A stretch of 64,000 nt of DNA from Schizochytrium sp. TIO01. Taxonomy: Eukaryota > Sar > Bigyra > Thraustochytrida > Thraustochytriidae. Of the stretch, positions 1 through 64,000 are shown in pieces. Within the stretch, counting starts at the first letter, position 1. Every line of letters starts with the position of its first letter. The position numbers and the translations under genes were made by a program. Where the stretch lies: assembly GCA_004764695.1 (NCBI GenBank), contig SMSO01000034.1, forward strand, positions 4,658,501-4,722,500. Direction: 5' to 3'. The notes beneath the pieces were generated by a model. That model was not told the DNA's origin. It did no database searches and saw nothing but the letters and a program-made list of their open reading frames with translations.

Positions 1-106
1 AGAAAAAAGAAAAAACGCCAGGAAAACAGAGGTACTATGCACGAGCCATGGACGGAGCCGGTCCTAGCGCTTGAGTTAGAAAGGCTTGGTACGGCGATTT
101 CACCTG

Positions 107-166
107 TTTTGTTTGTTTGTTTGTTTGTTTGTTTGTTTGTTTGTTTGTTTGTTTGTTTGTTTATTT
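107..166. repeat. (GTTT)n microsatellite
   Basis: About 14 near-perfect copies of a TTTG/GTTT unit, ending in a TTTATTTG variant. Translation of this run gives a meaningless Val-Cys-Leu-Phe repeat. Confidence 0.95.
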
Positions 167-1612
167 GTAGAGATGATAGGTGGTTCAAAATGAGCTGCAT
201 TATTATTACACTGCGCGATTTTCTATGCAGGGATTAAAAATATTCAAGCAAAAGGCAGCAGAGTGTGCACTCACTCGTGTCGTCTTACCTGTTGAGGAAA
301 AGCAGACTCTCAAGCTCGTGGGTCCTTTGTTATCCTTTGCCCCTTTCTCTTTCTTTGCAGTGTTGCGCTGAACTTGTCCTATAGGAGCATTCAAAGGCTG
401 CACAACCACGGAGCTGTTTGGCTCTTCGCCCATTCATTCTTTGGGTACCCTGGATAGCTTTTAGTTTTCTGGGGTCTGTCTCTACAGCATTCAAGATCGC
501 AGTCTTCGCCCATGTCTTTCAAACGTTTTTTTAACATAAATATATTTTTTAATTATAAAAATAAAGAATAGATCGCATTCACCTTTTCCTTTTGAGGGCT
601 TCCCCCCTTCTCAGCAGGCTGCTGGAAAACAGGGAGTGACGCTGCTTAGTAAAGTATAAATCAGTTATGCTTTCCGCAATGAACAGAGCATACGTACGCC
701 GTCCTAGCTGCGAGAAATGTATCCTCCTAAACTAAACGCGGTGCTTTTGGCTGGAATCTGCCCAGAAGGATTATGAATACAGTGGATCGATCGCCAATGC
801 ATGGGAGGTATGAAAGCAAAAGGCGCTGACAAAAGGCGCTGATGAATATATTATTAATCAAGAGCGAGCTGTATTCTAAGGTCATAGTGGTCCTTTGCAG
901 TTTCCTTCAATTCATATTATTTGAAGTGACTGAATGAAACTAAATTGAGAATTTAAAAGTGAATGAGATACACCTAGAATTGCAAGGAAGCAGGACGAGG
1001 AACATGTTCCCGCAGTTGTGGCGGGGGGCAGGAAAGCAATTAGGTGCGTACAATCGAGTCCCGCAGTGTGCAATAACGACCTGAAAACCGCGGAAAGGAT
1101 CATTGCTTTTTCTTCGCCTGCAATGTTGAAAGCGAATGGCGTCTACGTGAATGAATGAATAAATGCATGAATGCATGAATACTGATCGCGTAAATGCGCA
1201 ATGGCACAAGTAATTGTGAAAGCCCGCAAGCCTGCTCCGGATTTAACTTCTAGTGCCCATTTTGAGTTACTTTTTAGAATCATATATGTGCAATATAAAT
1301 GTATACGCTTATGAGAAACTGGAGCGCGCGCCACCTGCTCATTCAATTCCTGCTCTCTCACAAAGTACTTTAGAATCAATATTATTGCGACTGGAGTGAT
1401 GTTTGTTGACCAGGTGGCACGATGCTGAAAAGGGCGAAGATGATTACGCGTCGCTGGAGAGAAAGATCGACTCCGCGTGTGCATTTCGCGTGTGTATGTG
1501 TGGATGTTCTTCCCTTGGTGGAGTACAAGTAAGCCGGAGGCCATAAAGTATTAAGCTCTCGAGGGCTGGTTTTTGCCAAATCTTTGGCGATCTTTAAAAA
1601 TGAATCTGGTTC

Positions 1613-1650
1613 TCTTCTTCTTCTTCTTCTTCTTCTTCTTCTTCTTCTTT
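1613..1650. repeat. (CTT)n microsatellite
   Basis: About 12 uninterrupted CTT copies running into a T-rich tract. Confidence 0.95.
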
Positions 1651-4132
1651 TTTTCTTTATAAAAATATTGTTGATTATAAATAGTAGACTACAACATACT
1701 ACACTACTTTATCATAAGCGCTATTCTTATTACATGTATATAGTATTTATTTCAATATTTTATGTGAAACATTGAGTGTTTGATCGAATGGCAGAGCAAG
1801 AAAGCTCAAACAGCACCTGAACGGACTCTCTAGACCCAAGACCACAAACGTGAAAAGATTGAAGGTAAACTGATTGCAGAGCGAAAAAGGATGTATTCTG
1901 CTCTCTCACAGATCGTTGTAGAGTTCGTTCGGTGTTTTTATCATCTGATTCAAACACAAAAAGGCATTAAAGAAATCAACAACGTAAATAAAATAACGTT
2001 GATGTTCATCTTCGCATTTCTCAACGCCTGGAATATATAGGTTCATCTGTGCAGCTTCGGTCATTCAAAGGCCTTCGCAAACCAAGAATCCTTCACTTCT
2101 CTCTATCGCCGGCTCTCTTGAACATTGCTGCAGTCCCATCTTGTTCGCTGCTTCGTGATATGTGCAACCGCTGCTGCCTTCTTGAAAAGTATGGGGATCG
2201 TTTTAAAAAATAAAAAAGGAAACAAATTGATGTTTTTTTGGGGTGACAGAGAGGAGCATTATTTTAAGAGTACCACATAAGAAAGCTATGTTGCACTCAG
2301 GTAGCTTCGAGACTTGTTGACGCAAGATTGAAGTCTTCAAAACGCAAATCTTTCACTAGCTCTTCTTCCTCGAGATGATAGTCGCAATACGTGCCAAACT
2401 TTAAAATGGTTATGTAAAGAAATGATATCTATGATAAAATATTTTAAACTAAAAAATAGAAAGTTCTGATTAATCGCTCCGATGACAGTTGAAATCTTCA
2501 GATCGACATAAGACATGCATTTCTTCGGGAACATAGACGCCTGGATAGAATAAAGCGCCACAATCAAGAATGAATGAAAATCAGTTGTCAACACCCGCTC
2601 AGTCACAAGCTGTCATTATGGTTTTCCTTTATCTTGGCGATAAAAACCATAATCTTGATGTCTTTTTCATCTCTTCACAAATTGCCGTTGTTAATGTATC
2701 TTTTTTATGGACTTCCTGGGCAAATAGTTCTTGTTGGTTGCAGACTACAGAAGTTCTCGTGTCTCGCTTTATGGAGATTGAACAAAGCCTGTATTATTGA
2801 TGTTCACGGTTGCAGTGTCCATGCATGCGGAGTCTAGTGCATGCGGGAACACAGTATCATCATCTTATTTTATGTGCATTTGTATGTGGTTAGATATGTA
2901 AAGGCAAAACTTCAGTATCAGACGCAGGTGCCGCAAATACTCAAACCTCCTGAACAACTAAAGAAATGTAAGTTTTCTTCTTCTTCTTCTTCTTCTACGT
3001 CAGTTGTTGCTGTTGGCTTCTCTGTCCCTCGGAGATACTTCCTCATTCGAGAAACAGGCCTTCCTTCGCCTGCAAGTGCAATGCAACTTCTCAAACTCCC
3101 TCACGAGCATAATTATGATCCTGCTAGCACCACTACAGCCTCTCATTTTTTAAGAAAATAGTATGGCAATAAGAGTATTTTAATATCATAAAACAAAGAG
3201 GGAGAAAGACCTAAAATTAAAATTGATTAAAAATGCTCAGACACATGCAATAGAGGTACTAACTGCTTTACCATATGAAGGACTATTCAGAGTTAGTTAG
3301 AAGAGGAATTCGTCCGTGCTGGGGACCCCAGAAGCCTCACAGCCAGCCAGATAGATATACAAAGACAGACAGTCAGTTAGTCAGACAAACGGACAGCCGA
3401 CCTCAAACAGAAGAAGGACGGCCCTGCTCTGGACGCAGGGACAACGGCCAATTTGGCGGCGCAGCTTGAGCGAAACACAACGAATGTCCTTCGGTCCAAT
3501 CAGTCAGAATCAATGAAATTGGTGCATCTCTCTCCTCGCAGCTTTCTTCTCAATGGCTTCTGCTTCTTCTTCTCTTCACATCAAATCGATTTGGCGGCCA
3601 TGAGAATGATTGAAAGTAGTGATGGAAACGATGGGGATCGTGGAGCCCTCCGTTTGATTCTTTTAATTCAGATCATGCTAACCTGAGAATATCGAATGCA
3701 GGACCTAGCAAGGGAAGCGAAGCCAACTGTTGACTCGAGTATGCAGTGCTCTAGAGGTCGAACTGCATAAACTTCAAGCCAAGGGCGTCTGTTTGTTATT
3801 CTGTGTATTTATTTATTCAATCCTTCTTTGTTTCTTTTGTTTATTTGTTTATTTGTATGACAGGTTCAATTTATCCAAACATCTAGACGAAGATAACGTC
3901 ACCGTTCTGCATGTATATACAAAGTAGTGTCGCGAGCAAAGCTCAGAAATTATCGACGCTCCTATGGGATAAGAAAGACCAAGGTCAAGCAAGCCGTGGA
4001 AGAAGAGAGCAACGCTGCTCTCCAAGAATTTGTTTCCCTTGCTTTGAGGTAGAGCTAGCTATGCAGCTGATTAGCGAGTCCTCTACTGATTACGTCTAGA
4101 GCTGCCTCCGAATTTTAAGTCACCACTGGCAA

Positions 4133-4166
4133 AACTATATAAATGTAGCAACTATATAAATGTAGC
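4133..4166. repeat. 17-bp perfect tandem duplication
   Basis: The unit AACTATATAAATGTAGC occurs twice with no spacer (4133-4149 and 4150-4166). It lies in non-coding AT-rich DNA. Confidence 0.9.
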
Positions 4167-7100
4167 CGGAAATAGTTCTAAAGTGCTGTGGTAACGGAAG
4201 CGGAGCTCTGCTGTGGCAGGGCCGTAACCACGAATCAATCATCTCCCTGATAGGAAACTTTGCTGATCAACAGCTCATACACATGAGGTATCGTCATTTG
4301 CATGTCAAAAAGCACCTTTGACCCCAAATTGTGATCGATAGCGAGCCAATCTTCTCCCTTTTGCAAAGTGTTATTAATCAAGTCGACTAGAAGATAATAT
4401 ATGTAATTAAAAGAAAGAAAGAAGAAGAAAAGAATCATAATCACAGCATATGAGGTGCCAACATAGATTGTGCATGTTTAAAGAGACTCGCCAACTTAGA
4501 AGCTATTTTTAAAACCAACTTTGATTGTTTGTTTTCTTTTGAACTCGTAGCAGAACACCAAGACTAGTAGCATCTTTATTAACAGCCATGGTATTACTAA
4601 AGATAAGACATCATCAGGTTAGGTTAAAATAATTAAAAACTTCAATATAATAAGAACATAAATAAAAAGAATGTAGTCGTGCTACGAACAGGATGGTGCC
4701 TCGTAAGATGGATCTAAATTCGCGCTCGCACAAAGTAAATAGTGATTCTCAAATCCGCATTGCTGAAGAGAGGTACATTTAATCATAATGCATGGTTTCT
4801 TTTCTTTTCATCTTCTCCAACTTTTATAATTTATTTGATTACTTTTTTTCAAAGTTAATTCTCGTTCTTTTCAATTGTGCCTTTTTATCATTCGAAAATT
4901 CATGGAGACTAGTGAGACAGCCAAAGTGGGCAGCAACTATCACCTGCTGAAACTACTGCAAGATTTTGTTGCCTTTGCGCGTATATTCTTCTTGTCGTGT
5001 GCCAAACAAAATTGTAGAGCATGCACGTTTGATTTCAGGCCTATATGTGTCGGATTGCCGGTTTTCCATTTCTTTTCTTCTTTTCTTTTCCCCGTCCCCT
5101 TTTGAGTCAGAAATATACAAGCATCTATAATGGTTTCGTCTCACAGAACAGTTTCATAATAAATGATTTCCTACCCTATCGAAAACTCGTGAGTAGAAAA
5201 AATATAAAAAAAGTAGTGGAGCCCCACTTCGTTTGGTTTTTCTAATTGGTCGGCTGTTGTTGCAATGTGTGGTGTCGAGAGAACATGCTGAGCAATGCCA
5301 GGAATGACTTTCTCTATGTTACGAACCACAATTTTTTAATATAATACTGGCATTATGAGGGGCCTGCATGGCCTAATTTTTAGCACTCAGCTCACATCTT
5401 GAAGGTATTCCTTCATTTGGCTTTCTCCGCATCATTACCTACGACTCCAACTTAACTACCTAGTTCAACTATAGGGTGCAAAAGAAAGAAGTGATCGACT
5501 CACCAACTTATCACTTTTTACTCTTTTTTCTACTTTCACAGCTCTTTTCACCCTTCTGAAAGCGCATGCAAGTAACAATTGGGATTTGTTAACCTTCCGT
5601 GTGAACACCTTCCTCTTATTTTATTTCATTTAATAATTATTTTCTCTTTAGAATTATATATGTACTTCAACTATCACAGAAAAGGAGCTCGATCACAGTT
5701 GTAGTAGAATGGAGGAGACTGTGCACTCACCACGATCTCGATCTAGTGACCGTACTCTCTAATCACTCCGTACTGATCATTGCGAAAAACAACTCTAGAT
5801 AAAAGAGACACGAGCCCAAGTTTTGAGGTAACATTTCTTTCCATCTTTCAGGTTCCTTTTTTTAAATCAACTGAAAGGAAATTCACCTTTTCCACTTTTA
5901 TTAATTAGCCCTAATACTATCCTTAAGTCTTTTACGAACTTCCCTACTTTAAAATCAGAACCTACACTTTTCTGTTCTTGTTTCTTTTCTTTTGCTCGGT
6001 TTCCTTCGCCCACTTAAATTAAAATAAAACTATGTTTTTGGATAAATTAATTTATTTCATGCTTTAACTGATTCTTATACTTACTTTTTTTTTAAAGGAT
6101 GGAAACATTTTCTATGAAGAGTAACATTAAACTACAGTTTCAACTCCCACGTTTCTGCAAGGTCTCACATGTGGAGCTCATGTTTACTACCGTACCTGGC
6201 GATAACGCTAGATCCCACTTTCTTACATTTGAACAGGCGGATCATCCATTGTTTGGCAATAAATTTCGAAATATAATGGTTTTCTTATTTTCCCATGCTG
6301 TGGATAACAACAAAAACGACAAAGCGTCACGTCTTCAATGATGTAACTATGGAATCTCGTGCCTGATTGCTTTCCATACCTGAAAACTGGGTTTTTTCTT
6401 TCTTTTTATGAAATTCAATGATGATGTTGCTCCATACTTTGGCTCCTCTAACTTCTTCATCTTCTTCTCAATAATTCTTTGGTGTTTAAAATGAATTAAC
6501 TTCCTTGCTTCTTTCATGTATGTTTTTAATCTTTTTACCATTTTTCATGATTTTAACGATGAAAAAAAAATAAAAAACATAAAAAACAACAACTATAAAT
6601 TTGCTCACGATGAAGGAGTCCTGATTTTGACTCCCTCGCCCTGAATGCACAAAGTTGGTCCACGGACAAGCTCCAAAGCAGTAATGATATTCAGGCCCCT
6701 CGGGAGATAAACAACCGCTACCGCAAAAACAATAAAAATAAGAATCTGACCGCGGGATAGAGGGAACATGAGTCCTGTCGCTTAGCTTTATACTTTTGCT
6801 ATATCTTTTAAAAATAGTATTCCTATATGTCTTTTGAATTTCTATCAATTGATGTGATCTACGCGCGCACAAAATTAGGCTTCCACAAATTGAACTACTC
6901 TTATTACCAACTTGGTTTTTTCCTCTTTTGCTTTTAAAGAACCCTCTTGCCTAGCCAAAAGTAAGAAATTTAAAAAGAAAACTCACCCTTTCTGTTAGAA
7001 CATATGCCTCTTTCCCTGTAAGACAAAGGTTAGGTACCTCCCTTCCCCACCTGTTGCTTCCGATATCCTCTCTGCCTGTGATATTTCATGACAATAAAAG

Positions 7101-8349
7101 GAAATCCCTGCGTTTGCAATGTTACTATGTTGGAACCAATTTAAGCTGTAAAATAAATTAGAGATTCGCATACATGAACGTGATACAAATATTTTATTCT
7201 TTGCAGGGTTGGTTATTAAAACATGGAATGAGCATGGACTCTTACATATACCTAAATATATCCACCCAAGTTCCATCCGTCCTCTTTTCGTAGAGTCAGA
7301 TGAGCCTATGTGGGAGCGCTTATGTCGCTTGAGAATATATATTTTAACTTCTTAGATATTTTCAAAATAAAGAACTGAGGATGAATTTTACTTTAATTAA
7401 AACGTTTTTTTTACGCTGTCCTTCTTTTTCCCACATCCAAAAAGCATGATTTGTGATTAAGACATGGACATATAGTATAATTTATTTTACTCACTAACTT
7501 TGATGTGATAGTAGATGAAAGAGTTCTCCCATTCACCGGAGCAACTTCCATTCCACTGAATAGAGAGCATATCATACTCCTATTCGTTTTCAATTAAAGA
7601 GAAGCATCATGAAATTCAAAGAGAAAGAATGAATAAAAACCACTGAACTAAATACCTCCCTTAAAATCTAAAAAAAGTTGAAAAATAAACAAACTAATAG
7701 TAGATACCCCTCAAGCCATGAACTACCTTTTCTCATCTTCATCTATTAAACCCAAAGGCTAGAAGAAGTCTAAGCTTATAAAACTTTAAGGGCCTTTTTA
7801 TTAACGATCTACCTCGTACATTTTATTCTTTACTGTAATCATTTTTAAAAGTAAACGAGTTTTTCAAAAAGCATTTTTAAATCTCATTCTGACTTTTTCT
7901 TTTCTTCTTCAAGTGAATGAAGACAACCTCGAAAAGGAAACCTACAGAAATTGAAACGCTATAGTTAGAGTATGCCAACCACCACTGCTGCATTCGTACT
8001 GATTCACAGAATGAATTCATTTCCTTCATTTTCTTTATGTTTATTGTATTAAATTATGTAGGAAACAGAATGAAAGGAAACGAAAGAAGAAAGACAAAAG
8101 TAACAGGAGACAAAGCAAAACAAACAACAAAGAGAAACAAACAAACAAAGAAAAAGAAGAAACAAAGAGAAACAAACAAAGAGAAGAAAAAGAAGAAGAA
8201 AAAAGAAAAAGAAGAGGAGGCGGAGAAGACGAGAACTAGAACAAGAACTGCGCAAGCCAGGAGCGACACCAGCGCCTCGGCGCGTACGTACGCAGCCAGC
8301 AGCAGCAGGCTCGGCCCTTGCCTCGACGCGGGGGTCGCCGCAATCTCAG

Positions 8350-8355
8350 GTAAGT
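8350..8355 (+). other. Candidate splice donor CTCAG|GTAAGT
   Basis: This is a full match to the donor consensus, and to the donors seen in the LSm6 and small membrane-protein genes of this window. It follows a GC-rich stretch (8230-8349) that could be a non-coding exon. Confidence 0.4.
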
Positions 8356-8740
8356 CAGCGGACGCACTAGCTCTGGCACGGCGCCACGAGCGACCAGGAT
8401 GACCCGGATGAGCGAATGAATCTAGGCAGGCAGGAAGGATGCTCCGGCGCCCTCCATTAAGAGTTGGCCATCGGTTGACGATCTACTTTGCCTGCCTGCT
8501 CTCGCCCACGCACGAGCGCAGCGGGACGGCCAGACAGTGACAACACACACGCGTCGCGGGGACACCGGAGGAGGACCGAGCCCACGCCGAGCTTTCCCAC
8601 GCCAACGCGACGGCCGAGCACGGCGAGCGAGCCCAAAGCGAGGCGGCGGCTGCTTCTTCTTCTATCTATCATCTTTTTTCTGCCTTTTGCCATCTCTATA
8701 TTACACATTGATCGATATGCCAATATGTGAATATTTACTT

Positions 8741-8782
8741 ATTCATTCATTCACTCATTCATTCATTCATTCACTCATTCAT
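8741..8782. repeat. (ATTC)n microsatellite with ACTC interruptions
   Basis: Ten or so ATTC units interrupted twice by CACTC. Related ATTC/GAAT runs recur near 9170, 14187-14215, 14780-14811, 17898-17945 and 18283-18330. Confidence 0.9.
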
Positions 8783-11063
8783 GCGATGTGAAAGTTATAT
8801 GAAAATAAGGATGGAAATGCATTTTACGTGTGCAGCAGAAGAAGCTGTGGCTCGCTTATGGAGCGATGACGGGCAGCGAGAGAAGAAGACCAAGCAAACG
8901 GGCGGAGCTCGATCTCTGGCTGGGCCGACCTGCCTGCCTGCTGGCCAATGTGCTTTATTTGATCTCCACATGTGTATGTGTGCGGCTCTTGATTGTACTG
9001 TTGTTGTTGTTGGCTTTGGCTTTGTTCCTTTTTTTTACTTTCTCTTCCTTTTCATCATTGCGATGTGTGCCTGCCTCTCCACAGATGAGAACGCACGGCA
9101 GGCCGGCAGGAGCAGAGAACGAGACTCTCGAGGAGACAGCCATGCGATCATGAGCCAGTGAGTGAGTGAATGAATCAATCACTCCATCAATCCATTGATG
9201 AATAATTCACACGTCGATGAGGTCGATCGTTGTCTTTCGTGCCTGCCTCGTTCTTCCTATTGCCGTGTCTTTCGTTCTTTCCCCGTTCTTTCCGCCACAG
9301 TAACCCATGCCCTCTATCGCCCCCTCTTTCGCCGCCGTTCGTTCCCTCGCTGTTCTTTTACCCTCCTTGGAACTATGCAAGAAAGACACTCACCTCACTT
9401 TGGCACATCATACGAAGTGAGCGATGTGACGAAGCAGAAAGAACAGCGACCGGAATGGAACGCAAAGAGAACGCCTGCTTTTCTCTCTCTGTCTGTCTGT
9501 GTGATGCAGGAATGAAGGAGGCCGTGCCTGTACGCCGGACCGAAATGAGAGGCTGAGCAGCTTTGCAGAGGCGTTCGCAAGCCCAGTGGCTGGACTGCGA
9601 AGGGGCGTCCGCAGCGAGCGAACTTTGGATTCCCTGCAAAGATGACGTCGACATTCCGGCTGCAGCGCGGTTCAGACTTCCCTGACAGTCAGACTGTGAG
9701 TGAGTGAGTCAGTCAGTGAGTCGTCGATACATACATAGATGGATGTGTGCTGTTTAGGGCCGCTCATTCCTCGCAACTGGAACCCGGCCCGACAAACGCC
9801 GTCTCTGAGGAAGGAAGGAGATGTGGACAGGATAGAAAACAAGCAATGGCAGCAATGGCATCAGCTTCGGAGTTGGCGGATCTATAGAGAAAAAATCTGC
9901 GAGCGATGCGATGTACATGCAGATGCAGTGGTTCAGGAAACGACTTACTTGCCTTACGAAGTCGAGCCAGAACGGAAGAAGGACTTGAGCACTTGGCATC
10001 ATAGAAATGAGATCATCTCGAGTACAAACGGGGCGCTCGCTAGCAAAGAGGCATTACGGGGATGGGAAGGGAAAAGGATGGTAGAGAATTTGCATGCTAA
10101 GAAGAACACAAAAGTTGACTAACGAAGAATTGAATTCCTGACTCGACAACCAACCGCGAATGATTCACGAACACTTCTCAAACCGTGCGACCTCTGATGA
10201 TCAATCAATACTTTGCTGCGTATTAATTACCCCAATCTCACCTTTGGGTCATGCATGGACGCGCGTTTGTTGTTCACTAACCGCCTAACAACAACCAACG
10301 ATACTTTGTGGACAAAATCAACAACTTTCCCGCTGCTGGTCCCAACGCTGATTGATTGTTGCACACTTGCCCCGCTTCACAGCCAGCTTCACGACCTCCA
10401 CCTGTAAACCCGCCTTCCGCGAGGAAACGCGCGAGCACTGCCTTCCGCATCGCCAAGCATCCAGCTGTTGGCGCTGAGATCGTCCGAGTTCTTCGCAAGA
10501 CGCCATCCCGCTGGACCGCCAAGCCGCAAGTCCCACCCCGACTCCCGCCGCTCCCTTTTGCGTGCAGACCACCGTCGCACCGAGAGCCTGCGCGTGCGCT
10601 TGCTTTCTTGCCAAGCCAGCGAGCCAGCTAGCTCACAGGAACGAAGCGAGGCGAGGCAGACCTTGACGTCGGGCCCGCCAGCGAAGCAGGGAAACCCAGC
10701 GAAACAACAGCAGGAGCAGCATCGATCTAGCTTAGCCAGCTAGCTCTAGAGCAACAAGCCAGCCAGCCAGCCGCAGCCCCTTGGCAGCACAGCCGGTGGT
10801 GGCACGCTTTCCTGTCTTTGACTCGACTCGACTTGACACCAGAGCCGGCGTTCGCAGCAGAGTCGCTCACCGACGACACCCGAACGAAGAAAGCCCTCGG
10901 AAAAGAACTCGCACGAGCGGGTCAATCATCAGAGTTTAATTAACTCAAAAGAAATAGTCAGTCCCACGTGCGCGCAAAGAATTTGCACACAAGTAGGCAG
11001 GCAAGGGGCTCATTAGCATAATCAGTAGGGGAAGGAGCCTAGTGCTCGCAAGCTAGAAGTCTC

Positions 11064-11087
11064 GAGATATATATATATATATATCTC
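11064..11087. repeat. 24-nt perfect palindrome
   Basis: GAGA followed by an AT run and TCTC, identical to its own reverse complement. It could extrude a cruciform or simply be a TA microsatellite framed by GAG and CTC. Confidence 0.85.
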
Positions 11088-13269
11088 AAACGAGCGAGCT
11101 AGCTAGGTAGGTCGCAGGCAAGCAAGCAAGCAGCTTGCTCACTTGCCTGGGGTCGCTATTGTGCCGGCAACAAGGCCGACAGCCCGTGTCGGTAGCAGGC
11201 CCTGTCCGAGGGAGGACTAGGGCGGCCGTCTGCGCGAAGGGTCTGCGCAGGGTCCGCGAGGGTGCGCGCAGCGAGCGCACACCACTCACGAGCCCATCAG
11301 CGACAGCAAAACACTAGTTGGGTACTAGCGTTCTTCAGTGCATCTTCTTCTACTTTGTGTGCTAGAAAAGTAGGTTCTGCTCCTTTTGAACATTCACAAG
11401 CTCTTCGCTTTTCAAAGCAGCTAGTCAGGTAATCATACGAAAAGAAAGGAACAAGAAGGCGAAGACTCCTGCCTGATCGATTATATTTAGGACTTTGCGC
11501 TGTTGCGGATTGACCGTGAGAGGGTTCCTAAGATCCCTCGACCGGCGTAGAGCGGCGAAGAAACTCATCAAAGCTGAGGCGTGCTCCGTTGAGAGACGGG
11601 TTCGATCAGCCACGACGCGGTAGCAAGCTAGGCTAGCCAGGAGCCGCGCGAAGGGACGCACGGTTCTTGGGCTAGCCGGCATTTATTTCTGGTTTTAGTG
11701 TTTGCTGCAGGTGAAATCACAAGAACTTACGTGGAGGACGATAGAAAGGGAAAACGTACTCACTGACTCACTCAGAAATCGCATTTTGATTTCTCATTGG
11801 ATTTCGTATCGTGTGGTTCGCGTGTTATTCTTCGTACAAGCGAATCTATCTGAGAACGGCAAGAACGCAGCCTTTGATTGAGGAGAGAGAGACCCGTCGA
11901 CCAAGTCGAGTGATCTACCTCATTCGTCGCCATCGCTCACAGCTAGCTAGCTTGCTTACTTGTTTTAGGGCGAAACGAACTCGTTATATAGCGACTTCTT
12001 GAGCATACATTCCTTTTCGTGCCAAGCGACCCAGACCTCAACAACTGCTTAGAGTTGTACCTTGCTTTACAGAACATATCGAGTCTCATCAGTGAACAAG
12101 CGTCGGCACCAGGAGCAATAGCTTAATTTGACACATAGTGGTTTGACCTTGATTGACGAGATAGGCCGAAAGCTTTTGCCCTTTTCAACGTACACGCCCT
12201 GGATCGACCATTCATCCTTCCAGACGAGATCACATTTATATATACTTACATACATCTATTCTTACATTCACGCGAAGACCAAGTAAACCCAGACCTAAGC
12301 GAGAGTAAATCCCGACCAGCAAGCAAGAAGCTACTTTGAACAGCAAACGCAGAAGGCGGAAGAGTCTCTGCGGGACAGAAAGCAGTCGACCACCGGGCGG
12401 CATCCAGCCAGCCCGCCACTTAGCCAGCCCAGCTTTGCAGCGAGTCAGCCAACTCGCCAAGCTCCCCAAAACCCTTTCTTCTCACCTCCTGTCCAATCCA
12501 GGTCTCCCACGGGATCGGGTCAGACGTGCCGAGATTGACGAACGAGGCTGCTCTGTTGCATCGATCCGCCTTGCTCTCACCTTCGCGAGACCTCGCTGCT
12601 GCTACCTCAGGACCTGAGCTTTGTCCCCAAAGCTTTCTTCAGCCACGTTAAAGTACCCGGTTCTGCTCACGTGAGAAGAAGCCGCTCAAGACTGAGAACA
12701 CACATCGTTTTACGCACCGCCTGCCTGAGCATTGCCACTGCATACGTACGTGCATTCGCGGCACTCAGCGAGCTCGCAGATTTCGCGCAGCGGCGTAGTC
12801 CCACCTGGATAGGAAGCGCGTTTTCTGCCTGGTCCTTTAACTTAACTCCCTTGCGTGAACACGGGAGCAGAGGCTGCCCGCTCGCTCTGTGTACCTGAGC
12901 GTGTGCGGCATTGTCAGCAGAGACAGACGGGAATAAGCGGGCACTTTGCAAGCTTGTGTCAGAGACGTTCGTGCTCGAGATCTGGCATCTCAGATCGTAA
13001 CACTGCTGCTTCACTCGCACGGCTGACTGCTGTCCAAAGTATTCAGGTTCCGTGGCCGCGTTCCTCGAAAAGACAAGTTGGCTACTGGCAGACAAGGCTT
13101 GCTGCGTGTTCTCGCGTGTGCCTGCTTTGCTCTCCGCTCAGCCTGCGCCCCCTTGGTGGTGTTGATCTTCACGTACCTTGCCTGGCCTCATCTTGCTTGT
13201 CCTCTTCAAAGTTCCAAACGAAGAAGAAGAAGAAGAAAGAAAGGCGCAGAAAGGAAAACAATTTGAACA

Positions 13270-13346
13270 AAATACAATACAATACAAATACAATACAATA
13301 CAATACAGAACAAAAAAGGTACTAGAACGAATTGAAAGAAGCAAAT

Positions 13347-13385
<39 letters not shown>

Positions 13386-13386
13386 A
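13270..13386. repeat. (AATAC)n followed by (AAAG)n
   Basis: A pentanucleotide AATAC-type run at about 13270-13307 and, after a short spacer, a tetranucleotide AAAG run at about 13346-13386 (around ten copies). Confidence 0.9.
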
Positions 13387-13929
13387 AACCAAATCCTTCC
13401 TAAAGGGAAGAACTTCACATACCAAAAGAGAAAGGCCCTCTGCCCTTCTCTGGCGCGACCCCTCCTCACACCCTTCGGTTCTGTCTCCTCCTTCCCCCCC
13501 CTTTCTTTCTTCCTTTCTTCCTTTCCCTCTCTCTTTTCCTTCTCTCTCTCCTTACATATACATACTTACACAGGTATATAGATATAGAGAGGCAGAGAAG
13601 AGAAGAGAAGAGGAGCCTTCGTATACATAGCACAGTCTATACGGCGTGTACGCACACTATCAGGTCCTAGAGAATCCCCTAGAGAGCCGAGGCCTCTCTG
13701 TTTCTGCGAAGTTTAAGTTACCAAAACCGAAAAGTAATCCTCATCGCCGCACAGAACCGGTGCTCGAGCCCGCGTGCCTGCTCGCTGGCCAGCTGGCTAG
13801 GTAGCTAGCGAGCGCAGCAGCGGACGCGGAGGGCGTGGAGGCCCTGCAGGCGCCCAGGCAGGCAGGCAAGAAGAAGAAGCCTCGAAGGAGCGGAGCAGGT
13901 CGCTCCTTCGGTTCGTCTCTCTTCTATCC

Positions 13930-13954
13930 GTCTATCTATCTATCTATCTATCTT
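13930..13954. repeat. (TATC)n microsatellite
   Basis: Six TATC copies lying about 45 bp upstream of the donor-like site at 13998. Confidence 0.9.
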
Positions 13955-13997
13955 TGTGTTTTTTGGCCTCACATCGCGAGGACGGCAGTATTTCAAG

Positions 13998-14003
13998 GTA
14001 AGT
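13998..14003 (+). other. Candidate splice donor CAAG|GTAAGT
   Basis: Second of three perfect AG|GTAAGT motifs on the plus strand upstream of 23673. A possible non-coding exon would end at 13997. Confidence 0.4.
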
Positions 14004-14186
14004 TCAGGCAGGCAGGCAAGCCCTGGCCAGCCAGCCGCGTGCGGCAGGCGCGTTGGAGTCATCATCAATGCGGACCGCCCGAGAGGGAGGCGGTTCTTGG
14101 CGTGGAGCGGAGTGTTGGCGGTGTTGGTGACATTTTGAAATTCAAATGTTGAGTGTTGTTTTTGTTCCTTTTTTTTATTTTTTTAT

Positions 14187-14280
14187 TATTCGTTCATTCA
14201 TTCATTCATTCATCGATTGATTTGATTGATAGATTGATCGATCGATCGCCCATCTCTCAATCAATCGATCGATCGATTCG
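14187..14280. repeat. ATTC run followed by self-complementary ATCG/ATTG repeats
   Basis: An ATTC microsatellite passes into two blocks of GATC-type repeats separated by a short loop-like spacer. The blocks can pair with each other or themselves. Confidence 0.8.
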
Positions 14281-14348
14281 TGGCGGCCGTACGCTTTCGA
14301 GCGGAGCGAAAGCGTCTGGGCAAGGCGGCGGGGCGGCGCGCGACCTCC

Positions 14349-14369
14349 TCCTCCTCCTCCTCCTCCTGA
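14349..14369. repeat. (CTC)n microsatellite
   Basis: Seven CTC copies on the plus strand in a GC-rich stretch. Confidence 0.85.
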
Positions 14370-16082
14370 ACGCAGGCGCCAGCGGCCGCGAACAGAGTCC
14401 CCGTGCGGCTCGCTTTCTCAGACAGACAGAGAGAGAGAGAAACAGAACAGAGGAAGAAAAGAGAGAACAGAACGCGGATCATCGATTGATGTTACATGTG
14501 TGAGCAATGGTAAAAGAACGGAGAAAGCGAAGAGGAACAGAACGCCTCTCTGTGTTCTTTTCTTCGCTGTTATGAGTGAGTTTACAGTGATTTACTCTTT
14601 CATTTTCATTCGCTTATTCTCTCTCTCGTTTGGTCGATGGATCGATTGATTGATTGATTCGCAGAGCCCTCCCGAAAGCGGCGCCGCGCTCGCCGAGGAG
14701 CCTGGCGTATGGGCGCTGCGGAGGATCAGGCAGAAGGAAGAGTAAGATGGTGCATGATTCGAAGAGGAGGAGAAAACGATGATTCATTCATTCATTCATT
14801 CATTCGTTCATTTGTTTCTTTGATTCTTTCTTCTTTTTTCTTTTTCTTTTTTTTTCAAAGAAAAATGGAGAATGAATGTCTTTCTTAGAAATGGAAAAAG
14901 GAAAACGAGAAAAAGAAGGGAAAGAAACAGACGAAGCGACCCTCGTTTTCTTGGTCTCCAAAGCTCGCCTCGGTTTTTGGACGGGCAGGAGCCAAGCAGC
15001 GAGCGGCATGACGGCTAGCTAGCTGCCAGGGCTGGGATTGGGAAGGCCGCGCCGGAGCTGGCTAGCTAGCGAGCCCGCGGGCGCCTCGGGAGGACGGAGC
15101 AGAGCGATGGGCAGACGAGCGAGCGAGCGAAATCGTGCGTGCGCAGCTTCGTCTCTCTTTCTTCTCTCTTTTCTTCTCTCTTTGTTTTCTTGTTCGTTCT
15201 TCTTTTGGAGACTCTTTCTTCTTCTTGACTTAGTTGGTGTTCTGTTTTCCTGTTCTTTTACTGCACAGGCAAAAGCAAGCAAGCGATCGATCCATCCATC
15301 CATCCATCAAAGAATGGAGAATCAATCCAGAGGCAGACGAGAAAGAAGAAGAGACCTTCAGCCCAGAATACCCGGTGCGTGAGGAGCAGCCACCCCTGAC
15401 AGCGGCATCGAGCTCTTGAACCCAGAAGAAAGACTGCCAGCAGAAGAAAGCAAGCAGACAAGCGAGCGGTGCGAAGGAATCCACGCAATAACCAGAAAGG
15501 AAGGAGAAAGGCAAGCAAAAGGCGCGAGAAAGAGGACAAGTGTCTCCTCTGATGATGTTTTTTTTTTCCCAGCGGTGCGTGCTTTCCTCTGTTCCCTCTG
15601 TTCTCTCTGTTCTCTTTTCTTTCCTGTGTCTCTCTCTCTTTCTAATGATCATTTTCAAAGGGGAAAGGAAAGGAAAGAGAAAGACATGAATGATGAATGA
15701 GAGATGGATTGTTTACATATTTCTTAGATGTCAGAGTCTTCCGCTCCTGCCTGCGTGCCGTGCGTACGGAAAGAGAGGGAAAGGAGCACAGCCCCTTCTT
15801 GAGCTGCATGCGCGCCCGCCTGGCACGATGCCCATCGAGAGCTTCCTGGCCACCTTCTGGCTGGCTGCTTGGCTGGCGGTTCGACCACAAGTTTCCTTAC
15901 CCCATCTTCGGTTTTCGAGCCTCGCCTGAAATGAAAGAAGAGTTAGGTTAGTTTAAAAGGGGAAAGAAAAGAGGATTTCTTTCTTTCCTTCCTTTCCTCT
16001 CCTTTTAATGAAAGAAGAAGGGATGAAAGAAGAAGCAGAGCGGACCAAAGCAGAGAGAAGAGAAACGAAGAACGAAAGACAC

Positions 16083-16142
<60 letters not shown>

Positions 16143-16144
16143 TT
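16083..16144. repeat. (CTTT)n microsatellite
   Basis: About 15 uninterrupted TTTC copies. It is the longest perfect simple repeat of the left half of the window. Confidence 0.95.
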
Positions 16145-17576
16145 TCTCTCTGTTTCTTTTTTAGTCGGGTCGAATGAATCTCACTCATTCCATTGCCGCT
16201 GCCGCTGATGACGATGACGGGTGGAGGCCGACTTGCTGCAGAGACCGTCGATCGGCCATATCTGCACGCACTCCTGCACGGTGGGTCGGCTGTGATGTGC
16301 GTTACTCGCCCCACTCTCTCTCTCTCCCTCTCTCTCTCTCTGTTGATCTCTTTCTTCTCTTTCTCAGTCTGTCTGTCTGTCTGTTTTCGAACCAAGTGCT
16401 CTCTCTTTTGTTTATTGCTTTATTTGGAGATATGAAGCAAACAAGCAAGCGAGCTTGCACAGCACAAAGACTGACGGGAGCACGGCATGCAGAAGAACCA
16501 GGAGGCTAGCCACAGCAAGCGAGATGAGAGACAGGTCTTGCTTGCTTTTGCTTTGGTTCTTTCTTGCTCCAAGCCTTTTGTTCGGTTTCTTCTTCCTCTC
16601 TTTTTCTTTCTCTCTTTTGCTGTTTTTTCTCCTTAGCTTTCATGAGCATTCGATGTCTTTGTTTGTTTGATTGATTGATTGACTGATTGTGATCGCTCCT
16701 CATCTTCGTGCCCGTGTACCACTGCCGAGACGTAGCTGTGCGGGTGGATGGGTGGATGGATGGATGGATGTGTACAGACCAAGGCCCTTCCTGGTGCTGC
16801 TGCCTAAACGCTGCCTATCTCTGGACGTCTGTGGCTGCGTTAATCAGGAGGAAGAAATCGAAATCCTGCTGAAGGAGGAGGATCAAATCGAAGCCCTGGG
16901 GAAAGAGACCATCAGTTAGTTAGTTGCACACGGGTGAGCTTGCGTGGTTTGTTTGTTGGTTTGTCTGTTTGCTATTGCGCGCGTGGAACTGATTGCGAAG
17001 AGTCGCCAAGTGCTTGAATCGCCAAGTGCCTGGCCTCGAGGATGCTCGAGCCGTGATGGGCAGGCAGGCAGTCAGGCACAGCAAGGAAAGAGCATACATA
17101 CACATCTTCTACATTTGTGCAGAAGCGGCGAATCCGAGGTCCTTTGCTGATCTTATCAGCCCAGGACGTACAAGGGAGACAGACGAAAGGTGCGATGATT
17201 GATTGAAGGAGAAGAATCCATTTTTCATCGCGTTCAGAGGCAGTTCCTCGCCGAACGAACGAAAGAATGGGAAGGACTTGGAGTGCAGAAGTAAGTGGCG
17301 AGAAGAGGAAATCAACGCATTGAAAGAGGGCTCCATCGAAAAAGCGCGACGGACTCGATCGATGGCAATCTAGCTGTAACACGCAAACAAGCACGCACGC
17401 ACGCACCAAAAAAAACAAAGCAGACGCTCACCAAAGCCTTCTTTGTTGCTTGCTTGCTTGCTTGCTTGCTGTACCCTAGTGCGAAGGAGCCGCCGACCTG
17501 AGAATGTGTCTGCGGGTAAACAGATACGCCTTAGTTCTCGAGGAGCGGCATTGATGCTGTCTCCTGGTCTCGAGTC

Positions 17577-17657
17577 TTTTTCCTTTCTTTCCTTCTTTCT
17601 TTCTTTTCCTTTTTCTTTTTCTTTTCCTTTCTTCCTTCCTTTCTTTTCTTTTCTCTG
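17577..17657. repeat. Pyrimidine tract (TTTCC/TTTC)
   Basis: About 80 nt almost entirely C and T on the plus strand. Similar tracts lie at 19188-19252 and 21058-21174. Confidence 0.85.
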
Positions 17658-18275
17658 TGCTCGAGACTCGTGAGGAATTCATTATCTATCTATCTATCTT
17701 TCATCTCGTTCGAATCGCGAGCCAGTCTGCTGCCCTGAGGACCGCCCGTACCTCCTCGCTGATGCAGCAAGCCGACCGCGCTAGCCAGGCTCGGAGCCAT
17801 GACACCCTCCGAGTTGACCCTCATGTGATCTTTATTGACGATTTGAGGCAGGCTGATTGATGTAAGCTAGCTTTGAAGGTTTTAGCTATCTTTTCGAATG
17901 AATCAATGAATCAATGAATGAGTCAATGAGCGAATCAATCAATCATTCAAGGAATGGGAGTTCGCAAGCAGCGGATTCGGAACCCACCTACCACCCACGT
18001 TTGAAGCAGGAACATGGCGCTCAAGAACTGGATCCAGTTTTACAGACCCTTAGAGAAACAATCTATCTAAGCAGCGCACACTCAGAGACAGACTTGCCTG
18101 GTGTCGGTGATTAGTCATCGCAGCAGCACGCACGGAGGTAGGAGACTTGGTGACGGACAGGTCTTCGCAACGCGGGCCCACAAGACAGATATCTCTCCAG
18201 CTAGGGAGTGAGCTTTCCGGGCCCACGACTGCTGCAGACGGAAAGATCGAAACATTGCTTGCTAGCTAGCTTAGC

Positions 18276-18340
18276 TACACATGTATGCATGAATGAATAA
18301 ATGAATGCATATGCATGCATTCATGAATGCATGCATGCCA
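18276..18340. repeat. ATGCAT/ATGAATG inverted-repeat cluster
   Basis: Repeated ATGCAT words and GAATGCAT/ATGCATTC pairs form several overlapping palindromes, with the longest pair around 18303-18325. Confidence 0.7.
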
Positions 18341-19002
18341 AGACCTGGTCCTTTCTGGAGCTTTTCACGCTGAGCTACTTTGAGCTGTCGGAACACTCGA
18401 TTCCCTCGCTGTCCACAAAAAGACAAATCAGAAAAAGCGAACGGACGCAAGTCTTCCTCTTCCCGCGCTGCACTGACTGGCGAGCTGGCTGGCTGGCTGG
18501 CTGGCTGCCCGCCATCTTGGTTTGCGCTGATCTTCGTGATTAATTGATCTAGGCGGCTGGCTGGCTATCGGCGTCGTTTGTTTGATGGGGAGCATTGGCT
18601 CAGGTGCTCTGTAGAAGCGGAGGAGGGGGCGTTTAGGACGAGGATAGAACAGAGAGAGCGGGCGGTCGCGTATTTCTTGGAATAGGGTGATGGTGATGAT
18701 GATGATTTCATGCGAATGGCCTTTTCTATATTTGTAACCTGGCGTCGAGCAAACTAACTGACAACGTTGGTCATCTTTCATGCTAATTCTGGTTTTTCTT
18801 GGTTGATTTACAAAGCAGCTAGCTCGACCTTGAGCGACTTTCCTCGCAACAACAACTACTGCTGAAGACAGCGTCGTTCGTCATCGCTAGCCAGCTCTTG
18901 TTGATAGCTAGTGTAGTGTGAGTGTGTGCTATCGCACATTTTATATTTTTTTGTTTCATTGATAGGCGCATCCAGCGTCAATTACTGCACATACAACCAG
19001 AG

Positions 19003-19008
19003 GTAAGT
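19003..19008 (+). other. Candidate splice donor CAGAG|GTAAGT
   Basis: Third perfect AG|GTAAGT motif on the plus strand. It lies about 4.7 kb before the acceptor-like site at 23671-23672. Confidence 0.4.
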
Positions 19009-21057
19009 CCTACGAAGTAATATACAAGGTGCCCGTGTTTGCCTGCGTGCCTGCCTGCCTTCTCAAAATGCGAAGCGAGCGGGCCGCAAGCCATCAGCAG
19101 GCAAATGTGCTCACGAAGCGAGGCCGTCGGAGAAAGAGAGGCGTAGCAGACAGCAGAGGCTGTCTTGTCGCCCCTTTTCAACCTGATCGCTCTTTCTTTT
19201 CTTTCTTTTCTTTCTCTCTCTTTTCTTTTCTTTTCTTTTCTTTTCTTTCTGTTTGCTTTCTGCTTTATTCTTCGTTTCGTAGTTATATGCAGAATGTCGT
19301 AGGCAGCACGCGCTCAGCGTAGTATAACATTCGGAAACAAACGAGCAAAAGCTCGCGAATGTGCTCCTCTCCGAGTCCACTTTCCTCTCGCTAGGTCAGC
19401 AGCAGCCTGCCTGCCTGCCGCACGGCCATGCCCCACCTCACGACCTCCCCGCCGCAATAATAACGACCGCGGTGGACAGCGATAGATCATCAGTTCGAAG
19501 AAACATAAATTCGAGCGCCACGAATCTGTCCCCATTATGGCTAAAGAAGCTGTAGATAGCTAGCTACTGCATAAGTCAGACTCGCATTCTGAGATATGCA
19601 GAAACAGCCACGTTGTTATACGGCAGTCCTGCTCTCTCTGGCAGCGGCAGAGCTCGTGAAGGCGGAGGAGGCGCCGAGCTGAGCACAAGCGTGTGTTTGT
19701 TTGTTTGTTTGTCAATCTATCTTTGCGGGAGACGCTGCACAGTAGTAGGCAAAAGGCGATGAAAGAAAGAAAGAAAGAAAGAAAAGAACAAAAAGAAAAA
19801 GGGGGAAAGAAAGAAGAAAAAAAGAAAGAAAGAAGGTGTGTGCATGCGCGACCCGACGTGTCCATTTTAGCGAGAGAGGAAGTTAAGGCAAAAAGGAAAC
19901 AGAAGAAGAAATCAATTTTTCATCGAAGAAACAAAATTGAGAGGCAGGAAGAAAGGGAAAAAGAGAAAGAGGATAATGTGAGGGAATGGGAAGAATGAAT
20001 GGATTGATTGATTGAACGATTGATTGAACAATTGATTGAACGAGGCTATAGTTCCTAGTTTCCCCTTCCTTCCTGCTTGGTTTGCGCTTTCTCCATAGCT
20101 TTGTGTCTGTCTGCCTATCTATGTGGATAGAGGGGCATCAAGCACTGTAGTGATGTGATGGTGTATGTAGGAATGCATGAATGCATGTATATTGGGGATT
20201 ATGGCGATGATGGATGATGGAGGAGGGGCTGGCACGTCGTGTGGGGCTTGGACAAGTTGGTAACTAACAAGATCACGGCCTCGGCCTCGATACTCATTCT
20301 GGTGATGATTTTCTATCGGCGCACGACCGCCAAATCGACCTTGAACTCACAGGAAACAGAAAAGCTTGCAGGTAGAAGACAGACAAAAGCATTATTCACA
20401 TTCACAGGGTCAGAAGCAGCAGCACCGGCAGAGTTTGCAGTAGGTCAGTTAGTTTGCGAGGTGTTCTTTCGAGACAAAGACAAACGAGGAAAGCAGCGGC
20501 ATTAAAAGAAGGAGATCTGAAGCGGGCTCAGGAAGCACCCTGAGGCGAACTTTGATTGGACTCTCCTCTCCTCCAGCACGCCCAAAGACTGCTTTAGAAG
20601 TTAACCAAGCAAGCATAGAAGGAAAGCGGCCTCTATATCAAGACCGACTTTGCTTGGCTCCTTACTTTGACTCTGTCAGGCAGAAGAACCGCCATATTCG
20701 CCAGAGGCAGGAGCGCCACATCGCCATCACTGATCTTATTTTCATAGCGGCAGCCAGCAGTAAGACTACTTTGCTGATTGCGAGCTCGCTTCTTCGCGTG
20801 GCGAATCTCCATCCGGCACTAGCTAGGCATTCATTCATACCTGCATAGGTAGGTAGGTAGGTAGGTACGCAGATAGCTAGCTGATAAGCAGCAGGCAAGC
20901 AAAGCGAGCGAGTGAGCGAGCTACGGAAGGAGGGAGACGACATTGTCATCATCAGTCAGGGTCTCTGTAAGCCTGTTCTTATCTCATTGGTCATAGATTG
21001 ACTCCCTGGAAAAAGTGCGACAAGGAGACGTATACTGTGGATCCGGAAGAGACTTAG

Positions 21058-21174
21058 TCTTCTCTCTCTCTCTCTTTCTTTTCCTTTCTTTTCCTTTCTT
21101 TTCTTTCTTCACTTTTCTTCCTTTTTTCTTTTTCGTTCCTTCTTTCTTTCTTTCTTTCTTTCTTTTCTTTTGCT
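21058..21174. repeat. Pyrimidine tract
   Basis: About 115 nt of CT, TTTC and TTTTCC units. On the minus strand it translates as a Lys/Glu/Arg-only peptide, which is a shadow of the repeat. Confidence 0.85.
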
Positions 21175-23672
21175 TTATTTAAAAGAGCGGCGAAAGAAGA
21201 AGGAGGAGGAGCAAGCACAGGAAAAGGCGAACAAAGAGGCAACGACGGCCCATACCAGAGCGCAGGCAGAGCAAAGCGACCGCTCGGGAGCAATTGCGCG
21301 TTGACCATCACGCTCAGACAGCACCACCGAGGTTCCGAAGGCAAGACCAGGCATCCACCCCGATACCCGCACCGGAGGGGAGCGGAGTTGCCTTCTGTTG
21401 ATATATATACATATATATATATCGCCGCGGTGGCAAAGAAGCGGCTCTCCAAGTCCATTTTTTCTGGCCTGACAGCATATCCATTCTCTGTCAACTTATT
21501 GACACCGTGCACTGGGTCTCGCAGATTGCCATAAATATACTTTCAGGGAGGAGGTGGAGGAGGAGGAGGAGGAAAACGCAAGTGGCGGATTCATACAGAA
21601 AAGTTGATTCCATTGGGTGACGCATCTACTAGAACATTAACAAGACCGTCTCCAGTCTTGGACTTTCCCATCCATCACTAGGCGCATTCTCCGACCTTCA
21701 TCTCGCAAAGTTTTTTTGCCAATCAATCTTCTGACCAAATCACACCATCGATTGAAAATAGTATTCGTGAGCATTAAGGGCAGATTTGGTTGGATATACA
21801 GGACAAGAATTGACTTACGCGTTGCGCTTAAATATCCTTTCATCATCATTGCGAGAGTCCTGATCCTTCAAACTCATTCTCAAAGCCAAAGCTTTCTTCT
21901 TGGGTTCTGCACATAAAGAGACAGACATTATCACCTCACACTTTTCTCTTTATTCGCAGCAATAATCCTTCAATTAGGAAAAGAGGAATCCCACGACTTC
22001 TCCCATTCTCGCCCCATCTTTTGGTCAGCACATAGCAAACTAAAAGAGATTCAAAAGAACCCACCCAATCAAGGACGGCGCAGGCTATTTCTCAACAACG
22101 CTCTTTCCTATCCATTGATTGGAACATTACCTTTGTTATACTGGATTCTCGTCTGTGAGCTGATCCTGTCCATTCTGGGCTTACCAAGTCTCATCCTTGG
22201 TGGTCGACGCAGTACTTCGTAGGAAGATCGTCCAAGAAGCTAAAACACGAGCTGGATAGCTTTCAGTTCCTGTGGCCAGCGCTCACTTTTCTTATTCTGT
22301 GTCTTTTCTCTGTAGGTTTTCCTCTAGGTGTGACACCTCCCTCTTTCTTACCTCCTCCGGTCATTCATAAAATAGTGGGGGGAAACTTTGAAAGACTCGA
22401 CCTACCTACTAGTTAGCAGCGAAAGTCTTTTCACAAGTCACGCCAAAGTTGAATTCTTCAGCGATACCAGAACGCAACAACCAGAGCCGGTCAGTGGATT
22501 TCTTCTTCAGGGATCCTACCTGTCCTGTCCTCTTGTTGTCCTTTGTCTACGCGAGCCCATTCCTGCATCTTCCAATTCATTGTGAAACTCTCGCTCTTTT
22601 TAAAGTGGAGCCCTGTTTCTCTCTCATTCATTCATATATATATATATATATACATACACAAAACACAGTCAAATACATATATAATATACTAGCAGAAGGA
22701 ACAGCCCAGAGTCGGTTCGGCAAGAACATACGCCACCGAAGTGGAGGTGGAGAACCCCATATCTGATTCAACATAGAGCCGTATCTGCGACGCTCATTAG
22801 TGCCAGTGTTCATCACCGCGTCGAGACAAACCACGTACCCATCTGCTGGCAAAAAAGAGACGTTGCGTCTGTTCGCAAATCTCGTCTAGCATCATCTTCT
22901 AGACAGCCAAAAGTAGAAACGAAACAGCTCTCTTGGTTTCTCGGTGAACATTGGTAAACCGAGATCACAGAGCATCAGCAAACGTGAATCAAGAAAAACA
23001 TTCTTTCTGCCAAGTTAGTTAGAAGCTTTCACTCTAAGCAAGAGCTCATCCACTTACGACAACTGCGCAAGATCTATAACCTTGCTTCTCAACATCAGTT
23101 GTTGTTTACATCTTCGGTGTCTTGCAAACCCGCAATCACGAAGCGATATAGAAAAACACTCGCATACAGACTTTTTTTGAAGCGAAGGCCACTGTCTGTG
23201 CTTCCCCCCAAGCCTCCATTGATACGCACGAGCGTTGTCAGCGACCGAGGCCGTGGAGCATCCCCATTTCGAGGGTGTACCCGGCATCAACTGCGGCCAC
23301 TTCAAATCGCTTCCCAAGGTTCCTCGACCACCGCACTCACACATTCGCGAGTGCGTGGGCTGGCTGGCTGGTTGATCAAACTAGCTAGCTAGCCATCTGA
23401 GCGACACATAGACCTGACCTTGGCCACAGTAAGAGCAAACGTAGAAGGTGCTTTTACTTTTATATTCTACTGTGTAGACAGCCATTGTCATCGTCGTCGT
23501 CATCATCTTCGCGTTGACGTCTTTGTATTTTTCTTTCCCTGGGTTTCTAAATAGACAGCGGCGGATTGTGAGGTTTAGCCACCCCACCTGCCCCCCTTCT
23601 TATTTGCTTTATTGCCCTTGAGCTTATTGATAAGCCGTCGTCTCACAAATACACGTCTGTACCCCCCTGCAG

Positions 23673-25616
23673 ATGCTGTTGGCGGCAAACTATCCTTCCA
23701 CAAACTCACGAGAAAGCAACAACTTCGTCAATAGCCTGCGTTTCGTTAACGACACCATCGAAGAGCCGGATCACGTTGAGAGCGGCGGTGGGCGTCAATC
23801 AACGCCCATCGCCGCCTCAAGTGAAATTCTACCTCACGAGGAACATCACCAAAGGCAAGACCAGCAGCAAGTTTCTTTGCTTGCTCATCAGCAACACCAA
23901 CAATCTCACAATCTCCCGTTGCAGTGTCTTCCGCCTTTATCACACCAACACTTTGCACAGTCGCAACAACAACAGCGACAACAGTCATCACATCAACAAT
24001 ACATCCTTGAACACCAAGTACACTCTGCTACAGGCTCACGATCTCAACAGCACAGCTCCGCCGGCTTGGGTGCCAGGCCAGACTTTGCTGACACAGAGCA
24101 CGACCCTTCCATATGGGAAAGTGGGCAATCTCGAAGTGCAAACTTGAACATCATTTCGACGACCTCACCTGGCGGTGCGACCGGGGCAAGAGCCTCCGCG
24201 GCTGCGTCGGCAGCAGCAGCAGCGTCAGCGCTCGATAGTGCCTCGGGAGCCCCACCACCATGTCCAACAATCTCCTCAACTAGTGCTACGCCCAATCTGA
24301 TTTCTTCAGTATCAAGTCCTGGTCTGACAGGGGATTCTTCTGCTGCTGCTGTCGAACAGCATCAGGGCCTCCCAGAAGCAGAACTCCCGGATGAGGCAAG
24401 CTATGAGATTACTGTCAAGGATGCACATTGGTTTCTTGATGCTCTTGAGGGCTACCACAAAGTCCAGCTCTCTCAGGAGGAGCGAGACGAGCTCGAAGAA
24501 TCTGGTCTGCGTGAAAAGGCAAAACACCGTAACGCTGTGCTCTTCCAAGATGATCTCTCATTTCTCCTGCGAGGCACTGAGCGCCTTGTTTTTGACGCTC
24601 AAGCATTCTCACGCAGCTCAACCTGCAACGGCGATCGACGTGTCTTTATGCTTCATGAAGCAGCCAAAATTGTGCTCCGTGCTTACCGCCGGAGCCGAGA
24701 TAACGCGCCACCAAAGAGTTGCATCTGGTCTGCGCTCATGTACAGACTAGCCTATTTTATGCAAAAGTCCGGAATCCCGGGTGTGAGTATTGTTGAACAT
24801 GTCGAGGGTGTCCGTCATAAAGAGGCAACACTTGTGGTGCAAGGATATCACATCTCAAGAAGTAACTTCACAAAGCTCGCTCGTCAACTCCTGCGCCGCG
24901 AGGCTGACACTGATGCAGATGATGACATTGCACAGTCGCCACCACCGGGCGGTATTTCGGCCGACCAGGACGCAGTGGACGAAGCTTCTATTGCCGCGCC
25001 AACTGAGCACGACCAATCACATCTTGACGAAATGGACATGGCACATCATCACAGTGGTTCTCTTTATAGGCCTCCTCCTGGAGCTACGGGAGCTACAGGA
25101 GCTACAGCCTCCAGTAGGCGCCCTGCATCAGCAGTTGGGGCCTCCTCACGAGCATCTCCCAGGAACTCGTCTGCATCATCTCCGATGTCTGTCCAAAGCC
25201 GAAACTCGCCCCGTATGCGTCGCAGCAGCGCCCCGGAGCTTCTTAATACTTCCTCTTTCCGCCAAGCATCAAGAGAATCGATTCCTCCATCTGATATTCC
25301 TCTTGTCGAACATTCATACGGCGTTGGAGCATCATCTCATCACCACCATCATCAACAGCAGCAACAGCAAGCTGCTCGATCCCATGCACACATGCAGTCA
25401 CACCACCAACAGCAGCCTGCTACGCACGATGACGAACCCAAACGCAGCTATGGGGCAAGAGGCAACCAGGCAGACTCGCGTGCAGAAGCAGATGACTCCA
25501 AACCTGAAGAAATGGCTGTACCCAAGCACTCGCCATCTTCGCCGGCAGCGCCTCGCTCGCCTTCGAGTGCTCGCGTGCGCTCCGCGCACCCTGTTAGGCG
25601 GAACATTGATGATTGA
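23673..25616 (+). CDS. Unrecognised Gln/His/Ser-rich 647-aa protein
   Basis: I do not recognise the family. The ATG is immediately preceded by a pyrimidine-rich CTGCAG, so it may follow a spliced 5' leader. Residues 50-130 are Gln/His-rich and 165-240 are Ala/Ser/Gly-rich and probably disordered. Residues about 243-410 look globular, with predicted helices, charged residues and a Trp/Tyr/Phe pattern (for example AHWFLDALEGYH and IWSALMYRLAYFM). Residues 415-647 are disordered, rich in Ser, Pro, His and Gln, with a short His/Gln run near 555-565. Such a layout is common in transcriptional or RNA-level regulators, but no DNA- or RNA-binding motif is visible, so no function is assigned. A 276-aa ORF in another frame (24790-25620) is a shadow of the low-complexity coding sequence. 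Confidence 0.8.
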   Translation: MLLAANYPSTNSRESNNFVNSLRFVNDTIEEPDHVESGGGRQSTPIAASSEILPHEEHHQRQDQQQVSLLAHQQHQQSHNLPLQCLPPLSHQHFAQSQQQQRQQSSHQQYILEHQVHSATGSRSQQHSSAGLGARPDFADTEHDPSIWESGQSRSANLNIISTTSPGGATGARASAAASAAAAASALDSASGAPPPCPTISSTSATPNLISSVSSPGLTGDSSAAAVEQHQGLPEAELPDEASYEITVKDAHWFLDALEGYHKVQLSQEERDELEESGLREKAKHRNAVLFQDDLSFLLRGTERLVFDAQAFSRSSTCNGDRRVFMLHEAAKIVLRAYRRSRDNAPPKSCIWSALMYRLAYFMQKSGIPGVSIVEHVEGVRHKEATLVVQGYHISRSNFTKLARQLLRREADTDADDDIAQSPPPGGISADQDAVDEASIAAPTEHDQSHLDEMDMAHHHSGSLYRPPPGATGATGATASSRRPASAVGASSRASPRNSSASSPMSVQSRNSPRMRRSSAPELLNTSSFRQASRESIPPSDIPLVEHSYGVGASSHHHHHQQQQQQAARSHAHMQSHHQQQPATHDDEPKRSYGARGNQADSRAEADDSKPEEMAVPKHSPSSPAAPRSPSSARVRSAHPVRRNIDD

Positions 25617-26399
25617 CTGATCAAAAGCAATATAAATCTCATCTGACCAACTAAATACTAATTACACAGCTTTGAAGATCTTTTCCTTCGCGAACGTATT
25701 GTCTCCTCGTGATTATTCCGAGAATTTCATCCTTCTCCCTCCACTCCCAAAACTGATGTCATTTGCAGACGAAATTTAGTCTTGGTTTTTTGGTGTTTTG
25801 TTTTCAACGAAACAGGAGTATCTTACATAGAAGCCGAAGCATAAGCAGATCAAAACGTCCTTGCCTGACTTCATTATGCAACAAAAGACGGCCTGTGCAC
25901 CAGACTTGAGTACTTCGTAATCCCGCTGCAGTTTGAGGACGCAAATTTTACTGAACCCCTTTAGTCTCTCCAGAACATCTCACTTGACAGTGTCCTACCA
26001 AGTGAGATCAATGGTTTCTTTGCCTTTTCTCTGTGAATGCAGACTCGCCCACCCTTTCTGAGCTTGTTGTCTGACCAAGCCTTATCCCCTAACTAAAGCT
26101 AAGGGCAGTTAGGCTCTAAGTACTAGCACACAAATACTAGTCGCTACTAACTCCAAGCAAAGCTACTAGGAACCACCTTAAAAGTGGTTCTCATAACTAG
26201 GGTCTCAACGGTTGATGTTAGAAATAACCAACTCAGCATGATTTTATGAGCAAGACCTGGCTGCTCTTGCATCGCATGACAATTAAGACACCAGAATCAA
26301 AACGCTTGGGCTTGACAGGTGCTAGAGCACACGGCTTAGCAGGCGTACGGCCCAGTCTTGGAGTTGTCAGGGGCAAGCCCAAGTTGGACTGCGAAGGCG
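25617..26399. other. Intergenic, 783 bp
   Basis: It separates two plus-strand genes and must contain the 3' end of the upstream gene and the promoter of the WD40-like gene. It holds several CTAG/TACTAG words around 26100-26170 but no ORF or RNA gene that I can support. Confidence 0.6.
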
Positions 26400-28583
26400 A
26401 TGCAAGTCGATGTGGACTACTTTACAAGGACACTCAAGCCTCGTCAAAGCACAGCAGGCGAGAATGAGGCAGGGAATGCCAAGGGAGTGAGAGCAAAGGT
26501 AAACAAACTACGACTGTGGAAAAAGATTGAGAGCATTCGCTATCAGCAAAAGAACAAGGCAAACGAACGGAAGCTTACTGCGATTGCTACCTGTCGCAAG
26601 TCTAAGCAAGCTCGAATTTATACTCTCTATGCTGCCACAGAATCTCTCAGTGTGGTACGTAAGAAAACAAAAATCCGCAAATGTTCATGCCTAGCGCTTT
26701 CAGACAATGGAAACTATGCGGCAGCAGCTTTGTCTGATCAGCGTGCAGTGCAGATTTTTGATTTGAGCGTTGCGGAGCATAAGTTGATTGCACGACTAGC
26801 ATTTCCGATGCACAACCCTCTTGCAAAGCTACAAGACCAGGTCCATGCAGTGAAAATTTCAATAGCAGACAATGGAAAAGCACTTCTTTTGTTTACTGAT
26901 AATAACCAAGTATGGTTATATGGTGTCGAGAGCCCGCTAGCATGGCACCTTGTTGCAGATTACCAAGCCGTGCCACAAGCTCTTCATGTACAATGGCTAT
27001 GTACCAAGTCCTCAGAACTCGCCTTTACACTTGCTATGGGCTTTGCGTCATTTGGTCGAGACCCAAAACGATCCATTCTGGCTTTTACTCAAGAAGTCGT
27101 TCGCTGGGATACCTGGTCTGCAAACCTCCAAAGATCTGACTACCATGGATCCCAAATGACAATACATCACGAGCCCATGGATGCATGCGCCGTCCGGGCG
27201 ATGTGCCTTGCCACTACAAACGACGAACACACTTTGAATTTATACGCTTACGCTATCAACTTCTATGCTTCTGCTCATAGGAATCCATTGCTTATTATCT
27301 CACCAAGTCATAGCGAGCAGGTGATTGTTGTTGACATATTTGATGCACTAGCAAATTCATCGGAAAGTAGCCAGCTCCTCCAAACATTTGTGTGTGATTT
27401 GTGCTGGATTACACGCCTTCGAATCCTAGCCATGACCCTCTCAGATGGCTCTCTATGCCTATTTTCCAGTGCAGGTGCACTTCTAAACATTAGTGCACTC
27501 TCAAGTGAATCTTCTTATGAACCACGGCTCACATTCAGAGATTTAGAACCATTTGAGTTGCTTGGTAAAGTAGAACCTCATTTTGCTATATGTCATCACC
27601 CTGAGGCATCAGAACTTACTTGGTGTGATGGACATCGCAACCTCGTCCATGTGAAGCTACCAAACTTAGAACAACAACCCAATACACAAGCAGATGCCTT
27701 TGTATCAGCATTAAGCTCACTTGTTCCACGCATAAGTGGAGCCTTCCCCTTGCTTAAGGGCCTGCATTGTAATATGCGTGTTTCAAATGTTGGAAGGACA
27801 GTTCAAGCCTGGAGAGCATGCATGTTTGCAAGCCCTGCTCCATGGACTGCTCTAGAGCGTGCATGTGTCCAGAACGTCGCAGATTTGCTCATTCAGTCTC
27901 TAACACCCCTTGTGGAGGAAGAACCCCTTGCAGCTTTAAAACTTGCAACACAATCAATTACTGCAGGGCGATTGCAAGTTCACGCACTTCGAGAAACAGC
28001 GTATATTGCATGCGCTCTTGTAGAAGCATTTATCCGCAATGAGGAATTCTATGCAGCGCTGCACACATTGCGTCATGCTGAGGTATCTCTTCGTCACTGC
28101 ACAACGCAAATTTCTGAAGAGTATGGTCCAACTCTTGATCGTCATTGGTGGATGCTCGGGAAAGCATGTAATCAGAAGCTTGAATCTCTTCAAAGTATGC
28201 GAGACCCATCCTCAGATACTGCTGCAGATACTCTGTTGTTGCTTCGAGCAGTGCAAAGCTATTCTTTTCAGCGTTATAACGTTTGGACTACTGAGCGTAC
28301 GAAAGCACTAGATCTGAACTTCAAGGACCTTCAACTCAGCTTACCTGACAATCATGACTCCAAGAGTCTATCAGCAGATATTAGACCGAAGCTTAGATAC
28401 AACAGCGTACCAAGAGGTGACGAGTATTTCTTGATGGGTTTGTATGATCAGGCAGAAGATGAATATGCCTCTCATCCACTTGGTGCATACCCTCTAATTT
28501 GTCTTTGCTTGCGGCGAATGCGGCTTGAAAAGGCGCTGGATTTGGCCGAAACGTGGTGGTCCCAACCTGTAAACGCGCAAAAG
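26400..28583 (+). CDS. WD40-like large protein, segment 1 of 3 (possible CPLANE1-like)
   Basis: First of three plus-strand reading frames that probably form one protein of about 1,690 aa. The first ATG is at 26400 (MQVDVDYF); the open frame extends slightly upstream without an ATG. Residues about 50-450 have the strand-turn pattern of divergent WD40 blades (for example CLALSDNGNYAAAALSDQ, and CWITRLRILAMTLSDGSLCLF). About 480-728 is helical and TPR-like (MGLYDQAEDEYASHPLGAY). From memory of the family, the CWITRL segment and its flanks resemble the N-terminal half of CPLANE1, a ciliogenesis protein; this is tentative. The frame stops at 28584, but the adjacent frame continues a protein-like sequence from 28579. 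A single extra base in AAAA (28579-28582), a +1 ribosomal shift at AAG-TAA, or an 82-nt intron (28583-28664) would join them. Confidence 0.7.
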
Positions 28584-30075
28584 TAATCGCGCCGCACTAG
28601 GCTTACTCGGCACAATTATGGCAGCTGGATTCCTCAATGACCCCAAACTTGCAGCAGTTCCTAGCCCCTGTGCCGAACCTACTCGCCGATCCGTGCGCCA
28701 TCTTGACCTCAACCTCCTCGCCCGACAAAGCCGTAGAGTCGTTCGATGGGATGCCAGGTGGGCAGCATGCTTCCTACTTGCTGATGATAACCAGGTTCTA
28801 TCTTATCAAGTGATCATGAGGGCACGAGATCCACGCCAAGTCTTGCGAGTTTTTGAGACTGGCTTTGTTCGCGATTCATTCGAGATTGAGCAGCGATCAC
28901 AAATTCTTCAGCGGCAGCTAGTTGCTCAACTTGTTTTGAGAGATTTACGCATGTGTGCTCGAATTATCATATATAGTCGCAAGGTGAAGGAAAACTTGCA
29001 CGTGCGTCTTGCACTTTTGTGGATTCTACTGATTGATCTTGATATGGTAGACTTTGAAAACAAAGTGAATCATTTCGTTCTCTCCGTTGATAAGGTCCAA
29101 ATTGATGAATCACGAAGAGTGCATCACGCCCTATATATTGCAAAATTAGTGCTCTTAGTGGCATGGTCTTCAGGTTGTAACCTGACTTGGGAAAGTCCGT
29201 TACTACATGCATCAACTGAAAATGCTAGTGTTCTCCCCGCCCAAGCTGCATGGTTACAGCCTCTACGAGCATTGGTGATCGTGTTTTGGCGGATTACCAC
29301 TAATCAGCCGCGAAATAAGTTGCTCTCCGAGTTTCTGCGTTCCCACGGCAGGCTTGGAGATCTGCCTGGTAGGGAGTGTGAGTTTGATCTCTTTGCAGAA
29401 TGTAATACTCTTTTGGAAACTGCCGATGTTGATTTCACCGAAATTACACAAGTTCTACTGCGAGGCTCGCCCAATTTGGATGATGATGATAATATTGATC
29501 TGGGAAGTGTTGTTTCTCAACCTTTTGATGCTAATGACCCTGAAGGTGATGACTTTGAATGCCTTGAGGGAAAAGGCTCAGAGGATGAAAGTGAATTGCT
29601 TGATGATGAAAATCACACTCCTGGTACTGACTCGGTATCATGTTATACAGATGCTCATGCTGTAAACCAAAACAATCTCACACAAGACTTATTTCAGGAT
29701 GATAGCCAGAGCGCAGCTTCACGAGACAGTGTCCTCGTTCATGAGATCTCCTCTGACCATAGTTATTCTGGAGATGAAGAAGATATGAGTGAAAAATCAA
29801 TCCTTACCATACCCGAACAGAACGGCGAAAACGAAGATGGCGCAGACAATATTTTTGACGATGAACATAGTCAAAATACCAATGCTAAAAGTCACTCATC
29901 CATAAAACTCCCAGAATATGAGGAGTCAGATAGCGATTTAGCTAGCATATATTCTGAAGATAGTAGTGATGAAAGCGACTTTGAGGATCATAGTCTCCTT
30001 AGTAAAGACAATGAATCTCTCTCAATGCCCCTCTCTCCGCCAAGTATGTCAAGCAACAGTTCAGCTGATGGGGAA
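28579..30075 (+). CDS. WD40-like large protein, segment 2 of 3: helical and acidic part
   Basis: The frame is open from 28573 and reads KSNRAALGLLGTIM directly after the break. The ATG at 28618 is therefore more likely internal than a start. Residues up to about 29460 are mostly helical, with hydrophobic stretches (VRLALLWILLIDLDMV, IAKLVLLVAWSS). From 29480 the protein becomes strongly acidic, with Asp/Glu/Ser clusters to 30075. The frame itself runs on to a stop at 30159. The following frame carries the better continuation, so a 58-nt intron at 30076-30133 is proposed: phase 0 on both sides, acceptor CTGTTCCTCCGCAG good, donor GTCGAA weak. A one-base indel in AAAA near 30110 would also join the frames. 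Confidence 0.65.
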
Positions 30076-30133
30076 GTCGAAGGCCCGAGCCCATGGATAT
30101 TTAATACACAAAACCTCGCCTGTTCCTCCGCAG

Positions 30134-31540
30134 ATTATTCACGTCTCCTCGCGAAGTGATGATGAAATGCATGCACTTAACCGCTTAAGGAGTCAATATG
30201 GGGAAATGAAACAAATTCTAGACCGACTTGGATCTGATCAACGGCATGCAGAAGAGCGCACAACAAAGCAACTACATGGAGCATTCGAAGCCTTGGCCAG
30301 TCGTCTTGAGCAGATCGCGGAATCAGTACAGATTCGACAAGTAGAATCTATAAGGAACCTAGAAGAAAAACTGCTTACACATCAAACTGCTTCTGGCCAG
30401 AGGCCCGAGGCTGTAACTGAGAATAAGCAATCCGATGAAGTATTGCAGAGCCCTGATAGCGCAAGTGACTCTTCAGAATTTGACCACTACTCACAGAGCT
30501 CGTCACAGCAAAGTGATGAAGAGGATGAAACAAACCTCCCTCATGGCCTCGCAGCCCAGCAATTTCTCCGTCACGTCCGCTATCGAGGCACACGAAGTCA
30601 TTTACGTGAGCCAACAGATAGACTTCCATCCACTAGCTTTGAAGCTGATAAGGAAGAGGCGCACCATTATATGTTTCCAGGTCTGACGACTTCACCAAAT
30701 CCGAGTCGCAAGAAGGCAACCCGTCGATACTGGCCTACGCAACTTGATGAAAACGTACCTCCGCTACTTATGGTCCATCCAACTACAAAACAAACCTCTC
30801 GAATGTATCGCCACAGACGCAATATGGCTCAACACGCTACTATGGCGACCCAGACGGACAATGTTAACGAACTTTCACCTGCTGTAATGAAACCAAAAGA
30901 TACTCTTGCACAGCTAAACACAAATCTCCCAGTAGCCTTGGAGGACTCTGCCCCAATTTCTCCCCCGCCTCCTCCTCCGCCTCCGCCTCGGTCCCTGGTA
31001 TTTCCTGAGCCAGTTTATCAATCGCCAAAGGACTTTGTGCCTTCACCTCCTCCATCACCCCCACCATCACCCCCACCATCATGTTTGCTCTTACAAGAGG
31101 AAGAGCAAATCGAGAGCAATGCTACATTGAGCTTCGATCCTCCTTTGGAAACGCTTGCTAAAAACCACAACTCCAAAGCTGTACAGACCGCTACCCCCCC
31201 GGGTGATCCGGTGTCCGGTGGTGTTGAGATGAGCGAAAGGCTGCGTAAGATTAATCTGCAATCCAAAGAGTTCTCTACACAAGTTTCATTCTTACGTCCT
31301 AGCGCGGAAGGGTATCCCCAAAGTATTCTACCACATGTACCTCCTGATCTTTACCTTCGGATGCGGGCCCATGGAGTTGCGAGCAAATACAACTCCCAAG
31401 AAGGTTTAGCATCCCGTAGTTATCTACATATTGCCCCTTTGAAAGCATCCTCTGTAGGTATTGCTCAACCTGCTCACGAGGAAGTATCGAGGCCTATTTT
31501 TCATAAATCTAAACGGCCTCGTTTCCGTGGAGTACTATAA
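30134..31540 (+). CDS. WD40-like large protein, segment 3 of 3: coiled coil and proline-rich tail
   Basis: This is the C-terminal 468 aa, read from the proposed acceptor at 30133. A long charged helix near the start (IIHVSSRSDDEMHALNRLRS onward, to about 30375) has coiled-coil spacing. It is followed by Ser/Asp/Glu-rich linkers and two proline runs (nine Pro at about 30961-30990, then SPPPSPPPSPPPS near 31045-31080) that could bind SH3, WW or profilin-type partners. The chain ends in a basic KSKRPRFRGVL. The frame has no good ATG of its own before 30160, which supports its being an exon of the upstream gene. The stop lies only 82 bp from the end of the convergent minus-strand ORF. Confidence 0.65.
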   Translation: MIHVSSRSDDEMHALNRLRSQYGEMKQILDRLGSDQRHAEERTTKQLHGAFEALASRLEQIAESVQIRQVESIRNLEEKLLTHQTASGQRPEAVTENKQSDEVLQSPDSASDSSEFDHYSQSSSQQSDEEDETNLPHGLAAQQFLRHVRYRGTRSHLREPTDRLPSTSFEADKEEAHHYMFPGLTTSPNPSRKKATRRYWPTQLDENVPPLLMVHPTTKQTSRMYRHRRNMAQHATMATQTDNVNELSPAVMKPKDTLAQLNTNLPVALEDSAPISPPPPPPPPPRSLVFPEPVYQSPKDFVPSPPPSPPPSPPPSCLLLQEEEQIESNATLSFDPPLETLAKNHNSKAVQTATPPGDPVSGGVEMSERLRKINLQSKEFSTQVSFLRPSAEGYPQSILPHVPPDLYLRMRAHGVASKYNSQEGLASRSYLHIAPLKASSVGIAQPAHEEVSRPIFHKSKRPRFRGVL

Positions 31541-31622
31541 GCATATGTAAAAAGAAGAAATTGTAAACTATAGGTTATGCTGTCTTTCATGTTTGCCCTT
31601 AAAATACAACCGAAATTCAATT

Positions 31623-32171
31623 TCATGGAGACTTGGGAGACTTTTGATGCTCATAGCACCAAATCCTGACGACTTGGCCATCTTCAAGAGTCTCTCTATG
31701 TTGAAAAATACCCATTTCACGACGAATCGCCTTTGCTTTGTCCCAGCTCCATCCATGATCTTGCACCGTATGCTTAATGTAACTAAGTCTAGATGGTCCA
31801 TGTGCAAGAGCTTGTTGGAGAAAAGTACGAATCCTAGCCGCGTCATCCTGCTTAATAGGCTCAATATCTGTTTTTGCTGCTCCTGTTGCTGTTCCTGTTG
31901 ATTCTGCTTGGGAAGAGAAAGCGGAAGATGAAGACTTTAATTGTTTGCTTTCCCGTGGTAAAGGCGGAGAAGCGGTAGTCAAACATGCACTGTTTTGGTT
32001 GTCCGCTAACTTATGATTATTGATCTCACGGTTTGATACAAGAGTTGCAGAAGAGGTCTTTTTTGCATCTTCAACATTATCATGAACTTGATCTTGAAAT
32101 GCAGAAGGACGTCGCAGAGCTAATTCTGACATAGCTATTGGTGATCTTGTTATGCTATCAGTTGTATCCAT
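31623..32171 (-). CDS. 182-aa protein or last exon of the channel gene; winged-helix-like C terminus
   Basis: The ORF starts at an ATG (32171) that overlaps the end of the channel frame by 14 nt and is read +1 relative to it. Residues 1-105 are Ser/Thr/Ala-rich and look disordered. Residues about 111-175 (from ARIRTFLQQALAHGPSRLS to VVRIWCYEHQ) look like a compact helix-turn-helix/winged-helix fold, recalling the small wings found after some primase/helicase domains. This is pattern-level only. A 58-nt intron at 32126-32183 (donor GTCTTA weak, acceptor ATGTCAG) would fuse it in frame to the channel after LENKLRA. A one-base shift in the AAAA at the GAAAATAAG stretch would too. An independent overlapping gene would be unusual in a eukaryote. 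Confidence 0.5.
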   Translation of the reverse strand: MDTTDSITRSPIAMSELALRRPSAFQDQVHDNVEDAKKTSSATLVSNREINNHKLADNQNSACLTTASPPLPRESKQLKSSSSAFSSQAESTGTATGAAKTDIEPIKQDDAARIRTFLQQALAHGPSRLSYIKHTVQDHGWSWDKAKAIRREMGIFQHRETLEDGQVVRIWCYEHQKSPKSP

Positions 32172-35100
32172 TCGACTTAAGACCGGCGCGTAACTTATTT
32201 TCAAGCTCTTGGAAACGAATAGATTGCTTATCCATGGCCTCGCTATAGTTTAGAAGAGCGGCATTGGCCATTGCGGGAGGATGTTGTGCTGGCAAGCTCG
32301 TATTATGACTACTTGGTTCAATAACTTCAAAAGCTTCCTCTTCACGCTTCTCGTAGATTGCTTCATTGCTCATGTTTGCAATAATTTTGCGCGAATCCCA
32401 ATAATTAATATCCAAGTCTCTGAATAGATGCTTATGTTTGCGATTTGTTCGCAATGACGATTCAATTTCCTCGGTAATAAATTGCTCCCACATTGAATCA
32501 CTTGCTTCTCTCTCCTTGGGATACACATCTGTAACAATAGCAATGAGTAAATTAATATTAATTGTTGCAAACATGATGAAGCTTGCTGCTGCCAGTAGCC
32601 CAGACCAAGAAGTTGACGCGATCAATTCAAGCCCATCCCAACTCTCTACAAATGGGGTATAGAATAACGAGTAAAATGTGCTCCCAAAAGTCATCCAAGG
32701 ACTTACACTTGATCCAAATCCCACATGAAAACAAAAAGCTAGTAAAAAGCATGCAGCGGCTACCACGAGTAGATAGATACCAACGGCAAGGTTAGTAATG
32801 GTATTGGTGAGTGCAACAATTACAGGACCAATATCTGGAATTGACCGTGCAGCACGTAATAGTGGAATCATGCTTAGCAGAAAGATCACAGCTACCGTTC
32901 GACGCTCGGTTTGTAAGAGGCGGTGATGTTCGCCCCAAGAAGAAAATTCACTACCTGAAACATTAGTTCGGATACCCCTGGTCTGAGCAAAAGCTTGATA
33001 ATCGATCACAAGAACCGTAAGCAAAAGTGCAAGCACAACAAAAACGACTGCTGGAGGCTTCCGAGAACGAATAATTTTTGAGTGCATAGCGTAAGAGAGT
33101 AACAGAAGTATCATCCCCGCAACTGTGCCTTCGAACTCCCTTGAGGGAGGAAACCGACGATAATCGACTCTAAACTCCTGGACACTCACGTCCAGACTTG
33201 GACCCGCATAGAACGAAGTTGACATAGTAGCTTGAACTATGCCATAGATGTTATGAAGTGGGTTATATAGGTTCATTTCGATCGAGAGGACTTGCATACC
33301 ACCAGTGTCATTGTGCCGTATAGTCGAGTTCATAACTGTTGAAATTTGTTCCGAAGTGCTTTGAGCCAGAATTGATACAAATGATTCACCTGTCTCTCTC
33401 AAAGACTCACTTGCGTCTTGCCAAACTAGGCCATGAGCAAGCAAAGGTAAGACAGTTTGCTCCAACTTTAATCCTCCAATTACACGATTGTATCCCATAT
33501 AGATGAGTGAATCATCTGTGATATTAAATCTAAATTGATTCGGGAACTCATTCACTAACCAATTCTCCATGTCCTCAAAGGACTTCACATCTTGTACGTT
33601 GTCCTCAATTTCTGCCTTCAAACTTTCTCGCCAGCTACGTTCTGCTGTAACATCATAATCAGGCGCAAGTTGAACCATCATTGCAAACCATACTAAAATT
33701 CCAATCAGAACTGTAGTTCGTCGAAAGAACTGCCACATTGCATGCCGGTTTCGCCAGCGACGTACGGAATGAGACAAGTTTAACACATCAATAAGCTCAG
33801 TCGATGCTACAAGCTGAAGTTCTAGCTCTTTGAGGATGTGCTGCAGCTCGCGAAGCGGCTTATTTGCAATCGACTCCGGAGTCAACTCGGAACGAGCATG
33901 TTGCAGAATGCCTCCTCTCTTGGAATCCTTTAGTAGTGAAGCGCGAGGTCCATATTGAAAAGGAGCTGATGGAAAGCCCCAGTGCATGGAGCGTTCTTGA
34001 ACCTCTGCTCGTAATCTTTCAACATCATCAGCAATATGAATGTGTTGGTATAATGCTCGGTAGTAAGGTGTGAGCGGCCCTGCATCCGTCCCAGGCTCCT
34101 CCATAATAGGATCCGCAGATAGCTCGATCAGACTTTTAACAACCTCGATCTTTTCATTCTGGACAGCCATAGACAGGGGCGAGTACATTGAAATGTGTTG
34201 CTTAGTTTCCTTAACGTTGGAGTGACTTACTCCAAGCGGTGCAACGGCTGTTGAGACGAGCTTAGGTACAACTAAACGTAAAACACTCCATCGTGTGCGA
34301 GCTTTAGCGCTTTGTGGGATTGGGCTATCTCCTTTCGTTTGTGAAACTGAAAAACTTACAGATTTGTTCATCTGCGGATCGTCCAATGACATGAGTTCTT
34401 CAATCTCCAAGCTCTTGTCAACCTTTGCCATTTCTGAAAGCTGAAGAGTTTCTACCCCCCGTAAGCTAAGATTGACAATTTCATCGACTTGATAAAGCTG
34501 CTGCAAATGACGAACAAGGTATTCACAGCATTTAGTATGCCCTTGATATGCAGCATGATGCAATGCAGTGAAACCAAGATTATCAGGGATGAGAACTTTT
34601 ACATCTACTTCTGACTCTACAAGTATCTTGCACATTTCAAGATCACCTATATACGCTGCAAGAGACACCGCTGTAAAGCCGTTTGTATCTCGCCGATTTG
34701 CATCAACATGGAGTGCCAACAAATGCCGTACAGTTGAATAGTGCCGACCAAGCACCGCAAGAGAAAGCGCTGTTCTTCCGTTCTTGTTCTTTACGTTAAG
34801 ATCGGCACTTGCATTCTGTACCGAATGAGATAGAATAATATTGATCGAATCAAGATGCCCACGGCGCACAGCTGCAAGCAAGTATGAGTTCAACAATTGC
34901 TGGCGCATTTGATGCACATTGTGAAACGTAAGTTTTTCACATGTCATGTCAACTGATTCTCGCCTTGCCCTCTCCTGTGTTCTCTTAAGGATATTTGCAG
35001 TTGCGTTTTCGCTTACAGGGCATATTTCCCAGCCCAAACACATGATTGCCTTGATCGTCTCTTCTACGCCTTGCACCAGATCAAACTTTTCAGTTTTGTT

Positions 35101-37677
35101 GAGTTTCGAGTAGGGTACTAAGGATGCGTTGAGTTTGAGGTTGCTTGCGATATTTCGGTGCGGAGCATATCGCCAACCCTGGGTGATTTTCTCACGAGCC
35201 CAGACTTCATGAGAATTGACTGAAATGCATCGGATTAGTTCCTCCAAGTGAATCGATAAGGTGCTCGATACCTTGCTAGTATCAATCGAAGCACAACCTG
35301 GCTTATCCTCATCCCATTCCTTATCAGCATAGCGAAGAGATTTTCGGTGATCACGTCCAGTTGGCGGAGACTTGCGCAACGGCTCCTGAGTGTCTTTAGA
35401 CGGTGGCTCCAACCTGAAACCCAACAAGAGGATAAGTTTCACCGTCTCAGAGGCCATGTGCATGTTATATTTCGCTTCTTCGGCTGTGAGATCTTCAAAA
35501 GGAACTAATAAGGGATGCAGCTTAGCATTGTCGTCGCGTGTTTTAGAATATGACCAACTATCTTTAATTTTCTGCATGCACCACACATTGTGCATATTTC
35601 TCGCAAGCCTTCTCGCAAGCGCCTTCGTTGTTGGGCTTAGGCGCACCACACTCGTGTCTAAAGGTTGAGGGTCGAATGTTTGAGCAGCGTGTTCCCTTGC
35701 ATCAAAAGGTTTAATTGCTTGACAAACCCAATGCGGTTTAGTGCTGCATTCACAAAGTGAAAGGCTAAAACCTTTTGCCACTAGAGGCCCTTCGCAGTTC
35801 TTATGGCATCTCTCACGGCACACAAGGCATACATCCATCTCACATTTCGAACAATAATACATGAATTGCAGCATATGTTTGAAATCGGCACATGAGGATG
35901 TACATGTCTCTGGGGACTCGATTCGTTTTGTTAGTGCAACGAGTGCGTGGTCAATACGTATGTCATTCTCTGGAGCAAAATTCAATATGCTTTCACATCC
36001 CTCGACATCTCCCATAAGCACAAGGCGATGTAAGAGCTCTTGCATTCGTCCACGTTCAGCTGATGCATAGCAACCCATCCGCAGTAACATCCGTACTGCT
36101 TCAAGGTTATCCTTTTCGATAGCAAGATCAAGTTCTGTAATTCCCTGCTCTCGAGAGGCCTCTGCAAGAGGAGGGTGTATGGCACGATTGATTTGGAAGA
36201 CATCTTCCACGCGTTCTGCATTTGCTTCGGCGTCTTGCCATAGCTCAACCAGCGTCCGAATGACTTCAACGTTTCCATTAGCAGTGGCCAAATGTGTAAA
36301 TGAGTAATGTGCTAAAGTAAGCTCATTAATTGGCAAAGGAGCTTCAAAAAATGGCTGCCCAAGTAGTTTGCTCCACGAAAGATGCGCAAAGGCCCCACTT
36401 CTTGCCGCGTAATGTAAAGCATTCCAACCGTCCTGGTCGACAGCTTGCAAAAGTCCTACAGGACTTAGACTGTATTCGAAAAGAAGCTTGGCACACCGCG
36501 CGTGGCCTTCACTTTCTTGGGATAAAGCAAGCATTAGAGCGGTTCGTCGGTACATGTCTATTGCTTCAATGTGGTTTGAGGCACTGTTTATTTGGAGAAG
36601 AATTTCTACAATCTCAGGTTCGCCTTGTTCGCAAGCTACAATCAAGGATGTCTGAGAGTTAGGTGGGTGCTGATGCATAGCGACAGAAGCTCTGAGTCGT
36701 TCGCTAGAAAGCATCAAGAGACGCACGCATTCTGTGCGGTAAGTGCGCGGAGCAAAATATAATGCTAAGCCCAACGGGGTAAGTCTCTGATCGTCCTGGA
36801 CTCTAGGATCGATGTCAGGACACATTCGTAAAAGAGTCTCTAGCGCTTGAATATTCCCTGAAAGGCAGCACGCATGCAGAATTGTCCTTTGACAGTAGCT
36901 CGAACGTGCATTGATATCCACAATCTTGTTAAGGCGGTCCTCAGTAAGAACCCAGTGCTCTGACTGAGCAAGAAGCAACACGGTTTCATCAATAATATTT
37001 CCTGGAATCCTATCGTACAGAGAACTTTCAATCGTAGCAACAATGTCTGTAGTTTGTACATAATGAATTTTATTTTGTGAGTTTTGCATGTGTACCTCTT
37101 CATCACCAGTATCATTTAAGGTTGCCTCTCGAAAGCAGGCGTCCTGAACAATATAGATTCGTGCATCTTGCACATGGACGCATGCATCAATCGCAGTATA
37201 TCGTGTTGCATCCCCTGCACCACAAATATAAAGATCGTCGACTGCACCAGAGCGATGCAAAATTGTTTTCATAGCCGTAAGTGTTTCTGAACCATAGTCT
37301 CGAAATGCAGAGTACGTGTCACGTTGAGGGTCTGTGCCCGTGAAGATAATATGGTTATCGATGGCAAGACGCAAAGGTGTTGCTCCACTGGTCCCCGCAA
37401 CACATTCTTCATTACGAAGACGTTGGGTGTCCCCAAGTTGTAAAATATAGCGAACTTCTCCCTTTTGCGCACCGGGGTGGTTTTCTACAAATGAACAATG
37501 CGTACATGGATGATACTTCAGGCAAATAAAGACCTCATCGAAGAATCCATCAGTCTGAAGGTGTTCGATATTTGCAAGGACCAAGTCCGGGTTGTCTGAT
37601 CGCTTATAAATATCTTCTTGCACGTGCATGAGGACCAAGCCTCGTTTCCTTCTCGGCTTTCGAGGTGTTTGGCTCAT
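32158..37677 (-). CDS. Polycystin/TRP-like channel fused to pseudo-nicotinamidase, ankyrin, UBR-like and RyR domains
   Basis: 1839 aa, ATG at 37677. Domains in order: isochorismatase/nicotinamidase fold, about 10-220 (HPCTHCSFVENHPG, DTYSAF, ICGAGDATRYTAIDA); ankyrin-type repeats, about 225-580; a Cys/His box, 592-655, like the UBR zinc finger of UBR4 (YYCSKCEMDVCLVC then RCHKNCEG and CEC); RyR domains, about 685-757 and 805-888 (NVWCMQKIKDSWSY; EVWAREKITQGWRYAP); ankyrin repeats, about 925-1060 and 1160-1220. The channel follows: TM1 about 1321-1338, a large extracellular polycystin-type loop to about 1510 with N-glycosylation sequons, TM2-TM5 (1516-1652), pore near 1657-1682, TM6 to about 1716, cytosolic tail. 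Catalytic residues of the first domain look lost: Asp to His18, Lys to Thr113, Cys to Ala157. PKD2-family channels pass cations at ciliary, plasma or ER membranes; the rest is probably cytosolic sensing and scaffolding. The protein may continue into the 31623-32171 ORF. Confidence 0.88.
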   Translation of the reverse strand: MSQTPRKPRRKRGLVLMHVQEDIYKRSDNPDLVLANIEHLQTDGFFDEVFICLKYHPCTHCSFVENHPGAQKGEVRYILQLGDTQRLRNEECVAGTSGATPLRLAIDNHIIFTGTDPQRDTYSAFRDYGSETLTAMKTILHRSGAVDDLYICGAGDATRYTAIDACVHVQDARIYIVQDACFREATLNDTGDEEVHMQNSQNKIHYVQTTDIVATIESSLYDRIPGNIIDETVLLLAQSEHWVLTEDRLNKIVDINARSSYCQRTILHACCLSGNIQALETLLRMCPDIDPRVQDDQRLTPLGLALYFAPRTYRTECVRLLMLSSERLRASVAMHQHPPNSQTSLIVACEQGEPEIVEILLQINSASNHIEAIDMYRRTALMLALSQESEGHARCAKLLFEYSLSPVGLLQAVDQDGWNALHYAARSGAFAHLSWSKLLGQPFFEAPLPINELTLAHYSFTHLATANGNVEVIRTLVELWQDAEANAERVEDVFQINRAIHPPLAEASREQGITELDLAIEKDNLEAVRMLLRMGCYASAERGRMQELLHRLVLMGDVEGCESILNFAPENDIRIDHALVALTKRIESPETCTSSCADFKHMLQFMYYCSKCEMDVCLVCRERCHKNCEGPLVAKGFSLSLCECSTKPHWVCQAIKPFDAREHAAQTFDPQPLDTSVVRLSPTTKALARRLARNMHNVWCMQKIKDSWSYSKTRDDNAKLHPLLVPFEDLTAEEAKYNMHMASETVKLILLLGFRLEPPSKDTQEPLRKSPPTGRDHRKSLRYADKEWDEDKPGCASIDTSKVSSTLSIHLEELIRCISVNSHEVWAREKITQGWRYAPHRNIASNLKLNASLVPYSKLNKTEKFDLVQGVEETIKAIMCLGWEICPVSENATANILKRTQERARRESVDMTCEKLTFHNVHQMRQQLLNSYLLAAVRRGHLDSINIILSHSVQNASADLNVKNKNGRTALSLAVLGRHYSTVRHLLALHVDANRRDTNGFTAVSLAAYIGDLEMCKILVESEVDVKVLIPDNLGFTALHHAAYQGHTKCCEYLVRHLQQLYQVDEIVNLSLRGVETLQLSEMAKVDKSLEIEELMSLDDPQMNKSVSFSVSQTKGDSPIPQSAKARTRWSVLRLVVPKLVSTAVAPLGVSHSNVKETKQHISMYSPLSMAVQNEKIEVVKSLIELSADPIMEEPGTDAGPLTPYYRALYQHIHIADDVERLRAEVQERSMHWGFPSAPFQYGPRASLLKDSKRGGILQHARSELTPESIANKPLRELQHILKELELQLVASTELIDVLNLSHSVRRWRNRHAMWQFFRRTTVLIGILVWFAMMVQLAPDYDVTAERSWRESLKAEIEDNVQDVKSFEDMENWLVNEFPNQFRFNITDDSLIYMGYNRVIGGLKLEQTVLPLLAHGLVWQDASESLRETGESFVSILAQSTSEQISTVMNSTIRHNDTGGMQVLSIEMNLYNPLHNIYGIVQATMSTSFYAGPSLDVSVQEFRVDYRRFPPSREFEGTVAGMILLLLSYAMHSKIIRSRKPPAVVFVVLALLLTVLVIDYQAFAQTRGIRTNVSGSEFSSWGEHHRLLQTERRTVAVIFLLSMIPLLRAARSIPDIGPVIVALTNTITNLAVGIYLLVVAAACFLLAFCFHVGFGSSVSPWMTFGSTFYSLFYTPFVESWDGLELIASTSWSGLLAAASFIMFATININLLIAIVTDVYPKEREASDSMWEQFITEEIESSLRTNRKHKHLFRDLDINYWDSRKIIANMSNEAIYEKREEEAFEVIEPSSHNTSLPAQHPPAMANAALLNYSEAMDKQSIRFQELENKLRAGLKSNGYN
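35014..35625 (-). other. Two RyR domains in the channel
   Basis: Residues about 685-757 and 805-888 each match the RyR repeat pattern: an N-terminal helix, then NxHxVWxxxKIxxxWxY, RD/RN, HPxLVPYxxL-like and a final ETxKxIxxLG(F/W) helix. Known RyR domains occur as two tandem pairs in ryanodine receptors and singly in some prokaryotic proteins; their function is structural or possibly ligand-binding. A 47-residue charged linker separates the two copies. Confidence 0.75.
35713..35904 (-). other. UBR-box-like zinc-binding module inside the channel
   Basis: Residues 592-655 contain Cys at 592, 596, 609, 612, 617, 620, 624, 628, 642, 644 and 652, and His at 625 and 649. The spacing YxCxxCxxxxCxxCxxxCHK and then CxC follows the UBR box of UBR4/poe-type proteins rather than a RING or ZZ finger. 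Classical N-recognins use this fold to bind N-degrons. UBR4-type boxes lack some of those ligand residues, so binding here is unknown. Confidence 0.65.
37018..37650 (-). other. Isochorismatase/nicotinamidase-fold domain of the channel, probably catalytically dead
   Basis: Recognised by the run HPxxHxSFxxNHPG (residues 56-69), ECVAGTSGA (91-99), DTYSAF (120-125) and ICGAGDATRYTAIDA (151-165). Family enzymes use an Asp in VDVQxDF, a Lys before the DxYSAF block and a Cys four residues before TALDA. Here these are His18 (in LMHVQED), Thr113 and Ala157. Of the metal ligands, both His of HPxxH remain, but the preceding Asp is Lys54, and the His of the PxHC motif is Glu91. The scaffold appears kept while the chemistry is gone, which suggests ligand binding or scaffolding. 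Confidence 0.8.
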
Positions 37678-39105
37678 GTTGATAGCCTCCGGAAATACCT
37701 TCCCACCACCAAATTTCTGCGTGTCAAACTTTTCGCAATACCACCCGGCCGCCTTACATATGGTCCCGATCTGCCGTGCGAAGTCTCTACCAGCTTATTT
37801 GCTGCTTTGTCTGAGGTCCGCAAACACTTTTGATAGAAATATTCCTCTTCCAAACGTTGTTGCTGTCGCTGTCGCTGTCCCTCTGAACTCTGTATTGTTT
37901 TGCTGCAGCCAATACTTTAGTCTGCACACATTTCTATACCATTTGCTTCTCAAAGAGCCCAAGCTACAGCCACTTAAAGGTTGTCTCTGTAACAACCTGA
38001 TCAGTCTTGGGACTTCCTTGCACTTCTCGTATTACCATCTCATTTGTCCGTTTCTAAAGGATACTCCTTATGGGTCCCCCATTTCTTTCTACAATATTCA
38101 TTTCGTCACAAAGGCATTATGACATAAAACATCTTCCCATATTTGGTTCTGAAGAATGTCAATAGGCGATGCATTGCTCGAATTGCAGGATAATCACGTG
38201 GGTATGTATGTGCCTCATCCGTACTTAGCTATTGCACTTCAGATGGAAAGCCTGTACTACTAGGTGTATTTAGCACTACCAAGGCATCTACTAGGTACTA
38301 CCTACCGGTATCAGTAATTGGTAAATAGGCCACTACTACCGCAGGGTTAATTGATTGAACATTATATTATTCAATTTATTTGACCAACAACTTAAACTCC
38401 AAGTTGGTTGGCGAATTAATATAAAACAATCATGCGTTGCTATTCCCTACCCGGCAGAGCATTTCTGCCATTAGGTCCTTTTTTCTACCAGCAACCGTAC
38501 TTCTTCTTGGAGATGTAATAGCCTGAGTGATCGACAGCTGCAAGCTTGGCATCTGTATTTCGTGAAGCCCTCATTCATAGTCTCCTTTTGCAATTAAGGC
38601 ACCTATGTTGGATCTCAGTTAGTTCTTCTTGACGATAAAACATTTGCACTAGCGAACTAAAGTTTACGATGTGTACGAGATATTGATAAGAGTCATTTAC
38701 AAGAAATAATAATAGTCCCATTCGGCCCTTGTGGTATCTTTGATGTTTTGGACCCTTCTTCCGTCCGATCCGCTAATGAACTATCATTTCAAGGTTAAGC
38801 AAGAATGACTTCGGCACCGATCCAAGGAGGCAACAATACCGATTCCTAGACCGCGGGGTGTATTCACGTTTCGTGTACCTTGTCTTGAGTAAAGCACGCA
38901 AAAGGTTCGTGGGTTGTAGCAGGATCCGGTGCGCACTTTTACAGTCTTGAGCTCATCTCAACAACTTCTCTGAGCATACGAAATACCTGCGAAAGTCGCG
39001 CCCAAAATTGAAATACCGAAAGTTCTAACGCAAGAGCATAAGTGCACCTCCCAAGTTGAAAATCAAGGCTCGCGGGAGTGTTTGGAAAAACTAGCACAAC
39101 CAAGG
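37678..39105. promoter_or_regulatory. 1.4-kb divergent intergenic region (channel / METTL7-like)
   Basis: The two flanking genes are transcribed away from each other, so both promoters should lie here. I see TACTAG/CTACC-rich short repeats near 38255-38340. A plus-strand ORF at 37628-38122 has no recognisable domain and overlaps the channel start, so I left it out. Confidence 0.5.
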
Positions 39106-40038
39106 ATGACAAGTGCTCCTTTGATGCTTGGCCCTGAGCCAATTGAGATTGATGGGAAAGAGTATGTGGTTCGATCTGATATGGTTCGCAGGCGCAAGCC
39201 TCCGACTGTGCAGGCAAGAACGCAAAAGATGCTCGCGTATCTGGGGGTGTTAGCTGGATTGGCAGCGTCAAGACGGCTTCGTTTGTTTTTTGCTGCCGGA
39301 TTTGCTGGATCAGGTGTGGCAATGGCTTTGCTCTACACCATCATGCGCTCCTCAAAATCATTGAGTGAAGCAATTACTTCACGCCTACTTCCTCAAATGA
39401 TGGCGGGACTTGACATTGCAATGGGCAAAGTGAAGAAGGAGCTACTCAAGGACTTGAAAGGAGATGTTCTCGATTTTGGTGCAGGCGATGGACAGTACTT
39501 AAAATACGTTGCGAGCCAAGTAGATAAGATCAAATCTGTGACTAGCCTTGAGCCCTTGCAAAAGTTTCATACGAAGATTGAAGAGCGCGCGAAAGCACTC
39601 GGTGTGCCTTTCAAGGGCGTTTATAAGAAGTATTCCGCAGACTTGCTTCGCGAGCGTGGTCCAGAGCAATTCGACACCATTATTGTTGGTTGTGTTCTTT
39701 GCGAAGTACCAGATCAACACGCTGCAGTCAAGGATCTGTATCAGTTACTTCGTCCTGGAGGAAAGCTTTTCTACATAGAACACGTTGCTTACGAGGAAGG
39801 AACCTTGCTCAATTACCTTCAACAATTTATCAATCCTTTCTGGAGAGTTGTGAGTGGCGGTTGCAATTGCAATCGCCATACTCTGCGTGCAATTCGATCC
39901 GCTCCCTGGAATGTGTTTACTTGGGAGCTACTGACCGATGTTCCTCTACTAAATCGCATGCAAACAGGCCTCGCTGTCAAGGAAGACCTCGCTAATCCTG
40001 ATATCCATACGCCTACGAACAACAATGCACGTCTTTAA
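39106..40038 (+). CDS. METTL7-like SAM-dependent methyltransferase, membrane-anchored
   Basis: 310 aa from the ATG at 39106 (MTSAPLML); the open frame starts 24 nt earlier at a TTG. Residues about 42-80 contain two hydrophobic stretches split by a basic RRLRL, likely a membrane anchor or hairpin. The class I methyltransferase core follows: motif I VLDFGAGDGQYLKYV (about 121-135), acidic end of strand 2 in SVTSLEP (about 144-150), FDTIIVGCVLCEVPD and LLRPGGKLFYIEHV. The phrase SLEP..FHxKIEERAKALG and the IEHV loop are typical of METTL7/TMT1, which in animals methylate thiols at the ER and lipid droplets. The substrate here is unknown. Plant and bacterial UbiE-like relatives are the alternative. 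Confidence 0.85.
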   Translation: MTSAPLMLGPEPIEIDGKEYVVRSDMVRRRKPPTVQARTQKMLAYLGVLAGLAASRRLRLFFAAGFAGSGVAMALLYTIMRSSKSLSEAITSRLLPQMMAGLDIAMGKVKKELLKDLKGDVLDFGAGDGQYLKYVASQVDKIKSVTSLEPLQKFHTKIEERAKALGVPFKGVYKKYSADLLRERGPEQFDTIIVGCVLCEVPDQHAAVKDLYQLLRPGGKLFYIEHVAYEEGTLLNYLQQFINPFWRVVSGGCNCNRHTLRAIRSAPWNVFTWELLTDVPLLNRMQTGLAVKEDLANPDIHTPTNNNARL

Positions 40039-40845
40039 AATCTCACGTAAGGCATTCAAGCAGTTCTGGGTATTTGATACTCGTACGCCTTGGTTTTTTA
40101 CCTATGCGATGAAAAGACGTATCATAGTGCTGCTCAATAGGGGTTCTCCGCGCCAAGCAAAAAAAGAAAAGAAAAACTTATCATCTATCATCTCCAAGCA
40201 CCAACAAATGTTTAAGCTAAGGATATAACTTGTAGAGTTTATTTACTACATACCAACTGCTGCTTATTCTCATCCTGCAACCATGGGGTGCCGTGTATGC
40301 CACTCATGATACCACTAACAAGATGGGCAATTATGCAGAGGTAGGTAGTACTCTGCTTGCTAGTCTGGTTCTGACCCGCCGTCACGAAGGTTGCAGAAGG
40401 ATAGCACAGTCGAGCAAGGAATTCAATTGTTAACATTGCTCTCGCTTCTGAACTTGATGATCCTGTCTTTGGATTTCACTCACAGAAAGAAAAGTGTCAA
40501 ATGCCAGTAGACGCACATAGGTGCTATGTTTTTTACGCATGTTAGAACTGCAGTCAATAATGTCCTCTGATGAAATCACTTGCTTAAACGCAAAGAAGGA
40601 AGTTGTTGTTTACTTAAATCTAGGGCTCCACGAGCCATTCTGCGAGCGGTCTTTGCATGAAGGCAAAAAAAATGTGACATTTATTATTATCTATATTTGA
40701 TTCTATAAATGCTGAGTTGCCACCTTTGTGTATATAACTCCAATAAATCGATACAGGAAAACGTGGGAAAAACAATTTCATTTAAAAAAGAGTGATGCAT
40801 GCAAAGAAAATCATCAAACATTCGTAGCTTAGTAGTCTATCAAAT
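40039..40845. other. 807-bp convergent intergenic region
   Basis: It lies between the 3' ends of the METTL7-like gene and the phosphoglucomutase gene. Short ORFs only. No RNA gene or repeat recognised. Confidence 0.6.
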
Positions 40846-42726
40846 TTAGGTGATCACAGTGGGACCCTCACGCCCGGTAATGGCGTGAATGTCAGAAAAG
40901 TCAAGGGCCAGCTGTACAAGGGACTCGAGCGCCGTAGCGGTCTCCTGGTTCGTGTCTTCCTTGCTGTATTTCTCAATGTACAGGCGGATTGTGGCGCCAA
41001 CGGAGCCAGTTCCGGAGAGGCGAAAGACGAAACGAGAACCGTCGCCCATAAGGAAACGCCAACCCTGGTTCGGGGAGATGGAGCCGTCAACCTCATCGTG
41101 AAATTCGAATTCATCGCATTTCACGAGCGTGAAGCCACCTCCGACCTCGAGAGGCTTCTCGCCCGTGAGCTGGAACATGAAGATGATGCCATTAAGGCGG
41201 GCCATGACCTTTTGTGCGAGGTCTGCCTCAACATTCTCATAATCATACCGCGTGTAGTAGTTACGGCCAAAGTTCTCCCAATGCTCACGGACCACATCTT
41301 CGACAGATACAAGCGGCTTGGACTTATCGGTATTCTTGGCTGCAAGGATGTTAAGCCAGCAAAGTACTGCGAAAATACCGTCCTTCTCGCGAATGTGGTT
41401 GGACCCCGTACCGAAGGACTCTTCTCCACAGAGCACGGGGTTGAAGTCCTTTTCACCGCCGGTGAGCTCCTTGGCGTCCATGAGGTTTCCAAAATACTTC
41501 CAGCCTGTAGGTGTCTCGAAAAACTTCATATCCTTATCCTCTGCCACGCGATCTGCCGCTCCAGATGTCGGCATACTGCGAGCCACCGTCTTGAGACCGT
41601 CCTTGAAAAACTTGATACACTCTGCATTGTTGGCAATCACTGCGAGTGAGTCCGAAGGAGTCACAAAGAACTGTTTTCCGAGAATCATGTTACGATCAGC
41701 ATCACCGTCTGCGGCAGCTCCGAAGTCTGGGAGACTGTCAGGATCTACGTCGGCGAGAGCGCATCCCTTGGAGTCCAAGCCCATGCTCTTGACCAGGTCA
41801 TGAGCGTAAGTGAGGTTGGGATCCGGGTGGCCTCCGCCAAAATCCTCGAGAGGCTCGCAGTTCTGAAGCTGCTCCAGAGGCACGCCGAGTTCCTGGTGGA
41901 AGATGCGCTTGGCAAAAGGACCGGCCACACCGCTCATGGCGTCGTAGGTGAAGGTGAAATCATCGCGTTCCAGGAAGGCCTTAATTTCCCCGAGGTCAAA
42001 GACTTCATCCATGAGCTGCGCATATGTTTCAGTAGAGTCAATGACTTCGACGCTAAAGTTGTCTCCAAAGGAGGTCTCACCAACGGTGGCAAGGTCTACT
42101 TCGGGAAGGTCGGCGATCTTATACTCAGAGATCGTCTGGGAGATCTTGAAGATGGCGTCAGTAATGGCCTCGTTTGCAGGGCCACCGTTGCGGGAGTTGT
42201 ACTTGAGACCGCAATCTTCGTTAGGGCCGGCAGGGTTGTGGCTGGCAGTCATGATAAAGCCTCCGGCAGCGCCAAGGGACCGGATGAGGTGGCTCACAGC
42301 AGGCGTGGAGATGAGACCCTCAAGACCGACCACGACCTTTGCAACGCCGTTGGCACAGGCCATGCGGATGATGGTCTGAGCCATTTCTTTGTTGTAGTAG
42401 CGGCCATCACCGCCAAGAATCAACAGATCTCCCTCGGGATTGGCGTCGCCTTTAAGAGAGTCAAAGGTGGCCTGGACGAAGTTCTCAACGTAGTTTTCCT
42501 GCATGAAGACCTTGGCTTTCTTGCGAAGACCCGAGGTGCCAGGCTTCTGGCCCTCATAGGGCTTCGTGCTCACTGTCTGGATCTTGGGGCTGCTCATCGT
42601 GGCAAAAGGCACTTGCTGCCTCGCTCTCAATCGGATTTGCGTTCGGATTTGCTGTACCAACATCGCCTCGGCGAGGCTGAAGCAACGACGACTATAGTAA
42701 TTGGAAAGAGCACTAAAAAATATCAT
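40846..42726 (-). CDS. pgm: Phosphoglucomutase (alpha-D-glucose 1,6-phosphomutase)
   Basis: Interconverts glucose-1-phosphate and glucose-6-phosphate, linking glycolysis to UDP-glucose and storage-glucan synthesis. Visible motifs (numbering from the first Met): GTSGLRKK near 63-70, phosphoserine loop TASHNPAG with Ser162, metal loop DGDADRN 340-346, sugar-binding GEESFG 434-439, and the C-terminal phosphate site RLSGTGS. The PGM1/Pgm2 eukaryotic form fits well. In-frame ATGs lie at 42726, 42663 and 42597. Starting at 42597 (MSSPKIQTVSTKPYEG) gives 583 aa, close to the usual 560. Starting upstream adds 22-43 residues that are basic and acid-free over MLVQQIRTQIRLRARQQV, like a mitochondrial presequence. 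The longest frame is given. Long antisense ORFs across this gene are codon-bias shadows. Confidence 0.95.
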   Translation of the reverse strand: MIFFSALSNYYSRRCFSLAEAMLVQQIRTQIRLRARQQVPFATMSSPKIQTVSTKPYEGQKPGTSGLRKKAKVFMQENYVENFVQATFDSLKGDANPEGDLLILGGDGRYYNKEMAQTIIRMACANGVAKVVVGLEGLISTPAVSHLIRSLGAAGGFIMTASHNPAGPNEDCGLKYNSRNGGPANEAITDAIFKISQTISEYKIADLPEVDLATVGETSFGDNFSVEVIDSTETYAQLMDEVFDLGEIKAFLERDDFTFTYDAMSGVAGPFAKRIFHQELGVPLEQLQNCEPLEDFGGGHPDPNLTYAHDLVKSMGLDSKGCALADVDPDSLPDFGAAADGDADRNMILGKQFFVTPSDSLAVIANNAECIKFFKDGLKTVARSMPTSGAADRVAEDKDMKFFETPTGWKYFGNLMDAKELTGGEKDFNPVLCGEESFGTGSNHIREKDGIFAVLCWLNILAAKNTDKSKPLVSVEDVVREHWENFGRNYYTRYDYENVEADLAQKVMARLNGIIFMFQLTGEKPLEVGGGFTLVKCDEFEFHDEVDGSISPNQGWRFLMGDGSRFVFRLSGTGSVGATIRLYIEKYSKEDTNQETATALESLVQLALDFSDIHAITGREGPTVIT

Positions 42727-42773
42727 TCCTCCTTATAATCACCCATCTACCATTAACCATAACAGTATTCATT

Positions 42774-42854
42774 AAAAAAAGAAAAAAGAAAAAAGAAAAA
42801 AGAAAAAAGAAAAAAGAAAAAAGAAAAAAGAAAAAAGAAAAAAGAAAAAAGAAA
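42774..42854. repeat. (GAAAAAA)n 7-bp minisatellite
   Basis: About eleven near-perfect copies of a GAAAAAA unit, 48 bp upstream of the first in-frame ATG of the phosphoglucomutase gene. Confidence 0.95.
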
Positions 42855-43163
42855 GTCAGGACACAGAAGATGAACAGAATATCGATCGCTTCCTATCTGC
42901 ATACTGTACCGTCCTTTGACAAACAGCTCAAGGTTCCCGGGATGGTGCTCAGACATGGAGAAACAGCGAACGCTTCTATGCTAGACGAAGCCGCTAGATG
43001 CGACGGCTCTGCGCCTCTGGCTGCTCTTTCCTCGGCTTGGCTTCGGGCTCCTCGGAGTCTTCGCGGTGCTTTTTTGTGGGGATATCATTCTTTAGTTTTT
43101 AAAGTTTTTTTTTTAAAGTTTTTTTTTGTAACTTTCTCAAACTTTTTTACCTCATTTTTTTCC

Positions 43164-43258
43164 CATCATCATTATTATACTATCATTATCATCATTATCA
43201 TCGTTATTATCATTATCATCTTTATTATCATTATCATCATTACTACCATTATTATTAA
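43164..43258. repeat. (ATT/ATC)n imperfect trinucleotide repeat
   Basis: About 95 nt of mixed ATC, ATT and TTATC units, followed by AAAAT pentamers. Confidence 0.9.
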
Positions 43259-44435
43259 AATAAAATAAAATAAAAAGTTTTGCCATTTTTTTAATCATTA
43301 TCTGTCGCTCATGTGCAGAATGAGAGCCCGAAAAGCTCAAGCTCAGGTTTGCACGAGTGCAATCCATCAGCAGCCTCACAGCGCTGGCAATGCCTGCTGC
43401 GAAACCTGGTCAGACCCTCGGGCAGGCCGTTCCGTCTGCCTGCATGCACGCCTATCGTGCACCAGCGCTTGCTCCAAGTGAGCGGGGTGCCAGCTGTCGT
43501 GCGGCAGAATCGGTGACGTGTGCGATCTGAAGAAGAAGCACTGCGCACCTCTTCGTCCGAACCCACGAGCAAACTCGTGGATCCTTTCTTTGCCTCAGTC
43601 GAGCATCGCTTAGCTTCCTCGCGAGCGCTCGAAGAAAGAAGCGAATGCTGCCGGCTGAGTCCTGGCTGCTAGCTCGAATCTCTCTGTGAAAAGCGAAAAG
43701 CAAGAGGGTTTCTTCCACTCCGAAGAAGCCCCTGCGTAGTGCTTGCTCCTCGAGGCACAAGTTACAGGTAAAGCAGCAGCACATGAGCAGGGTCACCGAA
43801 ATCTCGCTCTTCTTACAAGTATGCTCAGGTTTATCGGGTTCGCGAGGGATCTTCACCCGAGGCTATCGATTCGTGGACCCTCCTCGCTTCCTTGTGCAGG
43901 CAGGAGTCGGCATCATCTTCATCACTCGCCACCGACTCCAGCCAAGTCGCGAAGGCGATGCCGGCTGACGGAATCTGTGGCCGCGGCGTGAGGAAGAGCC
44001 CTCACGGTGCAGGACCGAGGCGAGTCTGGGATATTGAGCATCGTGAACGCGGTGGAGATGTGGCTCATGCTTCGTTTGTGGAGAATACAGCAAGCTCACG
44101 ATTCGGGAGATTGCGAATTGGGTTGGGCAATGCGAAGTTTGCTTTGTTTGCTCAGGCGACCGCGGCTTTGCGGGGCATCTCGAGGGCAGAAGATGACCGT
44201 CGGTCGCGCGAATTTGCTGAGCAGCTCAAGCGCCAGAATGCAGCCAACTTCTGTGGGTGGTTCGTAGAAACAAAGGAAACCCGCACAGTCAGCTTCCTGA
44301 CTGGACCATAGTCTGAGCAGCTCGCTCGCCACGGTGCGCGTACCGTGGAAAGTCGGCTAAGAGATGCAGATGCACAATGCACATATTCCATGTACGCTGC
44401 GCCTCGTGCTCAGCTGCGATCATGTCTTCTTCGCT

Positions 44436-44441
<6 letters not shown>

Positions 44442-44467
<26 letters not shown>

Positions 44468-44482
44468 CATACATATATATAT
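44442..44482. repeat. (TA)n microsatellite
   Basis: Thirteen TA copies then an ATACATACATATATAT extension. Confidence 0.9.
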
Positions 44483-46365
44483 TGTATTGCAATCATCGCC
44501 TGAAGCAGGAGGTGGTGCCCGTCTACCCACGGCCTCGCAGCCTCTAAATGATTAGCTAGCTGCCGCCGGGGCTGCCGTAGCTCAACTTTGAGGGCTGTCG
44601 AAGTACTGTTATTCAATTCAAGTTATGAGTTAGTTATGTTATATGTAAATATGTGTTTTGAGCTGAGTTTCTACCCAAGTTGTTAGGAGTAGCTAGCCCC
44701 TGACTCAGCTACGCGATTTTGATAACTCCTTGACGATACCTACATCCAGAGTATGTGCCAAATAGATTCATGGGTGTTTGCATTCATGCGAGCTCTACCC
44801 AAGTCAAAGGATTGGTCGGAGTAGCATTTGACCAGCGAGAGCGGCAAAACCACAGGAAAGCACGTCTTCCAGAAATACTAATGCATTTACATTAATGGCA
44901 TACTAGCCCCCAAGATAGAGTATATTTTTGAGAGAAAGCATTGACGTGGCAGTATCTAAATTATCCTAGAGAGAGCGGTGTTTTGATGTGCCGCATGACA
45001 ATCGAAGAAACAAATTATTAGATGGTGGAAACTCGCCAAAGACTTCGTGGGGGAGTTCTCTCGTCATCGTATATTTTAAAACATTGCTAATAGGTCGTCT
45101 TAGTTCTTTTATAATTATGGCCAACGAAATCTGAATTGTGACATTGAGAAGAAAGGATCGGGTCTCAAATATACTTCGAGGTGTATGACCTTTTCAGCTC
45201 TTCCCTGGCATGTATAATCCTCCAAAACCTATCACAGCGGCATCTCTGGCACAATTTCATTAATCATCTGCACGTCTTCATCAACTGGATAAACCTTCGT
45301 GCCTCTTTTGAGACGTGGTACCTGTGGTTACTTGTGTAGTCTTTTGTCTTTGAGGCGACTAAACACTCCGGCTACGTGGCTTTGCTTTGCTCTTCCCCAA
45401 ACTATGATGGTGTGAGGCAACGAAAGCACGTTCCCGTAAAGCTGCTTCTATTTCTGCAAGGTCTAGCGCAGAAATATGAGTTTGATTTTGATCTCACCAT
45501 CAGATAGGCTACAGATTCCCTTTCCAAATCGAGTGTCGAGCGAGGGTGAGTAGAAGCTAGAGTATGCACACACGCACACACCCTTGTGACATCGCTGTAC
45601 TATTGTAGTAGAAGTAGTAGTAGGGGTAGTAGCAGTATTATGAGGCAGTAGTAAGCACTAGGTATCGTTGTACGGTATTCCACCAAAGCAGTAACTTAGC
45701 ATACTAATACACACTCTTGTGCGACCAAGTGAGCATTACAAATAATGAGAGAGAAAGAGAGCAAGCAAGTAAAAAAGGTAGTGATCGAAGACTCGATCAA
45801 ACGCAGATTGGGCCCGCGTCGAGGCCCTTGCTCTAAGGAAGATTGCTCTAGCGACAGGTCAGGGGGTCGCTGGACTCTGGTGGGCCCTTGCTTTGACCTG
45901 GGTCTGAGTGAGGAAGTGTATCTCAGCTAGGTGCGGCGGAAACGGCGGCTGACGTGGCCTCAGATTCGTTCGTTCGATTGTTGTTTATTTGTTTGTCCAC
46001 TTCCTTTCTTTCCTGGTTTCTTACCGTCGACCTTTCTGCCAACCTTAAACATCTTGACTCTGCGGCATTACATTGGATATTGGACCTTGGAGAAGAACGC
46101 AAAGGTCTCGTCAAGAAATCTGCAAGCTGTACAGTGGTGTATCTTGGGCAGGTAACGTTCGCAACAACCTTGTCCCGAATTACAAAAGATAGTGCAGCAA
46201 GGTATCTTTACCGCGCTCATTAAAAAAAAAGGAATTCTTTAGCTGGTGTGGACCTTTGACAACGTGGCCAATTTCGCTCGTAGACCCCGAAACCCAATAC
46301 CAAGTTCATCTTTGTGAAGAAAATACAAGCTCACGCAAGATATTGGAAACGGAATAGTTGGCACG

Positions 46366-49300
46366 ATGGACGGCGCACAGATCCTGAACTGCGTGCGCAG
46401 TGAAATTCACAATGTACTATCCACAATGAGACGCAACGGAAGGTGGGCTAGCGAAGAGAGATTTATGCGTGAGATCCCAAGCGATTTTGAGAATCCAATG
46501 ATTCGCTCATTACGCACCTTGCACGATTACCTGCAACCTTTTGACGATATCAGCGACGTGGATGCGGTTGCTTACCTGAAGCCATTTCTAGATGTAGTAG
46601 CTTTTCCAAATACAAACGGTGCAATGACTGGCCGTGCGCTCTCAAGCGTAAACAAGTTCTTGCTTTATGGCGCAGTGACAAAAGAGTCGCCACGGGGCCG
46701 CGAGGCTATCAACCTGGCCGTGGCAAGTGTTGTTGAATGCAAGTTCGAAGCAACTAATTCGTACAGCGATGAAGTAGTTCTCATGCAGCTCTTGGAGGTT
46801 CTTGTAAATCTTCTAAGATGTCAAGCAGGAAGTTATATTAGTGACCTTAATGTCTGGAAAATGGTGGAAACTTGTTACCGACTTAAGAACGAGAGCGGTA
46901 CAAGTCAGTTGCTTCGAAGTACGGCAGCTAACAGCCTTACTCACCTTGTATTGACGCTATTTTCAAGATCTTCAGAACTCATCACGGTCGAAGCCGTGAC
47001 AGAAATGGAGCAGCGCATGAAATCCTTTTCAGGAACTCGAGAAGAGTACTTGGAGGATATTTTACGTTCCGGTCGTGCTCGTCGAAGAAGCGAAACTGGC
47101 GAGGAGTTCTTTGATGACGACGTTTCAGATGAAAATGAAGATAATGCCATAGCAAGTACAACTGACGGGGAGGGAGAAGACTTTGATGACGTCGATGAAG
47201 ATGGTGAAGCTGGGAGCGAGGATGACGACGGCGATGCCGACACAACTGCGACCCAAAGTCTTGGTCAAAGGCCAAGTGAAGAAGATCTCAATGACGCAAA
47301 GGCCAGCGGGGTGGTCTCTGCAAATGTACAGTCCGCAAAACCACGACCTGGGCGCTCCTCGTCGAGAGGAGGTCGTGAAGTGGTATTGTCTGCTATCCCG
47401 ACGAGCGCCACTGGCGACTATGACTCCACCCTCTCAATGCAAGCAGAACGTTCAGGTCAACTTTCACCTCTTGCGGCATCTGCTCGGGGCTCATATGTGG
47501 AGCATTCGCCATCTCAAACGCCACCATTAGAGGCTATGGTACACTTGCAACGGCCTGGGTCTCGTGGTTTGGACAAAGAGGACCCTGATGAGGTGCTCTA
47601 CAGAATGTTACAGCCCATTCGCTTCGGCAATTCGTCTTCGGCCCCGGCACGATCCCCAACAACACCATTGCAGATCAACGGATCTGCAGATTCCTATGGA
47701 TTGGCTGTGCTTGTAAAAGTACTTGACTTCTTAGCACAATTAATGGATCCATTGTATAACAGTGAGTCGGCGCGTGTCTTTGCTCTACAACTTATTAATA
47801 TTGTTCTAGAGAGTGGCGGCGAAACGTTGGCAATTTCTTCGCCTCCGATTGAATCTTCACCTATTATTTCAGTATTGCAAGGGGATATGTGCAAGCATTT
47901 GTTACAAAATTCACAGTCTGGAGATCTTTCTGTTTTGTCACTCACATTGCGTGTAATCTTTAATCTCTTCAATGCCATGAAGGGTCATCTCAAGGTACAA
48001 CTCGAGGTGTTTTTAACCAGCGTACATTTGAGAATTGCGGAGTCCCCATCTGCTACCTATGAGCGTAAGGAGCTTGCGCTGGAGTCTTTGCTAGACTTCT
48101 GTCGCGAACCAGCTCTTATGCTTGACCTGTACACGAACTATGATTGCGACTTTCGTTGCACCAACTTATTTGAGACCTTATGCAAGTGCTTGTGTCGATG
48201 CTCTATCCCAGTTCATATTTTGGCAAGCAACTCAAGAATAGCTTATATTACCGGTCTTGACACCGATGAAGATATGGGTCCAGAATCCGCTGTGATTTCT
48301 GCGGAGGAATTTGCGTCAAGTTTAGACTCTATTATGGAACTAGGTAATCATTTGGACCCAGACGATGACAGCACCGGCATCACAGTTCTTGAGTGTAACT
48401 CGCTGGAGGGTGTCTTAGCTGTCATTGATTCTATTGCGCGCCGGTGTGTGGATGCTCCATCAGAAGAGGCCATTGTGAGTGCAGCTGAGCGGGAGCGCGA
48501 AAGGCAGGCATCACCAGTGGACTGGTCTAGTTTTCTCGATAGCGATGCCGGTGGTGCAGGGGAGGATTTGCAGTGGCTTGCAAATGCCCGCGAGCGTCGA
48601 GCTGAAATGCTTCGCGAGCGCAAGCAAATGAAGCGACGACTAATGCTCGCTGCCCGTCAGTTCAATAAGAAGCCAAACAAGATGTACTGGCTTGAGTATG
48701 CTCAAGATTTGGGTATCTTACCAACCCCTGTCATGCCAAAGGATGTCGCTGCATTCTTCCTCAACACCCCAGGTCTCGACAAGGCTGCTGTAGGCGAATA
48801 TCTTTCTGAAGATCCTAGCTACAAGCCTTTCAACCATGAGGTCATGCAAGCTTACCTTGCTAGCTTCAGCTTTGCAGGTGTGCGTATTGATCGTGCTTTG
48901 CGTATGTTTCTCGCAAGCTTCCGCCTTCCTGGAGAAGCGCAGCGTGTTGATCGAGTTATGGAAGCATTTGGAAAACACCTCTATGCACAGAACATTGTTT
49001 CCCTCGAGGAAGATGGGGAGCATAATGAAAGTAAATCTTTGGGTGAGGATGCAGATGCGCGGGGCGTGTTCAAGTCTGCTGACGCAGCATTCATCTTTGC
49101 TTTCTCAATCATCATGCTCCACACTGACTTGCACAACCCGGTGATTGCTCCTGAAAAGAAGATGAAATTGCAAGAGTTTATCCGGAACAATCGCAACATT
49201 AATGCTGGAGAAAACCTGCCTGAGTCTCTCCTGGTGAACGTTTACGAGGCAATTCGTGATGAGGAAATGCGCATGCTGTATGACCCACACTCCCATTCGT

Positions 49301-52191
49301 CAACCTTACATTTAGATGCAGGAGGTAACAACAGCAGCAATAGCACTGCAGGTCCACGGAACTCGTTGACTGCTGGAGGCACAACGTGGGATACTGTTCT
49401 ACGCCATTCCCAAGTAGTTGACAAAGCCTTATTCACTCCGCGTGGATTAGGTCGCCTTGGCCTCCTCAGGGCTGGGGTTCACGAGCGAGACATGTACATG
49501 ATCCTTTTTGATTCGTCTATGCAGGCAATCTCAGTTATGTTTGAAATGACGCGAGATGGTAAAATGGCAGCACGAGCACTTGAAGGATTCCGTAACCTCG
49601 GCAAAATTGCTGTTTTCTTTGGTCTCTCTGACCACTACAATCGTATTATGATTACCCTTTGCAAATACTTTGTTCGATTTTTCCCCGCGCTTCAGGAGGG
49701 TGCACAGACCCAGCTTGACCTCGATGGGCTCGAGGCACTCCGGGATGCAACCGTCTACTCGACTCAGGGAAGCCGCAAACGACACAAGCTGGCTGCTTCA
49801 CTTGCCAAAGCTGAACGCTATGCAGCTTATCCTGCGTGTCGTGCACTGCTCACGTTTCGCGCTCTTTTGTCTTTAACAAAGCAGTATGGTAACTTGATGC
49901 GTGAGTCTTGGCGGAATTTCGTCCAAACGTTACTTGTCTTACACGAGCTAGATATGCTACCATCATCTTTCGTTGAGGTGGATGATGTCGTGGACCAGCA
50001 TGGGCAGCGTCTACCTACAAGCGCATCTTTGCTAGCCCCGAGGAGCGAACCCAACAGCGCCAGCTCTGGGGAGCGCTCGCGAAGTTCTGGGGGGCACCAT
50101 GGCCATCACAGCTTACAACAGCAGCGGCAGCAGCAGCAGCAATCTAACAATATCCATACTGAATCTCGAGGTGGTTTCTTCAGTGCTCTGACTTCACTTA
50201 TTTGGTCTGAAGACGATGCTGTAGATGAAAGGTTTCTGGAATGTCGTGAACTCGTGCGAGAAACCCTTACGGCTTGCCGCTTGAGCACGGTGTTTTCCAA
50301 GTCAAAGGGGCTTTCGCAGACCTCCTTGTTGCTTCTTATTGATGCCTTGCTTGTGCCCTTGGAGGACCCGAGTTTGAGCGAGGAAGCAGCTCTTGCAGCT
50401 GGTATTGGACTGGATGAATCAGAATCTTCATTCGAACAAAACACCATTTTGTGTGTTGAACTTCTGACGGAGGTCGGTTTGGCGAATAAAGACTCTATTG
50501 CTGTTTTCTGGCCGCTCTTGCATCGTGCTTACCGCCAGGTTTTAGTAAACGCCGGTGCTCTTGTAGAAGGTGACGACGAAGTTACTGCCAATTGGTCAAC
50601 TCCTGAGCCATTGCGCCCACGCCCGCAACGTGTACGTCGTGCCGGACAATGTTCGTTGTTTGTTGTCGAGCGTGTTGTTGTAAACTTGCTGCGTATTAGC
50701 GTCCAGGTTCTTGATAAGCCCGAAATGATGCCCTACCTTCTTTCTGCGTTGAGCTGGCTTGGGGATTTTTCTGATGACCTCTGTGAGCCTCTTGCTGCTC
50801 GGATTGGCTCTGGTTTATCAACAGTCTTAAGGTTCCACGCTGGAAATGTTCGCGAGGCCCAAGACTGGCGTATCGTGTGTCGGCTTCTTGACAGATTCGC
50901 TCATTTCCATGACTCTGTAGATGATACTTGGGGAATTGTGGAGACCCTGGTGCGGAGTGGGCATGTAACTCGCATCAACATGAATGCAATCGTTGACACC
51001 ATCTGCCTTTTTATTCGTAATGATGATCGAGCAGCTCTCCCTAACGTGGAGCCTGCAACTACGGCTTCCACACGCGCTGCTGAGGCGGTAAACCTGATTT
51101 ATGAGATCTCACAGCAAGTTTATTCTAGGGACCCCGATTTCTGCGACGAGAGACCTAGTAACTCAGAGTCAACGCCAAATTCAGGGAATACCTCCAAACC
51201 TGTGATTGCAGCTTCTCCAGCAGGAGTTTCTAGTAGAGAAATCCAAGAGGACCTGCATCGAGTGGGTAAAGAAGAGCTGAACCGCACGATGGCTCCGTCG
51301 TTTTCCTCAACGGCGAGTGGATCAGACTTGGAGGACTTTGCTACAAGTCCATTGCACAAAACAGTGAATGGCAGCTATGTAGTGGAGGGTCCTGACGCAT
51401 CGCTTCTACCGAACCGAGACCAGTGCTGGATGCTACTGGTTTTGCAACTACGCTATTGGTTTGGGGACAAACGGGTCGAAGTTGCTGCAGCTGCTACACG
51501 GGGTCTACAATCCTCGTTGTGGTCCCCACCTGAGAAGATTACACCTCGTCGGTGGCCCGAGATCTTTAGCAAGATCTTGTTCCCTCTGGTGGAGGATACA
51601 ACTCGCGAGGGGTGCAGTGAACAGCTAAGTATTCGTGCTATCAATCTTCTTATGCGGACTTTCCTTCACAATGTCGGTCTACTGAGTCAAACACCTGACT
51701 TTCACATGCTTTGGTTACGTACGGTCACTATCATGAGCAAGGCACTTACTCGTACCGAGAATATTCGTGAGAGCACACTAGAAAGCTTGCGGAACCTTAT
51801 CATGGTAATGCAAGCTGAAGACCTTTTTGCCAAGGTGTCAGAACAGGCTGGGGAGAACATGTGGGAGCTTACCTGGTCTGTAATTGAGTCCCAAGCACCA
51901 GGCGTCCGAGAGCTCATTGAAGAGTCTCTTGCAGCGTTCCATGATGTGGAAAATTACCACACTACAGGGGCGCAGGGGGGAACTCATGAGCCAACTGCTG
52001 AAGGTCATCCTAGCAAGACTGTGCCAACGGGGCAAGCGGTGCCTGCACATACACAATACCTCCAGCAAGCAGTCCAACCTGAATTCTCTCTACAACAAAC
52101 TAGATCGCATTCGATTGATGCCCAAGATGAGACAAACTCTGAGAATGAGCAATATGAGTATGAAGAGGGCACATCTCTCCAAGTTGTGTGA
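46366..52191 (+). CDS. GBF1: GBF1/GEA/GNOM-type Arf guanine-nucleotide exchange factor (Sec7 domain)
   Basis: 1941 aa, intronless; ATG in context GCACGATGG. It loads GTP on Arf at the cis-Golgi/ERGIC to recruit COPI. The N-terminal DCB region (1-210) matches GBF1 closely (GRWASE, FLRPFLEV-like YLKPFLDVV, ALSSVNKFLLYG, SDEVVLMQLLEVL). An acidic linker lies at about 240-300. HUS follows, with a perfect HUS box NYDCD at about 591-595. The Sec7 domain is about 770-972 with the catalytic FRLPGEAQ loop (Glu857) and IIMLHTDLHNP. Downstream HDS helices run to about 1810, and the tail is polar and disordered. A Ser/Gly/His/Gln-rich insert sits near 1220-1265. The GBF1 subfamily rather than BIG is chosen on the DCB match and the domain order. 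Gene symbol by family, orthology not tested. Confidence 0.94.
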   Translation: MDGAQILNCVRSEIHNVLSTMRRNGRWASEERFMREIPSDFENPMIRSLRTLHDYLQPFDDISDVDAVAYLKPFLDVVAFPNTNGAMTGRALSSVNKFLLYGAVTKESPRGREAINLAVASVVECKFEATNSYSDEVVLMQLLEVLVNLLRCQAGSYISDLNVWKMVETCYRLKNESGTSQLLRSTAANSLTHLVLTLFSRSSELITVEAVTEMEQRMKSFSGTREEYLEDILRSGRARRRSETGEEFFDDDVSDENEDNAIASTTDGEGEDFDDVDEDGEAGSEDDDGDADTTATQSLGQRPSEEDLNDAKASGVVSANVQSAKPRPGRSSSRGGREVVLSAIPTSATGDYDSTLSMQAERSGQLSPLAASARGSYVEHSPSQTPPLEAMVHLQRPGSRGLDKEDPDEVLYRMLQPIRFGNSSSAPARSPTTPLQINGSADSYGLAVLVKVLDFLAQLMDPLYNSESARVFALQLINIVLESGGETLAISSPPIESSPIISVLQGDMCKHLLQNSQSGDLSVLSLTLRVIFNLFNAMKGHLKVQLEVFLTSVHLRIAESPSATYERKELALESLLDFCREPALMLDLYTNYDCDFRCTNLFETLCKCLCRCSIPVHILASNSRIAYITGLDTDEDMGPESAVISAEEFASSLDSIMELGNHLDPDDDSTGITVLECNSLEGVLAVIDSIARRCVDAPSEEAIVSAAERERERQASPVDWSSFLDSDAGGAGEDLQWLANARERRAEMLRERKQMKRRLMLAARQFNKKPNKMYWLEYAQDLGILPTPVMPKDVAAFFLNTPGLDKAAVGEYLSEDPSYKPFNHEVMQAYLASFSFAGVRIDRALRMFLASFRLPGEAQRVDRVMEAFGKHLYAQNIVSLEEDGEHNESKSLGEDADARGVFKSADAAFIFAFSIIMLHTDLHNPVIAPEKKMKLQEFIRNNRNINAGENLPESLLVNVYEAIRDEEMRMLYDPHSHSSTLHLDAGGNNSSNSTAGPRNSLTAGGTTWDTVLRHSQVVDKALFTPRGLGRLGLLRAGVHERDMYMILFDSSMQAISVMFEMTRDGKMAARALEGFRNLGKIAVFFGLSDHYNRIMITLCKYFVRFFPALQEGAQTQLDLDGLEALRDATVYSTQGSRKRHKLAASLAKAERYAAYPACRALLTFRALLSLTKQYGNLMRESWRNFVQTLLVLHELDMLPSSFVEVDDVVDQHGQRLPTSASLLAPRSEPNSASSGERSRSSGGHHGHHSLQQQRQQQQQSNNIHTESRGGFFSALTSLIWSEDDAVDERFLECRELVRETLTACRLSTVFSKSKGLSQTSLLLLIDALLVPLEDPSLSEEAALAAGIGLDESESSFEQNTILCVELLTEVGLANKDSIAVFWPLLHRAYRQVLVNAGALVEGDDEVTANWSTPEPLRPRPQRVRRAGQCSLFVVERVVVNLLRISVQVLDKPEMMPYLLSALSWLGDFSDDLCEPLAARIGSGLSTVLRFHAGNVREAQDWRIVCRLLDRFAHFHDSVDDTWGIVETLVRSGHVTRINMNAIVDTICLFIRNDDRAALPNVEPATTASTRAAEAVNLIYEISQQVYSRDPDFCDERPSNSESTPNSGNTSKPVIAASPAGVSSREIQEDLHRVGKEELNRTMAPSFSSTASGSDLEDFATSPLHKTVNGSYVVEGPDASLLPNRDQCWMLLVLQLRYWFGDKRVEVAAAATRGLQSSLWSPPEKITPRRWPEIFSKILFPLVEDTTREGCSEQLSIRAINLLMRTFLHNVGLLSQTPDFHMLWLRTVTIMSKALTRTENIRESTLESLRNLIMVMQAEDLFAKVSEQAGENMWELTWSVIESQAPGVRELIEESLAAFHDVENYHTTGAQGGTHEPTAEGHPSKTVPTGQAVPAHTQYLQQAVQPEFSLQQTRSHSIDAQDETNSENEQYEYEEGTSLQVV

Positions 52192-52667
52192 TGAAAAAAC
52201 TTTGATAGGATTTAATAAGCATAACCAGACATGATAAATAACCATGTTTTTGCGTTTCGTTAGGTGATTTTTAGTACAATCCTCAAAGCAACAAAAAGTT
52301 TGCTGTCTTATTTGCTATTATCACACATCTAATGACAAGGACATGGAAGAAAATGCTCTTTTTGCTGCCCTTTCTTCTAAATGATTTTTTATTATTATAA
52401 TGATGTGCTCTTGGTTTGTTATCCTAAATCACTTTGCATTTACTGCCTACTGCCCTTATTGATACAAGGGGACTCGTTCTGTACAGAAGAATTGATCTGG
52501 TTCAGGCCAGGGTAATATCATGGCAGTCAATCAATAGTGTTCCCCGCTTATTGATTCCACGCAGCCTCGATAGCTGCAGCAACTGAATTGATTAATGAGG
52601 TGGAGGATGAGGACAAGAAGATCGCCAAGGCAGAAATAATATAAACTACAGCCCTGAGATTATAATT
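52192..52667. other. 476-bp convergent intergenic region
   Basis: AT-rich sequence between the 3' ends of the GBF1-like and LSm6 genes. No ORF or RNA gene recognised. Confidence 0.6.
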
Positions 52668-53144
52668 TTATGAGGCCGCACTGAGATACAAGACGTTGTT
52701 GCCACGCAAAAAGCACTCGTTGTAATGCTGCTCCTTCTTGCCATCGACAATTTCGTCAGCCTGTTCCAATGCAATGTTCATGTAGCCGTCAAGGCAGCTA
52801 AGGATACCATGGTACTCAACGCCCGAGTTGAGCTTGACTACAACAGGAAGGCCAATAACCTGTAGACACACAACAATAAGATGATATATCATATAATTTC
52901 AACGCGTCAGTTCACATGCCGCATGCATGCGTGTGCTGTCGCACTCTCTCCTGTAATGCCAAGCTCTCGAAGTGACAAAAGGTCTCGAGCTTCGTCGATT
53001 TCCTTCCTTTGTCTCGCTTCATTTCCTCAACTTGGTTGAGGTGGCGTATAACCTTGGCATAGCATATAAACTTACCTGCTTAAGGAAATCCGAGGGCGAG
53101 CGCTTCGTCTGCGGCGCCTCGGCGGCGGCTTCGGTAGTGGACAT
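52668..53144 (-). CDS. LSM6: LSm6, U6 snRNA-associated Sm-like protein (two exons)
   Basis: 86 aa in two exons. Exon 1 (53144-53076) encodes 23 residues ending SPSDFLKQ. The intron (53075-52860, 216 nt) has donor CAG|GTAAGT and acceptor CTACAG, phase 0. Exon 2 (52859-52668) gives the Sm fold: VVVKLNSGVEYHGILSCLDG is Sm motif 1, and FLRGNNVLYLS is Sm motif 2. SDFLKQ, LDGYMNIALEQ and RGNNVLY are hallmarks of LSm6. It works in the LSm2-8 ring on U6 snRNA 3' ends and in LSm1-7 during mRNA decay. The Lys/Arg-rich tail of other LSm6 proteins is missing; this one ends SAAS. It is divergent from the transporter gene. Confidence 0.95.
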
Positions 53145-53653
53145 CTTGGCGGCTGGTGGAGGATTGCGAACTGCCGCCAACTGAGAAAGTCCAAGCGCCG
53201 CTTTGAAATGAAGAAATTACTCTACTTTAGCCCCCTCTTCACAATGACTTATAGTTGCAATTCTTCATTCTATATACTTTTTATACACTAGACTATCCTC
53301 CTTATAACTCACTTGTGAAGTGGCGCTCCGGTGCAAGTCGGTTATAGCTTGAAAATCAACTTCTACAGTATAGTGGGTTATAGAATACTCTATTATAAAA
53401 TAGATAACGTTCTAAATGATAAGGCACTTGCTCTATTTTAGGGCTGGAGTGCCGAGTTGGCGGGGTTGTCAAAGTAGAAAAAAGCGAGGCTGCAAAATCA
53501 GAACCTGGGCAAGTGCAGGTTGTCTTGGAGACGCTATCGCTCCAGGAATCGCTTGCTGACGGTGTTTGGTCTTGGGACACAGCTCAATAAGGGTCGAGGA
53601 CCACAGCTTTGCTGATTGTGTGGGGAGTCCTCGGTCTGCGGTCTTGTAAAAGA
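53145..53653. promoter_or_regulatory. Bidirectional promoter region (LSm6 / nucleotide-sugar transporter)
   Basis: 509 bp separate two divergent start codons. It contains AACGTTCTAAATG at 53406-53418, identical to a 13-mer upstream of MCM4, and an E2F-like TTGGCGGG at about 53457. No TATA position is obvious. Confidence 0.5.
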
Positions 53654-54577
53654 ATGAGGAAGTCAGGCAAGTCTGGTGGCACGCTGTCAACGGCCTATGC
53701 GGTCGTAGGGTACATGGCGTGCTCTGCTGGCATGCTCTTGGTGAATAAACTTGCCGTGCATCACCTTCCGACGCCAGGATTCGTGCTCTTGTGTCAACTC
53801 GCGGCTTCTGCGGTCTTCACATGGGGTGCTGGAAAGTTGGGCTACATTGAGGTTGATCCACTGTCCATGGAAAAGGTCAGACAATTCTGGCTTGTACCTG
53901 TCGCGTTTCTGCTCACTGTCTTTGCAAACATCAAGATCCTGCAGTATTCCAATGTGGAGACCTTCATCACCTTTCGTGCCTCAACGCCCCTCATTATTTC
54001 CGTTTTGGACTGGCTTCTACTGGGCCGGGAACTGCCATCGCGCAAGTCCCTTGTTTGCTTACTTGGCCTCTTGGTGGGCGCATTGCTTTACTTGAACTTT
54101 GAGAAGGGTCAAATGACTGCGAACTCCTACTTTTGGGTTATCGTGTGGTACTGTGTATTTGTGTTTGACCAAATTTTTATCAAGCACGTTACCAACACCG
54201 TGGAAATGACTACTTGGGGCCGTGTATACTACACGAATGCTCTGCCAGTGATCCCACTGTTTTTTATTATGTACTATACCGGGGAATTCGAGAAGCTTTC
54301 CTCTATGGAGCTTGGTTTTGTGTCACAATTCTGGCTGTTCCTAAGTTGCGCGTGCGGAGTGGCCATCTCTTACTATGCATTTCTGTGTCGTGCCGCTGTC
54401 TCTGCAACTTCTTTTACTGTGTTAGGCAACACTTGCAAGGTCATTACTGTTACGCTCAATATCCTAGTATGGGACAACCATGCTACCCCGGAAGGTGTCA
54501 TGTCACTTTTCATGTGCCTTGTGTGCGCATATTTCTACGACCAGGCTCCTATCCGCCAACGAGGTTTGCCAGAATAA
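53654..54577 (+). CDS. Nucleotide-sugar transporter, GONST/GDP-sugar type (drug/metabolite transporter superfamily)
   Basis: 307 aa from the first ATG (53654, MRKSGKSGG); the open frame begins at a TTG 45 nt upstream. About ten hydrophobic helices fill the protein, as in SLC35/TPT transporters, which exchange nucleotide sugar for NMP across the Golgi membrane. Diagnostic stretches are YMACSAGMLLVNK, ETFITFRASTPLIISVLDW and, near the end, FTVLGNTCKVITVTLNILVW followed by DNHAT. These resemble plant GONST3/GDP-fucose-type transporters. The GALNK motif of Vrg4/GONST1 is absent (GNTCK instead), so the sugar cannot be named. Basic N terminus is cytosolic. Probable partner process is Golgi glycosylation. 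Confidence 0.88.
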   Translation: MRKSGKSGGTLSTAYAVVGYMACSAGMLLVNKLAVHHLPTPGFVLLCQLAASAVFTWGAGKLGYIEVDPLSMEKVRQFWLVPVAFLLTVFANIKILQYSNVETFITFRASTPLIISVLDWLLLGRELPSRKSLVCLLGLLVGALLYLNFEKGQMTANSYFWVIVWYCVFVFDQIFIKHVTNTVEMTTWGRVYYTNALPVIPLFFIMYYTGEFEKLSSMELGFVSQFWLFLSCACGVAISYYAFLCRAAVSATSFTVLGNTCKVITVTLNILVWDNHATPEGVMSLFMCLVCAYFYDQAPIRQRGLPE

Positions 54578-55165
54578 ATAAATGAAAAAAGACTTCAGGT
54601 CACCCCTACAACCCTTTATAGACTTCATTCAACACAAATGCTGCATATCGTGCTGCAAGCAACATTCAAGAACACATTCTTCCCAAGAAAAGACTGATAC
54701 AACTTGTGTTGTCATACCGAAATTACAATTCTTCATCTGCAACGGTCCATTTAACCGTGAGCTCTCCAAATTATGAACTGTTTTACAGAGTCTTTGTTGT
54801 GTTTGGGCTACGTCAGTGGGCAGTGTTCAACATTAGAAATTAAGAAAAGAAATTATCTTGCATGAAATCATATTTTTATGGTGTAACTTTGGTAGTATAG
54901 ATGAGCCGCAGATGCGTAGCATCTCTTTATCTTGAAATATTCGTCACCTTTTTGCTTGATGCCGCCCTAGTAACATCTGCAGTATGCCTTACTGTGAAAC
55001 AAATGCGAGTTATATCAGTCGTAGCTAGAGAAGTTTACTTGCCTAAATTAGGTCGAGTCATTGATAGATATAATACTCTTGAATGGATTTTTCCCTCTAG
55101 ATGCAACTATACGAGTGGTCACTTTTTTCCATGAATTTGATTGACATATATCGACTATGAAAGCA
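54578..55165. other. 588-bp convergent intergenic region
   Basis: It lies between the 3' ends of the transporter and MCM4 genes. Only short ORFs without recognisable features. Confidence 0.6.
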
Positions 55166-57988
55166 TTACACAACGCGAATGATACCTGTTCGTGAATCAA
55201 AGAGAACTTGGTCGTCCTCGAGAAGTCCATGCACAGCGTTCATGACTTGCTCTTGGGTTACACGTGTGGAGCTCTGTGCGTTTACAGCTGCAGTAAGTGC
55301 GTACGCACGAATGCCTTCGCGAGGAATCAGAGGTAGCACTTCTTGCGCAAGAGCCTCATTCATGGCACGGTCAGTTGCGGCAACACCTGTGGTAATAGCG
55401 TCCATGTCAATGGTACCAGTACGAGGATCGACAGCTGCAGTTTGGGTTGCTACGTGCATAAGACGGAGGGCTTCGTCGACGTTTGCCTCAGTCACAACAT
55501 CGGAAAGTTGCAGCTTAGCATGAGCCTCAGAAAGACGAATGAGGGATTCAAGCTGACGAGGTGTAGCCGAAATGGTCTTTTTGCCATTGCTAAATGATCC
55601 TGCCTGGCGCATCTGCACGTATCCTTGCACAAGCTTGCGAACAGCACTGTTGCTAATCTCCGGAAAACAGGTGCGGCGACAATATGCAATGTATGCTCGA
55701 AGCGTAGTACGGTCTACAACGGCTCCACGGGCAACAGGGTTTCGGAAGTAGAGCTGGACAAGATGGCGTGCAAGGCGACGGTCGGTGGCAGGATCAGGCT
55801 TGTCGAGCACTAGGTAAATAAGATCAAAACGTGAAATGAGCGTGGGCGGAAGTTGAATGTTTTGGACAATTGATAAACGCGGGTTGTAGCGACTTTCCAC
55901 AGGGTTAGCACTTGCAAGAATAGAAGTTCTGGCATTAAGTGTGGCAATAATGCCAGCCTTGGCGATGGAGATTGTTTGCTGTTCCATGCACTCGTGAAGA
56001 ATGGCACGTGTGGAATCACTCATCTTATCAAACTCATCAATACAACACACGCCACGATCACTCAGAACAAGAGCGCCACTTTCGAGAATAAGTTCTTTGG
56101 TATCAGGATCCTTGGTGATGTACGCAGTGAGACCGACAGCACTACTACCCTTTCCTGAAGTGTAGATACCACGTGGCGCAAGCTTATGGGCGTAACCAAG
56201 AATCTGTGATTTGGATGTACCAGGATCACCGCATAAGAGAACGTTAATTTCTCCACGCGAGCGCATTCGATGAGTTGAGCGCACTTCTCCTGCTTGTTGT
56301 GTGGCTTCCTTATTGGTTCCTCCCATGAGCTGCAAGAGAACCCCCTTTTTGATATCATCGAGCTCCCAAATAGATGGGGCAACTGAGTGTGCAAGCTTGC
56401 TATAAATATCAGGATCCTGTGACATTTGCCGAAAGACAACCTCTTGCTCGTGTTCATCAATGACATCATCGTCGTCGAAACCGCCCTCCCGGCCATTTTC
56501 AGAATCACTATCTGAGTCAGAGTCGTCATCAGAGTCGGTATTTGAGCGATGCTGGGTTTGAGTTTCGGTTTCTGAGTTTGACAAACCTTGCTGTTGACGA
56601 TGCTCGCGACGAATCAGGCGTGCACGCAAGGTCTCAAGGTTTCGGTTCCGTGCCTCAACATTAGCGCCTTTTTGGATGGATCGGAAATGCAAAACATCCA
56701 AAAAGGTCTTGTAAATGGCTTGCGTCGTACGCCGCGTAGCAATTTTGCGTACTGCAGAGGCACGGTAGATAGCTGTGACTTCAACGCGATCACCTGGTTT
56801 AGCTACATCCACAAGGCCATCGTAGGCATACATGGAGATTGTTTGAGGTGTTTCACCCTCAGGGATGTTTTCGGGAGCTTCTTGCAACTTGACCATCTGC
56901 TTGTCACTGAACAAACAAAGATTGTGAATGAGTTGCATCACATTAGGCTTGCCACAGTTGTCACACTTGGATGGTTCTTCAATAACACCACGATCGATAC
57001 TTGCCTCTGCTTCTGCGTTACATAATGTGCATCTGAACTTGGCAGTTTTCATATCTGGAATAACAGGCGAAACACGAACCACCATACCACGAAGAGCAAC
57101 CACCATGTCAATGTCTTCAGGGTCGAGCTGACGCATGCGACTCAATTTGTGAAGATTAAAAGTGCGGACTTGAATGCGCTCACCAGACTCGAGTGTAGGG
57201 TCGTCTGGAAACATTGAAATGAATTGCTGATATACGGCTAGATCCAAGGCAGGGATCATTTCGTTTGGATATTGAATCAATTTCTTGTACAAAAGCAGGT
57301 ACTCTAGCTCAGATGTGTAAAAGTCTTGACAGTCAATATCAATAATGAGCTCTCGTGTCTCGTGAATTTCCTGCAAGCGTCGTCGGTAGTAGTATTCACC
57401 ACGCCGCTGGAATGTGTCTAGGAATCGTCGAAACGACGCAATTGCAGCTTGTACCTGCACCGTAGTACCGTAGATAACGGCCTCTTCACCATCATGTTCG
57501 TCATGATCCACATGCATTGGCGCATTTCCACCATCCTCAAGACCAGCATTGACGTTTGCGTCAGCGCCAGCGCCGGCAAGAACATGAGGACCAAGGCCTT
57601 CTGCTGTTTCTTCTGCTGCAGCTGGGTCAATGTTTTCGTCATCATTCGCATTTGCAGGGTTTCGCAGAGGCATATCTTCGTCTTCGCTATCACTGTCGTC
57701 CATGTTCAAGCGTAAATTGCGATTGACATGCTCTCCACCATCTCTATCACCATTGTCGTTGACGTTATGGTCTATGCCATTATTTGTATTATGCTGGATC
57801 CGATTGCCATCATTGCCACCGGGATTAGAATTGGCATTAGAATTGTCGTTGTCGTTGCTCACGGGACCTTGGTCTCCATCTTCACTGTCAGAGTCCCCAA
57901 GATCGTCACGAGCAGCATTTGCTGCCTCGTCCTCCGAGTCAACATATGTGTGCGTAATCCGCATACGTTCTTCTTCATCGTCCGACAT
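55166..57988 (-). CDS. MCM4: MCM4, subunit of the MCM2-7 replicative helicase
   Basis: 940 aa from ATG 57988 (MSDDEEERMR); a GTG further upstream is not used. It is an AAA+ ATPase of the CMG helicase in the nucleus. The first 170 residues are acidic and Asn/Asp-rich, an expected site of kinase control. The MCM N domain has a Cys4 zinc finger (Cys320, 323, 342, 345). LDPEDIDMVVALRGMVVR and LFSDKQMVKLQE are MCM4-type. Walker A is GDPGTSKS (587-594), Walker B CCIDEFDKM (648-656), arginine finger SRFD (719-722). A C-terminal winged helix is present. Odd feature: a Ser/Asp/Glu-rich insert at about 470-520 between the OB fold and the AAA+ core, longer than in animals or yeast. Intronless. Confidence 0.95.
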   Translation of the reverse strand: MSDDEEERMRITHTYVDSEDEAANAARDDLGDSDSEDGDQGPVSNDNDNSNANSNPGGNDGNRIQHNTNNGIDHNVNDNGDRDGGEHVNRNLRLNMDDSDSEDEDMPLRNPANANDDENIDPAAAEETAEGLGPHVLAGAGADANVNAGLEDGGNAPMHVDHDEHDGEEAVIYGTTVQVQAAIASFRRFLDTFQRRGEYYYRRRLQEIHETRELIIDIDCQDFYTSELEYLLLYKKLIQYPNEMIPALDLAVYQQFISMFPDDPTLESGERIQVRTFNLHKLSRMRQLDPEDIDMVVALRGMVVRVSPVIPDMKTAKFRCTLCNAEAEASIDRGVIEEPSKCDNCGKPNVMQLIHNLCLFSDKQMVKLQEAPENIPEGETPQTISMYAYDGLVDVAKPGDRVEVTAIYRASAVRKIATRRTTQAIYKTFLDVLHFRSIQKGANVEARNRNLETLRARLIRREHRQQQGLSNSETETQTQHRSNTDSDDDSDSDSDSENGREGGFDDDDVIDEHEQEVVFRQMSQDPDIYSKLAHSVAPSIWELDDIKKGVLLQLMGGTNKEATQQAGEVRSTHRMRSRGEINVLLCGDPGTSKSQILGYAHKLAPRGIYTSGKGSSAVGLTAYITKDPDTKELILESGALVLSDRGVCCIDEFDKMSDSTRAILHECMEQQTISIAKAGIIATLNARTSILASANPVESRYNPRLSIVQNIQLPPTLISRFDLIYLVLDKPDPATDRRLARHLVQLYFRNPVARGAVVDRTTLRAYIAYCRRTCFPEISNSAVRKLVQGYVQMRQAGSFSNGKKTISATPRQLESLIRLSEAHAKLQLSDVVTEANVDEALRLMHVATQTAAVDPRTGTIDMDAITTGVAATDRAMNEALAQEVLPLIPREGIRAYALTAAVNAQSSTRVTQEQVMNAVHGLLEDDQVLFDSRTGIIRVV

Positions 57989-59993
57989 CTTGGTTGGCAC
58001 GATCACCCTCACGCCAAACTCTCAGCTGCGATCGAACAAAGTCTAAACGACCGCTTTCCATTGCAGATTAATTGCATTCTCGTTTTCCAACGCTTCGATG
58101 CTAACCTAACCACCACTACTTTGGAACACCTTCGCACCTGAAAAGAACGAACGTTCTAAATGTAACGTTCTCCGTTCTTTTCGCATCTCAGGGAGCAGGA
58201 GTTTAGGCTGGCATAGCAACTCTTTGGTGTGAAATATGCTTTGAGGGGTTTAGAAAGACCTGTCGCTTGAGTATCAAGATAGAGTTGTTTGCTCTCGAAT
58301 CCTAATGAACCTGATGACAATCATGAAAGACTCTCTTTGTTCGATGGTGGTGTTTGTTTGAGGATAAAGTTTGACACATGGTATGCTTATTATTCTGGAT
58401 GCGTGAATTTGCAGAAAATGGTAACTTACGAGAGGCTGAAGTCTAGAGATTTTGTCCCTCTATTTTATCTGAGATATACATCAGTGGTGTAGGAACCGAC
58501 ATTAGGACAAGCAGTTACGAAGTTTACAGAGCAGCTTGGTGCGGACCAAATCTGGAGTGCAATATCATAAGATGAGAAGGTTAATCTTAACTTTTTGGAG
58601 AGCAGTAGCAGAGGCGAGATGTCTATTCTTTAGTACAATTCTCCTTACGTAGTACCTGCTAAAGTTTAAAGAGATTACATCAATTCTGTGAGCGCAGACG
58701 GGCAGGCTCCTTAAATGTTACTATTAGAGTGTGGAGCACCGTGTTAAGTGAGCAAGTTAGACATGACAGTCCGCAAACTCACGGAGCCTGAGTAAAACTG
58801 CGACACCTCAGCTCTTCAAGCAGTTGGCAAAAGCACCTCAGGTAGTGGTTGCATAAAGAAAGCCGTGCACCCTGTCTAATCTTTGTTCCTGAGCTTTCTT
58901 TCTTAATATATTATTAGATCAGAAAAGGAATGTCAACCTTTCCCTCCCTGGAGTTCTCATTAAAGTTCGCACACATTCAGGTGGCCAAATTGCATGGCCA
59001 GTGGGTAGGTAGGTAGGTAGGAACCTTCTTTCTATGCGCGACTTTTGCCTTGTCTCTGGGGCTGTTATCCTGTACCACTCCAGGGAGTGCATCATTTCTG
59101 CGTTTGCACGCAGGGGGTAGCTTATTGCTTTCAACAGCATTCTTCAACTTGAAACCCTCAGCGTGTAGCATCCGTAAATTGATAGAGAACTTGAAGATGC
59201 CAACGATGCACGCTGGTAAAGCCCAGGATCCTAGTCCACAATAGCTAGGTACTATTCAAACTTAGACAGACAAACTAACCAACTAGGTAAATTTTTTTTA
59301 ATTATAAAATAATATACTATAGTAATAACAGTAGTTATTATTATAATAGATGTTCCAGTTGGTTGTGTAATCAATTTTGTTCCAATTCGATGATCAAAAC
59401 CAGCGCAGCTGCATCGATCACCCAGGGCATCAGTGAATCATGGATGCTATGTACAGCTTTGACAGCGCAATGCGCACAGACTGAATGAATGAAGGAGGGA
59501 AGGGCGTTGACTGGCGGGAACTCTTTCATGAGTTGTCTCAAGAGCACACGGCCTTTAATTGAATTGCATTAATTCCACTCCACTATGGACTTAGTGCCGA
59601 AAAGTGCTGCTCCACTTTACTCGAGTCCATGGATCTGTAAAAGGATTGCTAGAAACAGTGGCTTGCATACCAAATGAACATTTATGATGACCCCAAATCC
59701 ATTTTTCTTGGTTCGCTGGAAACTTGACATATCACAGAGCTCGGCTATTGGGACACCTCATTCCCATATTGGATAACTAACTCCGTGTCTTCGTTGTTTG
59801 CCAACACTTCCGTACGCAATAACGTTTTATGATGCAGGGCTAATCTGATTTCTCTGATGGAGGAGGAGGAGGCCCTTCTTCATCTCGTAAAACTTAGAAT
59901 GAAAGTGTAGCGTTGGACACGTAAAGTGAGACTTGCTAAGTCTATTTCTTTGGTTTGCGGCTAGAAACCAGAAAATTGATACCAAAACTTAAA

Positions 59994-60037
<44 letters not shown>

Positions 60038-60669
60038 GCTTTTTTAATTTAATAAATAAAATTAAAATTAACATAGATAAAAAGTGGATAAGAGTTGTGT
60101 ACCAAAGATGCAAAAGGCCTTTGCAATTATTACCTACTGCTTTTCATTTCCCTCCCCCCTTTACTTTCATCTTTAAAAAACCATAGAACAAAAGAAGCAC
60201 GAAGAAACTATCTCTTGAGAAAGAAACCGAGGCGCTGCAAGCTCCCAAATCTATAAACAGCATGACCGCTACGCTGCTAACGTGGAAGAGATCAAGTCTC
60301 GCTTGCTTTATTGCTCTCGAAGAATGGATGCTAAAGCCAGATTAGAATTCTTAAATTGAAAGTATTCTGACGTCGTACCATAATTTAAAAGTTGAGACAC
60401 TTTCGGGGGTGTTCCTTAGAGCCTCCTATCGATGTCCTACCGATAACTTGGAACAATCAAAAGTAAAAGAACTTTAATTCAATTCTATGTAGGTAGTAGA
60501 TATCTACTACGCACTTATTATGACTCAAAATGATGAAAGAGAAAATAGCGATTTAAAATAAATTTTAAAGGAAGTCTCGATTTTACAGTCAACCAGGGTC
60601 TGCAAACTGCAAATCAAGCCGCGCCGGAGACGAAACTAAGACAAAGGTATCGTCACAAGTCATCTAGCC
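57989..60669. promoter_or_regulatory. 2.7-kb divergent region between MCM4 and a small membrane-protein gene
   Basis: The proximal 200 bp carries AACGTTCTAAATG (58150-58162) and a second AACGTTCT (58164-58171). An E2F-like CTGGCGGGAA lies at 59511. GGTA tetramers occur near 59006, and an (AAT)n run at 59997-60037. No credible ORF or RNA gene seen. Confidence 0.45.
59997..60037. repeat. (AAT)n microsatellite
   Basis: About 13 uninterrupted AAT copies in AT-rich DNA. Confidence 0.95.
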
Positions 60670-61310
60670 ATGAACGACGGTAAGCAGGTAGCGTACGCCC
60701 AGCCCGTCGGGCAGCCACAGCCTACCTATGCTCAGCCCCAAGTTGCTGTGGACCCGCGCGTAGCTATGCGTGGAGGCGTAAGTTTAGAACTGAGCGAAGA
60801 GTCAGGCAGTTGCAAGGAGCAGCTTTTGAGAGCACCAAAAGGTCTCCACAGCCGCTCTTTTACTAGAACTGCGTGAAATTGGGTACAGGCAACTGCCTTC
60901 ATTTTTGAAAGAGGGGGGATAGAAATCCTTTTGGCATGTAGACTTGAGCAAGACTAACTGAGCTTGCTTTGTTGAGAGCATTTTTCCTGTTGATTCTTAC
61001 ATTCTTGGTGAAACTACAGCAACCTGGTGGCTACTATGAACACGAGAAATACTGTGGAGTGATCTCTCTTCTGATTGGCTTTTGTCTCTTTCCTTGCAGT
61101 AAGTTCGAGCGTAAACAACATGTTTTGGTGTTTGGTTGTTCTTTGGCCAGTGTGAAATGGATAGAAACATAAAACTAATGCTGAGTCATAATTACTGCTA
61201 TTCGTGATATTTGTAACGTAACAACAACCTGTGAAACAGTTTGCTGCTGCCCATGCGATGATCGGGAGGTATACGTGGAGCCCTCTGGTCGTCGTATTGT
61301 CCTTGGGTAA
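60670..61310 (+). CDS. Small Cys-rich membrane-associated protein, paralog A (three exons)
   Basis: 85 aa from three exons: 60670-60777, 61020-61098 and 61240-61310. Both introns (242 and 141 nt) have GTAAGT donors and pyrimidine/ACAG-type acceptors; phases are 0 and 1. The product starts with a Gln/Pro-rich tail ending VDPRVAMRGG, then EHEKYCG, a short hydrophobic stretch VISLLIGFCLF, a Cys cluster PCICCCPCD and DREVYVEPSGRRIVLG. It matches paralog B over all these blocks. The hydrophobic segment plus Cys cluster suggests membrane attachment, perhaps palmitoylated. I recognise a style common in small protist and oomycete proteins but no named family. Confidence 0.8.
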
Positions 61311-61433
61311 GGTTGTGGTGTTGTTCTGCGGCATGTGTTGATTTATTTGAAGAGGCTGTTTCATCAGGAAATCAGCGACGTACCTACAGTAGCTTTCCCA
61401 GAATGTTTCGATTTAAATTCTAAGTTGTTTTGA

Positions 61434-61468
61434 TATACATACATACATACATACATACATACATACAC
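61434..61468. repeat. (ATAC)n microsatellite
   Basis: About eight ATAC copies. Confidence 0.95.
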
Positions 61469-61643
61469 ATAAATACACTTGTTTGCTACTTTCTTATCTA
61501 GAAAGTCTCGAGTTCATAAGAGACTTAATAGAATCCATTTTCCTTCCAAATGCTTGCTTCGTGGGATATGCACAGAAATAGGAAAGGTTGATTAGATGAA
61601 TATATCTCGCATGTGCACTATTTTTAATATATCTGGCCCCATC

Positions 61644-61786
61644 ATAAGGATCTGCTAATTTCGACCATTAACACACAAGCATTTCAAGTAGTGAACTTCA
61701 ACTAAGCCTCTTGTATAAGGATCTGCTAATTTCGACCATTAACACACAAGCATTTCAAGTAGTGAACTACAACTAAGCCTCTCGTA
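61644..61786. repeat. 71-bp tandem duplication
   Basis: Two adjacent copies (61644-61714, 61715-61785) starting ATAAGGATCTGC, differing at only a few bases near their 3' ends, so it is recent. Confidence 0.9.
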
Positions 61787-62183
61787 TTCGTACGAAAGTC
61801 ACCCTCGACTATTCAAGTACGTGAGTTTTACCCGAGTCAGATTAAATCACATTCTCGTTTCTGGAATCAGCGCATGTGCTCTCAGAATTTATTTCTTTTC
61901 AACTCTTGGAGAACAATTAGAAAGGTTAAAATGAAAGATTTGTAAACTTTAGGGATGAACGAAATCAACGACCTCATTAAGCAATTGTTGTCTGTAAAAG
62001 AATCGTGTCGTATGTATTCGTAGTATTCTCACAAATAACGATCCATTGTTCTGTACAAAGTTTGCCAATTGAAGATTTGCAGGTAAGTGTATGTGGACAG
62101 GCATACAGATACTCTTGATTGTTGCACTGGAAGATAGTGGTCCCTGATAGAAGCTGAGAGTCGTAAATAGTCTCCTCCGTAGC

Positions 62184-62507
62184 CTACTTGCTTAAAATAA
62201 TCCTTCGACCAGCCGGCTCAATGTAGACCTCACGCTCATCACAAGGACAGCATGCCTTGGTTTGGTTAAAAAAAATATCATAAACATAGTTAGCTCTCAA
62301 TTTACAGAGGATGAGCATGATACGCGAATAACTTACAACGCAAGGACACCAAAAAATCAGACCCAGCAGAATCGTTATGATACCACAATACTTTTCATTT
62401 TCATATCTTCCTCCAGGCGCACCTCCTCGCATCGCAACACGAGGATCAACAAACCCCGTTTGGGGCTGGGGTGTTGCTTGCATCACCGGGGCTCCGTTTT
62501 GATTCAT
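62184..62507 (-). CDS. Small Cys-rich membrane-associated protein, paralog B (two exons)
   Basis: 80 aa if spliced: exon 1 62507-62337 (57 codons, ends FWCPCV) and exon 2 62255-62184 (ACCPCDEREVYIEPAGRR...). The 81-nt intron (62336-62256) starts GTAAGT and ends CCAAG, phase 0. The intron is a multiple of three with no in-frame stop, so the unspliced frame is open too (107 aa). Comparison with paralog A, which has no counterpart of the inserted segment, supports splicing. Shared blocks are DPRVAMRGG, ENEKYCGI, a short hydrophobic segment, PC..CCPCD and REVY.EP.GRRI. Function unknown. Confidence 0.82.
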   Translation of the reverse strand: MNQNGAPVMQATPQPQTGFVDPRVAMRGGAPGGRYENEKYCGIITILLGLIFWCPCVVSYSRIMLILCKLRANYVYDIFFNQTKACCPCDEREVYIEPAGRRIILSK

Positions 62508-64000
62508 TCTTCACAAATAGGGCGACACAAATTTCCTGAAAGACTTTAGGCCAAGACGACTTTAATTGGGTTTTGATGATCATATTCTGATGGCTCATCT
62601 TTAATCTCTTATCATGCACGACTGACCAAGAAAGTAGCACGAGGCAGACAATCTTAAATAAAGTGTCCGCGTTGACTTTAACTGCTTAGTATATATGTGA
62701 AAACCCGTTGAACTCAAAATTTAGCTCCAATTGCTTCTGGTTCGGATATGGTGCTTGAAACTCCACTTTACTAACCCATTTATATAATCTACAACTACAT
62801 CTGCCCTCTACGCGAAGCTGGTTTGGGAGTAGGCATCTAAACATTTCATTTCATCTTGGAATTCAGATTATAACTGATTCAAATAGGCATTCTTGCTCCA
62901 TGCCTTGCAACGCTAGAATGCTACGTAGATTCACTAGAAGATCAACCGACCACCGCGCTCTCCTTCCAGACTTCCATACATAGCTGTCATTTCTGCCAAA
63001 CCGACTCGAAGCATGTAAGATTGGTGTATAATATTCCGTTACTTTCCTTTTTTCTTTGTTATGACATGTTAGACCTTGTTGAAGCAGCCGATCTGCCTGA
63101 ACTTAGTAAATTAGCTACTTACTCTCGGTATCAAACAACTCAATTATCCTCAACTGTGCCTCGATACAAAGGGTTGCTCGTTGAATGTTCTCATCGTAGT
63201 TTAAAGAGCTTTTATCCTTTATTTTTTGAGAGCAGCTTTTCATTTTCATGGTTGCTACTATTTAATTTGTAATCTAAAACCATGACTCAAGTATTAGACT
63301 ACCCTGCGGGTGCGTAAATGAGTCTTCTCGGTGGTAAAGTTGATATCAGAGGGATGGGGTCGGCAGGGAGGGTGGGATGTTCTCCCTTTTCATTTCTGTG
63401 TGTCCTGATTATGGGTTTGCTTTTACGGTCATTCTTGATTGACAATAGCTCCCCTTCCTGAGCGTGTTTGACCCACCCTATTTAAACTATCAAGGACCCC
63501 TAGAAAATTGGGAGCTAAACATCAAAACCTCAGCTCAAATTCGCTAGTTTCCTAGGTTCCTAACACACATACTTTTTGAAGTGACAAGGATAAGTAAGAA
63601 GAGTATTGAATTTTACATGTTGGAGAACAAGATACGTTGGCAGGGCCTGAATAAGGATGAATCTCTAAGATCGGGTAATAGCTCAGGAATCAAAAGTGGG
63701 GGCGTTACTGTGCGGGGACTCCTCGTGGGTTGTGTTTTCATTAACATCATTCAGAGCAACTAAATTTCACTTAAACGGAACATATCATAAAATGCTTCAC
63801 AAAGCATTTCTTTGCAAGGAAGTAACATCTAGTTGAACTAGGTGAAATTAGAGGATGTTTTTCAGCTAAACTTGAATTTTTACATACGTATAGCAGAGAA
63901 TGTGCATGCGTTTTTACGAAGGAATACCCCCAGATGTGAACGATACATAGTAATAATCTTCAGGAAGACTGTACACGCGCTTTTGCGAACTTCAAAAGAC
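62508..64000. other. No gene recognised, 1.5 kb
   Basis: The upstream region of paralog B and further DNA to the window edge. ORFs of 60-83 codons (for example 63021-63272) show no domain or codon pattern that would support them. Confidence 0.6.

Follow-up and report, generated by a model that had tools for sequence, protein, structure and literature searches.

Domain architecture of the locus

The window analyzed here is a 64,000-nucleotide stretch of the Schizochytrium sp. TIO01 genome (contig SMSO01000034.1, positions 4,658,501 to 4,722,500), and it holds a long open reading frame (ORF) on the minus strand (Table 1). This frame contains no internal stops, a run with a chance probability of ln p = -106.6 given the base composition. 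An earlier note on this DNA, made from the letters alone, had described one uninterrupted frame of 1839 codons in which a pseudo-nicotinamidase, ankyrin repeats, a UBR-like module, RyR domains and a polycystin channel follow each other, and both the ORF and the domain scans confirmed these modules in that order. As judged from its sequence, this architecture almost certainly belongs to a single chain.

Table 1. Features of the channel gene in the window
Feature	Position	Strand	Extent	Remarks
Main ORF	32158..37677	-	1839 codons	ATG at 37677, stop at 32158
C-terminal tail	31623..32183	-	186 codons + stop	frame differs from that of the main ORF
Nicotinamidase-fold pseudoenzyme domain	37012..37641	-	residues 13-222	
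First ankyrin stack	35953..36957	-	about residues 241-575	Pfam; boundaries approximate
UBR-like Cys-rich zinc module	35722..35904	-	residues 592-652	zf-UBR below threshold, plus family profile
RyR domain 1	35407..35676	-	residues 668-757	
RyR domain 2	35023..35289	-	residues 797-885	
Second ankyrin stack	34483..34902	-	about residues 926-1065	Pfam; boundaries approximate
Third short ankyrin-like stretch	34033..34197	-	about residues 1161-1215	ankyrin nature and boundaries are our reading
Predicted polycystin-type (TRPP-like) channel	32383..33762	-	residues 1306-1765	
Extracellular TOP-like alpha/beta domain between S1 and S2	33142..33657	-	residues 1341-1512	

The suspected RyR region matched PF02026 in two copies (159 bits) and RyR1 with an E value of 5e-53. 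The UBR-like module contains nine cysteines that are invariant in the nine members compared. Its assignment held for a family profile, which matched the UBR box of UBR4 (E 1.3e-4), but not for profiles run on single sequences: zf-UBR scored 12.4-13.3 bits against a curated cut-off of 25.2, and single-sequence Pfam scans listed zf-UBR in two of the nine members (best E 0.17) and IBR in three (best E 0.0038), all below cut-off. The name UBR-like is used here for what appears, from these matches, to be a distant relation to the UBR box. The third ankyrin-like stretch is 51% identical to that of the orthologue from Hondaea and 44% identical to that of the paralogue, both described below, and was matched as residues 1159-1232 in a search of the genome itself.

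The natural protein extends beyond the stop codon of the window ORF. The near-identical protein P0002 (1999 aa) differs from the window protein (P0001) at six of 1812 shared positions and starts 18 residues inside the start of the window ORF, an offset that we read as a difference between gene models. Both P0002 and the Hondaea protein P0003 continue past the window stop, and the tail listed in Table 1 equals the last 186 residues of P0002 letter for letter, which in P0002 are continuous with the channel chain. Because the relatives extend past the stop and the same 186 residues are encoded in another frame, the ORF is real and the natural protein is longer; going by these alignments, it consists of 1831 shared residues plus 186 and ends at 31623. 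An intron at the 3' end of the ORF was ruled out, since the last residues of P0002 are encoded directly onward in the other frame. The frame change may be an assembly error or an allele. The final 79 residues of the tail are 51% identical to Hondaea (E 5e-27), and they may resemble a winged-helix domain. A Pfam scan of the window tail returned no families. The tail of another relative, P0008, seems similar to that of the window, and its Pfam scan yielded YvrJ alone, a weak match of 17 bits, below cut-off.

The frame break close to the 3' end, as compared to P0002, means that the assembly or allele is not faultless at this point, and this could be taken to favor a fusion produced by gene modeling or assembly from two neighboring genes. 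Such an artefact is highly improbable, however, as the frame is uninterrupted from the N-terminal domain to S6 both in the window and in a paralogue on another contig, and the joined chain is found again twice in Hondaea (P0003 and P0006) and also in the transcriptome-derived P0008.

Fold and ancestry of the N-terminal domain

An isochorismatase fold had been proposed for the N-terminal domain, and this was not borne out by Pfam alone: PF00857 gave no match on the window protein at E<=10, and only 12.8 bits on P0003. As PF00857 was silent on the window protein, other profile libraries and structure were brought in. A search of NCBIfam returned an isochorismatase/nicotinamidase-type match in the domain, below the cut-off of the model, and both a PDB sequence search and structure comparison supported the isochorismatase/nicotinamidase fold, which we regard as confirmed. 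The N-terminal domain of the paralogue P0004 matches PF00857 above the Pfam cut-off (72 bits, E 7e-20), the PDB nicotinamidase 2wt9 with an E value of 2.4e-45, and NCBIfam NF008623 with 163 bits, under its cut-off of 174. Since this domain is an unmistakable relative of nicotinamidases, the ancestry of the window domain is settled.

The alignment of the N-terminal domain took in 24 of the 120 stand-alone hits listed. A midpoint-rooted tree was built with 37 of the stand-alone hits that bear Lys (118 in all), and 12 of its 45 inner branches are unresolved. In it, a 100/97 branch separates the stand-alone enzymes from the nine domains attached to channels and the two putative fragments. The window type lies on a very long branch (3.83), and its exact position is therefore not trusted. 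Two proteins, P0002 (the P0001 gene) and P0005 (the P0004 gene), were excluded from the residue, tree and conservation counts.

Orthologue and paralogues in thraustochytrids

Protein and genome searches found the architecture again in thraustochytrids, in an orthologue from Hondaea, in a paralogue within the same genome and in further proteins. As Hondaea belongs to the Stramenopiles, the stramenopile origin implied by the earlier note fits. These protein searches reach relatives that share exact five-residue words, and two of the three were also limited to proteins of similar total length. The orthologue P0003, from Hondaea fermentalgiana (a thraustochytrid; Labyrinthulomycetes, Stramenopiles), is 2017 aa long and 54% identical to the window protein, shares its catalytic and metal-site losses, and carries only the database name 'Ankyrin repeat domain-containing protein 1'.

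The paralogue P0004 lies on contig C13 of the 64.06 Mb, 37-contig genome, where it occupies 2108 codons in one frame, and it matches the window protein piecewise from residue 33 to 1779. Seven proteins among 705 candidates of similar length were found with its first 240 residues. One of these, P0005, differs from P0004 at two of 2108 positions and is for that reason taken as the same gene, leaving six others, whose N-terminal domains are 86% (P0006, from Hondaea), 75% (P0007), 65% (P0008), 56% (P0009, in which the catalytic Cys is lost), 54% (P0010, 3051 aa) and 53% (P0011, 2670 aa) identical to that of P0004. The isochorismatase domain scores above the Pfam cut-off in P0004 and in all six. 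RyR domains were detected by Pfam in P0004, P0006, P0007, P0008, P0009 and P0011, and not in P0010. P0008 comes from a transcriptome, and its ORF is complete within an assembled transcript, which speaks for a single mRNA across the whole paralogue-type chain.

In P0010, residues 190-397 match a further family, the SMODS-associated NUDIX domain (PF18167), with 26.8 bits against a cut-off of 25; the nicotinamidase-like, ankyrin and polycystin-like parts come after it, the last of these below cut-off. Its chain may hold two NAD-metabolism-like folds, as read from its profile matches, or the layout may be a gene-model fusion.

The channel region resembles polycystins

The PF08016 model expected for the channel did match the window protein, but only with 17.6-20.9 bits, under the cut-off of 22.4. 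The same family scores 28.7 bits in P0004, where PF00520 is also above cut-off, and among P0006-P0011 it exceeds the cut-off only in P0011 (22.9); a pore family is thus above cut-off in P0004 and P0011, and below it or absent in the other five proteins of the paralogue type. In the window-type protein P0003, PF00520 is above cut-off (29.2). The channel regions of P0006-P0009 and P0011 align with that of the window protein. Polycystin is the best match of the window channel by family profile, structure comparison agrees, and an extracellular TOP domain with the polycystin fold lies between S1 and S2. The structure model of the channel has intermediate confidence (pLDDT 69.6), and the structure alignment covers parts of the channel other than the pore. 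TRPM chains matched the channel profile only weakly (E 0.015 and above), which places the protein outside the TRPM family, and insect Inactive matched at the pore end (E 9.5e-4), ranking below the polycystins. From its profile matches and the structure model, the gene product is predicted to be a TRPP/polycystin-type cation channel of a thraustochytrid, with an enzyme-derived domain and a TRP-superfamily pore in the same chain.

At least 24 PF08016 matches are present in the 64 Mb genome at E<=0.01, two of them in frames of more than 2000 codons. This count is a lower bound, because the window gene and the paralogue are both missing from it, and by such profile counts the polycystin-like family is expanded in this genome. 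A search of viral contigs with the channel alignment gave 31 pattern matches, none of which was confirmed.

Active-site residues of the two types

Residues are referred to below by PncA numbers; the transfer of these numbers to alignment columns, the position of His51 as a metal ligand and the role of Tyr103 are our own assignment. In Mycobacterium tuberculosis PncA, Asp8, Lys96 and Cys138 are described as catalytic, Asp49, His57 and His71 as metal-binding, and Phe13 and Trp68 as active-site residues (PMC4331714). In the window type (P0001 and P0003), Asp8 is replaced by His and Lys96 by Thr, and Cys138 is absent. In the metal site, Asp49 has become Lys or Arg and His71 has become Glu, with His51 and His57 kept. 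With all three catalytic residues and half of the metal site gone, the suspicion that the domain is a pseudo-enzyme proved right. Trp68 is replaced by Arg and Phe13 by Ile or Val, with Tyr103 kept; given the loss of this active-site Trp and Phe, nicotinamide itself may not bind.

The paralogue type (P0004 and P0006-P0011) retains Asp8, Asp49, His51, His57, His71, Phe13 and Trp68 in seven of seven proteins, and Cys138 in six (Thr in P0009). Lys96 is present in none, the position being Ala in all seven. Among stand-alone hits (the best 120 of 5716), this position is Lys in 118; the exceptions with Ala among those listed are P0012 and P0013, which lie on short contigs (1818 and 2679 bases) and could be partial members of the channel family. 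In a bacterial nicotinamidase, that of O. iheyensis, the corresponding Lys to Ala mutant is reported to have 1.45% of wild-type activity, and the same report notes that the mutant was initially insoluble and that poor refolding was suspected (PMC3581539).

Metabolic setting

At E<=1, PF00857 matched the genome in two places only, the paralogue and a MAR1/ISOC-like gene, and missed the window gene. The isochorismatase relative on contig C24 is MAR1/ISOC-like and not a nicotinamidase. An exon-by-exon profile search of the genome found no nicotinamidase beyond the paralogue, though a heavily split gene could escape it, and no NAMPT_N; NAPRT was clearly matched (TIGR01513, 518 bits). At face value, nicotinamide released by NAD-consuming enzymes would lack an ordinary way back, and so would be usable as a signal.

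The term chanzyme, which the earlier note had applied to the window protein, is a poor fit, because the site of this protein is missing what nicotinamidase activity requires; the paralogue, with its Asp, Cys and full metal site but not the Lys, is the better candidate. The paralogue type might indeed be a working, slow nicotinamidase on a channel and a true chanzyme, with the window gene as its dead duplicate. Retention of Asp, Cys and all four metal ligands is in line with this, and so is the metabolic setting, where a nicotinamide-to-nicotinate step would be useful given a clear NAPRT and no match for another nicotinamidase or NAMPT_N; a self-limiting chanzyme also needs a slow enzyme (PMC11479946). 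We nevertheless find it somewhat doubtful, as the catalytic Lys is Ala in seven of seven proteins, a change that left about 1% activity elsewhere (PMC3581539), P0009 lacks the Cys as well, and a split nicotinamidase gene could have been missed in the genome search. It is compatible with the sensor reading that we favor below.

The dead domain is conserved

In four of five paralogue-type pairs, the nicotinamidase domain ranks first in conservation among the eight regions compared, with identities between P0004 and P0006, P0007, P0008, P0009 and P0011 of 92, 80, 68, 60 and 56%. The exception is the P0007 pair, in which the second ankyrin stack is 81% identical. P0010 was left out of this pairwise comparison and of both structure alignments. 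Between the window protein and its Hondaea orthologue, identity is 54% in the N-terminal domain, an average value for the chain, 72-73% in the RyR region and second ankyrin stack, and 60% in S2-S6. Within the window-type domain, the former active-site loops (residues 56-127) are identical at 55 of 72 positions, as compared to 56 of 135 elsewhere (Fisher p 2e-6, for two sequences and with bounds chosen after the alignment had been inspected). The difference is small in the paralogue type (P0004-P0008), with 55 of 76 positions in the loops and 81 of 124 elsewhere. As a relic domain would be expected to drift, the conservation observed points toward a domain that is dead but kept. Conservation of the loops could instead reflect a protein-protein contact.

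Nicotinamidases are oligomeric, and the fold could serve tetramer assembly. The domain might then have a structural or oligomerizing role, or offer a docking surface to other proteins, with all binding of small ligands lost. The loss of catalytic residues, of two metal ligands and of aromatic residues of the active site in the window type would agree with such a role. This reading is unlikely, in our judgment, because within the window-type domain conservation is highest in the former active-site loops, and because a scaffold would not need the metal ligands, Phe and Trp kept in seven of seven paralogue-type proteins, nor the Cys kept in six.

A predicted ligand sensor on a polycystin-type channel

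To our knowledge, enzyme-derived domains on channels have rarely been described. TRPM2, in which an ADP-ribose-binding NUDT9-like domain is coupled to a TRP channel, is one example, and by analogy with it the window protein is probably a TRPP-type channel with an enzyme-derived ligand sensor, comparable to NUDT9-H on TRPM2. In both systems, an enzyme of NAD-related metabolism is joined to a TRP-superfamily channel, and its activity is kept in some members (here, at most, in the paralogue type) and lost in others. Unlike the Nudix domain at the C terminus of TRPM2, however, the isochorismatase/nicotinamidase domain is at the N terminus here, and the predicted pore is polycystin-type rather than melastatin-type, with ankyrin, UBR-like and RyR modules in between. 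Human TRPM2 is reported to be catalytically inactive, while the Nematostella and choanoflagellate forms are active (PMC6461439). Abolishing catalysis in Nematostella TRPM2 left its currents unchanged (PMC6461439), so that even a working enzyme need not gate. For the choanoflagellate chanzyme, the published account is that ligand leads to assembly of the enzyme domains and an open pore, and that slow hydrolysis ends the signal, slowness being required (PMC11479946). The TRPM2 analogy drawn by the earlier note holds in that an enzyme-derived domain is joined to a TRP-superfamily channel, and the published chanzyme provides a mechanistic parallel (PMC11479946).

By the proposed mechanism, the N terminus with its nicotinamidase-derived ligand-binding domain would be cytosolic, catalysis having been lost. 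A ligand would enter the old active site and change the shape or contacts of the domain, the ankyrin/UBR/RyR stack would relay this movement, and the polycystin-type pore would open or close, as NUDT9-H does for TRPM2. Ligand binding, transfer of the signal to the pore and conductance are inferred.

From the residues it retains, the paralogue type would most likely sense nicotinamide, or turn it over very slowly, though we hold this less firmly than the sensor reading of the window protein. The window pocket is too changed for nicotinamide to be claimed, and another ligand or a partner role is likelier: the remodelled pocket would most likely accept some other small ligand, perhaps a charged one, or the protein would be a regulatory partner of the paralogue in a mixed tetramer. 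A bolder reading, which as a whole we consider speculative and rather improbable, is that of a two-gene system in thraustochytrids, where the paralogue would sense nicotinamide, left over from NAD-consuming enzymes, and, through the Lys to Ala change, destroy it slowly, the window type would be its dead and re-tuned partner in a mixed tetramer, and the channel, in a cell with no match for another nicotinamidase or for NAMPT, would read NAD consumption into a calcium signal.

The window protein differs from polycystin-2 and PKD2L1 (TRPP) in that other modules, about 1300 residues in all, precede S1; we know of no such modules at this place in polycystin-2. With nicotinamidases such as PncA and Pnc1, the N-terminal domain shares fold and family, and it differs in that the triad is lost (window type) or without Lys (paralogue type) and in its fusion to a channel. 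With ryanodine receptors the window protein shares the tandem RyR (PF02026) repeats and nothing else; MIR, RIH and SPRY domains were not listed for it by Pfam at E<=1, and its pore is polycystin-like.

Nicotinamide is reported as an agonist of the TRPV channels OSM-9/OCR-4 of C. elegans and Nan-Iav of flies (PMC5064019), and inhibition of nicotinamidase as raising neuronal nicotinamide in flies, in a paper that argues against nicotinamidase being the chief target of the insecticide flonicamid (PMC11766345). In those systems nicotinamidase is a separate enzyme, whereas here a nicotinamidase-derived domain lies inside the channel chain. The finding meets a separate puzzle, the opening of some animal TRP channels by nicotinamide (PMC5064019). 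If this domain binds nicotinamide, it would be a natural and testable sensor between NAD turnover and ion flow.

No earlier description of a nicotinamidase fold paired with a polycystin-type channel was found among the matches listed from open-licence PMC papers. This pairing of enzyme class and channel class would represent an independent instance of an enzyme-derived domain on a channel, at the other end of the chain and in a distant eukaryotic group. The series from enzyme to Lys-less domain to fully dead domain within one family makes it possible to trace, residue by residue, how an enzyme turns into a sensor.

Genomic surroundings

Elsewhere in the genome, the best RyR match (122 bits) is the lone RyR domain of a protein of 222 aa (contig C30; L022:3046-3714, plus strand), near which lies a 621-aa ORF that is ankyrin-like by our reading. 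Within the window, three long plus-strand ORFs occupy 26358-31540 and end about 80 bases from the convergent 3' end of the channel gene; those at 28618-30159 and 29966-31540 overlap each other in different frames. Pfam gave no match to these three at E<=1e-5, and they are perhaps exons of one gene. The neighbors at 39082-58012 are ordinary, and include genes for a methyltransferase, phosphoglucomutase (40846-42726, minus strand), a Sec7-domain exchange factor and an MCM helicase. Long plus-strand ORFs antisense to phosphoglucomutase, at 40885-41649 and 41800-42738, are most likely mirror frames and not genes. Near window position 8000, the GC content jumps from 0.34 (6001-8000) to 0.51 (8001-10000).
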